The position numbers and the translations under genes are program-made. The notes under the pieces were generated by a model. It saw nothing but the letters and a program-made list of their open reading frames with translations, had not been told where the DNA came from and made no database searches. A stretch of 64,000 nucleotides of DNA from Alphaproteobacteria bacterium (GTDB lineage Bacteria; Pseudomonadota; Alphaproteobacteria; Sphingomonadales; Sphingomonadaceae). Positions 1-64,000 of the stretch are shown in pieces. The stretch is from contig JAFANP010000032.1 in assembly GCA_019232625.1 (NCBI GenBank), forward strand, positions 1 through 64,000, written 5' to 3'. The number at the start of each line of letters is the position of its first letter. The first letter of the stretch is position 1.

Positions 1-1
1 C

Positions 2-1717
2 CTCACCTCGAAGTACAAGTCGGAGTTCCTCGCCAACATGAGCCACGGGCTGCGCACCCCGCTCAACTCGCTTCTCCTCCTCTGGAAGCTGCTCGGCGAC
101 AATCCGCAGGGCAACCTCAACGAGAAGCAGACAGAGTTCGCCCGCACCATCCACTCCGCGGGTTCGGACCTCTTGAGTCTCATCAACGACATTCTCGACC
201 TGTCGAAGATCGAATCGGGCACCGTCTCGATCGAGGTCGGCGAGATGCCGATGAGCGCCTTGAAGCAGCATATGGAGCGGACCTTCCGTCAACTCGCCGC
301 CGACAAGAATCTCGACTTCAATGTCGAGTTCGACGACAGCCTGCCGGCGACGATCCGCACCGACGAGAAAAGGCTGCAGCAGATCGTGCTCAACCTCCTC
401 TCCAACGCCTTCAAGTTCACCTCGCACGGCGGCGTGACGCTCGCGGTGCGCTGCGCCGACAGCGGCTGGAGCACCAACCATCCGGTCCTGCGCAACGTCG
501 ACAAGGCGATCGAGATCGCGGTCACCGACACCGGCATCGGCATCCCCGAGGACAAGCAGAAGCTGATCTTCGAGGCGTTCCAGCAGGCCGACGGCACGAC
601 CAGCCGCAAATATGGCGGCACCGGCCTCGGCCTCTCGATCAGCCGCGAGATCGCCCGACTGCTCGGCGGCGAGCTTCAGGTGAGGTCGAAGCCCGGCGAG
701 GGCTCCACCTTCACCCTGTTCGTTCCGCTCCAGGCGATCGCGCCGGCGACCACCTCCGGCGGCGCCAACGTCCGCTACGACAATACCGGGGCGACGGTGC
801 CGTCGGCGCTTCCGACCGGCTTCGAGATCAGCGACGACCGCGAGGCGCTCGGCGACGACCCGTTCGTGCTGATCGTCGAGGACGACCCGACCTTCGCGGC
901 GATCCTCCTCGACCTGGCGCGGGGGGCCGGCCTCAAGGGCGTCGTCTCCACCGCCGGCGCCGGCACCCTGTCGATGGCGCGCAAGCTCCAGCCGGACGCG
1001 ATCACCCTCGATCTCGGCCTGTCCGACATCGACGGCTTCGTGCTGCTCGACCTCCTCAAGCACGATCCCGACACCCGCCACGTGCCGATCCACGTCATCT
1101 CCGGCGCCGACAGGCTCTCCTCCGTGCTCGACATGGGCGCGTTCGGAGTGACCGAGAAGCCCGCGGAGCGGGAGTCGCTGGCGCGGGTGTTCCGGGACCT
1201 CGAGGCCCATGTCCGGACCTCGACGCGGATCGTCGAGATCGTCCCGGAGGAGGGGGAGGCCGCTCCGGCCGCGGTCAACCGCGCCGTCCCCGAGCTCGCC
1301 GGCACGAAGATCCTGATCGTCGACGACGACATCCGGAACATCTATTCGCTGACCAGCGTCCTCGAGACCTACGACGTGGAGGTCCTCCACGCCGAGCGCG
1401 GCAAGGATGGCATCCTCATCCTCGAGCAGACGCCCGGCATCGACATCGCCCTCATCGACATCATGATGCCGGAGATGGACGGCTATGAGACGATGCAGCA
1501 GATCAGGCGCCGCCCGGCCCTTGCGGAAGTGCCCCTGATCGCCGTCACCGCCAAGGCGATGAAGGGCGATCGCCAGAAGTGCCTCGACGCAGGCGCGTCC
1601 GACTATATCGCCAAGCCGGTCGACATCGATCTCCTCCTCGCCCTGCTGAGGGTGTGGATCGCCCGGGCCCGCGAGGGCGGCCTCACGGTGGCGCAGCCCG
1701 CCGAGGCGGCCGAATAG
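2..1717 (+). CDS. Hybrid sensor histidine kinase with two receiver domains (5' end outside the window)
   Basis: The reading frame is already open at base 2, so only the C-terminal 571 residues are present. They begin in the dimerisation/phosphoacceptor helix (phosphoacceptor His at bases 44-46), followed by a HATPase_c domain with an N box (LNLLSNAFKF), G1 box (DTGIGI) and G2 box (GGTGLGL), then two receiver domains. The first receiver (from about base 865) has the acidic pair EDD and an LDLGLSDIDG segment. The second (from about base 1306) has DDD, phospho-Asp motif IDIMMPEMDG and a KP near its end. The family autophosphorylates on His and relays to Asp; the sensory input domain lies upstream of the window. 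Oddity: the residue after the phosphoacceptor His is Gly (ggg, bases 47-49) where Glu is normal. The next kinase gene starts 11 bases after the stop, so the two are probably co-transcribed. Confidence 0.9.
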   Translation, partial: LTSKYKSEFLANMSHGLRTPLNSLLLLWKLLGDNPQGNLNEKQTEFARTIHSAGSDLLSLINDILDLSKIESGTVSIEVGEMPMSALKQHMERTFRQLAADKNLDFNVEFDDSLPATIRTDEKRLQQIVLNLLSNAFKFTSHGGVTLAVRCADSGWSTNHPVLRNVDKAIEIAVTDTGIGIPEDKQKLIFEAFQQADGTTSRKYGGTGLGLSISREIARLLGGELQVRSKPGEGSTFTLFVPLQAIAPATTSGGANVRYDNTGATVPSALPTGFEISDDREALGDDPFVLIVEDDPTFAAILLDLARGAGLKGVVSTAGAGTLSMARKLQPDAITLDLGLSDIDGFVLLDLLKHDPDTRHVPIHVISGADRLSSVLDMGAFGVTEKPAERESLARVFRDLEAHVRTSTRIVEIVPEEGEAAPAAVNRAVPELAGTKILIVDDDIRNIYSLTSVLETYDVEVLHAERGKDGILILEQTPGIDIALIDIMMPEMDGYETMQQIRRRPALAEVPLIAVTAKAMKGDRQKCLDAGASDYIAKPVDIDLLLALLRVWIARAREGGLTVAQPAEAAE

Positions 1718-1728
1718 TGGGCGCGCAA

Positions 1729-3855
1729 ATGACGACGGCGCCCCCCGGGAGCGAGGCCTCGCCCGGCGCCGGCCCGGAAACGTCCGAGGCGGCGGCCGAC
1801 CGGCCGCGGGTCCTCGTCGTCGACGACGACGGCAACAACCTCCTCGCCATCCGCACCGTCCTCGAGGATCTCGGCGAGGTGGTCGAGGCGCGGTCCGGCG
1901 AGGAGGCGCTCCGGCACCTCCTCAAGGGCGAGTTCGCCGTCATCCTGCTCGACGTCTACATGCCCGGCATGGACGGGTACGAGACCGCCCAGATCATTCG
2001 CAGCCGCGAGCAGACCAAGCGAATCCCGATCGTCTTCCTCTCGGCGGTGAACAAGGAGACCGAGCACCTCATCCGCGGCTATTCGATGGGGGCGGTCGAC
2101 TATGTCTTCAAGCCGGTCGACCCGGTCGTGCTTCGCTCCAAGGTCGCGGTGTTCGCCGACCTGTTCGCGATGACCAAGGAGATCCAGCGCAAGGCGAAGG
2201 CCGAGCAGGCGCTGATGGACGCCAACCTGCGCGCCAACGCCGAGCGGCTGCGGGCGGAGCAGGAGCTCCGCCTCGCCGAGCAGCGGCAGGGGGCGATCAT
2301 CCAGTCGCTTCCGATCGTCCTCTACCTGGAGGCGATCGACGCCTCGCCGCGCGCCCCCAGGTTCGTCAGCGGCAATCTCGCCGCGCTCACCGGCTACCGG
2401 TTCGACGAGATCCAGGCGTCGCCGGACGTGTGGATCGAGCGGCTCCACCCCGACGACCGGGACCGGGTCGTCGCGGCGCTCACCGGGCGGCGGGAAGGAC
2501 GCTCCCTCGCCGTCGAATATCGCTGGCAATGCGCCGACGGCCAGTACCGCCACTTCCTCGACCAGGCCGTGCTGCTGCGCGACGCGCAGGGCCAGCCGAT
2601 CGAATATGCCGGCACATTGCTCGACATCACCGACCGCAAGGAGCTCGAGAGCCAGCTCGTCCACGCCCGCAAGATGGACGCGATCGGCAAGCTGACGGGC
2701 GGCATCGCGCACGATTTCAACAACCTGCTCGCCGCGGTGCTCGGCGGCCTCGGCCTGATCGAGCGGCGCACCGAGCTTGGCGACGAGCAGCTCAAGATCC
2801 TCAACATGACCCGGCGGGCGGCGGAGCAGGGCTCCGACCTCGTGCGCCGCCTCCTCGCCTTCGCCCGGCGCCAGCAGCTCCAGCCCGCCTGCGTGGAGAT
2901 CGCGGCCCTCTCCACCGCGGTCACCGACCTCCTCGCCCATACGCTCGGCGGGCTGGTCGAGCTCGAATGGGACATGGAGGAGGGGCTGTGGTGCGCGTTC
3001 GCGGACCAGGCGCAGCTCGAGCTGGCGCTGATGAACCTGATCATCAACGCCCGCGACGCCATGCCGGACGGCGGCACCATCTCCGTCCATGCGCAGAACC
3101 GCCTCGCCGGGCCGGAGCAGATCGCCGGCCTGGCGGCGGGCGACTATGTCGTCCTCACCGTCGCCGACACCGGCTGCGGCATGGCGCCGGACGTGCTCGA
3201 GCAGGTGATGGAGCCCTTCTTCACCACCAAGGACGTCGGCAAGGGCACCGGCCTCGGCCTCTCCATGGTCTACGGCTTCGCCAAGCAATCGGGCGGCGCC
3301 TTCCACATCAGCAGCGCGCCCGGCCAGGGGACCCGCGCCGAGATCTGGCTGCCGCGCGGCGAGGAAAGCAAAGCGGGCGACACGGCGCAGCCCGGCCCGT
3401 CGGCGGCGCAGCCGCGCGCGCCGAGGCCGCTGCGCGTGCTCCTCGTCGACGACCATGAGGGCGTCCGCCAGACGACCGCGGCCCTGCTCCGCGACCTCGG
3501 CCACGAAGTCGCCGAGGCGGGGGACGGCGACCAGGTCCTCGCGCTTCTCGCCGGGGAGGGCGCCCGCTGCGACCTGCTCGTCACCGACTATGCCATGCCC
3601 CACCTGTCGGGCACCGAGGTGATCCGCCAGGCGCGGGAGGCGCGGCCCGATCTGCCGGCGATCATCATCACCGGCTATGCCGAGGCGGATTCGATCGCCA
3701 AGCGGCCTGACGACGTCGAGGTCCTGTCGAAGCCGTTCACCGCCGAGCAGCTCAGCGAGGCGCTGGCCACGGCGCTCGCCGAAGCCGATGCGGAGCCCGA
3801 GCGGCGCCCCCGCGCCGGCGCCGGCGCCGCGCCCGTCGCCGAAGCGGCCGAGTGA
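1729..3855 (+). CDS. REC-PAS-histidine kinase-REC hybrid signalling protein
   Basis: This 708-residue protein has no signal peptide or membrane segment and is probably cytoplasmic. It contains a receiver at about 27-145 (phospho-acceptor Asp75 in [11 protein letters not shown], Lys in FKPVD), a helical linker at 148-188, a PAS domain at about 189-300 ending in DITDRKELE, a HisKA domain with phosphoacceptor His328 in GGIAHDFNN, a HATPase_c domain with [10 protein letters not shown] and [10 protein letters not shown] boxes, and a C-terminal receiver ([21 protein letters not shown]). The N-terminal receiver suggests it is phosphorylated by another kinase, probably the preceding gene. ATG 1729 was chosen; GTG 1717, overlapping the upstream stop, is possible. 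Domain calls are firm; the signal and the output are unknown. Confidence 0.9.
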
Positions 3856-4079
3856 AGCCCCACACCGTGCCTCCCCCTCCGCCGGCCGGCCTCCGTCCCG
3901 CGGCGGGACCTTCGAGACGGATTGTCGATCAACCCGGATCGATCTGCTATGAGGGGCCCGCCGATGAGTAGAATAGCTTCCTCTCACGGTGGGGGTCGGG
4001 CTCTCCGGAGGGCCCGGCCTCCTTATCGCGCGGGCGACCCTGCCCGCCGCGCCGGCCCCCTCCCGATCGAGACGAGACG

Positions 4080-4565
4080 ATGAACGACCACGCCGCTTCC
4101 TCCTTCGACCTCGCGCCCCCCAACGGCGAGCAGCGCGACGCGCTGGCCGCGGAGCTGAGCGGCGACGAGCGGCGCGTCCTGCTCGAGCATGGCACCGAGG
4201 CGCCGTTCTGCGGCGTCTTCCTCACCGAGAAGCGGCCGGGCGTCTACACCTGCCGGCTGTGCGGCCTGCCCCTGTTCAGGGGCGGGGCGAAATTCGAGAG
4301 CGGCACCGGCTGGCCGAGCTTCACCGCGCCCGTGGCGGAGGGCCATCTCGAATATATACGCGACACGAGCTACGGCATGGTCCGCACCGAGATCGTCTGC
4401 GCCCGCTGCGGCGCCCACCAGGGCCATGTCTTCCCCGACGGGCCGCCGCCGACCGGCGAGCGCTATTGCATCAACTCCGTGTCGCTGGCCTTCACCCCCG
4501 AAGGGGAGCCGCTGCCCGACAAGCTCGGCCGCGGCGCTCCCGAAGGACAGCCCTGGAGCGGCTGA
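4080..4565 (+). CDS. msrB: Peptide-methionine (R)-S-oxide reductase, cytoplasmic MsrB
   Basis: The 161-residue protein matches the MsrB family end to end. It shows the zinc site Cys58/Cys61 and Cys107/Cys110, the [10 protein letters not shown] signature and the catalytic Cys130 in RYCINS. MsrB reduces the R-epimer of methionine sulfoxide in proteins, with electrons from thioredoxin. There is no signal peptide, so it acts in the cytoplasm, unlike the second MsrB at 6651. The 220-base gap upstream, after the kinase gene, holds an imperfect GC-rich hairpin near 4005-4020 and no other gene. It opens a run of same-strand genes concerned with oxidative damage. Confidence 0.95.
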
Positions 4566-4654
4566 ACGGATTTTCCGGCCCGACGCATCCGCGGGGCGCG
4601 GGCCCTCGTACCTCCCTCGGCAGCCCAGCGAGGCTGCGCTCAAGGAGGATCCGC

Positions 4655-5215
4655 ATGTTGAAGCTTCACTCCCGTCCCGCCGTCGCCTTCGCCGCCGTCC
4701 TGGCGCTGGCCGGCGCCACCACCGCGCTTGCGAAGGGCAACCCGATGGTGGGCGGCGCGCCGATGTACGCCACCAAGACCATCGTCCAGAACGCCGTCAA
4801 CTCGAAGGACCACACGACCCTCGTGGCCGCGGTCAAGGCGGCGGGGCTGGTCGACACCCTGTCGGGCGCCGGGCCGTTCACCGTGTTCGCGCCGACCAAC
4901 GCGGCGTTCGGCAAGCTGCCGGCCGGCACCGTCGACACGCTGGTGATGCCGGAGAACAAGGCGCAGCTGACGCAGATCCTGACCTATCACGTGGTGCCGG
5001 GCCGTCTCACCGCCTCGGGGATCGCGGCGAAGATCCGCGCGGGCCGAGGCATGGCGCGCCTCACCACGGTCCAAGGCGAGCCGCTGACGGCGCGGATGCA
5101 GGGCAAGTGGCTCGTCCTCACCGACGCGAAGGGCGGAACCTCGCGGGTGACGACCGCCGACGTCATGCAGTCGAACGGCGTGATCCACGTCGTCGACACG
5201 GTGCTGATGCCCTGA
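4655..5215 (+). CDS. Secreted fasciclin-domain protein
   Basis: The 186-residue product starts with a signal peptide of about 23 residues (basic start, hydrophobic core, cleavage near ALA-KG). A single FAS1 domain follows, showing the H1-like GPFTVFAPTNAAF and H2-like YHVVPGRL segments and ending in GVIHVVDTVLMP. The domain is known for adhesion and protein-protein contacts and is exported to periplasm or surface. A strong Shine-Dalgarno (AAGGAGGA, 4642-4649) fixes the ATG. A rho-independent terminator follows the stop directly. In several proteobacteria fasciclin genes lie beside ECF sigma/anti-sigma pairs, as here, so it may be a regulon member; that link is inferred. Confidence 0.9.
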   Translation: MLKLHSRPAVAFAAVLALAGATTALAKGNPMVGGAPMYATKTIVQNAVNSKDHTTLVAAVKAAGLVDTLSGAGPFTVFAPTNAAFGKLPAGTVDTLVMPENKAQLTQILTYHVVPGRLTASGIAAKIRAGRGMARLTTVQGEPLTARMQGKWLVLTDAKGGTSRVTTADVMQSNGVIHVVDTVLMP

Positions 5216-5228
5216 CGCCCCTGGAAGG

Positions 5229-5269
5229 CAGGGACGGCAGAGCGATAAAATCGATGCCGTCCCTGTTTT
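5229..5269 (+). terminator. Rho-independent terminator after the fasciclin gene
   Basis: An 11-bp perfect stem (CAGGGACGGCA at 5229-5239 pairing with TGCCGTCCCTG at 5255-5265) is followed by TTTT. The loop can itself pair (CGAT/ATCG). It starts 14 bases after the fasciclin stop. It covers ATG 5254, an alternative start for the sigma-factor gene, which argues for the later ATG 5299. Confidence 0.85.
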
Positions 5270-5298
5270 CCGCCTCCGCCATCGGGCATGACGGTGCC

Positions 5299-5871
5299 AT
5301 GGACTCCCCGGCCGCCGCGCTGACCGCCTCCCGCGAGAGCGGCGACCTCGCCGGGCTGCTGCACGCCGTGGCCGGCGGCGACCGCGCGGCGCTGGCCGAT
5401 CTCTACGCCCGCACGTCCGCCAAGCTCTACGGCATCTGCCTGCGCCTGCTCGGCAGCGAGGCGGAGGCCGACGAGGTGCTGCAGGAAACCTACGTCGCCG
5501 TCTGGCGCCGTGCGCGCAGCTACGACGCCGCCAAGGCCAGCGCGGTGACCTGGCTCGCCGTCGTCGCCCGCAACAAGGCGATCGATCGCCTGCGGGTCCG
5601 GCGGCCCGCCTCCGCGCCGATCGAAGCCGCGACGGAGATAGCCGACGAGACTCCGTCCGCGATCGACCTTCTCGAAGCGGCAGAGGACCGGGAGCGTCTC
5701 GCGGCCTGCCTCGATGAGCTGGAGGAGAAGCAGCGCGGGCTGATCCGCACCGCCTTCCTCGACGGCGCCAGCTATCCCGAGCTGGCGGAGCGCGAGGCGG
5801 TGCCGCTCGGCACGATGAAGAGCTGGATCCGCCGCAGCCTGATGCGCCTCAGGGGGTGCCTCGAGCGATGA
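5299..5871 (+). CDS. ECF RNA polymerase sigma factor, SigK-like
   Basis: The 190-residue protein has sigma region 2 at about 35-105 (LYGICLRLLGSEAEADEVLQ, then VWRRARSYD and WLAVVARNKAIDRLR) and a region 4 helix-turn-helix at about 135-185 (GASYPELAEREAVPLGTMKSWIRR). It directs RNA polymerase to a stress-specific promoter set. The stop overlaps the start of the next gene, an RskA-type anti-sigma factor (ATGA), the usual arrangement for a sigma factor held inactive at the membrane. ATG 5299 was preferred because ATG 5254 lies within the preceding terminator stem. The target promoters are not known; the neighbouring msrB and fasciclin genes are candidates. Confidence 0.92.
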   Translation: MDSPAAALTASRESGDLAGLLHAVAGGDRAALADLYARTSAKLYGICLRLLGSEAEADEVLQETYVAVWRRARSYDAAKASAVTWLAVVARNKAIDRLRVRRPASAPIEAATEIADETPSAIDLLEAAEDRERLAACLDELEEKQRGLIRTAFLDGASYPELAEREAVPLGTMKSWIRRSLMRLRGCLER

Positions 5872-6581
5872 CCGACGAACGCCGCACCGATCCGGAAGAG
5901 CGCGACCTGCTCGCCGCCGAATATGCGCTCGGCCTGCTCAGCGGGGAGGAGCTGGCGCGCGCCCGGGGGCTCGCCGGCGCAGATCCGGCCTTTCGACAGG
6001 AGGCGGGGCGGTGGCGCGGGCGGCTCGCGCCGCTCCTCGACGAGGTGGCGGAGGCGCCGCCGCCCCCGCACGTCTGGGGCCGTATCGAGCGCGCCCTCCC
6101 GCTCCCGGCGGAACCCGGCTCGAACGTGGTCGAGCTCAAGCGGCGGGTCGTTCTGTGGCGGACCTGGTCGGCGGCGGCGACCGCCCTCGCCGCCTCGCTG
6201 GCGCTGGTCCTGGCGACCAGGCCGGACGCATCCCCAAGCGAGCCGATGGTCGCGACCCTCGCCTCGCAGACCGGGCCGGCCCGTCTCGTCGCCACCTGGG
6301 ACCCGGCGGGGCGCACCCTGATCGTCGCGGCGGCCGCCGGAATGGCGCCCGCCGCCGGCCATTCCCACCAGCTCTGGCTGATCCCCGCCGCCGGCGGCAA
6401 TCCCCATCCGATGGGCATCGTCTCCACCCGCGCGCCGATGCGCATGGTCGTGCCCGGCGCGATGGCAAGCGATCTTCGCGAGGGCGTGATGCTCGCCGTG
6501 TCGGTGGAGCCGGAGGGCGGCTCTCCAACCGGGCTGCCGACCGGCCCCGTCATTGCGTCGGGCAAGCTCGTCCGCACCTGA
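5868..6581 (+). CDS. RskA-family membrane anti-sigma factor
   Basis: The product is 237 residues. The N-terminal cytoplasmic part carries the family's AAEYALGLLSGEE signature (about 15-28). One transmembrane helix lies at about 100-117, followed by a periplasmic RskA domain with GHSHQLWLIP and the PMGIVS segment. There is no HxxxCxxC zinc motif, so it is not of the ChrR/RsrA zinc type. Such proteins bind their sigma factor at the inner membrane and release it when proteolysed under envelope stress. ATG 5868 overlaps the sigma-factor stop by four bases, giving translational coupling and near-equal synthesis. Confidence 0.88.
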   Translation: MTDERRTDPEERDLLAAEYALGLLSGEELARARGLAGADPAFRQEAGRWRGRLAPLLDEVAEAPPPPHVWGRIERALPLPAEPGSNVVELKRRVVLWRTWSAAATALAASLALVLATRPDASPSEPMVATLASQTGPARLVATWDPAGRTLIVAAAAGMAPAAGHSHQLWLIPAAGGNPHPMGIVSTRAPMRMVVPGAMASDLREGVMLAVSVEPEGGSPTGLPTGPVIASGKLVRT

Positions 6582-6650
6582 GCGCCGGCTGCATCCGGCG
6601 CGGCGCGCGCGACGTATAAAGGTGGAAAGGCTCGAAGGAGGGGAGAATTC

Positions 6651-7145
6651 ATGTCGGATACGAACATCAGCCGCCGCGCCCTGCTCGGCGCCGGAATGCT
6701 CGGCGGGGCGGCGCTGCTGCTGTTCCGTCCCGCCGGCGGAGAGGCGGCTGCCCAGCATTTCGACGTCACCAAGACCGCCGACCAATGGCGCCGGGCGCTC
6801 GGCGCCGAGCGCTACGCCGTTCTGCGCGAGGCGGCGACGGAGCGGCCGGGGAGCAGCGCTCTGCTGAGGGAGCATCGCAACGGCGTCTTCGCCTGCGCGG
6901 GCTGCGGACTGCCGCTCTTCGCCTCGTCGACCAAGTTCGAGAGCGGCACCGGCTGGCCGAGCTTCTTCCGCCCCCTTCCCAATTCGGTGGTGACGAAAAG
7001 CGACCGGACCTTCGGCATGGTCCGGAACGAGGTGCTGTGCCGGCGTTGCGGCGGCCATCTCGGCCACGTCTTCGACGACGGGCCGAAGCCGACGGGGTTG
7101 CGCTACTGCATGAACGGCCTCGCGCTCGTCTTCCGGCCCGCTTGA
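6651..7145 (+). CDS. msrB: Tat-exported peptide-methionine (R)-S-oxide reductase (periplasmic MsrB)
   Basis: This 164-residue MsrB differs from the gene at 4080 in having a twin-arginine signal (SRRALLG at about 7-13, then a hydrophobic stretch and a cut near GEAAA-QH). The catalytic core keeps zinc Cys82/Cys85 plus [14 protein letters not shown] and catalytic Cys153 in RYCMNG. It should therefore repair oxidised methionines in the periplasm, where it needs electrons brought across the membrane. The next gene, 12 bases downstream, encodes DipZ, a CcdA-thioredoxin protein that does that kind of transfer. The SD is AAGGAGGGGA, about 5 bases before the ATG. Confidence 0.94.
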   Translation: MSDTNISRRALLGAGMLGGAALLLFRPAGGEAAAQHFDVTKTADQWRRALGAERYAVLREAATERPGSSALLREHRNGVFACAGCGLPLFASSTKFESGTGWPSFFRPLPNSVVTKSDRTFGMVRNEVLCRRCGGHLGHVFDDGPKPTGLRYCMNGLALVFRPA

Positions 7146-7157
7146 GCGGCCGGCGCA

Positions 7158-8900
7158 ATGATCCTCATCCTCCTCGCCTATCTGGGGGGCGTGCTGACCA
7201 TCCTCAGCCCGTGCATCCTGCCGGTGCTGCCGTTCGTCTTCGCCCGCGCCGATCGCTCCTTCCTGCGCAGCGGCCTGCCGCTGCTGGCGGGGATGGCGCT
7301 CACCTTCGCGCTCGTCGCCACCCTCGCCGCGGTGGGCGGCGGCTGGGTGGTGGAGGCGAACCGCATCGGCCGCTGGGCGGCGCTGCTCCTCCTCGCCCTG
7401 TTCGCGCTGACGCTCGTCTTCCCGGCGCTGGCCGACCGCGCCATGCAGCCGCTGGTCGGCTGGGGCAGCCGCCTCTCGGAGGCCGCGACCGCAGGGACCG
7501 AGCCGGGACGCGAGCGGATCGGTCCCTCGCTCCTCCTCGGCGTGGCGACGGGCCTTCTCTGGGCCCCGTGCGCGGGGCCGATCCTCGGCATCATCCTCAC
7601 CGGGGCGGCGCTGTCCGGCGCGACGCTCGGCACCACCGTGCTGCTCCTCGCCTACGCTTTGGGCGCCGCGACCTCCCTCGCCCTCGCGCTCCTCATCGGC
7701 GGGCGCGTCTTCAAGGCGATGAAGCGCTCGCTCGGCGCCGGCCAGTGGGTCCGCCGGGTGCTCGGCGTCGTCATCCTCGTCGCCGTCGCCGCGATCGCGC
7801 TCGGCCTCGACACCGCCTATCTCACCCGCCTCTCCGCCAAGGGCACCTTCGCGCTCGAGCAGGGCGTGGCGAGCCGCCTCGGCGAAGCAAGCGGCGGGCG
7901 CATGACCGAGGTGCGCACCGGCCCCGGCAACGCCACCCTCCTTCCCGACGAGGGCCCGCTTCCGGCGCTGGACGGGGCCGTCCAGTGGCTGAACTCGCCG
8001 CCCCTCACCCGCGAGCAGCTCCGCGGCAAGGTCGTGCTCGTCGATTTCTGGACCTATTCCTGCATCAACTGCCTGCGCGCCATCCCCTACGTCCGCGCCT
8101 GGGACGAGCGCTACCGCAAGGCGGGGCTGGTGGTGATCGGCGTCCATGCTCCCGAATTCGCGTTCGAGCGCGATCCCGCCAACGTCCGCCGGGCGATGGT
8201 CGACCTCGGCATCCGCTATCCGGTGGCGATCGACAACGACAAGGCGATCTGGAAGGCCTTCGCCAACCAATATTGGCCCGCCACCTACATCGCCGACGCG
8301 AAGGGGCGGCTGCGCTACCACCATTTCGGGGAGGGCGACGACGAGACGACGGAGCGGGCGATCCGCCAGCTCCTAATGGAGGCCGGCGCGAAGGGCCTCG
8401 GCGCCGATCCGGCGCGAGTCCGTCTCGGCGGCGTCAGCGAGCAGGCCGATTTCGGGCGGATCGGGTCGCGGGAGACCTATCTCGGCTTCGCCAGGGCCGC
8501 CAATTTCGCCTCGCCCGGCGGACAGGTGCGGGATCGCGCGTCGACCTACGCGCTGCCGCCGCTGCGGCTCAACCAATGGGGGCTGGGCGGAGCCTGGACC
8601 GTGGGCGCCGAACGGGTCCGGCTCGATGCGCCCGGCGGCCGGATCGCCTTCCGCTTCCGTGCCCGGGACCTCAACCTCGTGCTCGGCGCGCCGGGCCGCC
8701 CGGTCCGATTCAAGGTGACGGTGGACGGCGCGGCGCCGGGCGCGGACCGGGGCGTGGACGCGGATGCGGCGGGCCAGGGCGTCGTCGCCGGCCAGCGCCT
8801 CTACCAGCTCGTCCGGCAGCAGGGGCCGGCGCGCGAGCGCCTCTTCACCATCGAGTTCCTCGATCCCGGCGTCGAAGCCTACGCCTTCACCTTCGGCTGA
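7158..8900 (+). CDS. dipZ: DipZ-type CcdA/thioredoxin membrane protein
   Basis: The 580-residue protein has an N-terminal CcdA/DsbD-like membrane domain (about 1-230, six or more helices) with redox Cys19 (LSPCILP) and Cys138 (APCAGP). A periplasmic thioredoxin-like domain carries the CINC active site (Cys302, Cys305) in the DipZ-typical context WTYSCINCLRAIPY. A C-terminal beta-rich domain (about 430-580) is also usual for DipZ. The family moves electrons from cytoplasmic thioredoxin to periplasmic thiols. The close upstream Tat-exported MsrB is the obvious client; that pairing is inferred from gene order. It is not a cytochrome c maturation locus: no ccm genes are nearby. Confidence 0.92.
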   Translation: MILILLAYLGGVLTILSPCILPVLPFVFARADRSFLRSGLPLLAGMALTFALVATLAAVGGGWVVEANRIGRWAALLLLALFALTLVFPALADRAMQPLVGWGSRLSEAATAGTEPGRERIGPSLLLGVATGLLWAPCAGPILGIILTGAALSGATLGTTVLLLAYALGAATSLALALLIGGRVFKAMKRSLGAGQWVRRVLGVVILVAVAAIALGLDTAYLTRLSAKGTFALEQGVASRLGEASGGRMTEVRTGPGNATLLPDEGPLPALDGAVQWLNSPPLTREQLRGKVVLVDFWTYSCINCLRAIPYVRAWDERYRKAGLVVIGVHAPEFAFERDPANVRRAMVDLGIRYPVAIDNDKAIWKAFANQYWPATYIADAKGRLRYHHFGEGDDETTERAIRQLLMEAGAKGLGADPARVRLGGVSEQADFGRIGSRETYLGFARAANFASPGGQVRDRASTYALPPLRLNQWGLGGAWTVGAERVRLDAPGGRIAFRFRARDLNLVLGAPGRPVRFKVTVDGAAPGADRGVDADAAGQGVVAGQRLYQLVRQQGPARERLFTIEFLDPGVEAYAFTFG

Positions 8901-8916
8901 AGGCGCGGCCCTGACT

Positions 8917-9490
8917 ATCCTCCCCGGCCTTTGCCGGGGAGGGGGACCAGGCGAAGCCTGGTGGAGGGGGCCTTCCGGGGGCAGGGGGCCCCCTCCACCG
9001 CGCTTCGCGCGGTCCCCCTCCCCCGGGAAGCCGGGGGAGGATTGTGGGGGGGCGGCGGTGAAGATCCTCCCCGGCCTTTGCCGGGGAGGGGGACCAGGCG
9101 GAGCCTGGTGGAGGGGGCCTTGCGGCGGGCGAGGGGCCCCTCCACCGCGCTTCGCGCGGTCCCCCTCCCCCGGAAATCCGGGGGAGGATTGTGGGGGGCG
9201 GCGGTGACTATCCTCCCCGGCCCTGGCCGGGGAGGGGGACCAGGCGGAGCCTGGTGGAGGGGACCTTCCGGGGGCAGGGGCCCCCTCCACCGCGCTTCGC
9301 GCGGTCCCCCTCCCCCGGGAGGCCGGGGGAGGATTGTGGGGGGGCGGCGGTGAAGATCCTCCCCGGCCCTTGCCGGGGAGGGGGACCAGGCGGAGCCTGG
9401 TGGAGGGGCCTTGCGGCGGGCGAGGCCCCCTCCACCGCGCTTCGCGCGGTCCCCCTCCCCCGGGAGGCCGGGGGAGGAATGGGGGGGCGC
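8917..9490 (+). repeat. Four tandem copies of a 146-147 bp hairpin-rich repeat
   Basis: Units start at 8917, 9064, 9210 and 9356, beginning with ATCCTCCCCGGCC. Each unit holds several short inverted repeats: CCCCGGC/GCCGGGG, CCAGGC/GCCTGG around a GAAG or GGAG core, and CCGCGC-TT-CGCGCGG flanked by CCTCC and CCCCCTCCCCCGGG. Units differ by a few substitutions and single-base indels. The pieces resemble intergenic palindromes seen singly in sphingomonad genomes; here they form an array between dipZ and the CDF gene. Short reading frames inside are compositional and not coding. The array could terminate transcription in both directions. The remaining bases to 9608 show no gene. Confidence 0.93.
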
Positions 9491-9608
9491 TGTCTGAAAC
9501 GGATGCGGATGCGGGTCGTTCGGGTCCTGGCCGCCTCGCTGTTCATCGTCGTCGCGCTGCAAGAGCGGGCCAATATCGTTCTTTCGCGTGCGCTCAGGAG
9601 ATTAACCG

Positions 9609-10568
9609 ATGGCAAGCCGCTCCGAGCTCGAGGCGATCGCCCACGATCACGACTATCTCGGCGCGTCGCACGAGAGGAACGCGCGCCGCACCCTCTGGGT
9701 GGTCGCCCTCACCGCGACGATGATGGTGGGCGAGATCGTCGCCGGCTACGTCACCGGCTCGATGGCGCTGCTCGCCGACGGCTTCCACATGGCGACCCAT
9801 GCCGGCGCCCTCGCGGTCGCGGCGCTGGCCTACGCCTTCGCCCGGCGCAACGTCGACAATCCGCGCTTCACCTTCGGCACCGGCAAGGTGGGGGACCTGG
9901 CCGGCTTCGCCTCGGCGCTGGTCCTCGGCCTTATCGCGCTGGGAATCGCGGTGGAATCGGCCGCCCGCCTCGCCGGGCCGATCCGCGTCGACTTCCGCGA
10001 CGCGACCGTGGTCGCGGTGCTGGGGCTGCTCGTCAACGTCGCCAGCGCGCTGCTGCTCGCCGGAGGCGGCCACGGCCATCACCACCATGCCCACCACGGC
10101 GCCGGCGACCACCATCGCCACGACCGCCCTCATCATCACCATCCTCATCACGGCGACAACAACATGCGCGCCGCCTACGCCCATGTCCTCGCCGACGCCC
10201 TCACCTCGATGCTCGCCATCCTCGCCTTGCTCGCCGGCCAGTATCTCGGGTGGGTGTGGCTCGATCCGGTGACGGGGATCGTCGGCGCACTGGTGATCGG
10301 CCGCTGGTCCCTCGTCCTCGTCAAGGAGACGGCGGCGGTGCTTCTGGACGTCGCCGACCCGCGCCTCCTCGCCGAGGTGCGCGAGGCGGTGGAGGGAGGC
10401 GGAGGCGCGCGGGTCGCCGACCTTCATGTGTGGCGGGTCGGGCCCACCGGACATGCCGGCGTGGTCACCGTGGTCACCGCCCTCGGCACGGACGAGGTGC
10501 GCGCGCGCCTGCGCCCGGTCCAGGCGCTCCGCCATCTCACCGTCGAAGTGGTCGATGCCCCGGTTTGA
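9609..10568 (+). CDS. Cation diffusion facilitator with a His-rich loop (DmeF-like)
   Basis: The 319-residue inner-membrane protein has the six-helix CDF layout. Helix II carries LLADGFHMATHAGAL, a metal site of the D/H type seen in DmeF-like members, and helix V carries HVLADALTSM. Between helices IV and V lies a loop with 16 histidines in about 29 residues (bases 10068-10155), a metal-buffering feature. The C-terminal cytoplasmic domain (about 240-319) includes ADLHVWRVGPTGHAG, characteristic of the DmeF branch. It exports divalent cations such as zinc, cobalt or nickel by proton exchange; which metal cannot be told from sequence. It follows the tandem repeat array and stands alone on its strand. 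Confidence 0.9.
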   Translation: MASRSELEAIAHDHDYLGASHERNARRTLWVVALTATMMVGEIVAGYVTGSMALLADGFHMATHAGALAVAALAYAFARRNVDNPRFTFGTGKVGDLAGFASALVLGLIALGIAVESAARLAGPIRVDFRDATVVAVLGLLVNVASALLLAGGGHGHHHHAHHGAGDHHRHDRPHHHHPHHGDNNMRAAYAHVLADALTSMLAILALLAGQYLGWVWLDPVTGIVGALVIGRWSLVLVKETAAVLLDVADPRLLAEVREAVEGGGGARVADLHVWRVGPTGHAGVVTVVTALGTDEVRARLRPVQALRHLTVEVVDAPV

Positions 10569-10570
10569 CG

Positions 10571-10593
10571 GCCGCCGCGGCTTGCGCGGCGGC
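10571..10593 (+). terminator. GC-rich hairpin after the CDF gene
   Basis: A 9-bp perfect stem, GCCGCCGCG and CGCGGCGGC, with a 5-base loop starts two bases after the stop. There is no T run, so it is either a weak terminator or a transcript-end stabiliser. Confidence 0.45.
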
Positions 10594-10616
10594 GCCCGAC
10601 TGGGGATAGGCGCGGG

Positions 10617-11456
10617 GTGATCGTTCCAGACCTGCCCCAGACCGCCGCCGAGGTCGCCGCGCATTACGACGAGCTCGATCCCGCCTATCGCCGCATCTGG
10701 GGCGAGCACGTCCACCACGGCTATTGGGCGACGGGGCGGGAGAGCCCGTCCGAGGCCGCCGAGGCCCTGGTCCGCCTCGTCGACGAGCGCCTGGACGCCC
10801 GGCCGGGCTGGCGCCTGTGCGACATAGGCTGCGGCTACGGCGCGACCGGCGCCTGGCTGGCCGACGCGCGGGGAGTCGAGGTGACCGGCTTCACCCTCTC
10901 GGCGGCGCAGGCGGCGGTGGCCGAGGCGCGGGCCGCGCCCGGCTTCGTCTGCTTGCGGCGCGACTGGCTGGCCAACGGCCTCGCCGACGCCGCCTTCGAC
11001 GCCGCCTACGCCATCGAGAGCTCGGAGCACATGGTCGACAAGGCGCGCTTCTTCTCCGAGGCGGCGCGGGTGCTTCGGCCGGGCGGCCGGCTCGTCGTCT
11101 GCGCCTGGCTGGAAGGGGAGAGCGCGCAGCCTTGGGAGATACGCCACCTCCTCAAGCCGATCTGCAGCGAGGGCCGCCTGCCGGGCATGGGAAGCCGCGC
11201 CGACTACGAGGCGATGGCGGCCGCCGCCGGTTTCCGCCCGACCCGCTACGACGATATCAGCCGCGAGGTCCGCCGAACCTGGTCGATTTGCCTGCGCCGC
11301 CTCGCCGCGGCGCTTATCGCCGACCCGGCGATCCGCCGTCTCGCCCTCGACCGCGCGTCGACCAGCCGCGCCTTCCTCCTCAGCGTCCCCCGCCTGATCG
11401 TCGCGCTTCGGACGGGAGCGATGCGCTACGGCGTCTTCGTCTGGGAGAAGGGCTAG
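10617..11456 (+). CDS. Class I SAM-dependent methyltransferase (small-molecule type)
   Basis: The 279-residue protein has a Rossmann methyltransferase core: motif I LCDIGCGYGATGAWLA at about 65-80, an acidic/hydrophobic strand 2, YAIESSEHM as motif II/post-motif, and VLRPGGRLVVCAWLEGE as motif III. The YDELDPAYRRIWGEHVHHGYW start and GYGATG motif are typical of cyclopropane-synthase or tocopherol/sterol-type methyltransferases acting on lipids or quinone-like compounds. Translation starts at GTG 10617. A second methyltransferase follows 58 bases later on the same strand, so the two may act in one pathway. The substrate is unknown; no polyketide synthase or hydroxylase that would define it is present here. 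Confidence 0.85.
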   Translation: MIVPDLPQTAAEVAAHYDELDPAYRRIWGEHVHHGYWATGRESPSEAAEALVRLVDERLDARPGWRLCDIGCGYGATGAWLADARGVEVTGFTLSAAQAAVAEARAAPGFVCLRRDWLANGLADAAFDAAYAIESSEHMVDKARFFSEAARVLRPGGRLVVCAWLEGESAQPWEIRHLLKPICSEGRLPGMGSRADYEAMAAAAGFRPTRYDDISREVRRTWSICLRRLAAALIADPAIRRLALDRASTSRAFLLSVPRLIVALRTGAMRYGVFVWEKG

Positions 11457-11514
11457 CGGCGGCGGCGCGCTTCGCGCATGGTGGCCGGGGCGGGCGCAGG
11501 CTGTGGAGTGCCGC

Positions 11515-12222
11515 ATGGGAAAGCTCGAAATCCGCTCGCGCCAGGAAGAGCAGATGGACGCGCCGGACCTCGATCCGGCGGTCTACGAGACGGTCCTCCA
11601 CCACCTCGCCCGGGTCAACCGTTTCACCTTCACCGCCTGGCCGACCCTCGCCTTCCTCGGCCGCGCCGTCGGCTCCGCGAGGCGCTTCCGCCTGCTCGAC
11701 GTCGGCTTCGGCGACGGCGACGTGCTCCGCGCCGTCGCCCGCTGGGCCCGCCGGCGCGGCCTCGAAGCGGCGCTTGTCGGAGTCGACCTCAACGAGAAGA
11801 GCGTCAAGGCGGCCCGCGATTCGACGCCGCCGGATCTCGGCATCGACTATCGCGCCGGGGACTATGCCGACCAGGCGGGGCCGTTCGACTTCATCGTCTC
11901 CAGCCAGGTGACCCACCATATGAGCGACGCCCAGCTCCTCGCCTTCCTGCGCCACATGGAGGCGGAGGCGCGGATGGGATGGCTGGTCTGCGACCTCCAC
12001 CGCCTCGCCTTCGCTTATTGGGGCTTCCCGCTTCTCGCGCGGCTGCTCATGGTCCACCGCATCGTCCGCGAGGACGGGCGCCTGTCCATCGCCAGGTCCT
12101 TCCGCCGGGAGGATTGGGAGGATTATCTGCGCCGGGCCGGTCTCGCGCCGTCCGACGTGCGGATCGTCCGCCGCTTCGCCTCCCGCCTCTGCGTCGAGCG
12201 GGTGAAGCGGCCGGTCTCCTAG
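11515..12222 (+). CDS. Class I SAM-dependent methyltransferase
   Basis: The 235-residue protein has motif [17 protein letters not shown] and [14 protein letters not shown] as the adenosine-binding acidic strand. The segment [13 protein letters not shown] follows, then a hydrophobic C-terminal half ([16 protein letters not shown]) that may touch a membrane or a hydrophobic substrate. ATG 11515 was chosen because GGAG lies six bases upstream; GTG 11503 is the alternative. Such proteins occur beside type III polyketide synthases (alkylresorcinol-type clusters) in some bacteria, but no synthase is in this window, so the role is open. Its stop overlaps by four bases (CTAG) that of the convergent gene. 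Confidence 0.85.
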
Positions 12223-13544
12223 TCCGCCGCCGTGACCCGCCAGACCGTGTTGCCGACGTCGTCGGCGACGAGCAGAGCGCCGCTCCGGTCGACGGCGACC
12301 CCCACGGGCCGTCCCATCGCCTCGCCCGCCGGGGTCAGGAAGCCGGTGAGGACGTCTCGCGCCGGCCCCGACGGCCGGCCGTCCGCGAAGGGCACGAAGA
12401 CGACCTTGTAGCCGCTCCTCGGCTTGCGGTTCCAAGAGCCGTGCTGGCCCACGAAGGCGCCGCCGGCGAAGGCCGGGCCGAGCCGCGCCCCTTGCGCGAA
12501 GGCGAGGCCGAGGGAGGCGGTGTGGGGGCCGAGCGCATAGTCCGGGACGATCGCCCGGGCGACCAGGTCCGGCCGCCGGTCGCGGGGCTTGATGCGCTCC
12601 TCCGGATGCTGGCCGTAATAGCTGAACGGCCAGCCGTAGAAGCCGCCGTCGGCCACGCGGGTCATATAGTCGGGGACGAGGTCGCTGCCGATCTCGTCCC
12701 GCTCGTTGACGGTCGTCCACAGCGCTCCGGTGGCGGGCTCGAAGGCCAGCCCCACCGGGTTGCGCAGCCCCGTCGCATAGGGCCGATGCTCGCCCGTCGC
12801 CGGGTCGACCAGCCAGATGGCGGCGCGGCCCTCCTCCGCGGGAAGGCCGTTCTCCCCGACATTGCTGTTGGAGCCGATGGCGACGTAGATCCGGCCGCCG
12901 TCGGGGGAGACGAGGAGGTTCTTCGTCCAATGGTGGTTGATCTCGCCTGCGGGCAGGTCGGCGACGCGCCGCGGCGCGGCCGAGATCGAGGTCTCCCCCG
13001 ACCGATAGGGGAAGGCGAGGACCGCGTCGGTGTCGGCGACGTAGAGCGTGTCGCCGGAAAGCGCCATGCCGAACGGCGCGTTGAGGCCGGCGAGGAGGAC
13101 CGACCGCGTCTCCGCCACCCCGTCGCCGTCGGCGTCGCGCAGAAGCGTGATCCGGTTCGCGCTCGGCACGGCGCCGCCCGCCTTCTTCTGGAACAGCTTG
13201 AAGAAGAAGCCCTTGAGGCCGCGTCCGTCCTTCGGGCGCTCGGGGGCGTTGGTCTCGGCGACCAGCACGTCGCCGTTCGGAAGGACCGCGAGCCAGCGCG
13301 GATGGTCGAGCCCCCGGGCGAAGGCGCGGACCCGAAGCCCGGCGGCCGCGACCGGGGCGGCGCCGGCCGGCCAGTGCACCGCCTTGGCGACGTTCACCGT
13401 TGGGATCGGCGCGTGCACCGGCGGCGGCAAAGCGGGCGAGGGGCCCATGCCCTGCTCGACGCGCAGCCTGGCGCGGTCGCCGCAGGCGGCGAGCCCCAGC
13501 GACAGCGCGAGGATCGCAAGGAAGGCAGGCTTGTCACGGGTCAT
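12219..13544 (-). CDS. PQQ-dependent sorbosone/glucose dehydrogenase-like lipoprotein
   Basis: The 441-residue protein begins with a lipoprotein signal (hydrophobic stretch ending in lipobox LAAC at about residue 21), so it should be anchored facing the periplasm. The rest is a six-bladed propeller of the GSDH/sorbosone dehydrogenase family: [51 protein letters not shown], and a closing block with [19 protein letters not shown]. Members oxidise aldoses or sorbosone using PQQ and pass electrons to the respiratory chain. No PQQ biosynthesis genes are in the window and the true substrate is uncertain. ATG 13544 was chosen; GTG 13556 is possible. Confidence 0.85.
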
Positions 13545-13603
13545 GGCGAGTCTCACCGCCGGTTACGGCAGTGGAATGTCCGAGCGCGCCCTTGCGTTCC
13601 CCG

Positions 13604-14092
13604 CTAGCCGAGCTCCACTTCCGCCACCTTGTCGCGATAGTCCTTCTTCGGATCCGAGCCGAGCAGCGCCTTGATGCCGGCGACGAAGCTCGAGCCGTCG
13701 AGCCAGATCTCCGCCCGCTCCGCATCCAGCCTCAGCAAGGCGAGCTTGGGATCGTCCTTGCCGCCCTCGAACCAGGCCGCGACGAACGGGTTCCACAGCC
13801 GGTCTATCACGGCGCGGTCGGTGTCGAGGGCGAGGCGGCCGTGGACGGTCGCGAAGAGGTCGTGGCCCTTCGAGACGAAGGTCGCGATCGCGCGGTCGCC
13901 CCGCCCCAGCGCCTCGACGAGCGCATTGTCTTTGGCGGTGAAGAACCAGATCGGCCCGCCCTCATCCTCCTCGATCTGGGCGGTCATCGGGCGGGCGTGG
14001 CCGTCCTCGACGCCGTCGAGGCCGAGCATCATCGTCATGTCGGACTTGAGCGCCTTCCAGAAGCGGGCTTTCATCTCGTCGGGCGTCGCCAT
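13604..14092 (-). CDS. Pyridoxamine-phosphate-oxidase-fold general stress protein
   Basis: The 162-residue protein belongs to the split-barrel FMN-binding family (general stress protein 26 type): GHARPMTAQIEEDEGGPIWFFT forms the first strands of the barrel, DRAIATFVSKGHDLFATVHGRL the next, and LWNPFVAAWFEGGKDDPKLALLRL the family-typical C-terminal block. Such proteins bind FMN or related flavins and are linked to stress or cofactor reduction; their reaction is seldom known. A clear SD (AGGAGA) sits six bases before ATG 14092. It is divergent from the five-gene operon starting at 14229, so the 136 bases between them hold both promoters. Confidence 0.88.
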   Translation of the reverse strand: MATPDEMKARFWKALKSDMTMMLGLDGVEDGHARPMTAQIEEDEGGPIWFFTAKDNALVEALGRGDRAIATFVSKGHDLFATVHGRLALDTDRAVIDRLWNPFVAAWFEGGKDDPKLALLRLDAERAEIWLDGSSFVAGIKALLGSDPKKDYRDKVAEVELG

Positions 14093-14228
14093 CACAATCT
14101 CCTCGAAAACCTTCCGGCACAACCGCGCGGAGGCCGGGAGCGTTCCCCGAAGCGGGACAAGCGGCGCTGGCGCGATGCTAAAGATCGGGTAACCTCGATC
14201 GGCTAGGACGCGGCACGGGGGAGGCGGG

Positions 14229-15173
14229 GTGCAGGCATATGCGATCTGGCGGGCGGTGAGGGGATCGCATCTCGATCTGCGCTTCCGCCCCAGCCGCGAA
14301 TTCACGGTCGAGATCGTCGAGCGGCCCGGCGCCTGGCTCGCGCCGGAGCGGCTCGAGCGGCTCGTCCGATCCTGCCGCCAGGTGGCCTCCGCCTGCCTCG
14401 ACGGCCGGGCGCTCGACTACGGCCTCTTCGCCCCCGACGGCGGCGCCTGGCGGCGCAGCGTCGTCACCCTCGTCAGCCGCGCCGCCGACGGCCGGCCGAT
14501 CGCCTTCAACGCCATGCCGCTGCTCCCCGTCCAGCGTGGCGGGCAGAAGGCGGAGGTCCTCCACCTCGGCCTCGTCATGGTCGATCCCGGCGAGCGCGGC
14601 TCCGGCCTTTCCTGGATCCTCTACGGCCTGACCTGCTTCGCCTTGTTCCTGCGCGGCCGCATGCGCCCCCTCTGGATCAGCAGCGTCACCCAGGTGCCGG
14701 CGGTGGTCGGCATGGTCGCCGAGACGTTCGACGACGTCTATCCCGCCCAGGCGGGGACGGCGCCGACCTTCGCCCATCGCCACATCGCCCACCAGATCAT
14801 GGCGACCGAGCGCGGCGCCTTCGGCGTCGGGGCGGAAGCCGAGTTCGATCCCGTCCTCCAGGTGATCCGCAACGCCTATACCGGCGGCTCCGACAATCTG
14901 AAGAAGAGCTTCGAGGTCGCCGCAAAGCACCGCGACGAACGCTACAACCTTTTCTGCGCCGAGGCGCTCGATTATGCGCGGGGCGACGACGTGCTGCAGA
15001 TCGGCCGCATCGACCTTCGCACCGCCCGGCGCTTCCTGGTGCGGAGCGTGCCGCGAAGCGCCATCCCGCAGCTGGCGGTGCAGGGGCTGTTCATCGCCTT
15101 GCAGGCCGCCGTCGCGCCGCTTCTCCAATGGCTCGACGCCAGCCGCCCCCTCGGACGATTGAGGCCCGCATGA
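14229..15173 (+). CDS. Putative acyltransferase (GNAT-like), first gene of the ThiF operon
   Basis: I do not recognise a named family. The 314-residue protein shows one GNAT-like stretch at about 112-135, LHLGLVMVDPGERGSGLSW, where V-P-x-x-R-G-x-G-L resembles the acyl-CoA pyrophosphate loop. It is preceded by a predicted beta-rich half and followed by a mostly helical half. There is no signal peptide; the C-terminal 25 residues are hydrophobic (LAVQGLFIALQAAVAPLL) and may be a membrane anchor or amphipathic helix. An N-acyl amino acid synthase-like role is conceivable but unproven. It starts at GTG 14229 with GGGGGAGG upstream, and its stop overlaps the ATG of the ThiF-like gene (ATGA). Confidence 0.7.
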   Translation: MQAYAIWRAVRGSHLDLRFRPSREFTVEIVERPGAWLAPERLERLVRSCRQVASACLDGRALDYGLFAPDGGAWRRSVVTLVSRAADGRPIAFNAMPLLPVQRGGQKAEVLHLGLVMVDPGERGSGLSWILYGLTCFALFLRGRMRPLWISSVTQVPAVVGMVAETFDDVYPAQAGTAPTFAHRHIAHQIMATERGAFGVGAEAEFDPVLQVIRNAYTGGSDNLKKSFEVAAKHRDERYNLFCAEALDYARGDDVLQIGRIDLRTARRFLVRSVPRSAIPQLAVQGLFIALQAAVAPLLQWLDASRPLGRLRPA

Positions 15174-16045
15174 CGACCCCGTTCAACTATGCCGAAATGA
15201 CCACCCGCAACCGCGGCTTCGTCGGCGAGGAGGAGCAGGCGCGGCTGCGCGCCGGCTGCGTCTTCATCCCCGGCGTGGGGGGCATGGGGGGCGCGGCGTT
15301 CATGGCCCTGGTGAGGGCCGGCGTCGGCCGCTTCGTCATCGCCGACATCGACGTCTTCGAGGTGTCGAACCTCAACCGCCAGCTCTTCTCGACCCTGCCC
15401 GCAATCGGCCGGCCCAAGGCCGAGGTCGCCCGCGAGACGGCGCTGACCATCAATCCCGAGGCGCAGATCGAGCTGCTCGGGGCGGAATGGACGGCGCAGC
15501 TCGACCGGCTGCTCGAGGCGAGCGACGTCGCCGTCAACGGCATGGACGACGCCGCGGCCGGCGTTCACCTCTATCGCCGCGCCCGCGCGCTTCGCCGGAC
15601 GGTGATCGACGCCTACGCCTCGCCCTTGCCCTCGGTCACCGTGGTGGCGCCGGACGCGCCGCGGCCGGAGGAGCGGCTGTCCTACCCGACGCGCGGCACG
15701 GAATGGACGGCGATCACCGCCGAGATGCGGGCCGAATGCCTGGTCAAGGAGATCGAATATGTCCTGACCCACAGCGCCTCGCACAAATATGTCGACCTCG
15801 CCGTCGCCGCGGAGGTCGCGGCGGGGAAAAGGTCGCGCTTCTCCTTCTCCACGATGGTGACGATGGCCGGGACCTTGATGGCCGAGGAGGCGATCCGCGC
15901 GATCCTCGGCCGCCCGAGCGGCACCGACCATCGCGGCTATTTCTTCAACCCCCATCGCGCCCGCGTCGAGCGGCCGCTCGCGGCGCCCCTGGCGGCGGTG
16001 CGCGGCTTCGCCGTGCGCCGCTTCATGCGGCGGATGATGGGGTGA
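15170..16045 (+). CDS. ThiF/E1-like adenylyltransferase
   Basis: The 291-residue protein has the adenylating Rossmann domain of the ThiF/MoeB/E1 family: glycine loop PGVGGMGG at 34-41, acidic ADIDVFEVSNLNRQ (Arg70 and Gln71 for ATP), Lys83 in GRPKAEVA, and NGMDD at 123-127 for magnesium. The family adenylates a C-terminal carboxylate of a small protein or peptide, or a free acid. Unlike MoeB and ThiF it lacks the paired CxxC zinc knuckles: only two cysteines exist, Cys30 and Cys190, and Cys190 (RAECLVKE) is the better candidate for a thioester residue. No ThiS/MoaD-like carrier is encoded nearby, so this is not a standard thiamine or molybdopterin gene. It overlaps both neighbours by four bases. 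Confidence 0.85.
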   Translation: MTTPFNYAEMTTRNRGFVGEEEQARLRAGCVFIPGVGGMGGAAFMALVRAGVGRFVIADIDVFEVSNLNRQLFSTLPAIGRPKAEVARETALTINPEAQIELLGAEWTAQLDRLLEASDVAVNGMDDAAAGVHLYRRARALRRTVIDAYASPLPSVTVVAPDAPRPEERLSYPTRGTEWTAITAEMRAECLVKEIEYVLTHSASHKYVDLAVAAEVAAGKRSRFSFSTMVTMAGTLMAEEAIRAILGRPSGTDHRGYFFNPHRARVERPLAAPLAAVRGFAVRRFMRRMMG

Positions 16046-17181
16046 TCCCTCCGGTCGAGCTCCTGCTCGGCGGCGCCGCTCTGGCCGCGGCCGCCGTCGC
16101 ACGGGCGGGCGTCGCCGCGTCGGCGCGCCGCTCGCCCGTCGCCGCCAGGCTGCGGACCCTCTATTCGCTGCTCGCCGCCTTGTTCGCGCTTCGGCTCGCC
16201 GCGAGCGCGTGGGCGTCGCCGCTCCCCGCCATCCTGCTGATGCTGGTCGCCGCCTGGCTGCCGCTCGCGGGCCTGCGGCTGGTCGAGGAGCTGCGCCGGC
16301 GCCACGCGCCGCGCCCGGTCAAGCTGGCGGCGCTGGGCGGCGCGCTCGCCTTTTCCCTGGTGGCGGCGACGGCGGGCCTCGTCTGGAGCGGCCCGGCCAT
16401 CATTGCCCTTGCCGCCTACCAGCTGGCCGGAATGGCTGCGATGATCGCCCTGCTCGGGCGCGGCCGGGGGGATCTTGCGCCCGCCGAGCGGCGCACCGCC
16501 GACACGTTCCTTCTCGCCTTGCTGATCGCCGCGCCGCTCGCCCTCACCGACTTCCACGCCTTGTGGCCGGACGCGCCGGTCCGCGGCGGGCCGTTCGCGC
16601 TTCTGGTCCTCGTCCTCGCCACCTCCCGCCTCGCCTCCGCGGAGGGCTCGCCGGGGCGGCTGCTGGGCGACGTCGCGCTGCTCCTCGCCAGCGGCGGCTT
16701 CGCCGCCCTTGCCGCCGCCGCCGCCGTGCCGGGGGTGGCGCGCGACGCAGGGCCGGCCGTCGCCGCGGCGGGCGCGGCGGTGGCGGCCCTCGCGCTCGTC
16801 GCCGACCGCGCCGCCGGGAGCGCGGCCGGAGGCGCGGGCCTGCTCGCGGCGCTGGCGCGCGCGCCGGGAGAGGGCGTGGCGCTGCTCGCCTCGCACCCGA
16901 TCCTGGCCACGGGCCGGGTGCTCGGGCCGAAGGAGCTCGCAGCCTATCCCGAGGCCGCCCTCGAGCCCCTCGGCCGCCACCGGGTGATCGGCGCGGACAT
17001 AGAAGATGCCGAGGCGCGCGAGGCGGCAGGCGAGATACTCGCCGCCACGGCCGCCACCCACCTCCTGCGCCTCTCGCGCCGGCCTCTGTCGCTGCTCGCC
17101 ATCGCCGCGGGCGGCCTCGCCGGCCGCGCCTTGGACGACGAGCTGGAGATCGTCGCCCGGCTGGTGGAGAAGGACCTATGA
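16042..17181 (+). CDS. Unknown polytopic membrane protein of the ThiF operon
   Basis: I do not recognise the family. The 379-residue protein is strongly Ala/Leu-rich. Hydrophobic segments at roughly 3-24, 40-70, 90-130, 155-185 and 205-260 suggest about eight membrane helices. A more polar C-terminal part (about 275-379) contains SHPILATGRVLGPKELAAYP and ends LEIVARLVEKDL. It starts at GTG 16042 overlapping the ThiF-like stop (GTGA) and ends overlapping the next ATG (ATGA), so translation is coupled on both sides. It could be a transporter or a membrane-bound enzyme for the product of the operon. No catalytic motif is evident. Confidence 0.75.
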   Translation: MIPPVELLLGGAALAAAAVARAGVAASARRSPVAARLRTLYSLLAALFALRLAASAWASPLPAILLMLVAAWLPLAGLRLVEELRRRHAPRPVKLAALGGALAFSLVAATAGLVWSGPAIIALAAYQLAGMAAMIALLGRGRGDLAPAERRTADTFLLALLIAAPLALTDFHALWPDAPVRGGPFALLVLVLATSRLASAEGSPGRLLGDVALLLASGGFAALAAAAAVPGVARDAGPAVAAAGAAVAALALVADRAAGSAAGGAGLLAALARAPGEGVALLASHPILATGRVLGPKELAAYPEAALEPLGRHRVIGADIEDAEAREAAGEILAATAATHLLRLSRRPLSLLAIAAGGLAGRALDDELEIVARLVEKDL

Positions 17182-18275
17182 ACGTGGAGCTGGTGAGCGG
17201 CGACCGCGACGCCTTCTTCGAGGCGCCGTTCAACGCCTATCGTCCGGGGGATGGCTATGTCTCGCCCTTCCGGTCCGATCTCCTCCGCATGCTCGATCCG
17301 GCCGCCAACCCGCTGTGGACGGCCGGCAATCCCTGGCGCTTCTGGACCGCGCACCGGAAGGGCCGGCCGATCGGGCGGATCGTCGCCCACGTCCATGGCC
17401 AGTCCAACGCGCTCCACGGCCTCAGCCGCGCGCAATTCGGCTTCTTCGACTGCGCCGACGATGGGGAGGCCGCACGGGCGCTTCTCGACGCCGCCGCCGG
17501 CTTCGCGCGCGAGACGGGGCAGAGCGAGCTGGTCGGCAATTTCAATCTTACCGCCATGCAGCAATCGGGAGTCCAGACCGGCGGCTTCGGCGCCCGCGCC
17601 TATACCGACATGATCGTCAATCCGCCGCACGTCCCGCGCCTCCTGGAGGCGAACGGCTTCCGGCCCTTCTTCCCGATGCGCACCTTCGAGCTCGATCTCG
17701 CCGCGGCGGCGCCGCATCCGGCGCGCGCGCTCGATCCGGGGGAAGGCTATCGCTTCGCGCCGATCGAGCGCGCCACCTTTCCGGAGCGGATGGAGGAGGC
17801 GCGGATCGTCCTCAACGACGGCTTCGCCGGGAACCCGATGTTCGTTCCGCTCACGCCGGAGGAATTCCGCTTCCAGGCGGGCGAGATGATGTCGATCCTC
17901 GACCCGCGCCTCTCCTCGGTTCTGCTCCAGGGCGAGCGGCCGGTCGGAACGATCGTCTGCATCCCGGACCTCAACGGCTTCCTCGCCGCCACCCGCTCGC
18001 GGATCGGCCTCGCCACGCCCTTCCACTATCTGCGCTACCGCTGGCGGCGGCGGCGGGCGGTGATCATCTTCTACTCGGTGGTGAGCGACCGCCACGGCGA
18101 GGGGCTGATGGGGGCGATGCTGGCGCGCACCCTCGCCGCGCTGAGGGCGGCGCGCTACGAGCGGCTCGGCATCACCTGGATCGCCGACGTCAACGCCGCC
18201 AGCCTGCGCCAGATGGAGCGGCTCGGCGCCAGGCCGCTCCAGCGCCTCCACTTGTTCCGCAAGGAGATCGGCTGA
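17178..18275 (+). CDS. YghO-like GNAT-family acyltransferase
   Basis: The 365-residue protein resembles the YghO-like GNAT group. It has an N-terminal block of the type FNAYRPGDGYVSPFRSD followed by LDPAANPLWTAG, a GRIVAHVHGQSNALHG strand and FGFFDCADDGEAARALLDAA. The second half carries another GNAT-like domain (about 185-365) with YSVVSDRHGEGLMGAMLARTL as the acyl-CoA loop and a final WIADVNAASLRQMERLGARP. GNAT enzymes transfer an acyl group from acyl-CoA or acyl-carrier protein to an amine. Bacterial ceramide synthase has been reported to be GNAT-like, so a lipid amine substrate is one option; that is inference. It lies inside the overlapping operon. Confidence 0.8.
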   Translation: MNVELVSGDRDAFFEAPFNAYRPGDGYVSPFRSDLLRMLDPAANPLWTAGNPWRFWTAHRKGRPIGRIVAHVHGQSNALHGLSRAQFGFFDCADDGEAARALLDAAAGFARETGQSELVGNFNLTAMQQSGVQTGGFGARAYTDMIVNPPHVPRLLEANGFRPFFPMRTFELDLAAAAPHPARALDPGEGYRFAPIERATFPERMEEARIVLNDGFAGNPMFVPLTPEEFRFQAGEMMSILDPRLSSVLLQGERPVGTIVCIPDLNGFLAATRSRIGLATPFHYLRYRWRRRRAVIIFYSVVSDRHGEGLMGAMLARTLAALRAARYERLGITWIADVNAASLRQMERLGARPLQRLHLFRKEIG

Positions 18276-19270
18276 TGGTGGGCGGCATCCGCAGCCTGGT
18301 CGAGCAGGCGATGCTCGCGCCCAGCGTGCACAACGTCCAGCCCGCCCGCTGGCGGATAGAGGACGGCGCCGCCCTTCTGCTCGAGGAGGCCGGCCGGCGG
18401 CTCGCCGTGGCCGATCCGCGCGGCAACGACGCGGCGATCAGCCTCGGCGCCGCCGCCGAGGGCCTTCGCCTGGCGGCGAGCCGAGACGGCCTGTCGGCGG
18501 TCGCCGAGACGGACGCCCTTCCGAAGCCCGCCGGCGGGCTCCGGCCGGTCGCGCGCTACCGCTTCGTGCCTGGGGCCGAGGCCGACCCGCTCGCTTCCCT
18601 CGTCGACGCGCGCCGCTCCTGGCGGGGCGCCTTCGAGCGTCCCACCCCGGCCGACCGCGCCGCGGCCCTCGCGCTGGCGGGGGAGGACGCGGCCGTCTGC
18701 GCCGATGCCGACGCCCTTCGCGAAATGGCCCGGCGCTTCGACCGGGCCAGCTACGGCTTCATGCGCGACCCCGCCTTCCGGCGGGAGCTCGTCTCCTGGA
18801 TGCGGCTGTCGCGCCGCCACCCGCGCTGGTCCGCCGACGGCCTCAACGCCGAGGCGATGGCGATGGGGCGGATCGAGGCGCTGGGCGCGGGGGTGGTGCT
18901 GGGCCCCGCCTTCCGCCCGCTCGACCGGATCGGCCTCGCTCCCGCTTTGCTCGCGGAGGGGAGCAAGGTCGCCGGGTCGGCCGCCCTGGTCGTGTTCCAC
19001 CGGCCCGAGGCGGAGGATCCGTTCGTCAGCGGCGGCCATTTCTACCGGCTCTGGCTCCGCCTCGAAGCCGCCGGCTTCGGCGCCGCGGTCCTCGCCGCTC
19101 TGGCCGACGATCCCGACGCGGCGCGCGAAGTGGCGGACTTGACCGGAATCCCCGCCGGCCGCCGCGTCGTCAGCGCCTTCCGCATCGGCCGCCGCCCGCC
19201 CCGCGCCCAGGCGCCGCGCGCCCGCCGGCCGATCGAGGAAGTGCTGGTTGAAGGGGGACAGGCTGGTTGA
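18275..19270 (+). CDS. Nitroreductase-like FMN protein (Acg-like), C-terminus altered by a repeat
   Basis: The 331-residue protein has the FMN-binding nitroreductase signature APSVHNVQPARW (15-26). A divergent duplicated-fold body follows, including RRSWRGAFERPTP, FYRLWLRLEAAGFGAAVLAAL, and TGIPAGRRVVSAFRIGRRPP, the usual last strand before the C-terminus. This is the pattern of the Acg/Rv3131-like group, which are atypical nitroreductases. In actinobacteria a ThiF domain and such a domain occur fused (Rv1355c-type, from memory), which supports a joint function with the gene at 15170. Its ATG shares a base with the upstream stop. The last residues read into a repeat: the 3' end from 19136 is present three times, and this copy ends EVLVEGGQAG instead of a WGQ-type end as in the other two. 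Confidence 0.82.
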   Translation: MVGGIRSLVEQAMLAPSVHNVQPARWRIEDGAALLLEEAGRRLAVADPRGNDAAISLGAAAEGLRLAASRDGLSAVAETDALPKPAGGLRPVARYRFVPGAEADPLASLVDARRSWRGAFERPTPADRAAALALAGEDAAVCADADALREMARRFDRASYGFMRDPAFRRELVSWMRLSRRHPRWSADGLNAEAMAMGRIEALGAGVVLGPAFRPLDRIGLAPALLAEGSKVAGSAALVVFHRPEAEDPFVSGGHFYRLWLRLEAAGFGAAVLAALADDPDAAREVADLTGIPAGRRVVSAFRIGRRPPRAQAPRARRPIEEVLVEGGQAG

Positions 19271-19272
19271 AG

Positions 19273-19324
19273 GGGGACAGTAACTATTTGTCCGCGAAAG
19301 GCCGGACAAATAGTTACTGTCCCC
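19273..19324 (+). repeat. 52-base palindrome, copy 1
   Basis: The arms are 22 bases each and fully complementary (starting GGGGACAGTAACTATTTG), with loop CGAAAGGC. The arm ends GGGGACAGTAACT resemble termini of REP-like elements associated with RAYT transposases. Confidence 0.92.
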
Positions 19325-19449
19325 ATCCCCGGACTTGACCGGAATTCCCGCCGGCCGCCGCGTCGTCAGCGCCTTCCACATCGGCCGCCGCCCGCCTGGC
19401 GCCCAGGCGCCGCGCGCCCGCCGCCCGATCGACGAAGTGCTCGTCAAAT

Positions 19450-19501
19450 GGGGACAGTAACTATTTGTCCGCGAAAGGCCGGACAAATAGTTACTGTCCC
19501 C
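19450..19501 (+). repeat. 52-base palindrome, copy 2
   Basis: Identical to copy 1 over arms and loop. The preceding coding fragment reads into it and stops at the TAA within the left arm. Confidence 0.92.
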
Positions 19502-19626
19502 ATCCCCGGACTTGACCGGAATCCGCGCCGGCCGCCGCGTCGTCAGCGCCTTCCGCATCGGCCGCCGCCCGCCCGGCGCCCAAGCGCCGCGCGCCCGCCG
19601 CCCGATCGACGAAGTGCTCGTTGAAT

Positions 19627-19678
19627 GGGGACAGTAACTATTTGTCCGCGAAAGGCCGGACAAATAGTTACTGTCCCC
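19627..19678 (+). repeat. 52-base palindrome, copy 3
   Basis: Identical to copies 1 and 2. It ends nine bases before the stop codon of the convergent cytochrome gene, so it may also terminate transcription from both sides. Confidence 0.92.
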
Positions 19679-19686
19679 ATTCCCCA

Positions 19687-21327
19687 TCACAGCCGCTTCA
19701 GATATTCGATGAGCTGCCGTTTCTGCTCGGGGGGCAGGGTCTCGCCGAAGCGGTGGCCGTCCTTGCCGCGGCCGGGGGCGCGCGTGTCGATCCAGGCCGG
19801 CACGGAGAAGGGCCGATAGCCCGGCGGATAGGCGCCGTCCGGCGCCAGGCGCAGCCCGACCGCGTCGAAATCCAGGGCATGGCCGCCGACCAGGAATCGC
19901 GCCGGCCGCTCGCCGGGCGACAGCAGTGCGGCGAGCGTCGGCACCGAGCCGTTGTGCAGATAGGGGGCCGAGGCCCACAGGCCGGCGAGCGGCGGAGCGG
20001 CATAGCCCCCGCCCGACGCCGCGGCGATCCGGTCGCGATAGGCCGTCCTTCCAACCGCCGCGGCGAGGGCGGCGTCGAACAGGGTGGCGCGCAGCGGGTC
20101 CGTGCCCACCCCGCCGATCCAGTTGGGAAAGCGGATGAGGCGCGGCTGAGCCACGCTCGCATCGTAGCTGCCGTGACAGGCGGCGCAGGCCGCGGCGTAG
20201 ACGGTCCGCCCCTTCGCCGCCGCCGCCAGGTCGACGGGGCCCGGGAAGGGCTGGGGCCGATAGGTCTTCAGGAACGCCATGATGTCGGTCGCGTCGTCGA
20301 TATGGCCGAGCGCGGCCTGCGGATGGACGCCCATGCTCGGGACGGTGAAGAAGGTCATGATCTCGGCGAGCCGGCGCAGGTGGCGCCGGTCGAGGGCGCC
20401 GGCGGTGGTCGGGCTGTTCCTCGGCCGGCCGGGCACCGCATAGGCGCCGTCGGCGAGGAGGCTGGTGCGCCATATCCGGTCGCCGAGATCGGGGATGGAG
20501 ACCACTCCCGAATCCTCCGCGCCGCCGCCCGCCAGCGGGACGCGGAGCGCGGCCTTCAGAGCGGCGACGCCGTTGGTGCTCCCCGGCGCGCCGTTCGGGA
20601 AGGGCAGGGGACGCTCCGACCCCTCCAGCGCGGCGAGCCGCCGCTTCGCGAGCGGCAGGACGAGGAAGCGCATCGTCTGGCGCTCCCGCCACCCCATTTC
20701 CGGGAACAGGCGCGCCGCCGCGGGCAGGAGCCGGTCGGAGCCGGCGAAGCGCCGCATCGCCCGGAACACCGCAAGCGTATAGGCTTCGAGGTCGATCGAG
20801 CTGTTGGGCATGCCCAGCATCGCCCGGTCCGGCCGCGGCGTCCCGTCCGCCGCGTAGGTGACGCCGGCATGGCAGGCCGCGCAGCCCAAATTGGCGACCC
20901 GCACCCTGGCGCCCCCGACCGGCGCCAGGTCGCCATGAGTGAAGCCGAGCGGCAGCTCCGAGTTGCGAGGCCCGACGCCGGCGGGCGCGTTGACGATGGC
21001 CGCGCCCGGAAGGAAGCCGAAGCGCCGGAGGATCCGGTCGAGGGTCGCACGGTCGAGCCGCGCCGCCGGGTCGCGCGCCCGCTCGTCCAGCACCAGCGCC
21101 GCCGCGACCAGCCGCCAGGGCACCGCGTTCGTCTCCAGCGCGTCCATGCCCACCCCGCCGAAGCCGGCGCCGGCAAAGGCGGCGGCGCCTCTGGCCGGCG
21201 CGCCGGCGCCCGGGGCGACGGGCGGGCGGGAAAGCGACTCGGTCTCGCTGCGGGCGGTCGCCCAGAGGAGGAGGGCCGCCGCGACGAGCGGGGCCGCCGC
21301 CAGGCCGAGGCGCCGGCCCCACCTCAT
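19687..21327 (-). CDS. Exported diheme c-type cytochrome (cytochrome c peroxidase/RoxA-like)
   Basis: The 546-residue protein starts with a membrane segment or signal (about 6-24). It has two CXXCH haem sites, CAACH in ANLGCAACHAG and CAACH in AAACAACHGSYD. The downstream stretch WASAPYLHNGSVPTLAALL is the hallmark of the diheme peroxidase/RoxA/MauG superfamily. The usual length for bacterial cytochrome c peroxidase is about 330-350 residues, so this is one of the longer relatives. It probably works in the periplasm as a peroxidase or oxygenase; the reaction is not determined. Its ATG overlaps the stop of the alpha/beta hydrolase gene upstream (21324), so the two form an operon. Confidence 0.85.
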   Translation of the reverse strand: MRWGRRLGLAAAPLVAAALLLWATARSETESLSRPPVAPGAGAPARGAAAFAGAGFGGVGMDALETNAVPWRLVAAALVLDERARDPAARLDRATLDRILRRFGFLPGAAIVNAPAGVGPRNSELPLGFTHGDLAPVGGARVRVANLGCAACHAGVTYAADGTPRPDRAMLGMPNSSIDLEAYTLAVFRAMRRFAGSDRLLPAAARLFPEMGWRERQTMRFLVLPLAKRRLAALEGSERPLPFPNGAPGSTNGVAALKAALRVPLAGGGAEDSGVVSIPDLGDRIWRTSLLADGAYAVPGRPRNSPTTAGALDRRHLRRLAEIMTFFTVPSMGVHPQAALGHIDDATDIMAFLKTYRPQPFPGPVDLAAAAKGRTVYAAACAACHGSYDASVAQPRLIRFPNWIGGVGTDPLRATLFDAALAAAVGRTAYRDRIAAASGGGYAAPPLAGLWASAPYLHNGSVPTLAALLSPGERPARFLVGGHALDFDAVGLRLAPDGAYPPGYRPFSVPAWIDTRAPGRGKDGHRFGETLPPEQKRQLIEYLKRL

Positions 21328-22145
21328 CCGAGGAACGCCTCGACCGCCTCGGCGAAGCGCTCCGGCTGCTCCCAGTGCGGATAATGGCCGCAGGAATCGA
21401 TGAGCCGCAGGTCTGAGCGCGGCAGCAACGCCGCGGCGCGGGCCGCGTAGCGAGCGGGGAAGACCCGGTCCTCGCGGCCCCAGAGGACCAGGGTCGGGCG
21501 GTCGAAGCGGCGGGCGAGCGCCTCGACCCTGTCCAGGTCCTTGCCGCCGAGGAGGCCGACCCCGGACCGCAGGGTGCGGACGAACGAGCGCTCGCTTCCC
21601 GGCAGCGCCGCATAAAGGTTGGTGAGGTCGAGGAGCGCCGGGGTGACGTGGCGGGGATCGTGCATGGCGAGGCGCAGCGTGAGCCGGTTGTTGAACGGCG
21701 TGGGCCGGCCCAGCCAGGGGCCGATCAGCGGCAGCGCCGGCAGCCGCATCAGGGGATGGGTGCGCCGCCCGAACCCACCCGGCGCGGCAAGCACGGCTTT
21801 GTCGAACCGCTCCGGCGAAAGCGCGAACAGGTGGAGGAGGAGGCTCGCGCCGAGGGAGCTGCCGACGAGATGGGCCCGCGCGATGTCCAGGGCCTCGAGC
21901 AGCGCCCGCAGATGCTCCGCGAAGAAGGCGCCGTCATAGGCGCCGTCGGGGCGGTCGGCGAGGCCGAAGCCCGGAAGGTCGAACGCCACAACCCGGAACC
22001 GCTCCGCCAGGCGGGGCCGCACCCGGTCCCATATCTCGATCGCGTTGGCGAGGCCGTGGACCAGGACGAGCGCCGGTCCCGCGCCGCCGCTGTCGACGAC
22101 GCGCGTCCGGAGGCCGGTCGCCAGGCGGACGGTCGAGCTTAGCAC
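21324..22145 (-). CDS. Alpha/beta-fold hydrolase
   Basis: The 273-residue protein has the canonical fold: LVLVHGLANAIEIWD oxyanion region, nucleophile elbow GSSLGAS, acid region VLWGREDRVFP and catalytic His in SCGHYPHWEQPERF, the last motif typical of meta-cleavage-product and related hydrolases. It could cleave esters or C-C bonds; the substrate is unknown. The start was set at GTG 22145, which precedes the conserved body by about 20 residues and has GGGAG upstream; earlier in-frame residues look non-coding. Coupling with the diheme cytochrome suggests a joint oxidative pathway, in which an oxygenase or peroxidase product is hydrolysed. Confidence 0.85.
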   Translation of the reverse strand: MLSSTVRLATGLRTRVVDSGGAGPALVLVHGLANAIEIWDRVRPRLAERFRVVAFDLPGFGLADRPDGAYDGAFFAEHLRALLEALDIARAHLVGSSLGASLLLHLFALSPERFDKAVLAAPGGFGRRTHPLMRLPALPLIGPWLGRPTPFNNRLTLRLAMHDPRHVTPALLDLTNLYAALPGSERSFVRTLRSGVGLLGGKDLDRVEALARRFDRPTLVLWGREDRVFPARYAARAAALLPRSDLRLIDSCGHYPHWEQPERFAEAVEAFLG

Positions 22146-22209
22146 CTGGGCGAACCACTCCCCGCTTCGAGACCAAGAGGATGGCCCGCCGCGGCCGCCG
22201 AGGCCATCG

Positions 22210-23088
22210 CTATTTCGCGGCCTCGGTCTTCTTGTCCTCCGTCGCCGTCTCGAAGTCGCCCGCCTCGTGGCGCTCGCGCAGCTGGCCCGCAGGATCGCCG
22301 GTGACTCGGTTGACCATGCGTCCGCGCCGCACCGCCGGCCGCGCCGCGATCGCCTCCGCCCACCGCCGGACATGGGCATATTGGCCGACCTGGAGGAATT
22401 CGCCCGCCTCGTACAGCTCGCCCCGCGCCAGCAGCCCGTACCACGGCCAGGCGGCGATGTCGGCGACGCCATAGTCCGGCCCGGCGAGATACTCGCTCTC
22501 GGCGAGGCGGCGGTCGAGGACGTCGAGCTGGCGCTTGGTCTCCATCGCGTAGCGGTTGATCGGATATTCGAATTTCTCGGGCGCGTAGGCGTAGAAATGG
22601 CCGAAGCCGCCGCCGACGAACGGGGCGCTGCCCATCTGCCAGAACAGCCACGAGAGAGCCTCGGCGCGCGCCGGCCCGCTCGGCGGCAGGAACTCGCCGA
22701 ATTTCTCCGCGAGGTACATGAGGATGGCTCCGGATTCGAAGATCCGCACCGGCTCCGGGCCGCTCCGATCGAGCAGTGCCGGTATCTTGGAGTTCGGATT
22801 GACCTCGACGAAGCCGCTGGAGAACTGGTCGCCCTCGCCGATGTTGATCAGCCACGCATCATATTCCGCCCCCCCATGGCCTTTCGCGAGCAGCTCCTCG
22901 AGCATCACCGTCACCTTGATGCCGTTGGGCGTGCCGAGCGAGTAGAGCTGGAGGGGATGGCGCCCCACCGGGAGCGGCTTGTCGTGGGTCGCGCCGGCGA
23001 CGGGGCGGTTGATGTTGGCGAAGCGGCCGCCGCTGGCGCTGTCCCACGTCCAGACGGCGGGGGGCGTGTAGGAAGGGGAGTCGCTCAT
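22210..23088 (-). CDS. yghU: YghU-type glutathione S-transferase (disulfide-bond oxidoreductase)
   Basis: The 292-residue protein follows the E. coli YghU pattern closely from residue 10 on: VWTWDSASGGRFANINRPVAG, PLPVGRHPLQLYSLGTPNG, EVNPNSKIPALLDRSG, ESGAILMYLAEKFG and RPAVRRGRMVNR. The C-terminal tail QLRERHEAGDFETATEDKK is also conserved. YghU-family enzymes bind two glutathione molecules and reduce disulfides or peroxides in the cytoplasm. ATG 23088 aligns with the family start; an ATG six codons upstream at 23106 is also possible. It is divergent from the DUF2946 gene at 23179. Confidence 0.93.
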   Translation of the reverse strand: MSDSPSYTPPAVWTWDSASGGRFANINRPVAGATHDKPLPVGRHPLQLYSLGTPNGIKVTVMLEELLAKGHGGAEYDAWLINIGEGDQFSSGFVEVNPNSKIPALLDRSGPEPVRIFESGAILMYLAEKFGEFLPPSGPARAEALSWLFWQMGSAPFVGGGFGHFYAYAPEKFEYPINRYAMETKRQLDVLDRRLAESEYLAGPDYGVADIAAWPWYGLLARGELYEAGEFLQVGQYAHVRRWAEAIAARPAVRRGRMVNRVTGDPAGQLRERHEAGDFETATEDKKTEAAK

Positions 23089-23178
23089 AGTCGGGTCGTC
23101 CTTCATCCGAGGTGTCGGAAGGAGGTGGCCGGCCGGCGGCGGATTGCAAGCCCCCGGGGTCCGGGCGTAGCAGGGGCC

Positions 23179-23550
23179 ATGCGACGCGGCGATCACCGCA
23201 GAAGTCTCGCGCTGCTGCTGGCGCTGCTGCTGCTGCGCCTGGCGGTGCCGGCCGGCTTCATGGTCTCGCCGGCGGCGGGGCTGGCGCTGATCCCCTGTCC
23301 CGCCGCGTCCGTGCATGCGGCGGCCGTTCACGCCGGCCACGGGCCCGACGGGCAGCCGGCGACGGGCGACCATCAAAGCTGCCCCTACGCCGCCTTGTCG
23401 GCGCCCTACCTGCCGCCGCACCCGGGCTCCGTCGAAGCCCCTCCGCCGGCCGGGCCGACGATCGAGCCGGCACTGCCGCGGCTGGTCCTGTCCGTCGCCC
23501 CGGCGGCCGGGATGCCGCCCTTCGCACGAGGCCCTCCGTCCCCGCGCTGA
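23179..23550 (+). CDS. DUF2946-like exported Cys/His-rich small protein
   Basis: The 123-residue product has an N-terminal hydrophobic signal (about 10-30). A short region with potential metal ligands follows: LIPCP, several His (VHAAAVHAGHG, GDHQSCPY), then a proline-rich tail. This arrangement matches the DUF2946 group, often found just before a TonB-dependent receptor, as here (37 bases). The spacing and shared strand suggest co-transcription and a role in metal (possibly copper) acquisition or sensing. Metal identity is not shown by the sequence. Confidence 0.72.
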   Translation: MRRGDHRRSLALLLALLLLRLAVPAGFMVSPAAGLALIPCPAASVHAAAVHAGHGPDGQPATGDHQSCPYAALSAPYLPPHPGSVEAPPPAGPTIEPALPRLVLSVAPAAGMPPFARGPPSPR

Positions 23551-23586
23551 TCGACGCCTCGGCAACGACACGCGAAGGAAGACCCA

Positions 23587-25854
23587 GTGGAAGTCCGTCC
23601 CCCGGCGCGCGCCTGGCCGCGCCTCATGCTGCTCGCCTGTGCGGCGGTCCCGGCGCGCGCGCCCGCTTTGGCGGAGCCGCCGGCCGAGGCCCGCCCGCCC
23701 ATCGTGGTGACCGGAACGCACGACGATCCGGACGCGCCCGCCGCCGCCGCCGAGAGCGTCGCGGCGGAGCGGCTGCGCGAGACGACCGCGCTGGTCGAGG
23801 CGGAAGACGGCCTGCGCTACCTCCCTTCGCTGCTGGTGCGTAAGCGCCATATCGGCGACACGCAGGCGCCGCTGGCGACGCGCACCTCGGGCGTGGGGTC
23901 GAGCGCGCGCAGCCTCGTCTATGCCGACGGCGTGCTGCTCTCGGCGCTGATCGGCAACAACAATTCCACCGCCTCGCCCCGGTGGGGAATGGTCTCGCCC
24001 GAGGAGATCGAGCGGATCGAAATCCTCTACGGACCTTATTCCGCCGCCTATCCGGGCAATTCGATCGGCGCGGTGGTCAATCTCACCACGCGCCGACCGG
24101 ACGCGCCCGAGGCGTCGCTGACCGCCGCGACGAGCCTCCAGAGCTTCGACCAATATGGAAGCCGCGGGATCTACCCCGCTTATCAGCTCGCCGGCTCGGC
24201 CGGAGGGCGCGCCGGGCCGCTCCGCCTGTTCGCCGCGGCCAGCCACGTCTCGAGCCGCGGCCAGCCGCTCGCCTTCGTCACGATCGCCCGGCCCGCGGCC
24301 GCCGGGGCCGGGGGGAGTCCCGTCGGCGGGGCGATAGCCGCCCTCAACCGTATTGGATCGCCGATCCTCGTGATCGGCGCCGGGGGGATCGAGGCCCAGC
24401 GTCAGGACAGTCTCAAGCTGAAGCTCTCGCTCGATCCGCTGAGGGGCCTGCGGCTGACATGGCAGGGCGGCCTGTTCCTCAACCGAACGGCGGCGGACGC
24501 CCAGACCTACCTCACCGGCGACACCTATGCCGGAACCCTCAACATCGAAGGCCGCCCGGCCAGCGTGCCGGCGAGCGCCTTCTCGAACAACGTCTACACG
24601 CTTGCGGAGCGCCATTGGATGCAGGCGTTGCACGCGGAGGCCGACGTCGCCGGCCTCCATTGGCGGGGCGCCGCATCGGCCTATCGATTCGCCAAGGACG
24701 AGCAGCGGATCCCGTCGCTGGCGCTCCCCGCCGCCCGCACCGGCGGACCCGGCTCGATCGTCAGGCTGGACGGGACCGGCTGGGACACGCTCGACCTCTC
24801 CATCGCCCGCTCGGGCTCGACGTTCGGCGCGCATTGGGACCGGGTGCGGCTGGAAAATGAGCGCTACGCGACCTCCGACTGGCGGCGCGGCGCGCCCGGC
24901 GCGCTCGTCCAGGCGGCGCGGGGGAGAACCACCACCCGCGCCTTGTGGGCGCAGCAGGCGGTCCGGCTCGTCCCGCGGCTCGGCCTCACGCTCGGCGCCC
25001 GCTACGAATGGTGGACCGCCGACCGGGGCCTCAACTTCTCCCTCGCGCCGGCGCTCGACGTGCGCCAGCCCGTGCTGAGGCGGAGCGGCCTGTCGCCGAA
25101 GCTGAGCCTTCGCTGGCGGCCCGCCCGGCTTTGGAGCGTCACGCTCGCCGCGGGCCAGGCGTGGCGCTTCCCGACGGTGCAGGAACTCTACCAGGCCGTG
25201 GCCACGGGGCCGAGCCTGACCGTCCCCGATCCGAACCTGCGGCCGGAGCGGGCCCGCTCGACGGAGCTGGCGATCGAGCGCGGCGGCTCGACGGGGCATG
25301 TGCGCCTGTCCCTCTTCCAGGAGCGTATCCGCGACGCGCTCATCGCCCAGTCGGCGCCGCTCGTCGCCGGGTCATCGACCCTCTTCAGCTACGTCCAGAA
25401 CATACCGCGGGACCGGACGCGCGGCGCCGAGCTGGCGTTCGAGCAGCGCGGATTCATGTCCGACAGGCTCGATCTTTCCGGCAGCGCGACCCTCGTCGCA
25501 CCGAAGGTCGTGGCGGATCCGGTCTTCCCCGCCGCGATCGGCAAGGACATTCCCCAGGTTCCGCGCCGCCGCGCCACGCTCGTCGCCACATGGCGCCAGA
25601 GCGAGCGCGCCGCATTCACCCTCGCCGGCCGCTACGCCAGCCGCGCCTTCGGCACGATCGACAACAGCGATCGGGTGGGCCACGCCTTCCAGGGCTTCGA
25701 GGGCTATTTCGTGGTGGACGCCCGCGCGGCCTTTCGCCTCGGGCAGGGCTGGGAGGCCGCGCTGGGCGTCGAGAATATCGGCAACCGCAAATATTTCATC
25801 TTCCACCCGTTCCCGCAGCGCACCTTCACCGCCGAGCTGCACCTCAGCCTGTAG
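23587..25854 (+). CDS. TonB-dependent outer-membrane receptor, metal/siderophore type
   Basis: The 755-residue protein has a signal peptide of about 28 residues and a plug domain (about 40-165) with PPIVVTGTHDD near the start. The typical plug end is EEIERIEILYGPYSAAYPGNSIGAVVNLTTR, followed by a 22-strand barrel ending FPQRTFTAELHLSL. It imports a ligand across the outer membrane using TonB energy. It starts at GTG 23587, with AAGGAAGA upstream. Placement after a DUF2946 gene points to a metal or metallophore ligand rather than a glycan, unlike the two larger receptors at 35793 and 44961. Confidence 0.9.
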   Translation: MEVRPPARAWPRLMLLACAAVPARAPALAEPPAEARPPIVVTGTHDDPDAPAAAAESVAAERLRETTALVEAEDGLRYLPSLLVRKRHIGDTQAPLATRTSGVGSSARSLVYADGVLLSALIGNNNSTASPRWGMVSPEEIERIEILYGPYSAAYPGNSIGAVVNLTTRRPDAPEASLTAATSLQSFDQYGSRGIYPAYQLAGSAGGRAGPLRLFAAASHVSSRGQPLAFVTIARPAAAGAGGSPVGGAIAALNRIGSPILVIGAGGIEAQRQDSLKLKLSLDPLRGLRLTWQGGLFLNRTAADAQTYLTGDTYAGTLNIEGRPASVPASAFSNNVYTLAERHWMQALHAEADVAGLHWRGAASAYRFAKDEQRIPSLALPAARTGGPGSIVRLDGTGWDTLDLSIARSGSTFGAHWDRVRLENERYATSDWRRGAPGALVQAARGRTTTRALWAQQAVRLVPRLGLTLGARYEWWTADRGLNFSLAPALDVRQPVLRRSGLSPKLSLRWRPARLWSVTLAAGQAWRFPTVQELYQAVATGPSLTVPDPNLRPERARSTELAIERGGSTGHVRLSLFQERIRDALIAQSAPLVAGSSTLFSYVQNIPRDRTRGAELAFEQRGFMSDRLDLSGSATLVAPKVVADPVFPAAIGKDIPQVPRRRATLVATWRQSERAAFTLAGRYASRAFGTIDNSDRVGHAFQGFEGYFVVDARAAFRLGQGWEAALGVENIGNRKYFIFHPFPQRTFTAELHLSL

Positions 25855-25907
25855 ACGCTGGGGGTCCCAGGGCGGTGGACCCTCGGAGCGGGATCAAACG
25901 TCCCGCT

Positions 25908-25984
25908 CGGGCTGAGCACGTCGAAGCCCTTCCTTTTCCTTGAAGGGCAAGAAGAACGGCCCTTCGACAAGCTCAGGGCGAACG
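25908..25984 (+). repeat. Dispersed inverted repeat (CTTCGACAAGCTCAG type)
   Basis: The arms around GAGC..CGTCGAAG and CTTCGAC..GCTC flank CCCTTCC and GAAGGGC. It is related to the elements at 31926 and 51488. It lies between convergent genes, so a terminator role is plausible. The rest of the gap from 25855 to 26013 shows no gene. Confidence 0.75.
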
Positions 25985-26013
25985 GCGAGGGGGTTCAACC
26001 CGACCTCCAAGGC

Positions 26014-26286
26014 CTAGCTCGGGTGGGCCTCGGCCTCTCCCTCTTCGGCGCCGTCGGTGAAATAGGCGTCCACCTCGCCGGTGAGCCTGATGGTCAGCGG
26101 CCGGCCGTGGCGGTCGACCGTCTTGCCCGCCTGGACCCGGATCCAGCCTTCGGAGACGCAATATTCCTCGACGTCGGTCCGCTCGCGGCCCTTGAAGCGG
26201 ATGCCGACTCCGCGCTGCAGCGTGTCGCCGTCGAAATGAGGGCTGCGCGGGTCGAGCGAGAGGTGGTCGGGGGGCGTGTCGGCCAT
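26014..26286 (-). CDS. DUF3297 family small protein
   Basis: The 90-residue protein matches DUF3297 over its whole length: DRSPHF-like LDPRSPHFDGDTLQRGVGIRFKG, then EEYCVSEGWIRVQAGK and KGNP-like RHGRPLTIRL. The family is common in proteobacteria and has no known role; it is soluble with no signal. An in-frame ATG seven codons upstream (26307) is possible; ATG 26286 fits the family start and has GGAAG upstream. The acidic tail (about 75-90) is specific to this copy. Confidence 0.88.
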   Translation of the reverse strand: MADTPPDHLSLDPRSPHFDGDTLQRGVGIRFKGRERTDVEEYCVSEGWIRVQAGKTVDRHGRPLTIRLTGEVDAYFTDGAEEGEAEAHPS

Positions 26287-26320
26287 GGAAGCGTCTTCCG
26301 AATTCATGCGTGGTCGAGGC

Positions 26321-26499
26321 TCAGCGGAGCTTGCTGATCTTCAGCCCGTCCGCCTTCGCCCGCTCCTTCACCGACTCCTCCGTCCGGGTCAATGCCTTGG
26401 CTATGGCCCTCAATGACTGGCCCTTGCCGGCCAGGAGGTGGAGCTTCTGTATCTCCTCGCTCTTCCACGGCTGGCGATGTCGCGCGAACGGCTCGGCCA

Positions 26500-26500
<1 letters not shown>
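26321..26500 (-). CDS. Small SANT/Myb-like helix-turn-helix protein
   Basis: This 59-residue protein consists almost entirely of a three-helix DNA-binding-like unit: WKSEEIQKLHLLAGKGQ, SLRAIAKALTRTEESVKERAKADGL and a short tail. It resembles SANT/Myb-like and sigma-region-4-like helices; members are common but uncharacterised in alphaproteobacteria. Its ATG shares one base with the stop of the 36-residue gene upstream (TGATG), so the two are translated as a pair. A regulatory role is inferred from the fold only. Confidence 0.75.
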
Positions 26501-27899
<1,399 letters not shown>

Positions 27900-28028
27900 A
27901 AATTTGAGCTGCCGGCCCATTTCTGGTAGACGTGCGGCGAGTGCGACCGGCCGGTTTCAGCCGCGTTGAGCTCACGGGCCGTCCGCCGCGGCCCCGTGTT
28001 GCGGTTGCGGACGGAAGGCGCCTCCGGT

Positions 28029-28048
28029 AAGGGGCGCGGCCCCTTTTT
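28029..28048 (+). terminator. Rho-independent terminator in the SleB gene leader
   Basis: AAGGGGC-GCG-GCCCCTT is a 7-bp stem followed by a T run (28044-28048). A small upstream palindrome around AGGCGCCT (28017-28024) could form a competing structure. It ends only 11 bases before ATG 28060, so it either ends tgt transcription or attenuates the hydrolase gene. Confidence 0.7.
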
Positions 28049-28059
28049 CGGAGTCATTG

Positions 28060-29292
28060 ATGCTGTCCAACTACGTTTCCATGCCTGCGCTGCGCCTCCC
28101 GTCGCTGCCCGGCAGGAAGCCCGTGCTGAGCAGCCTCGTGCTCGCGGTCACCTTCGCGCTCTACCTCGTGGCGGGCCTCAGCGTGACCTCGGTGGAGCCG
28201 GTCGGCTCCGCCCGCGCCAACGTGCCGCAGCATCTTCCCGTCATTCCCGGCCTCGGCACGCCGCCGACGCCGGAGCCGCTGCAATTCCGCGACGTGGCGC
28301 CGCAACAGGCGGTGCAGATCAACGCCGCGATACCCGTGTCCGACCTGCCCAATCCCGCCGCGCGCCCCTTCGCCGTTGCCTTCGCAACGCCGGCGGACCG
28401 CCTCCGAGCGCTCGAGTGCCTCACCGCGGCGGTCTATTACGAAGCCGCGATCGAGCCCACGGAGGGGCAGCGGGCGGTGGCTCAGGTCGTGCTCAACCGC
28501 GTCCGCCACCCGGCCTATCCGAAGAGCGTCTGCGGCGTGGTTTTCCAGGGCGCCGAACGCGCCACCGGCTGCCAGTTCACCTTCACCTGCGACGGAGCGC
28601 TCAGCCGGACGCCGAGCGCGGCCGGCTGGGCGCGGGCGCGCCGGGTCGCCGACGAGGCGCTGGCCGGCAGCGTCTACGCTCCGGTCGGCTGGGCGACCCA
28701 CTACCACACCAACTGGGTCGTGCCTTACTGGAGCTCGAGCCTGGTGAAGCTTCAGAATGTCGGCACGCACATCTTCTATCGCTGGGAAGGCGGCTGGGGG
28801 AAACCGGCGGCGTTCCGCTTCCGCCCCTCCTCAAGCGAGCCGCAGATCGCGCTGATGCGCCGCCTGACCTCCGATCCGAGCAGCCTCGCCGACGCGCAGG
28901 AGCTGGTGCCGGCGGTCGATCCGGCCGCGGCCGCCGCCGCCGCCGCCGCCGCGGCCGCGGCCAATCCCGACGTCACCATCCCGGTGCCCGCGGCGGGCAA
29001 CCTTGCCGGCGTGGTCGCCGCGCAGACGAGCCTCGCCAACCGGGCCGTGGTCCGCCGCTACGTGCCGATGACCCGGGAGGCGGCCGTCGCCGCCACCCTG
29101 TCGCAGACCGTCCAGCCCAATTCCCAGCTCCACTGGGCGCTCAGCGGCCTTCCTGAAAAGCCGCAGGGCGCCTTGGGCAAGAAGCCGCCCGAGGCCGCCG
29201 CGGCGCCCGCGCCGGCGCCGCCGAGCTGCCTCGACGGCGTCCGCCGGCTCCCCGCCGGCGGGGCCGGAACGCCGGAGAAGCAGTCCTGCTGA
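28060..29292 (+). CDS. SleB-family cell wall hydrolase
   Basis: The 410-residue protein is membrane-anchored or exported through a hydrophobic segment at about 25-45 after a basic start. The SleB hydrolase domain spans about 115-245 and shows LTAAVYYEAAIEPTEGQRAVAQVVLNRVRHPAYPKSVCGVVFQG with its catalytic Glu in YYEA, CQFTFTCDG, and ATHYHTNWVVPYWS. The family cleaves peptidoglycan. The C-terminal third is low-complexity, with a run of 13 Ala (bases 28927-28965) and a Pro/Ala-rich end. ATG 28060 was chosen over TTG 28057. It is transcribed alone behind a terminator-like hairpin. Confidence 0.9.
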   Translation: MLSNYVSMPALRLPSLPGRKPVLSSLVLAVTFALYLVAGLSVTSVEPVGSARANVPQHLPVIPGLGTPPTPEPLQFRDVAPQQAVQINAAIPVSDLPNPAARPFAVAFATPADRLRALECLTAAVYYEAAIEPTEGQRAVAQVVLNRVRHPAYPKSVCGVVFQGAERATGCQFTFTCDGALSRTPSAAGWARARRVADEALAGSVYAPVGWATHYHTNWVVPYWSSSLVKLQNVGTHIFYRWEGGWGKPAAFRFRPSSSEPQIALMRRLTSDPSSLADAQELVPAVDPAAAAAAAAAAAAANPDVTIPVPAAGNLAGVVAAQTSLANRAVVRRYVPMTREAAVAATLSQTVQPNSQLHWALSGLPEKPQGALGKKPPEAAAAPAPAPPSCLDGVRRLPAGGAGTPEKQSC

Positions 29293-29359
29293 CCCCGGCG
29301 AGGGCCGGGCGGCAAATTTGAGGTTCCAGCTTCGCCGCCAATGGCGGTAAGGGGCCGCC

Positions 29360-31168
29360 ATGCCGCAGGACCCGACCGCTCCCGTCTTCAGGCTCCCGGA
29401 GAGCCTCCCAACCCCTTCAGAGCTTGCCGATGCGTGGGGCGAGGTGGTGGCGAATGCGATTCGCCTCGCCGGCGCCTCCACCGAGCGGGCGATGGACCCG
29501 CACGTGCCCAAGCCGTTCGATCCGGCCGCGCCGGCGCGGGCGTTCGGCGCCTTCGCCGCCCACCTTTTCACCCACCCGCAGGAGCTGCTTCGCGCCCAGC
29601 AGAAGGCGGTCGCCGACTGGATGAGCCTGTGGAGCGCCGCCGCGGCCCGCGCCGGCGGCGCAGCGCCGGACCCGGTGGCGGTGCCGGAGCGGGGCGACCG
29701 CCGCTTCAGCGACCCGGCCTGGTCGGAAGAGCCTTTGTTCGACTATCTGAAGCAGGCCTATCTCCTCACGGCGCGCCGCGCGATGGAGCTTGTGAAGGGC
29801 GCCGAAGGCCTGGACGAGGCGACGCGCACCAAGGCCGAGTTCTTCACCCAGCAATATCTGAACGCCCTTTCGCCGGCCAATTTCGCCTTCACCAATCCCG
29901 AGGCGATCCGCCGGGCGATCGACACGGGCTCCGTCAGCCTGCTCTCCGGCCTCGCCAACCTCCTCGCCGACGCCGCCGAGGACGGCGGGCTCGTCCGCCG
30001 CCGGGCGGAACGCGAGTTCGAGCTGGGCGTCGACCTCGCCGCGACGCCGGGGAGCGTCGTCTACCGCAACGCGCTGATGGAGCTCATCCAATACGCGCCC
30101 GCGACCGAGCAGGTGTACCGGCGGCCGATCCTCTACGTCCCGCCGCTCGTGAACAAATATTACCTGCTCGACCTCCAGCCCAAGTCGAGCCTCATTCGCT
30201 GGCTGGTCGAGCAGGGCCACACCGTCTTCGTCATCTCCTGGGTGAATCCGGGCGCCGAGCTCGCGGACAAGGATATCGCCGACTACATCCGCGAGGGGCC
30301 TGTCGAGGCGCTGGAGGCGATCGAGCAGGCGACCGGGGAGCGGGAGGTAGACCTGTTCGGCTTCTGCATGGGCGGCACGCTGGTGGGGATCGCGCTCGCC
30401 TGGCTGGCGGCGAAGGGGCAGGGCGACCGCGTCGCGTCGGCCACCGCGATCGGCAGCCTGTTCGACTTTTCGGAGCTCGGCACCTGGTCGACGTTCACCG
30501 AGCCGGAGCAGTTGCGCGCGATGGAGCGCCACCTCCTCCACAAGGGCTTCATGGCCGCCCAGGACCTCCAGGCTCTCTTTTCCGCGGTGCGGGCGAACGA
30601 CCTCATCTGGTCGTCGGTGGTGAACCACTATCTTCTCGACAAGGAGGCGCCGCCCTCCGACATCCTCTACTGGTTCGCCGACGGCGCCCACATCCCGCGC
30701 GCCTTCCTCCTCTCCTGGGCGAAGGACGTGTTGCGCGACAACAAGCTCGCGCGCGGCGGCGAGCTGGAGGTCGGCGGCGTGAGGATCGACCTCGGCAAGG
30801 TGCGCACGCCGGTCACCGCGATCAGTCTCAAGGACGACCATGTCTCCGCCTGGGCGGCGACCTACGACAGCGCCCGCCTGTTCGGCGGACCGGTGCGCTT
30901 CCTGCTCGGCGGCAGCGGCCACAATGCCGGCGTCATCAACCCGCCGAGCGCCAACAGGCACGGCTATTGGATGAACGACGCGATGCCGGCGACCGCGGAG
31001 CAATGGCTCGAGGGCGCAGAGAAGCGCGAGGGGAGCTGGTGGCCCGAATGGCAGGCCTGGCTCAGCGCCGGCAACACGGCGGAAAGGGTGAAGGCGCGGG
31101 TGCCCGGCGACGGCAAGCTCCCCGCGATCGAGCCCGCGCCCGGGCGCTGCGTCCGCAACCGGGGCTGA
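29360..31168 (+). CDS. phaC: Class I poly(R)-hydroxyalkanoate synthase
   Basis: The 602-residue enzyme polymerises (R)-3-hydroxyacyl-CoA into PHA at the granule surface. It has the N-terminal PhaC_N domain (about 100-270, with SPANFAFTNPEAIRRA and YRRPILYVPPLVNKYY) and an alpha/beta catalytic domain. The lipase-like box is GFCMGG with nucleophile Cys336; the acid is Asp in SLKDDHVSAW and the base is His in GGSGHNAGVINPP. Length and motifs fit class I (single-subunit, short-chain substrates). It is monocistronic here: the thiolase and PhaR are 18-20 kb away. Confidence 0.95.
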   Translation: MPQDPTAPVFRLPESLPTPSELADAWGEVVANAIRLAGASTERAMDPHVPKPFDPAAPARAFGAFAAHLFTHPQELLRAQQKAVADWMSLWSAAAARAGGAAPDPVAVPERGDRRFSDPAWSEEPLFDYLKQAYLLTARRAMELVKGAEGLDEATRTKAEFFTQQYLNALSPANFAFTNPEAIRRAIDTGSVSLLSGLANLLADAAEDGGLVRRRAEREFELGVDLAATPGSVVYRNALMELIQYAPATEQVYRRPILYVPPLVNKYYLLDLQPKSSLIRWLVEQGHTVFVISWVNPGAELADKDIADYIREGPVEALEAIEQATGEREVDLFGFCMGGTLVGIALAWLAAKGQGDRVASATAIGSLFDFSELGTWSTFTEPEQLRAMERHLLHKGFMAAQDLQALFSAVRANDLIWSSVVNHYLLDKEAPPSDILYWFADGAHIPRAFLLSWAKDVLRDNKLARGGELEVGGVRIDLGKVRTPVTAISLKDDHVSAWAATYDSARLFGGPVRFLLGGSGHNAGVINPPSANRHGYWMNDAMPATAEQWLEGAEKREGSWWPEWQAWLSAGNTAERVKARVPGDGKLPAIEPAPGRCVRNRG

Positions 31169-31225
31169 GCTTTTCCGCCCGCCCCATCGCCTGCGGCGAC
31201 GGGGAGGAGCGAAGGCCGATCCCGC

Positions 31226-31441
31226 CTACAGCCCCGACGGACCCGCGATCCGGAGCCTGTCGCGATCGTCGCGCAGCCGCCGGACGATGCCCTCGAGCTC
31301 CCTGATGCGCGAACGATCCGGCTCCGCCGCGGGCGGCGATTGCAGGCTGGCGCGGATGAACATCCGCCACCGCGCCTCGTCGTTGCTGGCGAGCTGCGCC
31401 GGCGCCTGCGCGGCGGCTGTCAATATCATCAACCCGATCAT
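31226..31441 (-). CDS. Small exported hypothetical protein
   Basis: The 71-residue product has a short hydrophobic N-terminus (MIGLMILTAAAQAPAQ) that looks like a signal peptide. An acidic/basic helical segment ending EGIVRRLRDDRDRLRIAG follows, possibly a short coiled coil. I do not recognise it. It is convergent with phaC, 57 bases from its stop. Coding status is moderately supported: composition fits but there is no clear SD. Confidence 0.5.
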   Translation of the reverse strand: MIGLMILTAAAQAPAQLASNDEARWRMFIRASLQSPPAAEPDRSRIRELEGIVRRLRDDRDRLRIAGPSGL

Positions 31442-31595
31442 GACCCCGTCCCCCCCTATCGGCCATTCGTCATTGGTAAATGGGAGTGGTAAAGACCGAG
31501 TTAACTACGTCAGGATGCCGGTTTCCGGCACTCTTAGGCCGGCGATTGCTCAGTCACGGCGGACGCGAATTCCTAGCGCACGAAGAGAGCGAGCG

Positions 31596-31892
31596 ATGCT
31601 TAAATGGCTTAATGATAACAGCAAGGCGGTCACTGCTCTCCTCGCCCTTGCGGCCGTGCTCGTCATCCTCGGGGCGTATAAGATGACGGTCGACGATCTG
31701 AAGCAGCGAGTTGAAAAGCTGGAGGCGCAGCCGCGCGCTATCGTGCAGGCGCCGGATCCAAGAGCGATCGAATGCGCACGGATAGCGCGCCAGATCTACG
31801 CCGACGGTTCGATCCCCGCCTTGACTGACCAGGCGGATCGGCTGCTGCTCCGGCTTGGATGCGATCAGCCGAGCGCCGCACGAACTCGCTAG
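31596..31892 (+). CDS. Small membrane-anchored coiled-coil protein
   Basis: The 98-residue protein has one membrane helix (about 11-29, VTALLALAAVLVILGAY). A short heptad-like stretch follows (VDDLKQRVEKLEAQ), then a polar tail with two Cys (ECARIA and RLGCDQ). The sequence and its leader (31440-31595) are noticeably less GC-rich than the surroundings. I do not recognise a family; it resembles small inner-membrane proteins of unknown role. No partner gene is evident. Confidence 0.65.
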   Translation: MLKWLNDNSKAVTALLALAAVLVILGAYKMTVDDLKQRVEKLEAQPRAIVQAPDPRAIECARIARQIYADGSIPALTDQADRLLLRLGCDQPSAARTR

Positions 31893-31925
31893 AGGATCGA
31901 GGGACCAGGTTGAGGCACCGGTCCC

Positions 31926-32024
31926 GCTCATCCTGAGGAGCCGGTGAGCTTGTCGAACCGGCGTCTCGAAGGACGGTCCTTCGATACGGGACTTCGCCAG
32001 GCTCAGTCCCTACTCAGGATGAGC
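31926..32024 (+). repeat. Dispersed palindrome with GCTCATCCTGAG ends
   Basis: A 12-bp outer inverted repeat (31926-31937 with 32013-32024) encloses an inner palindrome around TCGAAGGACGGTCCTTCGA (31966-31984). It lies between convergent genes; the rest of the gap to 32160 shows no gene. Confidence 0.8.
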
Positions 32025-32160
32025 GGATCAGCTAAACTCAGCGCGCTCTGGCTCGGCCCTTCTGGACCTCAACGGCTGAGCCTCATACGGACTGGCCGCC
32101 CGTCCGCAACACGTGCGGGGGACGGTTTGAGCTGAAAGGACAGGGTCTAGTAGGTGCGTC

Positions 32161-32898
32161 TCAGCGCTTCGGCTTCCTGAAGCGCAGAACGAACTGGTCG
32201 GTCTTGCCCCTGATGCCGGTCTCCTGGACCTTCTGGCTGTGATCGTCGGCCGGATGGCGCAGGAGGGGGCTTTCGGCATCGAGCCGGAAGCCGGCCGCCT
32301 CGACCTCGCGCTTCACCTGCGCTCCCTCGATGCGGTGGAGGGTCGAGGTGACGGAGGCGCCGACGCCGGCGCCCGCCTCATGGTCGACGATGAAATAGGT
32401 GCCGCCCGGTTTCAGCGCTCGGAAGGCCGCGGCGTTGATCGCCGCCGCGCCGTCGCCCGATCCGACCGTCGCATTCTTGAAGTCGTGATAGTTGAGCGTG
32501 GTCCAGACGACGTCCACCGGCTCGGGGGCCGGGATCGTCCCCGGCGCGCCGGACAAGATCGTCACGTTGGGACGCGCCGCCGCCAGCGCCTGAACCCCCG
32601 CCGAGGGCTTGGCGGCAATGGCGTAGACGCGTCCGCCAGCGCCGACCGCGCCGCTCAGTATCCGGGTGAAGTAGCCGCCGCCCGGCGCCAGCTCCGCCAC
32701 CTTGTCTCCCGCGCCGACGCCGGCGAAGGCGAGCAGCTCCGCGGGCTTGCGGTCGGCGTCGCGGGCGCGGTCCGCATCGGGGCGGACCGGATCGGCGAGC
32801 GCGGCCGCATAATCGGTCGGCGAGGGCGCCGTCGTCGTCGCGCAACCGGCGGCGGCGAGCGCGCATCCCATGGCGGCCAGGGCAAGCTCAAGTCTCAT
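32161..32898 (-). CDS. Lipoprotein-type SAM methyltransferase-fold protein
   Basis: The 245-residue protein begins with a lipoprotein signal ending in lipobox AAGC (about residue 19), so it is predicted to be exported and lipid-anchored. The body is a class I methyltransferase fold: VGAGDKVAELAPGGGYFTRIL as motif I, GGRVYAIAAKP as strand 2, VVWTTLNYHDF as motif II and LKPGGTYFIVDHEAG as motif III. Since S-adenosylmethionine is not known in the periplasm, the exported location is odd; the family is nevertheless common in proteobacteria. The substrate is unknown. Confidence 0.82.
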   Translation of the reverse strand: MRLELALAAMGCALAAAGCATTTAPSPTDYAAALADPVRPDADRARDADRKPAELLAFAGVGAGDKVAELAPGGGYFTRILSGAVGAGGRVYAIAAKPSAGVQALAAARPNVTILSGAPGTIPAPEPVDVVWTTLNYHDFKNATVGSGDGAAAINAAAFRALKPGGTYFIVDHEAGAGVGASVTSTLHRIEGAQVKREVEAAGFRLDAESPLLRHPADDHSQKVQETGIRGKTDQFVLRFRKPKR

Positions 32899-33079
32899 CG
32901 GCGGTCGCTCCTCTGCATCGGCGGTCCTTAAAGCACGATCGCGGGAGGGAGGACAGGCTCTTGCAAGCTTCCAAGGATCGGCCGTTAACAGCCTCGGCGA
33001 GATCGTTTTTTCGCGCCCGTTAACCCTATTGCAGCGGATCCCCGGCACAAGCGCCCGTGCAATCGGGGGGAAATACAGA

Positions 33080-35581
33080 ATGGCGAGCGTAGGCGGCTTC
33101 TCGGCCGGATCCGAGCTTCTGGTCAACACCGCCACGGCGGGCGACCAACGCCAGCCGTCCGTCGTGGCGCTCGCCGGCGGCGGCTTCGCGACCTTGTGGA
33201 TGCAGGGTTATTCCACCGTCTACGGACAGCTGCTGTCCGCCACGGGCGCCAAGGTGGGGGGCGAATTCTACGTCGCCGCCTCCCAGGAACGGGCCTCGCT
33301 CAAGGCCCTGCCGGGCGGCGGCTTCGTCGTGACCTGGGGCGATTCGAGCGCCGTCCGGATGCGGATCTACGATGCGGCGGCCCATATCGTCGGCGCCGAC
33401 ATCGTCGTCAAGGCGAGCGCCGGCTATCATGACAGGACCGAGGTGACGCCGCTCGCCTCCGGCGGCTACGTCGTCACGTGGACCGAATATGACGCGCAGG
33501 GTTCATTCGAGCTGCGCGGCCAGATGCTGAGCGGCGCCGGCGCCGCGATCGGGTCGGAGTTCGCGGTCGCCTCGGTCTCCGCCGGGTCGCAATATAATCC
33601 CCGCATCGCGGCCTTGTCGTCGGGCGGCTTCGCCGTCGCGTGGATGGACAATGGAGTCGTCGGCTCGGTTGCCGGGCAGGAGGTGAAGGGGCGCCTTTTC
33701 GACGCGGCGGGAAGCCCTGCCGGCGCCGAGTTCATCGCGGCTTCCGCGAGCGACGGCGACCAGGGCCAGGCGGTCGTCGCCGCCCTGCCGACCGGCGGCT
33801 TCGTGATGGCCTGGTGGACCGCGAACCCGGCGGCGGGCGACGGCAGCGGCTACGCGATCAAGGCGCAGCTGTTCGACGCTTCCGGCGCGCGGACGGGGGG
33901 CGAGTTCCTGGTGAACACCAGCGCCGCCTCCAACCAATATCATCCCGTGGTGACGGTCCTGCCGAGCGGCATGTTCCTGATCGGGTGGACGGATTTCAGC
34001 GCCCAGGCGGGCGACACGAGCGGCTCGGCGATCCGCGCCCAGCTGTTCGACGGCCATGGCGGCCGCATCGGCGGGGAGCTGCTCGTCAACCAGACGACGT
34101 CGGGGAGCCAGGCATGGCCGGCACTGGCGGCAAATGCGTCGGGCGGCTTCCTTGCGCTCTGGGAAGATGCCAGCGCCCTCGGCGGCGACGCGTCCGGCGC
34201 CGCGGTCAAGGCCCGCCTCTTCGAGCCGCTCGCCGCGCGCGACGACGCTTTCGGCACGTCCGAGGCGGCGGTGGTGACCGGCACGCTCTTCCTCGACAAC
34301 GGCGCCGGGCCCGACGGCGCCGTGGCTCAGGTGGCGCTGGTGAACGGCGTCGCCGCCTCCGTCGGAACGACGGTAACGCTCGCCTCCGGGGCGCTGCTCA
34401 CCGTCAACGCGGACGGCACGTTCAGCTACGACCCGAACCATGTCTTCGACGCCCTGCCCGACGCGGCGTCGGGCGCCGTCAACGCCGCCGCTTATGACAG
34501 CTTCACCTACACGCTCACCGGGGGCGCCTCCGCCACTGCGACGGTGACCGTGAACGGCGTCGCCTCGGTCGGAGACCGGCTCGAGGGCGACGGAAGCGAC
34601 AACCTCTTCTACGTCGACGACGCCGCCGACACGGTGGTGGAAGCGGCGAACGGCGGAACCGACGAGGTCCGCACCGCCGTCGGCAGCGCTTCCGATTATG
34701 CGGCGCTGTACGTGCTGCCTGCCAATGTCGAGAATCTCACCGGCACTGCGACCGGCAACCAGGGCGTGCAGGGCAACGCGCTCGACAATGTCGTGACGAT
34801 GGGCGGCGGCAACGACCTTCTGGTGATGAGCGACGGCGGCGACGACCGGGTGAGCGGCGGGGCCGGCAACGACTTCTTCTATTTCGGCGCGGCCTTCACG
34901 GCGGCGGACCGGGTGGACGGCGGCGCCGGGAACGACGCGGTCGGCCTCCTCGGCCGCTACGACCTCGTCCTCGGCGAGGACACGCTGACGGGGGTCGAGC
35001 GGTTCGCCGTCTATTCGTCGGGCGATCCTTCGGCGCCCAACGATTACGCCGTCCGCACCGTCGACGGCAACGTCGCGGCCGGGGCGGAGCTGACCGTCAT
35101 CGCGATGTCGCTCGGCGCCGGGGAGCATCTCCTCTTCGACGGCTCCAACGAGAGCGACGGCCGGTTCAACGTTCGCGGCGGCCATGGCGACGACGTGATT
35201 ACCGGCGGCGGCGGCGACGACCGGCTGTGCGGAGGCGAAGGCGCCGACCTCTTGCGGGGCGGGGAGGGCACCGACCAGTTCGAATATCGGGCGGTGAGCG
35301 ATTCTACCGGTGCGGCCTTCGACACCATCCTCGACTTCACCGCCGGGGAGCATATCAACCTCGCGGCCATCGACGCCAACGGGGAGGCGGGCGGCAAGGG
35401 CGTCTTCCACTTCATCGGCGCCGACGCGTTCAGCCACAGCGCCGGCGAGCTGCGCGCCTACGAGGCGGACGGCCATTGGTGGGTGGAGGGCGACGTCGAC
35501 GGCGACGGCGCCGCCGACCTGGTGATCTGCGTCGCCGTCGCCGACGGCCACGCCTTGGCCAGGCCCGACTTCTACCTTTAG
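33080..35581 (+). CDS. Large RTX-type calcium-binding secreted protein
   Basis: The 833-residue protein has no N-terminal signal peptide, as for type I secretion. The first 380 residues are about seven degenerate repeats of roughly 55-60 residues (core G-EFLVNT..., LPSGGFVVAW, AQLFDASGARxGGEF), probably forming a beta-propeller or stacked beta units. A cadherin/VCBS-like domain follows at about 383-493 (VTVNGV, LTVNADGTFSYDPN), then RTX nonapeptide repeats at about 575-600 and 697-730 (GGAGNDFFYFG, GGGGDDRLCGGEGADLLRGGEGTD). The C-terminus DLVICVAVADGHALARPDFYL is of the type used for ABC export. It is likely a surface adhesin or extracellular matrix protein. No type I secretion genes lie in the window. 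Confidence 0.85.
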   Translation: MASVGGFSAGSELLVNTATAGDQRQPSVVALAGGGFATLWMQGYSTVYGQLLSATGAKVGGEFYVAASQERASLKALPGGGFVVTWGDSSAVRMRIYDAAAHIVGADIVVKASAGYHDRTEVTPLASGGYVVTWTEYDAQGSFELRGQMLSGAGAAIGSEFAVASVSAGSQYNPRIAALSSGGFAVAWMDNGVVGSVAGQEVKGRLFDAAGSPAGAEFIAASASDGDQGQAVVAALPTGGFVMAWWTANPAAGDGSGYAIKAQLFDASGARTGGEFLVNTSAASNQYHPVVTVLPSGMFLIGWTDFSAQAGDTSGSAIRAQLFDGHGGRIGGELLVNQTTSGSQAWPALAANASGGFLALWEDASALGGDASGAAVKARLFEPLAARDDAFGTSEAAVVTGTLFLDNGAGPDGAVAQVALVNGVAASVGTTVTLASGALLTVNADGTFSYDPNHVFDALPDAASGAVNAAAYDSFTYTLTGGASATATVTVNGVASVGDRLEGDGSDNLFYVDDAADTVVEAANGGTDEVRTAVGSASDYAALYVLPANVENLTGTATGNQGVQGNALDNVVTMGGGNDLLVMSDGGDDRVSGGAGNDFFYFGAAFTAADRVDGGAGNDAVGLLGRYDLVLGEDTLTGVERFAVYSSGDPSAPNDYAVRTVDGNVAAGAELTVIAMSLGAGEHLLFDGSNESDGRFNVRGGHGDDVITGGGGDDRLCGGEGADLLRGGEGTDQFEYRAVSDSTGAAFDTILDFTAGEHINLAAIDANGEAGGKGVFHFIGADAFSHSAGELRAYEADGHWWVEGDVDGDGAADLVICVAVADGHALARPDFYL

Positions 35582-35668
35582 AGCCTTCGAGGCCGATACC
35601 GGCCCCGGCTCGTCGTCCGGATCAAGGTCCGCGACGACGAGGCGGGCTTGTCGCGCCGTCCTTCGACT

Positions 35669-35796
35669 AGACCATGATCGCTTCAGGCTGAATCAGCCTG
35701 AAGCGTGAATCATGGTCCAGACATATATCGAGAGCCTGATTCACGCCTCAGGTTGAAACGCTACCGGCGTTTCAACCTAAGACGATCAGGCTCTAG
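35669..35796 (+). repeat. Compound double-hairpin repeat, copy 1
   Basis: A 128-base element with two nested stem-loops. Loop 1: GACCATGAT/ATCATGGTC outside GCTTCAGGCTG/CAGCCTGAAGC. Loop 2: AGAGCCTGAT/ATCAGGCTCT outside GGTTGAAACGC/GCGTTTCAACC. Copy 2 is at 42999-43126. Here the right end forms the stop codon of the receptor gene on the minus strand. The rest of the gap between 35582 and 35668 shows no gene. Confidence 0.95.
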
Positions 35797-38700
35797 AACT
35801 TGACCTCGGCGGCGACGGTGAACGAGCGGCCGCGGGGGTCGGCCACGCGCGGCTCCCACGAGCTGCCCGCGCCGGTATTGCCGTCATAGGTGATGGCGAA
35901 GGGCGGATCGCGGTCGAACAGGTTCTTGACGCCCGCCGTGATCCGGTAGCGCGGGCCGAGGCCGGTATAGCTGAGCGACAGGTTGTAGATGATGTAGTTG
36001 CTCACCCGCGCGTTGTAGTCCGGCCGGGTGATCGCGCCGGAGGCGATGCCGGGAAGCGCGAAGTTCCTGTACCCGTCGCGGAAGATCTGCGTCAGCGTCG
36101 CCGACCATTGATCGTTCGAGAAGCCGATGAAGGCGTTGTGCTTCCATTTGAGGCCCAGGTCGCCGGTGAAGGTGAAGACGCCGACTTCGCTCGGGCTGTA
36201 GGGCGCGGCCTGGGTGAGCTTCTCCTTCTTCTTGAGGAGATAGGTGCCGTCGAGGCCGGCGAAGACCTGCCCGCCGAACGCGTCGATTGCGCCGCGGAGC
36301 ATGATCTCCAGGCCCTGCGTCCGCCGCGCGCCGGCGTTGATCCACCTCTGGTCGAGGGCGATGATGTTGTTCTGCGCGTCGCGAACGAACCGCCCGGGGA
36401 AGAGCGCCGCGTTCTGGATCAGCTGCCGCGTCGTCAGCTCCGCGATGGTGTTGTCGACCGCGATCGACCACCAGTCGACCGAGGCGCTGAACCGCGGGGC
36501 CGGGGTGACGACCACGCCGACGTTGAACTGCTTCGCGGTCTCCGGACCGAGCTCGAGATTGCCGCCGGTGCCGATGTCCGGACGAATCTGGGCGCAGGGC
36601 AGGCCGCTGCCGAGCGGGCTGGTGGGAACGCCGCCGGGGCAGCTGATCGGATCGGCGATGTCGCTGCCGAGATAGGGGGAGACGGTGACGCCGTTGAAGA
36701 TCTGGTTGAAGGTCGGGACGCGGAAGCTAGTATTGTAGGAGCCGCGGAACAGGACCTGCCGGAAGGGCCGGTACTTGATCGACACCTTCGGGTTCGTGGT
36801 CGAGCCGAAGCCGGTGTAATCGTCGATCCGAACCGCCCCGGTGATGTCGAGATTGTCGAGGATCGGCACCAGCATCTCGGCATAGGCGGCCTTGACGTTG
36901 CGGTGCTTGGGGGTGAGCGCGTTGACGTTGTCGAAGGCGGCGAGGAAGATCACCGGCTGGTTCGCCGCGGCGGCGGGCGAGCCGTTGAACTCGTAGGTCT
37001 CGCGCCGGTAGTCGACGCCGACGGCGAGCTGGATGTCGCGGCCGAAGAGCGGGAAGAGCGGTCCCGAGGCGGAGGCGTCGAACTGGCGCACCTGGTAGCG
37101 GCCGCCGTAGAGGGTGGTGCCTTCCGCCGACACGGCGGCGAGGGCGGCGAGGCCGGCGTCGCTCTGGCCGATGGTGAAGGGGTTGATGAGGCCGCCGTTC
37201 AGCACGCCGACGAGGCCGCGCTGGACGCCGTTGCTGCCCGGCGCCTGGGGCGCGAGCGGGTCCGGATCGCCGTTGGCGAGCGTGCCGCGATAGTAATAGC
37301 CCGAGCCGAGCACCGAGGAGGATTCGCTGCGCGCGTAGGAAGCGCCGGCGCGATAGTCCCAGCCGCTCCAGAGCGGGCCCTCGAGGCCGAGCGCGGCGCG
37401 GAACGTCTTGGTCGTCGTCCGATATTCGCGCGGGCCGCACGGGATGCAGCGCCAGCGATAGGCGATCGGCTTGCCGCGGTTGGCGAGAAGCCCCGCCTGC
37501 TGAGTCGGGAAGGCGGCGAGCAAGGCGTTGAAGATGGCGTCGTAGGTCGTCGCGGTGTTGGCGTTGCGCGGCAGCGCGATCGGCAGGTTGGTGGCATTGG
37601 CCGAGAGCTGGGCGTTGGAGAAGCTCTTCGCCGAGTCCGCCTTGGAGCCGGTGACCTCGAGCGAAAGCTGGTGGCTGGAGGCGATGTTGACCATGCCGCG
37701 GCCGTAATAAGTCAGAGTCTTGATCGGCTGCTGGATGACGGCGGCGCGGCCGGTGTCCCAGGCGCAGGCGTAGTAAGCGGTCGGGGTCTGCCACAGCTCC
37801 CAGTCGTAGGCCATGCCGCCGTCCATCGTCTCGCAGCCGGCGCCGCCGGGAAGATCGAGGATGTTGATCCCGCCGGCGGCGGCGTTGGCCCCGTTCGGAG
37901 CGGTGAGGGTGAGGCCGCCGGTCAGCGTCCCGCCGGCGGTGAGGCTGCCCGGACGGGTGTTGGCGCCGATGTTGAAGATGGTGGCGATCGGCGTTCCGCG
38001 CGTGTCGATCGACAGGCCGCGATTGGGCTGGTTGCCGTTGACGAAGCTGCGCTGGTTGCCGCGCAGGATCTGGTTCCAGCTGTAGGAGACGGCGCCCATG
38101 ACGTTGAAGCCCTGGGTTCGGATGTCGCCGAAGCCGGCGGTCGCCGACACACGGTAGATGTTGCCGTTGCCCTCGCCGGTCACGTCGGTCAGCCCCTGGA
38201 CGCCGATGCCCTGATAGTCCTTGCGGGTGATGAAGTTGATCACGCCGCCGACCGCGTCGGTGCCGTAGATGGCCGAGGCGCCGTCCTTCAGCACCTCGAC
38301 CCGGTCGATGATCGCGAACGGGATCTGGTTCACGTCCACCGCGGAGCCGGAGAGGCCGTGGGCGGCGATGCGGCGGCCATTGAGGAGCACGAGGGTGGCC
38401 GCGTTGCCCTGGCCGCGCAGGTTGGCCGAGGACAGCCCGTTGGTGCCGCGCTGGGCGCCGGTGACGACGTCGGCGTTGGACGCGAGATTGTCCGGGCCCG
38501 TGCCGTTGGTGGTGAGGTGCATCAGCAGCTGCTCGGGGCTGCTGATGCCGTTGCGCTGGACTTCCTCGTTGGTGATGATCTGGAGCGGCAGGGCGCTGTT
38601 GTTCGGGTTCTGCCGGATGCGCGATCCGGTGACGAGGATCTCGGCATTGTCCGGGACGGTAGGGATGGTGTCGGTGCCGAGCTCGGCGCCGGAGTCCGGC

Positions 38701-38843
38701 GTGGCGGCCCCGGTCGGCGTCGCCGCCGGCGGGGTGGTCCCCTGGGTCTGCTGCGCCTGTGCCGCGCCGGCCGTGAGCGCGGTCAGCGCCGCAAACGCCG
38801 TGCCCGCCGCAAGAAACCGCCTGAACGACGCCGAATCAATCAT
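35793..38843 (-). CDS. TonB-dependent receptor (large Sphingomonas type, 1016 residues)
   Basis: The signal peptide spans about 1-30 (cleavage near AQA-QQ). A Pro/Thr-rich linker follows, then the TonB-box/plug region starting AEILVTGSRIRQNPNN. The plug has SANLRGQGNAATLVLLNGRRIA, VDVNQIPFAIIDRVEVLKDGASAIYGTDAVGGVINFITRK, and the barrel ends SFTVAAEVKF with the terminal Phe expected of outer-membrane proteins. An SD (AGGGGGA) sits about seven bases before ATG 38843. The GSRIR receptors are expanded in sphingomonads and often take up glycans, peptides or aromatic compounds; no utilisation genes flank this one, so the ligand is unknown. Confidence 0.92.
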   Translation of the reverse strand: MIDSASFRRFLAAGTAFAALTALTAGAAQAQQTQGTTPPAATPTGAATPDSGAELGTDTIPTVPDNAEILVTGSRIRQNPNNSALPLQIITNEEVQRNGISSPEQLLMHLTTNGTGPDNLASNADVVTGAQRGTNGLSSANLRGQGNAATLVLLNGRRIAAHGLSGSAVDVNQIPFAIIDRVEVLKDGASAIYGTDAVGGVINFITRKDYQGIGVQGLTDVTGEGNGNIYRVSATAGFGDIRTQGFNVMGAVSYSWNQILRGNQRSFVNGNQPNRGLSIDTRGTPIATIFNIGANTRPGSLTAGGTLTGGLTLTAPNGANAAAGGINILDLPGGAGCETMDGGMAYDWELWQTPTAYYACAWDTGRAAVIQQPIKTLTYYGRGMVNIASSHQLSLEVTGSKADSAKSFSNAQLSANATNLPIALPRNANTATTYDAIFNALLAAFPTQQAGLLANRGKPIAYRWRCIPCGPREYRTTTKTFRAALGLEGPLWSGWDYRAGASYARSESSSVLGSGYYYRGTLANGDPDPLAPQAPGSNGVQRGLVGVLNGGLINPFTIGQSDAGLAALAAVSAEGTTLYGGRYQVRQFDASASGPLFPLFGRDIQLAVGVDYRRETYEFNGSPAAAANQPVIFLAAFDNVNALTPKHRNVKAAYAEMLVPILDNLDITGAVRIDDYTGFGSTTNPKVSIKYRPFRQVLFRGSYNTSFRVPTFNQIFNGVTVSPYLGSDIADPISCPGGVPTSPLGSGLPCAQIRPDIGTGGNLELGPETAKQFNVGVVVTPAPRFSASVDWWSIAVDNTIAELTTRQLIQNAALFPGRFVRDAQNNIIALDQRWINAGARRTQGLEIMLRGAIDAFGGQVFAGLDGTYLLKKKEKLTQAAPYSPSEVGVFTFTGDLGLKWKHNAFIGFSNDQWSATLTQIFRDGYRNFALPGIASGAITRPDYNARVSNYIIYNLSLSYTGLGPRYRITAGVKNLFDRDPPFAITYDGNTGAGSSWEPRVADPRGRSFTVAAEVKF

Positions 38844-38967
38844 TTGTCTATCCCCCTGAGGATGTCCCCGGAATGGACCGTAACAAGAATGAAAACGGTG
38901 CGATAGAGGCTCGTCGCGCGGGTTGTCGCACTTGCGTTTCAGGCCTCGTCGGGGCGATGGCGGGCCC

Positions 38968-39348
38968 ATGGAGCGGGTGACGATCGCAGGCGGCTGCCAC
39001 TGCGGGGCGGTCCGGTTCGAGGCGCAGGTGCCGCGGCGGGTCGAGGTGCTCGACTGCAACTGCTCGATCTGCGCCAGGACCGGCTTCCTGCACCTGATCG
39101 TGGCGCACGCCGCGTTCCGCCTGCTGTCGGGAAAGGACCGGCTGACCGCCTATCGCTTCGGCACCGGCGCCGCCGAGCACCTCTTCTGCGCGGTCTGCGG
39201 GATCAAGAGCTTCTACCAGCCCCGCTCCCATCCCGGTTCGTGGAGCGTCAACCTGCGCGCCCTCGACGATCCCGGCGCGCTCGAGGTCGCGGTCCGCGCC
39301 TTCGACGGTCGCCGGTGGGAGCGGGCGCAGCAGGCGCTGGACGAATAG
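38968..39348 (+). CDS. GFA-family zinc protein
   Basis: The 126-residue protein has the glutathione-dependent formaldehyde-activating (GFA) zinc motifs: GGCHCGAVRFEA, CNCSICARTGF and CAVCGIKSFY, with ligand cysteines at CHC, CNCSIC and CAVC. The fold binds zinc and in one described case is linked to glutathione-formaldehyde chemistry, although most members have no known reaction. ATG 38968 aligns with the family start. It is divergent from the receptor at 38843; both promoters must lie in the 124 bases between. Confidence 0.88.
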   Translation: MERVTIAGGCHCGAVRFEAQVPRRVEVLDCNCSICARTGFLHLIVAHAAFRLLSGKDRLTAYRFGTGAAEHLFCAVCGIKSFYQPRSHPGSWSVNLRALDDPGALEVAVRAFDGRRWERAQQALDE

Positions 39349-39429
39349 GGCCCGGTGCGGCCCGCGGCGACGGCTTGCCCGCCGCCCCGCCGCCCGCCTA
39401 AGCTCGGGTGCGACACGAGGGAGGGGCGA

Positions 39430-41025
39430 ATGGCGGCAGCTTCGGGCGCGGACTACGTTATCGACGCGAAGCGGGACCGGCTCGTCATCTTCGCCTCGAC
39501 GCTGGGCACCGTCTTCGAATGGTACGACTTCTTCATCTACGGGACGCTTGCCGGGATCATCGGCAAGACCTTCTTCCCGCTCGGCAGCGACACCGCCCAG
39601 TTCCTCGCGGCGCTGGCGAGCTTCGGCGTCGGCTTCGGCGTGCGGCCGATCGGCGCCATCCTTTTCGGCTATCTCGGCGACCGGCTCGGACGCAAATACA
39701 CCTTCCTGGTGACCATAGCGGTGATGGGCCTCGCCACCGCCGCGGTCGGCCTCGTGCCGTCCTACGCGTCGATCGGAGTCGCGGCGCCCGTCGTCCTGGT
39801 CGCGCTGCGGGTGCTCCAGGGCCTGGCGCTCGGCGGGGAATATGGCGGCGCGGCGATCTACGTCGCCGAGCATGCGCCGCGGGGCAAGCGGGGCTTCTAC
39901 ACCAGCTTCATCCAGGCCGGCGTGGTCGGCGGCTTCCTTCTCTCCGTCACCGTGGTGCTCGTCTCCGAGCTGTTCGTCGACAAGGCGCAATGGGCGGCAT
40001 GGGGCTGGCGAATCCCCTTCCTCTTCTCGATCCTGCTCCTCGCCGTGTCGCTGTGGGTCCGGCTGAAGCTCAAGGAGAGCCCGGTCTTCCAGGCGATGAA
40101 GGAAGCCGGCGAGCTCGCCCGCAACCCGCTGACGGAGAGCTTCGCCACGCGCGGCAACGTCAAGCTCGTCCTCGTCGCCCTGTTCGGCATCGCCGCCGGG
40201 CTCACCGTGATCTGGTACACGGCCCAGTTCCAGGCGATGTACTTCCTCCAGAACGCGCTGAGGATGGAGGACACGCCCGCCCGCGCCATCATCGGCGTGG
40301 CGGCGATGTTCAGCCTGTTCTGGTTCATCCTGTTCGGCTGGCTCAGCGACAAGGTCGGCCGAAAGAAGCCGATCGCGATCGGCTACGCCCTCACCATCGC
40401 GCTGATGTTCCCGCTTTTCCACTGGATGGCGTCGGCGGCCAATCCGGAATTGTCGGCGGCGATGTCGCGCAGCCCCGTCGTCGTGACGGGCAGCGACTGC
40501 CGCTACGATCCCTTCGCCAAGGTGCAGGCGACCGCCTGCGGCCGGGTCCTCGACGCCCTCTCGAAGAAGGGCATCGCCTATTCGACCCGCGTCGGCGCGC
40601 CCGGCGCGCCGCCGGCGGTGACGATCGGCGGGGCGCCGGTGGACGCCGCCGATCCCGCCGCGCTCGACGCGGCGCTCGGGGCGGCGGGGTACAAGCTCGG
40701 GAAGACCGTGCCGACCCTGCCTCAGGCCCTGCAGGTGATCCTCGCCATCGTCCTCATCGGCATGTGCTCGGGAATGACCTTCGGCCCCGTCGCGGCGCTG
40801 CTCGTCGAGCTCTTCCCCGCCCGCATCCGCTACACCTCGATGTCGATCCCCTATCATATCGGCACCGGCTATTTCGGCGGCTTCCTGCCCTTCATCAGCC
40901 AGTATATCGTCGCCCGCACCGGCGATCCGTTCGCCGGCCTGTGGTACACGATCGCGGTGGTCGCCATGGCGCTGGTGGTGACGTTGCTCTGGCTCCCCGA
41001 GACCGCGGGCAGGGAGCTCGAATAG
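39430..41025 (+). CDS. MHS-family MFS transporter (metabolite:H+ symporter)
   Basis: The 531-residue protein has twelve predicted helices. It shows the MHS signatures GTVFEWYDFFIYGTLAG (about 26-42), GYLGDRLGRKYTF as the helix 2-3 loop, ALRVLQGLALGGEYGGAAIYVAEHAP and GWLSDKVGRKKPIA. Between about residues 345 and 435 a roughly 90-residue soluble insert with two Cys separates helices 8 and 9; this insert occurs in a subset of the family. MHS proteins carry organic acids or compatible solutes such as proline/betaine, shikimate or alpha-ketoglutarate with protons. The substrate is not predictable here. The ATG follows GAGGGAGGGGCGA. Confidence 0.9.
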   Translation: MAAASGADYVIDAKRDRLVIFASTLGTVFEWYDFFIYGTLAGIIGKTFFPLGSDTAQFLAALASFGVGFGVRPIGAILFGYLGDRLGRKYTFLVTIAVMGLATAAVGLVPSYASIGVAAPVVLVALRVLQGLALGGEYGGAAIYVAEHAPRGKRGFYTSFIQAGVVGGFLLSVTVVLVSELFVDKAQWAAWGWRIPFLFSILLLAVSLWVRLKLKESPVFQAMKEAGELARNPLTESFATRGNVKLVLVALFGIAAGLTVIWYTAQFQAMYFLQNALRMEDTPARAIIGVAAMFSLFWFILFGWLSDKVGRKKPIAIGYALTIALMFPLFHWMASAANPELSAAMSRSPVVVTGSDCRYDPFAKVQATACGRVLDALSKKGIAYSTRVGAPGAPPAVTIGGAPVDAADPAALDAALGAAGYKLGKTVPTLPQALQVILAIVLIGMCSGMTFGPVAALLVELFPARIRYTSMSIPYHIGTGYFGGFLPFISQYIVARTGDPFAGLWYTIAVVAMALVVTLLWLPETAGRELE

Positions 41026-41083
41026 GCCGCGGCGCCGCTCTGCGCCCTTGCTCCCCTTTGCCGCGCCTCCTATCCGCGCCGGG

Positions 41084-42127
41084 GTGACCCACGCCCCCCT
41101 CCGCCTGACCCTCGACGGCGATGCGCTCGTCGCCAACTGGCGCTGGCTCGACGCGCGCAGCGGCGCCGCGGCTTGCGGCGCGGCGGTGAAGGCGGACGGA
41201 TACGGCCTCGGCGCCGCCGAGGTCACCCGGCGCCTGGCCGAAGCGGGCTGCCGCGACTTCTTCGTCGCCACCTGGGCCGAGGCGGAGGAGATCCTGCCGC
41301 TCCTCGCCGAGGGCGCCTCGCTCTCCATCCTCCACGGCGTGGCGGAGGAGGATCTGGCGCAGGCAGCCGGATCGCGCGCCCGGCCGGTGCTCAACACTCC
41401 CCGCCAGGTGGCGCGGTGGAAGGAGGCGGCGCCCGGGCGGCCGTGCGACCTGATGATCGACACCGGGATCGGCCGGCTGGGCCTGTCGCCGGGGGAGGCG
41501 GGCTCCGGCCTGCTCGACGGCCTCGTCGTCGACACGGTGATGAGCCACCTCGCCTGCGCCGACGAGGACCGGGCGATGAACGCCGCGCAGCGCGACGCCT
41601 TCGCCGCCGCGGCAGGAACGCTTCGGGCGCGCCGGCTGAGCCTCGCCAACAGCGCCGGCATCTGTCTCGGCCGCGACTATGCCTTCGGCCTGACCCGGCC
41701 CGGCCTGGCGCTCTACGGCGGGGTTCCGCGCCGCGAGGCGGAAGGGCATGTCCGCCAGGTAGCGAGGGTCGAGGCGCAGGTGGTGCAGCGCAAGCGCCTG
41801 CCGGCCGGGGCGACCGTGGGGTATAACGCCACCTTCACGGCGGCGGCGGCGTGCGACATCGCCATCCTCAACATCGGCTATGCCGACGGCTATCTGCGCG
41901 GCTTCTCGGGCAGGGGCAGCGCGCTCCACGGCGAGGCCGTGCTGCCCGTCGCGGGCCGGGTGTCGATGGACCTCACCGCCGTCCTCGCCGATGCCGCGCC
42001 CGGCCTTCGGGAAGGAGACTGGGTGGAGCTCGTCTACGACCTGCCGGCCGCCTCGGCGCAGTCGGGGCTCTCCCAATACGAGCTGCTGACGACGCTCGGC
42101 CGTCGCCACGCCCGAACCTGGCGCTGA
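41084..42127 (+). CDS. alr: Alanine racemase
   Basis: The 347-residue protein is a PLP-dependent fold type III racemase making D-alanine for peptidoglycan. PLP-lysine motif AAVKADGYGLGA (Lys36) is near the N-terminus. Further motifs are MIDTGIGRLGLSP, VMSHLACADE, NSAGICLG, DYAFGLTRPGLALYGG, and the second catalytic Tyr in ATVGYNATFTA; GYADGYLRGFSGRG and AGRVSMDLT complete the active site. It starts at GTG 41084 (an upstream TTG at 41048 would add 12 unlikely residues). It follows the MHS transporter by 58 bases and precedes the phosphoesterase by 31, so an operon is possible. Confidence 0.93.
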   Translation: MTHAPLRLTLDGDALVANWRWLDARSGAAACGAAVKADGYGLGAAEVTRRLAEAGCRDFFVATWAEAEEILPLLAEGASLSILHGVAEEDLAQAAGSRARPVLNTPRQVARWKEAAPGRPCDLMIDTGIGRLGLSPGEAGSGLLDGLVVDTVMSHLACADEDRAMNAAQRDAFAAAAGTLRARRLSLANSAGICLGRDYAFGLTRPGLALYGGVPRREAEGHVRQVARVEAQVVQRKRLPAGATVGYNATFTAAAACDIAILNIGYADGYLRGFSGRGSALHGEAVLPVAGRVSMDLTAVLADAAPGLREGDWVELVYDLPAASAQSGLSQYELLTTLGRRHARTWR

Positions 42128-42158
42128 ACCCGAGCGGCTCCGGCTCGTTCACGAAACC

Positions 42159-43001
42159 ATGCCCGCCCGTATCGCCCACCTCTCCGACATCCACTTCGGC
42201 GCCCACGACCCCGCGGTCGTCGCCGGCACCGAAGCCTGGCTCGCCGAGCAGCAGCCGGACCTCGTCATCATCAGCGGCGACTTCACCCAGCGCGCCCGCA
42301 TCGAGCAGTTCCGGGAGGCCCGCGCCTATCTCGAGCGGCTGCGCGCCGCGGGATTCAGGCTGCTCGTCGTGCCGGGCAATCACGACGTGCCGCTCTACGA
42401 CGTGGCCCGCCGCTTCGCCGCACCGCTGAGGCGCTACAAGCATTACATCTCCCATGAGCTCTGCCCGTGGTTCGAGGACGACCATGTCGCCGTGCTCGGA
42501 ATCAACACCGCCCGCTCCCTCACCATCAAGAGCGGGCGCCTCAACCGGGACCAGATGGCGCTGATCGAGGAGAAGTTCGCTCAGGTGCCGGCGGAGAAGA
42601 CGCGGATACTCGTCACCCACCACCCGCTCTACGCGATGCCGATCGGGGAGGGGACGGAGCTTACCGAGGCGGTCGGGCGGCACGACGACGCGGTGAAGGC
42701 GGTGTGCCGGGCCGGAGTCCATGTCGCGCTCGCCGGCCATTATCACCGCACCTACGCCGCCGCTGCGCGCAAGATGGTGGAACAGGCCGGCGGAGCGCTC
42801 GTCGTCCAGGCCGGCACGGCGACCTCCGTGCGGCTGCGCAACAACGAGCTGCAGAGCTTCAACTGGATTCATGCGCACAGGAACAACGACATAGAGCTGC
42901 AGGTGATCGCCTGGGACGGCGCCGCCTTCCACCGCGGCAGCCACGTGCGCTTCACCTATGACGGCGACACCTGGCAATCCGCGACCGTCATCGACGCCTA
43001 G
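42159..43001 (+). CDS. Calcineurin-like metallophosphoesterase
   Basis: The 280-residue protein carries all metal-binding motifs of the family: HLSDIHFG (Asp, His), SGDFTQ (Asp), PGNHDVP (Asn, His), THHPLYA (His) and LAGHYHRTY (His pair). The two-metal centre hydrolyses phosphomonoesters or diesters; some relatives are cyclic-nucleotide or lipid phosphatases, but the substrate here is not determined. There is no signal peptide, so it is cytoplasmic. Its stop codon TAG (42999-43001) is the first three bases of the compound double-hairpin repeat. Confidence 0.92.
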   Translation: MPARIAHLSDIHFGAHDPAVVAGTEAWLAEQQPDLVIISGDFTQRARIEQFREARAYLERLRAAGFRLLVVPGNHDVPLYDVARRFAAPLRRYKHYISHELCPWFEDDHVAVLGINTARSLTIKSGRLNRDQMALIEEKFAQVPAEKTRILVTHHPLYAMPIGEGTELTEAVGRHDDAVKAVCRAGVHVALAGHYHRTYAAAARKMVEQAGGALVVQAGTATSVRLRNNELQSFNWIHAHRNNDIELQVIAWDGAAFHRGSHVRFTYDGDTWQSATVIDA

Positions 43002-43126
43002 ACCATGATCGCTTCAGGCTGAATCAGCCTGAAGCGTGAATCATGGTCCAGACATATATCGAGAGCCTGATTCGCGCCTCAGGTTGAAACGCCACCGGCG
43101 TTGCAACCTAAGACGATCAGGCTCTA
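42999..43126 (+). repeat. Compound double-hairpin repeat, copy 2
   Basis: Same 128-base element as at 35669, with a few substitutions (the inner stem of loop 2 has one mismatch, GCGTTGCAACC). Its left end gives the stop codon of the phosphoesterase and its right end gives the stop codon (TAG on the minus strand) of the convergent oxygenase. It fills the whole gap between the two genes. Confidence 0.95.
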
Positions 43127-44110
43127 AAGGTCGAGCAGCGGCCTGGGCGGTGGGTAGGTGAAGCGGCCGGCGCGGATCCAGCGCGACGCGATCGTCTTCA
43201 CCCCGCGCGTCACCGGAAGGCCGGCATGGATCGACAGCGGCTCCGGCTCGCCGTACGGGCCGACGTTGCGAAACAGGAGCGCATCGCCGCGCCGTCCCCT
43301 GAACGAGAGGCCGGTGCGCGGGAAGCGGGTCTCGCCGCCCTCATAATCGTCGGAAAGGTAGACGAGGACGGTGAGGATGCGCTGGTTCGGCTCGGCCGGG
43401 AGCGCATCCATGTGGGCGCGATACTCCCCGCCCGGCCGGTAGCGCAGCAGCTGGAGCGGTTCGCCCTGGGCGATGACGGTGCCGCTCAGCGCCGCGATCC
43501 GGCGGTTGAGGGCGTTGACCGCGACATCCTCGTCATAGACGCCGTACATCGCGCCTTCGGACGAGCGAATGGGATGGGGGATCAGCCGGCCGGTGCCCGG
43601 ATCGACCACCGTCGAGGGCTGCAGCGCGCCCTCCGCCTTGGCGACGAGATAATCGCATTCGGCGGCGGTCGCGAACCCTTCGGCGACGACGACGTGGGGC
43701 GCCTCGCTCAGCGGCCGCGTCGGCAGCGCCGAGCGCGGCGCGCCGCCCTCGTCTAGGTCCATGGCGCCGATGAGTCGGAGCTGGGCCCTGGCGTCGGCGC
43801 TTCGCGGCGCCTGCCGTTCCAGGGCGGCCACGGCGCCGCGCCAATCCTCCTCTCCGCCCGTGCCGGTGGCGAGGAAGGCGGCGTGGAGCAGGGCGGAGTC
43901 CGTGTCCCCCGCCGACGCCGCCCGGCCGAACAGGCCGCGGGCGGCGGCGAGGTCCCGACGGACGATGGTCCCGGAGATCCGCCACTCGGCGAGGAGAGAA
44001 AGCGCCGCGCGGTCTCCCCGCGCCGCCGCGGCGGTGAGGTGCCGGGCGGCGTCCGCGAAGCGCCGCGCGCCGAGCAGGGCCTCGACCTGGGAGGTGACGT
44101 CGCCGTGCAT
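43124..44110 (-). CDS. 2OG-Fe(II) oxygenase (prolyl 4-hydroxylase-like) with helical repeat N-terminus
   Basis: The 328-residue protein has two parts. Residues 1-125 are Ala-rich helices of Sel1/TPR type (ARRFADAARHLTAAAARGDRAALSLLAEW). Residues 135-320 are a P4Hc-type oxygenase with HMDALP (HxD), GGETRFPRTGLSFRG and the distal His in LSIHAGLPVTRGVKTIASRWIR, whose basic residue would bind 2-oxoglutarate. The enzyme would hydroxylate a proline or similar residue in a protein. It ends inside the compound hairpin. It is divergent, 82 bases away, from another 2OG-oxygenase-like gene. Confidence 0.88.
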   Translation of the reverse strand: MHGDVTSQVEALLGARRFADAARHLTAAAARGDRAALSLLAEWRISGTIVRRDLAAARGLFGRAASAGDTDSALLHAAFLATGTGGEEDWRGAVAALERQAPRSADARAQLRLIGAMDLDEGGAPRSALPTRPLSEAPHVVVAEGFATAAECDYLVAKAEGALQPSTVVDPGTGRLIPHPIRSSEGAMYGVYDEDVAVNALNRRIAALSGTVIAQGEPLQLLRYRPGGEYRAHMDALPAEPNQRILTVLVYLSDDYEGGETRFPRTGLSFRGRRGDALLFRNVGPYGEPEPLSIHAGLPVTRGVKTIASRWIRAGRFTYPPPRPLLDL

Positions 44111-44192
44111 TGCGCCGTCCTACGGGGCGGCGGCGGCGGAAGGAAGCCCGCAGCGCTTGTCGCCGGGCGGGCCAGCGCCTAGCTCACGGCGG

Positions 44193-44840
44193 ATGGATGT
44201 GATCGGCGATTATTCGGGCGACGGTTATGCGCTCGTCCGCGGCCTGGTGCCGCAGGAGATCGCGCAGGCCTTTCTCCAGAGCCTGAAGCGCGACCTAGGC
44301 CCGGGCGCGATCCCGCTCAGCGGGGCGGAGAACCGCATCAACCTGCTCGCCCGCCCGGCCTTCGAGCTTTACGGCCATCACTATAAGCCGATGCTCCACT
44401 TCCTCTGGGGGCTGACGCCGGTGGTGAGCGGCATCGTCGGCCGCGCGCTTCTGCCGACCTACGATTATTTCCGCCTCTACCGGGAAGGGGACATCTGCCG
44501 AGTCCATTTCGACCGCCCGTCGTGCGAGCACAGCCTCTCGCTGACGCTCGACTATAGCGACGGCGCGCCGTGGAACCTGGAGGTCGGCCGGCGGCGGCAG
44601 GAGCCCTCGGCCCGGGTCGAGGAGGATTTCGGCGACGAGCCTCACGCCTCGCTCGCCATGGAGGTGGGGGACGCGGTGCTCTACCAGGGCGTCCACCACC
44701 GGCACGGCCGAACCTCGCCCAATCCCAACGGCTGGTCGGCCCATCTCTTCCTTCACTGGGTGGACCGCGACGGCCCCTATCGCGACGAGGCCTTCGACCG
44801 CCAGCTGAGCCCCGCCCCGGTCAACTTCACCTTCGCCTGA
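44193..44840 (+). CDS. Putative 2OG-Fe(II)-type dioxygenase-like protein
   Basis: The 215-residue protein contains an HxD-type site in CRVHFDRPSCEHSLSLTLDY and a candidate distal His with Arg in YQGVHHRHGRTSPNPNGW, the spacing of double-stranded beta-helix iron enzymes. The family is unnamed to me; many such small proteins are annotated only as hypothetical. It has no signal peptide. The start is ATG 44193. It shares an 82-base divergent promoter region with the prolyl-hydroxylase-like gene, which suggests joint regulation. Confidence 0.7.
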   Translation: MDVIGDYSGDGYALVRGLVPQEIAQAFLQSLKRDLGPGAIPLSGAENRINLLARPAFELYGHHYKPMLHFLWGLTPVVSGIVGRALLPTYDYFRLYREGDICRVHFDRPSCEHSLSLTLDYSDGAPWNLEVGRRRQEPSARVEEDFGDEPHASLAMEVGDAVLYQGVHHRHGRTSPNPNGWSAHLFLHWVDRDGPYRDEAFDRQLSPAPVNFTFA

Positions 44841-44904
44841 CGCGCCTCCGGTGACGGTCACGCGACTGTCGCTTCCTGCGGCGGAGACGCCGTCCGGCTG
44901 CGAG

Positions 44905-44940
44905 CAAAAAAAGAGGCCGGGGGGTGAGCCCCGGCCTCGA
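44905..44940 (-). terminator. Rho-independent terminator of the TonB receptor gene
   Basis: On the minus strand a 10-bp stem (GAGGCCGGGG with CCCCGGCCTC, 44913-44938) is followed by seven T (44906-44912). It lies just past the receptor stop at 44961 and is a strong, textbook terminator. Confidence 0.93.
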
Positions 44941-44960
44941 GTGTCGCAATCGGGTCCGTC

Positions 44961-47900
44961 TTAGAACTTGGCGACGGCGCCCGCGTAGAAGAACCGGCCG
45001 CGAACGTCGTAGATCGCGCTGCCCGCACCGATACCGGTGAGGCCGAGCGGCGGCTTCCGGTTCAGGGCGTTGTCGATGCCGATGTAGAAGTTGAACTTGT
45101 CGGAGGCATCGAAGCCCAGCCGCACGTCATGGTAGAAGACGGACGGGTAGAACTTGATGTCCGCATAGTCCGCATTCTCCGGCGCGCGGCCCTGCAGGGA
45201 GTTATAGTCCTCGTAGGTGTTCAGATACTGCTTGCCGATGAAGCGAGCCTGGTAGCCGAACGTGTACGGGCCGGTCTTGAGGTCCAGGTTGAAGTTGAAC
45301 GCGTCCCTCGGATCGCCCAGCTCGTACATGATCCGGTTGGCAAAGGTCGGATCGGCCGGGTTGAGGAAGTTATCCCGCTGCAACACGTGGGTGTAGGTGA
45401 GGCGGCCGCCGATCGTGCCGAAATCGAACCGGTGACGGTAGGCGATCTCGGTGTCGATGCCGCGGGCCTTCAGCTTCGCGAAGTTGAGCGAGGACTGAAG
45501 GAGGCTGCCTTCCAGGATCTGGAAGGGGATTTCGCCCCGCGGACCGCCGCTGGCGCCGGCACGCTGGAAGAGCGAGCAGAACGGATTCTGCAGCGTCGGC
45601 TGGTCGTAGCACTGGTTGACGATGGTCTGCGCCGCGATGGACGAGATCACCTTGTTCACCGTGATGTTGTAGTAATCAACCGACACCGACAGGCCCGGCA
45701 CCCAGCGCGGCTGGAAGATGCCGCCCAGGGTGAGGGACTTGGACGTCTCTTCCTGCAGGTTCGGGTTGCCGCCGCTGACGATCTCCAGCGACTGCGAGTA
45801 GACGAAGTCGTAGCCGGCCGGCGCGCCGGCGGCGGTGCAGTTCGCCGCGCGGGTGGCCGAGCCGGTGCCGACGTTGCGGGCCGAGCACGGATCGAGGAAG
45901 CCCGGCGCGAAGTTCTGGCCGGCAGCCGAGTAGAGCTCGCCCAGGTTCGGCGCGCGAACCGCCTTCGAGTAGTTGCCGCGGAACCTGAGGTCCTGCACCG
46001 GAGCCCAGTCGACGCCCGCATTGTAGGCGAAGACGGTGCCGGTGCTGCCCTTGTAGTTGGCGACGCGGCCCGCGCCGCTCAGGGTCAGCTCGTGGAAGAA
46101 CGGCATGTCCTTGAGGAGCGGGATGCGGACCTCGGCGAAGGCCTCCTTCACTTCGAACGACGGCGCGGTGAACGTCGGCAGCGCGTTGTAGAAGGTGTAG
46201 CCCTGCTCGACGAGCGGGTCGGCCTTGAAGAAGTTCGTCTCGCGACGATACTCGGCGCCGACCGCGAAGCCGACCGGACCGCCCGGCAGCTCGAAGAGCT
46301 GGCTGAGGTCGCCCGACAGGAAGGCGGAACCGACGAACTGCGTGATCTTGCCGACCGAGGTGGTGTCCTGCAGCAGGTAGGCACGCTGCGCGTCGGTGAA
46401 CTGGCCGCCGATCAGGTTGATCGGCACGCAGGCGGCGACGTCGGCGTTGAAGATCGAGCCTTCGTCGACATAGCCGATGCGGGCCGCCGGATCGAACTGC
46501 GAGCGGCACTGGATCTGGCCGTTCGCCGGGTTCCTCGCGGCGTCCGCCGCCAGCAGGAAGCGCTGGATGTTGAGGTTGCCGCCGACGATCGTCTTTTCCT
46601 TGAACTCGCCGTAATTGGCCGAGATCTCGTAATGCCAGTCGTCGTTGAAGTCGCCGCGGAGGCCGACCACGCCGCGATAGGTTTCACGAGTCGCCTGCTC
46701 GTTGCGGACGCCGAGCTCGAGCATGTTCTCGCGGAGGTTGAAGCGGAACGTGCCCGCCGCGACCTGCGCGCGCTGCGTCGCCAGCTGGGCGGCAGTGAGC
46801 GCGCCGCCCGTGTTGATGTTGCGGTCGTACGCCAGGAACGCCGCCTGCAGCGTGGCGCGGGCGTCGAGCGGCAGGTACGGGTTGTCGAGGCGGACGCGCT
46901 CGCGCGTGTCGCCGAGCGTGGTGCCGGTGATGAACGCCGGACCGCTCGAGCCCGAGCCGTAGGTCTCGGTGCGCGAGTACTTCGCCTCGATGAACGGCTC
47001 CAGCGCCGGCGAAAGCGTGAAGTGCGCGATCAGGTTGGCGTTGTAGCGATCAAGCTTCGGCGAGATCTGGAACTGCTCGCGGCCGCGGAAGCTCTCGCCG
47101 TTGCCGCCGATCAGCGACCCGTTCGGGCCGATGCCGACGCGGGTGCCGGTGAGCGGGACGAGCGTGCCGTTCTGGAAGGCGAAGGGGCAGTTGAAGAAGC
47201 TGCCGTTGCCGGCGGTGCCGCAGTTGAACGCCGCGGTCGGGGTCACGTAGACCTGCACCAGGCCGGTGTTGGTCAGCGAGGCCGAGCGGATGTCGCGGAA
47301 GAAGATGCGGTCCGGGTTGCCGTCGCTTCCGTTCGGCGTGCCGGCCGGATCGGTGTCGACCACCACGAAGCCGTTGTTCTGGCGCAGGTTCGGACGGCCC
47401 GAGCCGAAATATTGCTGGGCCCGCGCATATTCGAGGTTGATCGCGATGTTGCCGCGACCGTCCGCGAAATTGTGGCCGGCGAGGAAGCTGGCGAAATAGG
47501 AGCCCGCGTCGCCATATTTGCTGACGCCGCCCTGGCCGCGGATCTGGAAGCCGTCGTAATTCTGCTTCAGCACGAAGTTGACGACGCCCGCGATGGCGTC
47601 GGAACCGTAGATGGCCGAGTTGCCGCCCGTCACCACGTCGACGCGCTCGATGAGGTCGGTCGGGATGGTGTTCGTGTCGACCGACACGGCGTTGTTGAGG
47701 ATGTCGCCGCCGACGTGACGGCGGCCGTTCACCAGCACGAGGGTGCGCTGGGTGCCGAGGCCGCGAAGGTCGAGCAGGTTGAGGCCGGCGGTGCCCAGGA
47801 AGCGGGTCGAGTTCGCCTGGCTGAAGGTGCTGCGAAGCGCCGGAAGGTCGTTGAGCACGTCGCCGACCGAGACGTTGCCGGTCTCGAAGAATTCTTCGCC

Positions 47901-48167
47901 GCCGACGGAGGTCACCGGAACCGTGGATTCGAGGTTCGGGCGGCGGATGCGCGAGCCCGTGACGGTGATCGTCTGGTCGGTCGTGTTGTCGGTGACGACC
48001 TGGCCGGACTCGATCTCGGCTTCGCTGTTCTGCGCCTGCGGAGCGTTCCGAGTGTCGTCATCGGACTGCGTGGTCTGCGCCATGGCCGGCGTAGCGAGCG
48101 CCATGGACAGGCCGATAAAAGTAAAGGAGCCGAGCGCGCTGGTGCCCAGCAGGCCAAATTTTCTCAT
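44961..48167 (-). CDS. TonB-dependent receptor (large Sphingomonas type, 1068 residues)
   Basis: The signal peptide spans about 1-31 (cleavage near AMA-QT). The TonB-box/plug region starts at about 65 with ITVTGSRIRRPNLES; the plug has LLDLRGLGTQRTLVLVNGRRHVGGD and IERVDVVTGGNSAIYGSDAIAGVVNFVLKQ. The barrel ends GRFFYAGAVAKF with terminal Phe. ATG 48167 was chosen, with GAGGG about nine bases upstream; ATG 48176 would place the SD at zero distance. Codons are less GC-extreme than in many neighbours, which suggests high expression. It shares the GSRIR architecture with the receptor at 35793. No substrate-specific partner genes are adjacent. Confidence 0.93.
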   Translation of the reverse strand: MRKFGLLGTSALGSFTFIGLSMALATPAMAQTTQSDDDTRNAPQAQNSEAEIESGQVVTDNTTDQTITVTGSRIRRPNLESTVPVTSVGGEEFFETGNVSVGDVLNDLPALRSTFSQANSTRFLGTAGLNLLDLRGLGTQRTLVLVNGRRHVGGDILNNAVSVDTNTIPTDLIERVDVVTGGNSAIYGSDAIAGVVNFVLKQNYDGFQIRGQGGVSKYGDAGSYFASFLAGHNFADGRGNIAINLEYARAQQYFGSGRPNLRQNNGFVVVDTDPAGTPNGSDGNPDRIFFRDIRSASLTNTGLVQVYVTPTAAFNCGTAGNGSFFNCPFAFQNGTLVPLTGTRVGIGPNGSLIGGNGESFRGREQFQISPKLDRYNANLIAHFTLSPALEPFIEAKYSRTETYGSGSSGPAFITGTTLGDTRERVRLDNPYLPLDARATLQAAFLAYDRNINTGGALTAAQLATQRAQVAAGTFRFNLRENMLELGVRNEQATRETYRGVVGLRGDFNDDWHYEISANYGEFKEKTIVGGNLNIQRFLLAADAARNPANGQIQCRSQFDPAARIGYVDEGSIFNADVAACVPINLIGGQFTDAQRAYLLQDTTSVGKITQFVGSAFLSGDLSQLFELPGGPVGFAVGAEYRRETNFFKADPLVEQGYTFYNALPTFTAPSFEVKEAFAEVRIPLLKDMPFFHELTLSGAGRVANYKGSTGTVFAYNAGVDWAPVQDLRFRGNYSKAVRAPNLGELYSAAGQNFAPGFLDPCSARNVGTGSATRAANCTAAGAPAGYDFVYSQSLEIVSGGNPNLQEETSKSLTLGGIFQPRWVPGLSVSVDYYNITVNKVISSIAAQTIVNQCYDQPTLQNPFCSLFQRAGASGGPRGEIPFQILEGSLLQSSLNFAKLKARGIDTEIAYRHRFDFGTIGGRLTYTHVLQRDNFLNPADPTFANRIMYELGDPRDAFNFNLDLKTGPYTFGYQARFIGKQYLNTYEDYNSLQGRAPENADYADIKFYPSVFYHDVRLGFDASDKFNFYIGIDNALNRKPPLGLTGIGAGSAIYDVRGRFFYAGAVAKF

Positions 48168-48357
48168 CCGTATCATCCCTCTTGATCGGCCGCGCCTGTC
48201 GCGCACGACCTCTGCCATAACGCAGATACGATTCCCCCCATTGGCGCAAGGCCGTGGCGGGTGCCGTTCATTGAAAGTTCAGTGAGTGTAGCCGTTTTGC
48301 AACATCGCGTTCCGGGCCCGGCTCGGGCGTCGAGCCCAGGCCCCGGCGGCGCGCGTT

Positions 48358-49542
48358 TCAGTCCCGCTCGACGCAGAGCGCGATGCCCATCCCGCCGCCG
48401 ATGCACAAGGTGGCCAGCCCGCGCTTCGCGTCGCGGCGCTTCATCTCGTAGAGGAGGCTGGTAAGCACCCTCGCCCCGGACGCGCCGATGGGATGGCCGA
48501 TGGCGATCGCGCCGCCGTTGACGTTGACCTTGTCCGGGTCCCAGCCGAGCTCCTTGCCGACCGCCAGCGCCTGCGCGGCGAAGGCCTCGTTCGCCTCGAT
48601 GAGGTCGAGGTCGCCGATCGACCAGCCCGCTTTCTCCAGCGCCCGGCGGCTCGCCGGGACCGGGCCGATGCCCATGATCGAGGGGTCGACCCCGGCCGAC
48701 GCCCAGCTCGCGATGCGGGCGAGCACCGGAGCGCCGCGGCGTTCCGCCTCCTCGCGGCTCATCACCACCAAAGCGGCGGCGCCGTCGTTGAGGCCGGAGG
48801 CGTTCCCCGCCGTCACCGTGCCGTCCTTGCGGAAGGCGGGGCGAAGGCCGGCGAGCGAAGCCTGCTCGACCCCGTCGCGAATATATTCGTCCTTGTCGAC
48901 GACGGTGTCGCCCTTGCGGCCCTTGATGGTGACGGGGGCGATCTCGTCGGCGAAACGGCCCTCCGCCCGCGCCGCGGAAGCCTTGTTCTGCGAGGCCGTG
49001 GCGAAGGCGTCCTGGTCCTCCCGGGTGATCTGGTAGCGCTCGGCGAGATTCTCCGCGGTGATGCCCATGTGGTAGCCGTTGAAGGCGTCGGTCAGCCCGT
49101 CCTTGATCATCGTGTCGATCAGCTCGAGGCCGCCCATCTTCGTGCCCGCCCGAAGCGCCTGGGCGTGGGTGGAAAGGCTCATGCTTTCCTGGCCGCCGGC
49201 GACGACGACCCTGGCATCGCCGGTCTGGATCATCTGGCTCGCCAGCGCCACGGCGCGAAGTCCCGAGCCGCACACCTGGTTGACTCCCCAGGCCGGCACC
49301 TCCTTGGGCACGCCCGCGGCCATGGAGGCCTGGCGGGCCGGGTTCTGCCCCTGCGCCGCGGTCAGCACCTGGCCGAGGATGACCTCGCCGACCTCCTCCG
49401 GCGCCACGCCCGCCTGCTCCAGCGCCGCCGCGACGGCGATCCGCCCGAGCTCGTGCGCCGGCACGGTCGCGAAGGCGCCGAGGAACGCGCCGACGGGGGT
49501 GCGCTTGGCGGCGGTGATGACGACGTCGGCGGGGGAGGTCAT
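48358..49542 (-). CDS. phaA: Acetyl-CoA C-acetyltransferase (beta-ketothiolase)
   Basis: The 394-residue thiolase has the acylated Cys in [14 protein letters not shown] (about residue 90), and the catalytic His/Cys pair in [19 protein letters not shown] and [11 protein letters not shown]. It condenses two acetyl-CoA to acetoacetyl-CoA, the first step of PHB synthesis, or runs in reverse in degradation. The symbol rests on its nearness to a PhaC-like gene and phaR; AtoB-type use is equally possible. There is no phaB reductase next to it in this window. The downstream TonB receptor lies about 190 bases away, in the same direction. Confidence 0.92.
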
Positions 49543-49591
49543 GGGCTGGGGCTCCTGGTAGGGACGGCTCGGCGAGCCCCTAGCAGCTTGG

Positions 49592-50560
49592 TCAAAGGCG
49601 GGAAAGCCAGGCGGCCAGCGGCTCCCAAAGCGCCTCGCGGGCGCTGCTCCCGACCATCATCCCGACATGGCCGAGCGCCAGCTCCAGCCTTTCGCCCGCG
49701 CCGGCCGCCGAAGCCGCTGGGACGATGCGGTCGACGCTCGAGACGATCTCGAGGCGCGGGCAGGCGAGGGCGGACGGGTCGGGCACCAGCCAGCGCCCCT
49801 CTCCCGTCGCGTCGCCGGCGAAGAAGGCCTCGAACAGCTCGCGCGCGGCGGGCCAGGGGAGGGGCGGGCCGTCATTCGCCCAATCCTCGAGGCGGACGAA
49901 GGCGCGGGCGCGCTCGCCGCCCGGCTCCGCCGCGGCGAAGGCCTCGAACTTGGCAACGGTCCGCGCCGGGTCGAGCGACCAGAAGGCGGCCTGGAGCGCT
50001 TCCATCGGCAGCAGGCCGAGGCGCTCGGCGGCGGGGCCGGCGCCGGCCCACAGGCCGGCGAGGCCACGGCGCGCCTCGTCGGGGAAGCCGGCGAAGCGCC
50101 AGGGGGCGGCGATCGTCGCTATTCCCGCGACCTCGACCAGCGCCGCCGCGCCCAGAGCCATGGTCCCGCCGAGGCAGTAGCCGACGAGCGCCGGCGGTTC
50201 GCGCAGCTCCCGCACGAGCGGGGCGAGCAGCGCCTCGACATGGCCGGCGATGCCGAGGCCGCGCCGCGGCGCGACGTCCGGGCCCCAGTCCAGGAGCAGG
50301 GGCCTGACGCCCCGGCCGGCCAGCCACCGAAGGAGCGAGCGCCCCTCCATGTCGAGGATCGAGGGAGGGTTGATCAGCGACGGGACGAAGACGACGGCGC
50401 GGCCGCGGCCGCCATAATCCCGCAGGCAGGCGCCCCCCGTCTCGGCGACCGCCGGCGGCGGCGGCGGCGGGGGGATGCGCTCGGCTTCCTGGTAGCGCCG
50501 CAACCCCTCGAGGGCGCGGGCGAGGCGCGCCGGCTCCCCGGCGGTTTCGCTGCGCAGCAT
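49592..50560 (-). CDS. PhaC-like alpha/beta hydrolase with Cys nucleophile
   Basis: The 322-residue protein has the PHA-synthase-like lipase box GYCLGG with Cys129 and upstream [17 protein letters not shown]. It also has [22 protein letters not shown] and a candidate His in [10 protein letters not shown]. It is much shorter than class I PhaC (about 600) and nearer the class III/IV length of about 350, yet it lacks the N-terminal PhaC_N domain. It may be a PHA synthase-like accessory or an esterase. It lies between phaA (same strand) and the divergent phaR, which fits a PHA role. ATG 50560 is the only credible start. Confidence 0.8.
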
Positions 50561-50651
50561 CGAGAGGAAGAGGGGCAGCGGGCGCGGCTTCTGTTGCGGT
50601 GCGGCAAGCTTAGATGCTACGGCGGGGCCTCCAGGGGTGAAGGAGCTTTCG

Positions 50652-51191
50652 ATGGCCGCTTCGGGCTCTCGCGACGATGTCGTCATCATCAAGAAATACG
50701 CCAACCGGCGGCTCTATGACACCGAAAGCTCATCCTACATCACCCTCGACCGGCTGGCCGAGATGGTCCGCCAGAAGCGCGAGTTCAAAGTCCTCGACGC
50801 CAAGTCGGGAGAGGACATCACCCGCACGGTCCTCACCCAGATCATCATGGACGAGGAGGCGCGAGGCAAGACGATGCTCCCGGTAAACTTCCTGCGCCAG
50901 CTGATCGGCATGTACGGCGACCAGATGCAGGGCCTTGTGCCGCAATATCTGGAGGCGTCGCTCGAGGCGTTCCAGCGCAACCAGTCGCAGTTCCGCGACG
51001 CCTTCGCCGGCGCCTTCACCGCCAATCCCTTCGCCGACATGGCGCGCCGCAACATGGAGATATTCCAGGCCGCGGCGACCGGAGGCGCCAAGCCCGCCGC
51101 GGCGGCCGCTGAGGCCGCCGACGGGGAGATCCAGCGGCTCAAGGCGCAGCTCGCCGAGCTTCAGGCCAAGGTCGACAAGCTGGCCCGCTGA
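50652..51191 (+). CDS. phaR: Polyhydroxyalkanoate synthesis regulator PhaR
   Basis: The 179-residue protein has the PHB/PHA accumulation regulator DNA-binding domain (about 10-70), IIKKYANRRLYDTESSSYITLDRL, then VLDAKSGEDITRTVLTQIIM. A second PHB_acc helix pair (about 75-110) is followed by an Ala-rich linker and a C-terminal coiled coil. PhaR represses phasin and pha genes and binds PHA granules, which release it when polymer forms. An AAGGAG SD six bases before ATG 50652 fixes the start (GTG 50637 is less likely). It is divergent from the PhaC-like gene, which may be a target. Confidence 0.94.
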   Translation: MAASGSRDDVVIIKKYANRRLYDTESSSYITLDRLAEMVRQKREFKVLDAKSGEDITRTVLTQIIMDEEARGKTMLPVNFLRQLIGMYGDQMQGLVPQYLEASLEAFQRNQSQFRDAFAGAFTANPFADMARRNMEIFQAAATGGAKPAAAAAEAADGEIQRLKAQLAELQAKVDKLAR

Positions 51192-51220
51192 GGCGGCCGG
51201 GCCGGAGCCGCGAGCGCCCC

Positions 51221-51427
51221 ATGGACATGACGGACCTCGGCCCCGCCGAGCTGGCCGCGGCGCTCGCCGGCCTGCTCTTCCTCCTCGCCGCCTCTGCCGC
51301 CTGGGCGGAACGGCGGCGGGCGAAGCGCCGCGACCTCGACCGGCCCGGCGTGATGCCCTGGCACCTCATCCAGGTGATCGCCCTCATCCTCGGAGTCGCC
51401 GCCGCCGCCCTCGCCCTCAAGCTCTGA
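51221..51427 (+). CDS. Small two-helix membrane protein
   Basis: The 68-residue product has two membrane helices (about 10-30 and 48-68) joined by a positive loop (ERRRAKRRDLDRPG). I do not recognise it. It begins 29 bases after phaR on the same strand, so it may be co-transcribed. ATG 51227 is an alternative start. Confidence 0.6.
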   Translation: MDMTDLGPAELAAALAGLLFLLAASAAWAERRRAKRRDLDRPGVMPWHLIQVIALILGVAAAALALKL

Positions 51428-51487
51428 GGGCCCGCCCCAACCCCCCTCCCTGCACTCAGGGAGGCGGACTTGGATAGAGCCGATGCC

Positions 51488-51570
51488 GTTCGCCCTGAGC
51501 CTGTCGACGGGCTTTCCTTCCCCTTGCGCAAGGCAGAAGGAAGGGGCTTCGACAGGCTCGGCCCGAACGG
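51488..51570 (+). repeat. Dispersed inverted repeat (GAGCCTGTCGA type)
   Basis: Long imperfect palindrome: GAGCCTGTCGA pairs with TCGACAGGCTC and CCTTCCCCTTGC partly pairs with GCAGAAGGAAGG. Related to the elements at 25908 and 31926. It lies between convergent genes; the rest of 51428-51598 shows no gene. Confidence 0.85.
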
Positions 51571-51598
51571 AGGTGGGCAAATCTCGTCGCCGACCGCC

Positions 51599-52540
51599 CT
51601 AGCGGCAGCCGGCGTCGGCACGGGCGGCGGGGAGGCGCTGCCTCAGCCAGTCGCGCATCGTCTGGCCGTAGACGTCCTGCAGCTCGTCATAGGCCTTGCA
51701 GGCGTCGGCCGGCTTCTTGAGCGTCATCAGCGACTGGCCGAGGAAATAGAGGCTGTCGGCGGCGCGCTCGCCGCGCGGGTTGCTCTGGTAGTTGGCGAGG
51801 AAGGCCTTGGCCGCCGCAGTCGGCTTGCCGTCGTCGAGATAGGCGCGGCCGGCGAGGTTGCCCGCCCAGCTCGCCCAGCGGTCGCGCGGATAGGTGCGCA
51901 CCACATCCTCGAGCGCCCGGACCGCGTCGGAATAGCGCTTCTGCTCCCACAGGCGGTAGCCGGCATTGTAGGCGGCCTCGGCGCCGGCCGCCGCTGCGCC
52001 GGGAGAGACCGCCTCGTCGCGGGCCGACACCCAGTCCGGCGTCCCCGTGTCGGCGGGGGCGGGGGCGGCGGCCTGGCGGCGCCCGGGTCGCGGCGGCGCC
52101 GACGCCCGCGCCGGCTGCTCCGCCGCCTCGGCGGGGACGGATGCGGCGGGCGTCGCGGCGGCCGACTTCTCGAGCGCGTCGAGCCGGGCGCCGACCGATT
52201 CCTGCAGCCGGGCAGCGGTTCCTTCCAGAACCCGCAGGCGGTTGCCGTTCTCCTCGGCCTGGCCGGTGAGCACCCTCAGCTGGCCCTCGATCGAGTCGAG
52301 GCGGGCGGTGAGGTCGGCGACGGCGCTGGTCGCCGGCACGCCCGCCTGGCCCGGCGCGGCGGCCTGCGGGCTGATCTCCGGATCGACATAGGGCCCGTTG
52401 CCCTGGAAGACGCGGCGCTGCACCGCGCGCAGCTCCTGCTCGAGCCGCTCGATCCTCTTTTCGGGGCTCTCCGGCCGCTGGGCCGCAGCCGGCCAGGCGG
52501 CGCCGGCAAGCGCCACGGCCGCGATAAGCTGGTAACGCAT
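51599..52540 (-). CDS. cpoB: Tol-Pal associated protein CpoB (YbgF-like)
   Basis: The 313-residue periplasmic protein has a signal peptide (about 1-20, cleavage near AAA-QR). A coiled-coil region follows (ESPEKRIERLEQELRAVQRR and ARLDSIEGQLRVLTGQAEENGNRL), then an Ala/Pro-rich linker and three TPR-like repeats from about 190 (AYNAGYRLWEQKRYSDAVRALEDVVRTYP, and related units). CpoB links outer-membrane constriction with peptidoglycan synthesis through TolA. In E. coli it sits in the tol-pal operon; here no tol genes are adjacent, and the upstream neighbour is a RodZ-like gene on the same strand. Confidence 0.88.
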   Translation of the reverse strand: MRYQLIAAVALAGAAWPAAAQRPESPEKRIERLEQELRAVQRRVFQGNGPYVDPEISPQAAAPGQAGVPATSAVADLTARLDSIEGQLRVLTGQAEENGNRLRVLEGTAARLQESVGARLDALEKSAAATPAASVPAEAAEQPARASAPPRPGRRQAAAPAPADTGTPDWVSARDEAVSPGAAAAGAEAAYNAGYRLWEQKRYSDAVRALEDVVRTYPRDRWASWAGNLAGRAYLDDGKPTAAAKAFLANYQSNPRGERAADSLYFLGQSLMTLKKPADACKAYDELQDVYGQTMRDWLRQRLPAARADAGCR

Positions 52541-52611
52541 GATCTACTCCCCGCTTCCCATTCCCCGTCTCCATCCTAGAGCGACAAGCCTCTGAGATGA
52601 AGCAAGTATTT

Positions 52612-53427
52612 CTACGGCTGCGGCGGCGTCCCCGGGGCCCTGCCGAGCAGGTCGGCGCCGCGCAGGCTGACGTTCGACACGGTCCTTTCCGGGGGGCCGA
52701 GCGGCGGCACGGGACGGCCGGCGACGGTCACCTGGAGGACGTTGGCGCGGCCGGTGCGCAGCCGCGGCGCCTGCGCGGCGGCGGGCACCTCGTAACGCTG
52801 CCCGGCCTTGAGCGTGCCCTGGAAGAGCGCCTTCGCCTGGCCGGGCTCGTCGATCCGCAGCCATACGTCCTCGGTGGCGGCAAGCACCACCGGTCCGGAG
52901 GCGGCCGGGCCCGCGGCGGGCTGTGCCTGCGGCTGGGCGGCGCGCGGCGCCTGAGCCGCGCCGGCCGGCGGCGGCGCGGGCGCCTCGGTGGTGGCGATCT
53001 CCGCCGCGCTGCCGTCGCCCACCGCGGCGCTGCGCCAGATCAGGTAGCCGGCGACGAGCAGCACCGCGATGACCGCCACCGTGATCGCCATCCAGCGCGG
53101 CGGCACGCGCGCCGGATCGGCGGGCTCGTAATAAGCGGCCGGGCCGGCCGGCACGCCCCGGCTCAGCCCCAGCTCCTGCCGGATCTCGGCGCCCACCGCC
53201 GCCCCGTCGAGGCCGACGGCATTGGCGTAGGAACGCGCGAAGCCGACCGAATAGGTGACCGCCGGCATGGCGTCCCACTCGCTGCGTTCGATATGCTCGA
53301 GATGCCGGATCGGGATGCGCGTCTGGCGGGCGACGTCGTCCAGGCTGAGGCCCTTCTCCTCGCGCGCGGCGCGGAGCCGCTCGCCGACCGTGCCCGGACC
53401 CGCCAGATCGTCCTGCGTCTCGGCCAT
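52612..53427 (-). CDS. RodZ-like helix-turn-helix membrane protein
   Basis: The 271-residue protein has an N-terminal HTH_25 domain (about 15-80, LRAAREEKGLSLDDVARQTRI), one membrane helix (about 114-134, WMAITVAVIAVLLVAGYLIW), a Pro/Ala-rich linker, and a C-terminal DUF4115 domain (about 190-255, VWLRIDEPGQAKALFQGTL). This architecture is that of RodZ, which joins the actin MreB to the cell-wall synthesis machinery. The length is typical for alphaproteobacterial members. The direction and 71-base spacing suggest expression with cpoB, both cell-envelope genes. Confidence 0.88.
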   Translation of the reverse strand: MAETQDDLAGPGTVGERLRAAREEKGLSLDDVARQTRIPIRHLEHIERSEWDAMPAVTYSVGFARSYANAVGLDGAAVGAEIRQELGLSRGVPAGPAAYYEPADPARVPPRWMAITVAVIAVLLVAGYLIWRSAAVGDGSAAEIATTEAPAPPPAGAAQAPRAAQPQAQPAAGPAASGPVVLAATEDVWLRIDEPGQAKALFQGTLKAGQRYEVPAAAQAPRLRTGRANVLQVTVAGRPVPPLGPPERTVSNVSLRGADLLGRAPGTPPQP

Positions 53428-53540
53428 CAACCTGCCCGACCCCTCATTTTCTCGCTTGGCTTCGATGCTAATGGCACAGGAGCGGAGGGGAATGTCAACC
53501 GGAAGGCCCCTCGGAACATCGGGGCGGCGGCGCGTCCCGT

Positions 53541-55817
53541 CTAGCCGATGGAGACGCCGTGCGCCTCGGCCCAGGCCGTGAGGGCGAGGCGCATGTCGGG
53601 CGGCGGCGCGGCGAGCATCGCCTCCATCGCCGGCATGATCGCCTCGCGGTCGAGCGAGCGTATCATCGCCTTCATCGGCCCCACCGCCACCGGCGTGATC
53701 GAGAAGCGGGTGAGGCCGAGCCCGACCAGCGCCATCGCCTCCAAAGTGCGGCCTCCCATCTCGCCGCAGACGCCGACCGGGACGTCCGCCGCCTGCGCCT
53801 CGCGCACCACCCGCCGCAGGAACCGCAGGATCGCCGGCGAAAGCCAGTCGTAGCGCTCGGCGAGCTTCGGGTTGGCCCGGTCGGCGGCGAACAGGAACTG
53901 GGTGAGGTCGTTGGTGCCGATCGAGAGGAAGTCGAGCTTCGGCAGCAGCAGGTCGAGCGTCTCGGCCAGCGCCGGCACCTCGAGCATCGCGCCGTAATAG
54001 ATCTGGGTCGGAAGCACCTTCTTGCGTCCGGCCAGCCAGGCCCGCATCTGCTCGACGATCGCCCGCGCGGCATCGAACTCCCATGGCTCCGACACCATGG
54101 GGAACATGATCCTGAGCTCGCGGCCGGCGGCCGCTTCCAGCAGCGCCCGCGCCTGGGCCTTCATCAGCCCTTCGCGATCGAGCGCGAGGCGCAGCGCGCG
54201 CCAGCCCATCGCCGGATTGTCCTCCGTCTCGCCCTCCGCCGTGTCGATGTAGGGGAGCGCCTTGTCGCCGCCGACGTCGACGGTGCGGAACACGACGGGC
54301 TTGTCGCCGGCGGCGTCCAGCACCGACTTGTAGAGGCGCTGCTGGGTCTCCCGCCGCGGCAGGCTCGCCGACACCAGGAACTGGAACTCGGTGCGGAACA
54401 GGCCGATGCCGTCGGCGCCCATCATCTCGAGCGCCTCGACGTCGTCGCGAAGCCCGGCATTGACGTTGACCGTGATTCGCGTTCCGTCGAGCGTCACCGG
54501 CGGCATGTCGCGCATGGCGGCGAATTCGGCGCGCCTCTTCTGGGTGACGAGGAGCTTGGCGCGGAACGCATCCTCGATCGTCGCCGTCGGCCGAACGAAG
54601 GCGGCGCCCTCGCCGACGTCGAGAAGCACCTCGTCGCCTTCCCCGATCCCCTGCCGGACGTCCCTCACCCGGCCGAGCACCGGCACGCCCATCGCCCGCG
54701 CCACGATCGTGACGTGCGCGGTGAGCGAGCCCTCTTCCAGGATCACCCCCTTCAACCGCCGCCGGTCATATTCCAGAAGCTCCGCCGGGCCGAGGTTGCG
54801 CGCGATCAGGATGGCGTCGGCGTGGAGCCCCATCTGCGCGGCGGTGCCGAGGCGGCCCGAGACGATCCGAAGAAGGCGGTTCGACAAATCGTCGAGGTCG
54901 TGCATCCGGTCCTGAAGCAGGGGATCGTCTATCTCCCGCATCCGCATCTGCATGCGCTGGCGGACCCGCTCGATCGCCGCTTCCGCGGTGAGGCCGCTGT
55001 CGATCGCCTCGTTGATCCGGCGGGACCAGCCTTCGTCATAGGCGAACATCTTGTAGGTCGCGAGGATGTCGTGATGCTCGCCGGCGGTGCCGAACTCGGC
55101 AAGGCTGGTCATGCTGTCGATTTGCTCGCGCATCCGCCGGAAGGCGGAATAGACGCGGCGGCGCTCCTCCTCGACATCCTCGGCGACGGTATGCTCGATG
55201 AGGATGCGGGGCTGGTGGTAGACGGCGATGCCCTTCGCCATTCCGGTGACGAGCCGAAGGCCGCCGAGGCGGATGCTGCCCTGGTCGCGCGTCGCCGCGG
55301 AGGCGGAGGCGGCCTTGTCGGCGAGGCCGGCATTGGCGATCAGCTCGGAGAGCACCATCGCCACGGTCTGAAGCGCCTCTATCTCCAGATGGTCGTAGGC
55401 GCGGGGATCGGCATGCTGGACGCAGAGCACGCCGATCGCGCGCTCGCGCCGCACGATCGGGACGCCGGCGAAGCTGTGGAAGAGCTCCTCTCCCGTCTCC
55501 GGGCGATAGGCGAATTCGGGATGGCCCGCCGCCTCCGCCAGGTTGAGCACCGCCACCTGCCGCGCGATCGTTCCGACCAGGCCCTCGCCGAGGGCGAGCT
55601 TGGTGACGTGGACGGCGCTCTGGTTCAGGCCGATCGTCGCGAACAGCTCGAGCACGCCCTCCCGCAAGAGGTAGATGGAGCAGACCTCGCTCGCCATGGC
55701 CTCGGCGATGATCTTGACGACGCGGTTGAGCTTCGCCTGCGCGCCGAGCCGGGAGGCCATCACGTCGTGGAGGCCGGTGAGTATCTCACGGGCTGAGGAG
55801 GCGGACGTGGTCGGCAT
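53541..55817 (-). CDS. ptsP: Phosphoenolpyruvate-protein phosphotransferase of the nitrogen PTS
   Basis: The 758-residue protein has an N-terminal GAF domain (about 20-170), a PEP-utiliser phosphohistidine domain with His368 in GSLTAHVTIVARAMGVP, and the C-terminal PEP-binding barrel. The barrel has FRTEFQFL, EVPALAETLDLLLPKLDFLSIGTNDLTQF and the CGEMGG motif. It moves phosphate from PEP to NPr and then EIIA-Ntr, a regulatory chain linking nitrogen and PHA/polymer metabolism. The GAF domain marks it as PtsP, not the sugar-transport EI. No ptsO or ptsN is in the window. Confidence 0.94.
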   Translation of the reverse strand: MPTTSASSAREILTGLHDVMASRLGAQAKLNRVVKIIAEAMASEVCSIYLLREGVLELFATIGLNQSAVHVTKLALGEGLVGTIARQVAVLNLAEAAGHPEFAYRPETGEELFHSFAGVPIVRRERAIGVLCVQHADPRAYDHLEIEALQTVAMVLSELIANAGLADKAASASAATRDQGSIRLGGLRLVTGMAKGIAVYHQPRILIEHTVAEDVEEERRRVYSAFRRMREQIDSMTSLAEFGTAGEHHDILATYKMFAYDEGWSRRINEAIDSGLTAEAAIERVRQRMQMRMREIDDPLLQDRMHDLDDLSNRLLRIVSGRLGTAAQMGLHADAILIARNLGPAELLEYDRRRLKGVILEEGSLTAHVTIVARAMGVPVLGRVRDVRQGIGEGDEVLLDVGEGAAFVRPTATIEDAFRAKLLVTQKRRAEFAAMRDMPPVTLDGTRITVNVNAGLRDDVEALEMMGADGIGLFRTEFQFLVSASLPRRETQQRLYKSVLDAAGDKPVVFRTVDVGGDKALPYIDTAEGETEDNPAMGWRALRLALDREGLMKAQARALLEAAAGRELRIMFPMVSEPWEFDAARAIVEQMRAWLAGRKKVLPTQIYYGAMLEVPALAETLDLLLPKLDFLSIGTNDLTQFLFAADRANPKLAERYDWLSPAILRFLRRVVREAQAADVPVGVCGEMGGRTLEAMALVGLGLTRFSITPVAVGPMKAMIRSLDREAIMPAMEAMLAAPPPDMRLALTAWAEAHGVSIG

Positions 55818-55871
55818 GAGGGGCGAGGCTAGCAGGAAGGGTCGGCTGCCGTCGAGCGCTTCCGCCGGACC

Positions 55872-57833
55872 TTAGCGCGCCCGGAACGGAATGACCCGTC
55901 CGTCGGTCGAGGAGCGGTTCACCGTCTGCGCGATCATCCGCGCGAGGTCGGCCTGAGTGAAGGGCTTGGCCAGCCTCGGCAGGCCCACCTGGTCCTCGGC
56001 GGCCAGCTCGGCGAAGCCGGTCGCGATCAGGAGCGGCAGCGCGGGGTGCCGCTCGTGGATTTCCTCGGCCAGCCGGACTCCCGTCATCTGCGGCATGGCA
56101 TAGTCGGTGATCACCAGGTCGACCGCCTGGGTGGCCATGATCTGCAGCGCCTCGGCGCCGGACCCGGCCTGGTAGACGACGTGGCCGAGATCCTCGAGCA
56201 TCGCCGCGGTGTTGAGGAGGACCAGGGGATCGTCGTCGACCGCCAGGATATGGAGGCTGCCGACATAAGCGGCGGCTTCCTCCGACCGATGGTTCTGGAA
56301 CAGCCGCGCCGCGTCGCGATTGACCTGCACGGCCGGAAGCCACAGGTTCACCGTCGTGCCGCGCCCCTCCCGGCTGTCGATGAGGAGCTTGCCGTTCGAC
56401 TGCTCGGCCAGCCCGTGGACCATCGAGAGGCCGAGCCCCGTTCCCTTGCCGACGCCCTTCGTCGTGAAGAACGGCTCCGCCGCGCGCGACAGGATTTCGG
56501 GGCTCATCCCCTCGCCCGCGTCGGTGACGGAGAGGCAGACGTAATCGCCCGGCGGCAAGCCGGTCGGGTGGGGCTCGCCGACCGTCTCTTCCTGCGCCGC
56601 GATGACCACTGGGCCGCCCTGCGGCATGGCGTCGCGGGCGTTCATCGCGAGGTTGAGGAGGGCGAGCTCCAGCTGGTTCGCATCGGCGAGGACCGGCGTG
56701 ATCGACAAAGGAAAGCGGGTCTCGATCGCGACGGTCGGGCCGAGGGACCGCTGGAGCAGGTCGGCCATGCCGCGCACCAGCTCCGGGATCGGCACGGGCG
56801 AGAGGGTAAGCTCCTGGCGGCGGGCGAAGGCGAGCATCCGCTGGGTGAGCGAGGCGCCGCGCTGCGCGGCCTGGAAGGCGTTGTCGATCAGGCGGTGGAG
56901 GCGGGGATCCTCGGGAACGCGCTTCTTGAGCAGCTCCAGGCTGCCCAGCACCGCCATCAGGAGATTGTTGAAGTCGTGCGCTATCCCGCCGGTCAGCTGG
57001 CCGACGGCCTCGATCTTCTGCGCCTGGAAGAAGGCCTCGCGGGCCTGTTCGAGCGCCTGCTGCGAGGCCCGCCGCTCCGTCAGGTCGCGGGTGATCTTGG
57101 CGAAGCCGAGCAGCTCGCCCCCGTCCGAGCGGATGGCGTCGATGATGACATGAGCCCAGAAGCGGGTGCCGTCCTTGCGGACCCGCCAGCCTTCCGCCTC
57201 GAACCGCCCCTCGCGCCGCGCCGTCTCCAGCGCCCGCTTGGGCAGCTCGGTCGCAAGATCCTCCTCGGTGTAGAAGCGGGAGAAATGCTGGCCGATGATC
57301 TCGTCGGCGCCATATCCCTTGAACCGCTCCGCCCCGAGGTTCCAGCTCGACACGATTCCGTTCGGGTCGAGCATGTAGATCGCGTAGTCGCTCACCCCCT
57401 CGACGAGCAGCCGGAAGCGTTCCTCCGAGCGGCGGAGCGCTTCCTGGGCTTCCCTGCGGTCGGTGAGGTCGCGGGTGACCTTGGCGAAGCCGATCAGCTC
57501 GCCCGACGGGTCGCGGATCGGATCGATGATCACGTGGGCCCAGAAGCGGGTCCCGTCCTGGCGCACGCGCCAGCCCTCCGCCTCGAAGCGGCCCTGCTCC
57601 GCCGCCGCCTTCAGCGCCCGCTGGGGCAGCGCCGTCGCCCGGTCCTCCTCCGTGTAGAAGCGCGAGAAGTGGAGGCCGATGATCTCGTGGGCCTGGTAGC
57701 CCTTGAAGCGCTCGGCGCCCGGATTCCAGCTGACCACCGTGCCTTCGGGATCCAGCATGTAGATCGCGTAGTCGGTGACCGCCTGGATGAGCAGCCGGAA
57801 GCGCGTGTCGTCATTCTCGAGCAATAGTTGCAA
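55872..57833 (-). CDS. Double-PAS hybrid histidine kinase with TTG start
   Basis: The 653-residue protein has two nearly duplicate PAS-PAC units (about 9-125 and 130-250, each YAIYMLDP..GAERFKGY and HFSRFYTEEDxAT and FWAHVIIDxIR). A HisKA domain with His286 in GGIAHDFNN, HATPase_c ([20 protein letters not shown]) and a C-terminal receiver (VDDDP, ITDYAMPQM, LAKPF) follow. The PAS type resembles that of sensor kinases with phytochrome-like or redox PAS folds; no cofactor ligand is obvious. No membrane segment is seen. The start was placed at TTG 57833, with GGGGGAG four bases before it, because the next ATG (at the YMLDP of PAS 1) would cut the domain. Confidence 0.88.
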   Translation of the reverse strand: MQLLLENDDTRFRLLIQAVTDYAIYMLDPEGTVVSWNPGAERFKGYQAHEIIGLHFSRFYTEEDRATALPQRALKAAAEQGRFEAEGWRVRQDGTRFWAHVIIDPIRDPSGELIGFAKVTRDLTDRREAQEALRRSEERFRLLVEGVSDYAIYMLDPNGIVSSWNLGAERFKGYGADEIIGQHFSRFYTEEDLATELPKRALETARREGRFEAEGWRVRKDGTRFWAHVIIDAIRSDGGELLGFAKITRDLTERRASQQALEQAREAFFQAQKIEAVGQLTGGIAHDFNNLLMAVLGSLELLKKRVPEDPRLHRLIDNAFQAAQRGASLTQRMLAFARRQELTLSPVPIPELVRGMADLLQRSLGPTVAIETRFPLSITPVLADANQLELALLNLAMNARDAMPQGGPVVIAAQEETVGEPHPTGLPPGDYVCLSVTDAGEGMSPEILSRAAEPFFTTKGVGKGTGLGLSMVHGLAEQSNGKLLIDSREGRGTTVNLWLPAVQVNRDAARLFQNHRSEEAAAYVGSLHILAVDDDPLVLLNTAAMLEDLGHVVYQAGSGAEALQIMATQAVDLVITDYAMPQMTGVRLAEEIHERHPALPLLIATGFAELAAEDQVGLPRLAKPFTQADLARMIAQTVNRSSTDGRVIPFRAR

Positions 57834-57973
57834 TGATCTCCCCCGCTCCGGTTCGCGCGCACTCGATCCCCCGCCGGGCGCGACGGCAAGCGATTGTAGC
57901 CAATCGAAACCCGGGTGCGGCCGATTTGTTCCTGTCGCCCGCCTCGGAAAAATCGGCTCGGACCGGCCTTCGA

Positions 57974-59017
57974 TCAGGCGTGGAGGTGCCGCCGCTCGAG
58001 CGCCTGGGCGGCTTCGTCGACGAGCTGGCGGAGGATGTCCGCGACCGGGGCCTCGCCCTTCACCATTCCGACCGACTGGCCCGCCATCACGGAGCCGCGC
58101 TCCACATCGCCCTCGATCACGGCCCGGCGGAGCGCGCCCGCCCAATAATGCTCGATCTGGAGCTGGGCCTCCGCCATCTCCACCTCCCCCTTGTCGAGGA
58201 GGTCGGCGACCTGCCGCTGCTTGGCGGCGAAGCTCTCCATCTCCTGGTTCTTGAGCGCGCGCACCGGAATGACCGGCAGGCGCGGGTCGATCTGAACGCT
58301 GGTGATGGCGTCCCGCGCCCCCGCCCGGATGAAGGCCTTCTTGAAGTTCGGGTGGGCGATGCATTCGGTCGCGCACACGAAGCGGGTGCCGAGCTGCACG
58401 CCGACCGCCCCCATCTCCAGATAGCCGGCGATCAGCCCGCCATGGCCGATGCCGCCCGCGACGAAGATCGGCACGTCGGCGGCGAGAGGCGGCAATATCT
58501 CCTGGGCGAGGACCGAGGTCGAGACCGGGCCGATATGCCCTCCGGCCTCCATCCCCTCGATGACCAGCGCGTCGACTCCGGAGCGGACCAGCTTCCTGGC
58601 CAAGGCGAGGGCGGGCGCGAAGCAGATGAGCTTCGCGCCATTGCCCTTGATCCGGTCGATCGCTCCGGGCGGCGGCAGCCCGCCGGCGAGGACGACGTGG
58701 GTGACTCGGTGGCGCGCGCAGACGTCGATCAGCTCGGAAAGCTGCGGATGCATGGTGATGAGGTTGACCCCGAACGGGCGGGAGGTGCGCTTGCGCGTCT
58801 CGGCGATCTCCGTGTCGAGCAGGTCGGGAGTCATGGCGCCGCAGGCGATGACTCCGAACGCGCCGGCTTCCGACAGAGCGGAGACGAGGTGCCGCTCGGA
58901 GATCCAGCTCATCGCCCCGCCGAGGACCGCCACCTCGCAGCCGAGGAAATCGGTGCCGCGCCGCATCAGGCGCCGCAGCCGGTCGCGGCCGACGGCGGAG
59001 GTGGCTTGTTCGTTCAT
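57974..59017 (-). CDS. NAD(P)H-dependent flavin oxidoreductase / nitronate monooxygenase
   Basis: The 347-residue protein has a TIM-barrel FMN fold of the nitronate monooxygenase (2-nitropropane dioxygenase-like) family. It contains EVAVLGGAMSWISERHLVSALSEAGAFGVIA near the start, VTHVVLAGGLPPP, LVIEGMEAGGHIGP as the flavin loop and IFVAGGIGHGGLIAGYLEMGAVGVQLGTRF as the phosphate-binding motif. Members detoxify nitronates such as propionate 3-nitronate or act as other flavin reductases; the actual substrate is unknown. ATG 59017 has GAGGAT upstream. It is followed by the double-PAS kinase gene and preceded by lysC, all on one strand. Confidence 0.88.
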   Translation of the reverse strand: MNEQATSAVGRDRLRRLMRRGTDFLGCEVAVLGGAMSWISERHLVSALSEAGAFGVIACGAMTPDLLDTEIAETRKRTSRPFGVNLITMHPQLSELIDVCARHRVTHVVLAGGLPPPGAIDRIKGNGAKLICFAPALALARKLVRSGVDALVIEGMEAGGHIGPVSTSVLAQEILPPLAADVPIFVAGGIGHGGLIAGYLEMGAVGVQLGTRFVCATECIAHPNFKKAFIRAGARDAITSVQIDPRLPVIPVRALKNQEMESFAAKQRQVADLLDKGEVEMAEAQLQIEHYWAGALRRAVIEGDVERGSVMAGQSVGMVKGEAPVADILRQLVDEAAQALERRHLHA

Positions 59018-59072
59018 ATCCTCGTCCCCCCGAGAGCCGGAACCCGGGCCCGCGCCGCGACGACGGAGCGGC

Positions 59073-60311
59073 TCATGCCGCGTCCTCCGCGTCGAGGCCG
59101 TAGGCGGTGTGGAGCACCCGCACCGCAAGCTCGGTATATTCCTCCGCGATCAGCACCGACACCTTGATCTCGGAAGTGGTGATTGCGAGGATGTTTATAC
59201 CCCGGTCCGCCAAAGCCTGGAACATCTGGGCGGCGATGCCCGCATTGGAGCGCATGCCCACTCCGACCGCGCTCACCTTGACGACGTTCGTGTCGGTCAG
59301 GATCTCGTCGAACCCGACGCCTTCCCGCGCCTTCTCGAGGAGGTCACGGCTCTGCGCCAGCGACGCCGTCGGCACGGTGAAGGTGAGGTCGCTGCGCTGG
59401 CCGGCGCGGGGCACCGACTGGACGATCATGTCGACGTTGATCCCCCCCTGGGCGAGCGGCGCGAAGATGGAGGCGACCGAGCCCGGCCGGTCCGGCACGC
59501 CGGTCAGCGTGATCCGCGCCTCGTTCTTGTCATAGGCGATGCCGGTGATGAGCTGGCGTTCCATGTCGAATTCCCGGATGGCCTCGTCGCCGACCACCAT
59601 GGTGCCGGGGCGGTCGTCGAACGAGGTGAGGACGCGGATGGGGATGCCCTCGCGCATGGCGAGCCCCACGGAGCGGGTCTGGAGGACCTTGGCGCCGACC
59701 GAGGCGAGCTCCAGCATCTCCTCGTAGGTGACGGCGGGGAGCTTGCGGGCGCGGGGCACGATGCGCGGGTCGGTGGTGTAGACGCCGTCGACGTCGGTGT
59801 AGATGTCGCAGCGGTCGGCGCGGACGGCGGCGGCGAGCGCCACCGCCGAGGTGTCGGAGCCGCCGCGGCCGAGGGTCGCGACGTCGCCGTCCTCGGTGAC
59901 TCCCTGGAAGCCCGGGATGACGGCGATTCCGTCCGCGGCGAAGACCCGCTCGAGCACCGCCGCGTCTATCCCCTCGATGAGGGCGGCGGCGTGGCCCGAG
60001 GTGAGGATCGGCAGCTGCCATCCCATGTAGGAGCGGGCGTTGAGGCCCATGCCCTGGAGGGTGATGGCGAGCAGCCCGCTCGTCACCTGCTCCCCGGAAG
60101 CGACGACCACGTCATATTCGCGCGGGTCGTAGAGCGACGAGGCCTCGCGGCAGAACTGGATCAGCCGGTCGGTCTCGCCCGCCATGGCGGAGACGACGAC
60201 GGCAAGCTGGTGCCCCGCCTCCGCCTCCCGCTTGACGAGCCCGGCGACGTGGCGAATCCGCTCGATCCCCGCCATCGACGTGCCGCCGAACTTCATGACG
60301 ATGCGGGCCAT
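59073..60311 (-). CDS. lysC: Aspartate kinase (feedback-sensitive)
   Basis: The 412-residue protein is a complete aspartokinase: KFGGTSMAGIERI at the start, then LAVVVSAMAGETDR, GRGGSDTSAVALAAAV as the nucleotide site and YTTDPRIV. Two C-terminal ACT domains follow (from about 265), with ITLTGVPDRPGSVASIF, SAVGVGMRSNAGIAA and INILAITTSEIKVSVLI. It phosphorylates aspartate, the first step to lysine, threonine and methionine, and the ACT tail gives amino-acid feedback. The neighbouring lysA, on the same strand, completes the lysine branch. ATG 60311 follows family length. Confidence 0.95.
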   Translation of the reverse strand: MARIVMKFGGTSMAGIERIRHVAGLVKREAEAGHQLAVVVSAMAGETDRLIQFCREASSLYDPREYDVVVASGEQVTSGLLAITLQGMGLNARSYMGWQLPILTSGHAAALIEGIDAAVLERVFAADGIAVIPGFQGVTEDGDVATLGRGGSDTSAVALAAAVRADRCDIYTDVDGVYTTDPRIVPRARKLPAVTYEEMLELASVGAKVLQTRSVGLAMREGIPIRVLTSFDDRPGTMVVGDEAIREFDMERQLITGIAYDKNEARITLTGVPDRPGSVASIFAPLAQGGINVDMIVQSVPRAGQRSDLTFTVPTASLAQSRDLLEKAREGVGFDEILTDTNVVKVSAVGVGMRSNAGIAAQMFQALADRGINILAITTSEIKVSVLIAEEYTELAVRVLHTAYGLDAEDAA

Positions 60312-60477
60312 GGGCGGCGCGATAGGGGCGGCCGCCGCGGAAGGCAAGGAAGGCCGGAGCCATCCGACCCCGGACCCCGGCGGCCCGGGCAGAGCCTGGT
60401 TCAGGCAATCCCGCCCCGGGGCTCCTCCTGTCCAAGCTGAAACACGGAGAGGCAATTCCACCGGATCGGGACGGATT

Positions 60478-61737
60478 CTAGAGCCAGTCCGGCACGCGGT
60501 CGGCGGCGATGAGCGCCTCGACGTCGAGGCGGGGCCGGACGACCGCCCAGCGGCCGCCGCTCACCAGCACCTCGGGCGTCAGCGGCCGGCTGTTGTAGGT
60601 GCTCGACATGGCCGCGGCGTAGGCGCCGGCCGTGCGGAAGACGAGGAGGTCGCCGGGCTCCACCGAGTCCATCTCCCGCGCCGTGGCGAAGGTGTCGCCC
60701 GTCTCGCAGACGGGGCCGACGACGTTCGCCACCATCCGGCTCCCGCGCGGGCGCACCGCCTCGATCGCGTGCCAGGCCTCGTAGAGCGCGGGGCGCATCA
60801 GGTCGTTCATCGCCGCGTCGACGACCAGGAAGGGGTGGGCGGCGCCCGGCTTGATGCGGATGAGGCGGGTGACCAGCACGCCGGCATTGGCGACGATCAG
60901 GCGGCCCGGCTCGAACACCAGCCGCGCCCCCCAGCCGCCGGCGATCCGCTTGACCATGGCGCCGTACGCCTCGGGCGTCGGCGGCGGGGGCAGGGACGGG
61001 TCGTAGGGGACTCCGAGCCCGCCGCCGAGATCGGCGACCTCGATCGCGTGGCCGGCCGCCCGGAGCTCGCCGATCAGGCCGCCGAGGCGGGTGAACGCCT
61101 CCTCGAGGGGGGCAAGGCTGGTCAGCTGGCTGCCGATATGGACGGCGACGCCCTGCACCCGAAGCCCCGGCAGCGCCGCCGCCCGGGCGTAGGCCGCCGC
61201 CGCCTCGCCAAGGGGGATTCCGAACTTGTTCTCGGCCGCGCCCGTCGAGATCTTGGCGTGCGTGCCCGACAGGACGTCGGGATTGATGCGGAAGCCGACC
61301 GGCGCGGTCTTCCCCATCCGCGAGGCGACGGCCGACAGCATCTCGGCCTCCGCGACGGATTCGACGTTGAACTGGAAAAGGCCGCCGCCGAGCGCCAGCG
61401 CCATCTCCTCCTCGGTCTTGCCGACGCCCGAGAAGACGATCCGGCCGGCGGGTATCCCCGCGGCGACGGCGCGGCGATATTCTCCGCCGGAGACGACGTC
61501 CGCCCCGAGGCCCTGCCGGGCGAGGGTCGCGACGACGGCGGCGTTCGGATTGGCCTTCACGGCATAGGCGATGAGCGGGTCGCCGACCGCGGCGAGCGCG
61601 ACGCGAAGCGCCGCCACCTGGCGCACCATCGCCGCCGCCGAATAGACGTAGACCGGAGTGCCGACGGCCGCGGCGACGTCGGCGAGCGGCACGTCCTCAC
61701 AGTGGAGCGCGCCGTCGCGCAGCTCGAAATGGTCCAT
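60478..61737 (-). CDS. lysA: Diaminopimelate decarboxylase
   Basis: The 419-residue enzyme is PLP-dependent fold type III with Lys61 in YAVKANPN. Other motifs are VSGGEYRRAVAAGIPAGRIVFSGVGKT, INPDV..TGAAENKFGIP, VHIGSQL, DLGGGLGVPY (PLP phosphate), EPGRLIVANAG and GPVCETGDTFA. It decarboxylates meso-diaminopimelate to lysine. It is transcribed away from ubiG (51-base divergent region). lysC lies upstream on the same strand in transcription terms with a 166-base gap, so it may have its own promoter. Confidence 0.96.
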   Translation of the reverse strand: MDHFELRDGALHCEDVPLADVAAAVGTPVYVYSAAAMVRQVAALRVALAAVGDPLIAYAVKANPNAAVVATLARQGLGADVVSGGEYRRAVAAGIPAGRIVFSGVGKTEEEMALALGGGLFQFNVESVAEAEMLSAVASRMGKTAPVGFRINPDVLSGTHAKISTGAAENKFGIPLGEAAAAYARAAALPGLRVQGVAVHIGSQLTSLAPLEEAFTRLGGLIGELRAAGHAIEVADLGGGLGVPYDPSLPPPPTPEAYGAMVKRIAGGWGARLVFEPGRLIVANAGVLVTRLIRIKPGAAHPFLVVDAAMNDLMRPALYEAWHAIEAVRPRGSRMVANVVGPVCETGDTFATAREMDSVEPGDLLVFRTAGAYAAAMSSTYNSRPLTPEVLVSGGRWAVVRPRLDVEALIAADRVPDWL

Positions 61738-61788
61738 TCTTTCTGCTTTTGCGTTGGGAGCGGAGCGGCGTCCTGATAGGTGCGGGAG

Positions 61789-62517
61789 ATGACCACGGCA
61801 ACAGGCACGACGATCGATCCCGGCGAAGCCGCCCGCTTCGGCGCCATGGCGGCCGACTGGTGGGATCCGAAAGGCTCCTCGGCCACCCTCCACCAGCTCA
61901 ACCCGGTGCGGCTCGCCTACATACGCGACCGGATCGACCAGCATTGGGGGCTCGACGAATGCGACCTGAAGCCGCTCGCGGGGCGCCGCGCCGCCGACGT
62001 CGGCTGCGGCGCGGGCCTGCTCAGCGAGCCGCTGGCCCGGCTCGGCGCGGAGGTGACCGGCGTCGACGCGGCGCCGGAGAACATCGCCGCCGCGCGCGAG
62101 CACGCGCTCGCCCAGGGGCTGGCGATCGACTATCGGGTCGGCAGCGTCGAGGCCCTGGCCGGGGGCTATGACCTGGTGACCTCGCTCGAGGTCGTCGAGC
62201 ATGTCGCCGACGTGCGCGGGTTCGTTCAGGGGCTGGCCGGCGCGCTGGCCGCGAACGGGCTGCTGATCCTCTCGACCCCCAACCGCACGGCCCTTTCGCG
62301 GCTGATGCTGATCGCGCTGGGGGAGGGCACCGGCCGCATCCCGCGCGGCACCCACGACTGGGACAGGTTCATCGCCCCCGACGAGATGTGCGCCCTCCTC
62401 GCCGACGCCGGGCTGGAGGTGCTGGACTGCCACGGCCTCGCCTGGGGCCCGGCCCGCGGCTTCCACCTCTCCGACAGCAAGAGCCTGGATTATTTCGTCA
62501 CGGCGACGCGGCGGTAG
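61789..62517 (+). CDS. ubiG: Ubiquinone O-methyltransferase
   Basis: The 242-residue methyltransferase has the UbiG start EAARFGAMAADWWDPKGSSATLHQLNPVRLAYIRDRI, motif I AADVGCGAGLLSEPLARLGAEVTGVDAAPENIAAA, LEVVEHV and LSTPNRTALSRLMLI. The C-terminal GTHDWDRFIAPDEM is specific to UbiG. It carries out both O-methylations in ubiquinone synthesis. ATG 61789 was preferred over GTG 61780 because the latter adds three residues not seen in the family. It is divergent from lysA. Confidence 0.96.
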   Translation: MTTATGTTIDPGEAARFGAMAADWWDPKGSSATLHQLNPVRLAYIRDRIDQHWGLDECDLKPLAGRRAADVGCGAGLLSEPLARLGAEVTGVDAAPENIAAAREHALAQGLAIDYRVGSVEALAGGYDLVTSLEVVEHVADVRGFVQGLAGALAANGLLILSTPNRTALSRLMLIALGEGTGRIPRGTHDWDRFIAPDEMCALLADAGLEVLDCHGLAWGPARGFHLSDSKSLDYFVTATRR

Positions 62518-62569
62518 CGTCCCGGGGTCGGGAAAGGGCGTCTGGGCAGGGCGTCTGGGGACAGGGCGC

Positions 62570-62641
62570 TTGGGGACAGTTACTTTTCCGCACCTCGGCC
62601 CTTCGTTTCGCGCCGCCGTGCTGAAAAGTAACTGTCCCCAA
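62570..62641 (+). repeat. REP-like palindrome with GGGGACAGTTACTTTT arms
   Basis: 19-bp perfect arms (62570-62588 with 62623-62641) enclose a 34-base spacer. The arm end GGGGACAGT-ACT matches the palindromes at 19.3 kb, indicating one element family with different inner sequence. It lies between ubiG and the convergent GST gene; the rest of that gap shows no gene. Confidence 0.9.
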
Positions 62642-62660
62642 CGGCTTCCCCGTGACGCGC

Positions 62661-63332
62661 CTAGAAATCCACCTTGTCGTAATGGGCGGGAGGGGCGATC
62701 ACTTCCATGCGCTCGGCGAGGAGCGGCCGGAAGCTCGGCCGCGACTTCATCACCATGTACCAGTCGGCGGTCTGCTTGTGGCCGCGCCAGTCGATCCCGC
62801 CGAGATAGTCGGCGACCGACAGCTGGGACGCGGCGGCGAGGTCGGCGAGGCTCAGCGCCGCGCCGGCGAGCCAGCGGCGGTGGTCGAGCAGATAGTCGAT
62901 ATAGTCGATATGGGCGTTCGCGGTCTTCATCGCCTCCCGAAGCACCCGCGTGTCGGGAGCGTCGCGGTTGACCAGCCGCTTCAGCATCCGTTCTTCCATC
63001 AGCGGCTTGACGACGTCGCCGTGGAAGCCCTCGTCGAACCAGGCGACCAGCCGCCGCACCTCGGCGCGGTTCGGCGCCGTCCCCGGGATCATCGGCGCCC
63101 GGTCCACCGTCTCCTCGAAATATTCGCAGATGGCGCCCGAATCGATGAGGACGATGCCCCGCGATTCCTCGACGAGGACGGGAGTCTTGCCGGCCGGGTT
63201 GAGGTCCGCGAACTCGTCCCGCCGCAGCCAGGGGGACTCGCGGACGAGCTCGTGCGTGACGCCCTTCTCGGCGAGCATGAGCCGCACCTTGCGCGAGAAG
63301 GGGCATAAGGGGAATTGATAGAGCTGCCACAT
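62661..63332 (-). CDS. Glutathione S-transferase family protein
   Basis: The 223-residue protein has a thioredoxin-like N-terminal domain (FPLCPFSRKVRLMLAEKG; PAGKTPVLVEE with the cis-Pro; DSGAICEYFEET for glutathione binding) and a helical C-terminal domain with GAALSLADLAAASQLSVADYLG. The CPFS pair (Cys10, Ser13) suggests a Cys-dependent omega- or beta-like class, able to reduce disulfides or conjugates. It is cytoplasmic with an unknown substrate. It is convergent with ubiG and separated from it by the REP-like palindrome. Confidence 0.9.
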   Translation of the reverse strand: MWQLYQFPLCPFSRKVRLMLAEKGVTHELVRESPWLRRDEFADLNPAGKTPVLVEESRGIVLIDSGAICEYFEETVDRAPMIPGTAPNRAEVRRLVAWFDEGFHGDVVKPLMEERMLKRLVNRDAPDTRVLREAMKTANAHIDYIDYLLDHRRWLAGAALSLADLAAASQLSVADYLGGIDWRGHKQTADWYMVMKSRPSFRPLLAERMEVIAPPAHYDKVDF

Positions 63333-63397
63333 GGCGCAGCCCTCTTAGCGGCGGGGAAGAGCCGCCGTCCACATCGCCCCGACTTTATCCCCGCTTT

Positions 63398-63874
63398 TTA
63401 GCGCCCGTCGTAGCGATAGTCGTCGTAGCGGCCCCGCCGGTAGCGGCCGTCGCGCAGCGCCTCGTCGATGCGGCGGGCGCTGTCCTCGATAGAGCGGCGG
63501 ATGATCGGGGTGACGATCGTCACCTCCCGGGTCGCGGCGCCCAGCCCGCGGGTCGTGGCGCGGATCTCGTCGTGCATCCGCTCGCGCGCATAGGGGTCGT
63601 CGCGGCTGGCGAGGTCGCCGAGCGTCTCGCGCCGCCCGCGCGGGCCATAGGGATCGATCGCGTCGGCGACCGGACCCACGTCGACGTCCATCAGCGCGTC
63701 GGTCACCCGGGCGAGCATCGCCCCGATCCGGTCGATCTCGTAGGCGGAAGGGATGCTGCGGCGCAGCTCCGCGTCGCGCGCGTCGTAGCGGTCGTCGCGC
63801 GGATCGTGGCGCGGCTGGGCGGCGACGGGAGCGGCGATGGCGAGCAGGCTCGCGGCGAGTATCAGCTTGCGCAC
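63398..63874 (-). CDS. Exported hypothetical protein
   Basis: The 158-residue product has a signal peptide (about 1-20, ILAASLLAIAAPVAAQ). A polar Arg/Asp-rich region follows, with YDARDAELRRSIPSAYEIDRIGAMLARVTDALMDVDVGPVADAIDPYG, and a tail of Arg, Asp and Tyr (RYDDYRYDGR). Similar proteins occur in sphingomonads without known function. GTG 63874 is preferred because GGAGG lies eight bases upstream; ATG 63889 is possible. The last 110 bases of the window (63890-64000) contain no whole gene; two minus-strand frames end there and may be the tail of a gene beyond the edge. Confidence 0.7.
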   Translation of the reverse strand: MRKLILAASLLAIAAPVAAQPRHDPRDDRYDARDAELRRSIPSAYEIDRIGAMLARVTDALMDVDVGPVADAIDPYGPRGRRETLGDLASRDDPYARERMHDEIRATTRGLGAATREVTIVTPIIRRSIEDSARRIDEALRDGRYRRGRYDDYRYDGR

Positions 63875-64000
63875 GGTCGGGACCTCCATCCAAATGTCGG
63901 CGGCACGCTTCGAAACGCGCCCGGCGGCGACTCGGTTGCGCTTATGCCGCCCCGACGATGAGCCTTTCCTGAACGATATCAGCGCGCGAGCAGCCAGACG

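Follow-up and report, generated by a model that had tools for sequence, protein, structure and literature searches.

Gene content and organisation of the locus

The DNA analysed here, hereafter the window, comprises 64,000 nucleotides of an alphaproteobacterial contig (JAFANP010000032.1). Five genes follow each other on its forward strand: A (14229-15173, GTG start, 314 aa), B (15170-16045, ATG start, 291 aa), C (16042-17181, GTG start, 379 aa), D (17178-18275, ATG start, 365 aa) and E (18275-19270, ATG start). Every junction overlaps or shares a base, with ATGA at 15170, GTGA at 16042, ATGA at 17178 and TGATG around the common base 18275, which bears out the overlapping five-gene operon described in the initial annotation. 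Short overlaps, mostly of 4 bases, were found again in the loci of relatives, so those between A and E are not due to chance. That annotation was right about the five genes but overlooked a convergent sixth gene, H (19687-21327, reverse strand, 546 aa), which is linked to them in most genomes.

The product of gene B belongs to the Pfam family ThiF (PF00899, E 1.2e-35). In NCBIfam it scores highest on PRK08223 (124.8 bits, cut-off 266) and PRK14851, which are also the top models for all seven scanned proteins in which a ThiF domain is fused to a flavin-dependent oxidase (FDO). In a tree, B and the fused ThiF domains were split from 22 other ThiF-family rows with support 99/93; the fusions in this tree are uncharacterised relatives of OxzB/TrzS and no characterised cyclase is among the rows. 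The GxGGxG motif and residues D59, R70, K83 and D126 are invariant in all 15 aligned sequences, and the CxxC zinc knuckles already reported missing from this E1-like enzyme occur in none of them (0/15). D126 is aligned with the TD of MoeB/ThiF and is, via ThiF, the counterpart of TrzS D217, TrzS itself being outside the alignment. In the available text of PMC12856293, D217 is related to the aspartate of the ThiF ATP site. We propose that B is an oxazolone cyclase, acting as a ThiF-type adenylating enzyme.

Judged by its sequence, E is an Acg-like FDO. The model for the Acg/Rv3131 FMN oxidoreductases (NF047509) gave 146 bits (cut-off 199, E 1.2e-42), the family profile matched Acg in the PDB (2YMV, E 6.9e-13), and S-H-N-Q-P of the SxHNxQP motif is invariant in 17 of 17 sequences. 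On the Rv1355c model E reached 42 bits, whereas the fused FDOs show the opposite preference, with 142-172 bits on the Rv1355c model (six of the seven with a score shown) and 75-116 bits on the Acg model (six found). These scores lean against an assignment of E to the FDO-A subgroup. As far as the text of PMC10404671 was available, oxazolones are tied to FDO-A and not to FDO-B (Acg), and desaturation by the FDO is O2-dependent. A function of E as desaturase is proposed here.

Gene A has no Pfam match at E ≤ 1, its single match in NCBIfam is a chance-level one to ClpP (E 0.14), and among PDB sequences it matched one designed protein alone (E 2.3). The AlphaFold model (pLDDT 82.7) has NatD/NAA40 as its best Foldseek match (E 3.9e-5, TMq about 0.3), and A carries an RxxGxS motif of which R123 and G126 are kept in 20 of 22 sequences. 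A is called an acyltransferase because this predicted fold is GNAT-like; it is thus a predicted acyltransferase of GNAT fold outside any named family, and we propose that it is an amino-acid N-acyltransferase. Membership in the FeeM or exosortase-acyltransferase families is unsupported: there was no sequence match to OxzA/TyzA/FeeM-type synthases, neither FeeM nor an AHL synthase was among the best 50 of 971 fold matches, and hhalign against the exosortase acyltransferases that neighbour the fused ThiF-FDO proteins gave a probability of 0.2%.

D matches the GNAT family directly (PF00583, E 3.9e-5), and we take it to be a GNAT acyltransferase, putatively YghO/bCerS-like. Of the two acyltransferase-like proteins named in the initial annotation, D is placed by its Pfam match and A by its predicted fold. 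D has one full-length paralogue in its own genome (26%). The neighbour of this paralogue was considered as a serine palmitoyltransferase, which would have backed bCerS by context, and is by eye a class III aminotransferase. A relationship between A and D themselves is likewise unsupported. Since three of 25 loci lose D but keep A, A is the likelier first acyltransferase.

The product of gene C, a polytopic membrane protein with about 7-9 transmembrane helices and a small C-terminal alpha/beta domain, could be assigned to no known family. It has no Pfam match at E ≤ 1, and the fold search with its model (pLDDT 86.4) returned nothing significant (best E 0.18), so that matches to GPCR-like folds, at this value or worse, are meaningless. 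Hydropathy analysis counted seven transmembrane segments in the window's protein and six to nine in four relatives. The possibility of a truncated PrsK-type sensor (7-TM + GAF) was rejected at an hhalign probability of 0.6%.

H is a RoxA/FadCcp-like di-heme c-type cytochrome with an N-terminal export signal or anchor and is probably periplasmic. It matches the RoxA-like family of Pfam (PF21419, E 4.2e-19), and RoxA (4B2N, E 6.8e-25) is the nearest solved structure. All 17 aligned sequences have two CxxCH motifs and 16 of them carry a PYLHNGSV-type motif, if variants at three positions are allowed; the hemes are spaced by 220-244 residues from first Cys to first Cys (232 in the window). W451, unlike the other Trp of the window's protein, is invariant in 17/17 and is a candidate for the inter-heme Trp (W302 in RoxA, W251 in PA2077). 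The RoxA model scored 42.7 against a cut-off of 1000, and the best NCBIfam model is that of a di-heme cytochrome c peroxidase (NF040606, 136.3 against a cut-off of 150). H resembles fatty-acid dioxygenases.

Conservation and distribution

Homology to B alone led to 25 complete loci. A was found at all of them (in L038 split into two pieces), E at 24, a C homologue by sequence at 23 and D at 22, while H adjoins the operon at 24 of the 25. A-E are a real unit, because A, C, D and E recur at loci that were found via B alone. In a search of 72,556 plasmids, A and B matched the same 10 records, and D and E matched these 10 together with weaker ones. The co-occurrence of the five families, put forward as a check in the initial annotation, is thus observed at the loci found via B and, for A, B, D and E, in the plasmid records.

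Among 396 genomes of the order, H (E ≤ 1e-60) was present in 6 of the 7 with B and in none of the 389 without B (Fisher p 1.4e-12); a class-wide sample, too sparse for this comparison, contained H in 1 of 289 genomes, namely its own. The six families agree in their pairwise distances, with correlations of r 0.92-0.97 (13-22 shared loci), a comparison without a control gene in which shared species history alone would give some correlation.

Several loci are natural variants. L052, L053 and L056 have A, B, C, E and H and no D, for which no match at E ≤ 0.001 was found in these genomes (MAGs, completeness not given), and the L058 genome, also a MAG of completeness not given, has no match to E. 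H is absent from the genomes G663 and L047 and from seven of eight plasmid loci and is therefore not essential. Directly upstream of A, L057 and L058 each have a membrane protein of similar size; the two were rejected as homologues of C, since in a search of all ORFs with a profile built without them they reached E 5.8 and 0.53, and the likeness is one of position only. The place next to the operon that H takes at other loci is occupied by an acyl-[ACP]-phospholipid O-acyltransferase in the two Ensifer/Shinella loci that are annotated. In a comparison of the neighbours at 27 loci (ORFs of at least 90 aa), no family outside A-E and H was shared by more than 3. Overall, the distribution is patchy, with some copies on large plasmids, and a search with A found the operon in 2 of 26 genomes of the genus. 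No description of this gene set was found by title or abstract in the open-access literature searched.

Proposed pathway and alternative explanations

An acyltransferase, a ThiF-type enzyme and an FDO make acyl-oxazolones in the TyzACB and TrzAS systems, and OxzAB is reported to do likewise, in the available text of PMC10404671 and PMC12856293. A trio of acyltransferase, ThiF and nitroreductase family is linked to dehydrotyrosine lipids in the part of PMC12479983 at hand. The grouping of B with the fused ThiF domains, together with E as an FDO, points to this logic of acyltransferase, ThiF cyclase and FDO, and with modest confidence we favour reading the locus as an extended operon for acyl-oxazolone-type biosynthesis. 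The initial annotation had pointed to ThiF-nitroreductase fusions of the Rv1355c type, and soundly so: TrzS, a protein of this type, is characterised as an acyl-oxazolone synthase (PMC12856293, available text). The core chemistry can therefore be named far more specifically than as the acylated, adenylated and redox-tailored metabolite or lipid suggested at that time, a general idea that fits the families and their co-occurrence but missed H. The part in export or membrane assembly that was suggested for the membrane protein may or may not hold, the evidence speaking neither for nor against it.

By analogy with the characterised homologues, A would N-acylate an amino acid, by the same analogy an aromatic one, using fatty acyl-CoA or acyl-ACP; B would adenylate the carboxylate, leading to ring closure to a 5-oxazolone; and E, in an FMN- and O2-dependent reaction, would desaturate it, so that an alpha,beta-dehydro N-acyl oxazolone or, once hydrolysed, the dehydro N-acyl amino acid results. 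The later steps are conjecture on our part, as is the substrate: D may add or swap a second acyl group, C may bind, sense or move the product at the inner membrane, and H may oxidise it in the periplasm, most plausibly at the acyl chain or the exocyclic C=C. Against this reading as a whole, A is not recognisable as an OxzA/TyzA/FeeM-type synthase, E favours the Acg model over that of Rv1355c, H is missing in some genomes and E has no match in that of L058.

B might instead activate a carboxylate for amide or ester formation in the manner of MccB or PaaA, joining the acyl groups of A and D with another amine or alcohol; no oxazolone would arise, and the Acg-type E would oxidise the joined lipid. 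The PDB matches of B indeed include PaaA and MccB, a larger lipid would be in keeping with two acyltransferases plus a membrane protein, and the model preference of E agrees with such a role. However, B scores lower with PaaA (61.8 bits) than with MoeB (85.4 bits), and it groups with the ThiF domains of the ThiF-FDO fusions, of which TrzS, a characterised member, cyclises according to the available text of PMC12856293, so that we consider this route unlikely. That B is a standard thiamine or molybdopterin E1 working with a distant ThiS/MoaD is hardly credible, although its fold is that of ThiF and MoeB/ThiF are its nearest solved structures. CxxC motifs are lacking, B stands apart from the other ThiF rows of the tree, another ThiF-family gene of its own genome scores higher (238.7 bits vs 122.8 for B), and the operon was found in only the 2 of 26 genomes of the genus mentioned above. 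Moreover, no ThiS/MoaD candidate was detected in positions 9000-24500, the only region searched for it, where two of the 73 small frames (50-130 aa) terminate in GG, both lacking a Pfam match; the neighbour comparison in relatives is blind to so small a gene. A function as sulfur-carrier E1 was rejected on these grounds, in line with the earlier statements that no carrier protein is nearby and that the enzyme does not serve thiamine or molybdopterin synthesis.

Very unlikely, in our estimation, is a sphingolipid- or aminolipid-like pathway with D, as a relative of bacterial ceramide synthase, being the main N-acyltransferase and B and E tailoring the head group. The likeness of D to bCerS is putative, and D is absent at three loci, and unmatched in those genomes, while A, B, C, E and H remain; the absence of further recurrent neighbour families (ORFs of at least 90 aa) also argues against it. 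On the other side stand the full-length similarity of D to the second GNAT of its genome, the O-acyltransferase beside the operon in the two Ensifer/Shinella loci and the role of bCerS as an acyltransferase of sphingolipid synthesis (PMC11087976, available text). The last alternative concerns only the step assigned to H, a protein that could, instead of tailoring the product, serve as a periplasmic peroxidase or electron sink and dispose of H2O2 or of reactive by-products that stem from the FDO and its product. We regard this as a minority possibility. The best NCBIfam model of H (136 bits, cut-off 150), the O2 requirement of FDO desaturation (PMC10404671, available text) and the operons without H speak in its favour; yet RoxA is the nearest solved structure by sequence, PA2077/PA2078, which act on fatty acids, are reported to have a comparable PYLHNGSV motif and heme spacing, and H occurs in the order sample only with the operon, which is unexpected for a general peroxidase.

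If the acyl-oxazolone-type reading is extended to all six genes, the product would be a new lipid class, an acyl-oxazolone or dehydro-amino-acid lipid made by an undescribed acyltransferase family (A), with a second acyl group (D), a new membrane family (C) and a periplasmic di-heme dioxygenase (H). This is possible yet doubtful. If true, acyl-oxazolone chemistry and oxygenation of the oxylipin type would be brought together in one mobile cassette. The link of acyl-oxazolones to genes is recent and their role is open (PMC12856293, available text); an alphaproteobacterial version that adds another acyltransferase, a membrane protein and what is probably an oxygenase of the periplasm would reveal the destination of the products and how they are finished. 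Oxazolones are destroyed by acid and alcohol (PMC12856293, available text). Environmental hosts are offered for testing, among them Sphingopyxis sp. LC363 and Parasphingorhabdus marina DSM 22363, both with the complete set of six genes, and the natural variants without D, H or E are experiments that would assign each step.

Comparison with known systems

In the same order, PEP-CTERM/exosortase loci contain ThiF and FDO as a fusion (7 loci), with an adjoining TIGR03694 acyltransferase in five of seven; no relation of this enzyme to either A or D was detectable. Three of the seven have a PrsK kinase instead of C, which in turn has no detectable relation to PrsK, and searches of these loci with the profiles of A, C, D and H gave nothing at E < 0.1. 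With RoxA and FadCcp (PA2077/PA2078), H has in common the two CxxCH motifs, PYLHNGSV and a similar length. Its heme spacing is 232, where PA2077/PA2078 are reported with 245/235 and RoxA with 199, the counting convention behind the reported values being unstated. H differs from them in scoring far under the RoxA cut-off and just under that of the di-heme peroxidases, and in being tied to a ThiF/FDO operon.

The nasY-type dehydrotyrosine clusters (thalassotalic acids, kyonggic acids, stieleriacines) likewise combine an acyltransferase, ThiF and the nitroreductase family, whereas the available text of PMC12479983 makes no mention of a GNAT such as D, a membrane protein such as C or a di-heme protein such as H. 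OxzAB of Pseudoalteromonas rubra, TyzACB and TrzAS of Mycobacterium share with our locus the acyltransferase, the ThiF-type cyclase and the FDO, adjacent or fused, and B groups with the fused ThiF class; as in Tyz, B and E are separate proteins. In contrast to these systems, C, D and H are additional here, A is of no identifiable family and E scores best on the Acg/Rv3131 model. We judge the locus to be an extended variant, a separate alphaproteobacterial version of the acyl-oxazolone-type system.

Conservation and probable mobility of the cassette

The genes A to E (14229-19270, plus strand) overlap or share a base at every junction, and 4-base overlaps are the commonest junction type in the loci of relatives. 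B, on the plus strand like the other four, is a ThiF protein (PF00899, E 1.2e-35) and D a GNAT protein (PF00583, E 3.9e-5). No Pfam family matched A (314 aa) or C (379 aa), and E reached 146 bits on the Acg/Rv3131 FMN oxidoreductase model, whose cut-off is 199. In three loci with gene tables, A, C and E are annotated as hypothetical proteins.

Relatives of B were sought in genome contigs of 84,980 species with a two-row alignment and two peptide patterns, a scan that misses distant relatives. It matched 42 stretches, 26 of them encoding relatives; the locus L060, at a contig edge, was left out, and the remaining 25 loci were used for counting. By profile search A, B and C are present in all 25, E and H in 24 each and D in 22. 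The count for C takes in two loci, L057 and L058, that had contributed their membrane proteins to the profile; by sequence C is found in 23 of 25, as a profile built without these two fails to recognise their membrane proteins. L058 is the one locus without any E, and frameshifts split A in L038, E in L040 and B in L059. We conclude that A to E form a real, conserved unit.

In a tblastn search of 72,556 plasmid records, A matched ten and B the identical ten. E added three weak actinobacterial records to these and D 16 further ones (26-32% identity among the five matches listed), while C matched a single record. The profiles detected A to E in the eight plasmid loci examined out of the ten, some genes being in pieces (L081-L083). 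B occurs in 7 of 396 genomes of the order Sphingomonadales (E <= 1e-60) and A in 2 of 26 genomes of the genus, where the two genomes with A are also those with a close B; the distribution is patchy. In the tree, the B of L045, from a metagenome-assembled genome labelled Rhizobium, groups with Qipengyuania B (support 100/98), which fits horizontal transfer. The cassette is probably mobile.

Directly after E, at 19243-19685, lies a 19-bp duplication containing the stop of E, followed by 2.3 copies of a 177-bp unit that combines an inverted repeat with what, on visual inspection, is a duplicate of E's 3' end. In the genome the 21-base half-site is found in 18 forward and 18 reverse copies (control 0). 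This would be a REP-type element that carried off a piece of E.

The neighbouring di-heme cytochrome gene

H (19687-21327, minus strand) encodes a RoxA-like di-heme cytochrome and lies downstream of the operon and convergent to it, with about 420 bases between the end of E and its own 3' end. Of the 25 loci, 24 have H next to the operon, in one of four arrangements. In 21 it is downstream and convergent, in L055 upstream and divergent; in L057 and L058 it is co-directional, downstream in the former and upstream in the latter. Among the 396 genomes of the order, searched for H and B with the same settings and listed under the same handles, H was found in six, every one holding B within about 5 kb (Fisher p 1.4e-12). 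The seventh genome with B (G663) gave no H match genome-wide, nor did the genome of locus L047. The pairwise distances of H and of A to E are correlated (r 0.92-0.97), within the range among the operon genes themselves; a shared species history would account for part of this. H is missing from seven of the eight plasmid loci examined. Two annotated plasmid loci without H, from Shinella and Ensifer sp. (L078, 12347-16855; L079, 12226-16709), carry in its usual place genes for an acyl-[ACP]-phospholipid O-acyltransferase, a YiaA/YiaB protein and a PspA protein on the strand opposite to the operon.

H matches RoxA (PDB 4B2N) with E 6.8e-25. Two CxxCH motifs are present in all 17 proteins aligned and a PYLHNGSV-type motif in 16, with a heme spacing of 220-244. 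The spacing is 199 in RoxA and 245/235 in PA2077/PA2078, a fatty-acid dioxygenase/diol synthase pair (excerpts of PMC4496055). The N-termini resemble export signals, and visual inspection shows a lipobox in several, so H is probably periplasmic.

Relationships of the cassette proteins

The nearest solved structures of B are MoeB and ThiF. Its best NCBIfam models, PRK08223 and PRK14851, each scored below their own cut-off and are also the top scorers on all seven ThiF-FDO (flavin-dependent oxidase) fusions scanned from the same order. In a midpoint-rooted tree of 44 rows, the 15 B proteins and seven fused ThiF halves split from 22 other rows, defined only as ThiF-family, with support 99/93. All 15 B proteins of the alignment keep the glycine-rich loop, D59, R70, K83 and D126 unchanged, and none contains CxxC; no ThiS/MoaD candidate was found near the operon. 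Although zinc knuckles are absent from B, C190 (15737-15739) is Cys in 14 of 15 proteins (Ser in L055) and may serve catalysis or structure.

The initial annotation had described an overlapping five-gene set, which stands, and had taken A for acyltransferase-like, an assignment that is invisible to family searches and depends on the fold predicted here. The model of A (pLDDT 82.7) retrieved GNAT enzymes in Foldseek, NatD first (E 3.9e-5, TM about 0.3); no FeeM or AHL synthase is among the best 50 of 971 matches. D, presumably of the YghO/bacterial ceramide synthase group, has one full-length paralogue in its own genome (154 bits, 26% identity). C is predicted to have about 7-9 transmembrane helices and a small C-terminal domain (pLDDT 86.4), and the fold search gave no significant match for its model. 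E matches Acg (PDB 2YMV) with E 6.9e-13, and its profile also detects the FDO half of six of seven fusions at 20-40 bits.

Proposed chemistry and comparison with known systems

In characterised acyl-oxazolone systems, according to parts of PMC10404671 and PMC12856293, an acyltransferase yields an N-acyl amino acid, which is cyclised by a ThiF homologue with ATP and desaturated by an FDO with O2. Because genes of these three kinds are all present in the operon, acylation, cyclisation and desaturation would fall to A, B and E; acylation is given to A since A is kept where D is lost. We infer, with low confidence, that beyond this trio D would carry out a subsequent acylation or acyl exchange, C would act at the membrane and H would oxidise outside. 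An acyltransferase, ThiF and FDO have also been connected with dehydrotyrosine lipids; according to PMC12479983, no oxazolone has been observed for these. Our best reading, held with slightly more confidence than doubt, is a new variant of acyl-oxazolone/dehydro-N-acyl-amino-acid biosynthesis as the core chemistry.

Several points argue against full membership in the acyl-oxazolone class, among them the lack of E in locus L058. A does not recognisably belong to any known synthase family. E scores 146 bits on the Acg/Rv3131 model versus 42 on the Rv1355c model, whereas the fused FDOs score the opposite way, with 142-172 bits on Rv1355c in six of seven (L110 showing none at the threshold applied) and 75-116 bits on Acg in six of seven in the genome search (G041, G042, G046-G048, G037). 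PMC10404671 connects oxazolones with FDO-A alone. E may therefore represent an oxidase of the Acg type that was recruited to a place next to an oxazolone-type cyclase.

No publication on the A-E/H gene set was found among open-access papers, surveyed mostly by listing. In the sibling families of the same order, a TIGR03694 exosortase acyltransferase adjoins the ThiF-FDO fusion in five of seven loci (L107, L108, L109, L110, L112) and PrsK lies near it in three of seven (L106, L107, L110); a relation of these two proteins to A, D or C was undetectable. The fusion loci L106-L112 adjoin PEP-CTERM/exosortase genes, and L107, the sole one scanned for an EpsB-type glycosyltransferase, has one. A link between oxazolone-type lipids and exosortase/EPS systems is possible. 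Compared with the characterised acyl-oxazolone clusters OxzAB, TyzACB and TrzAS, the operon follows the same logic and differs by three added components.
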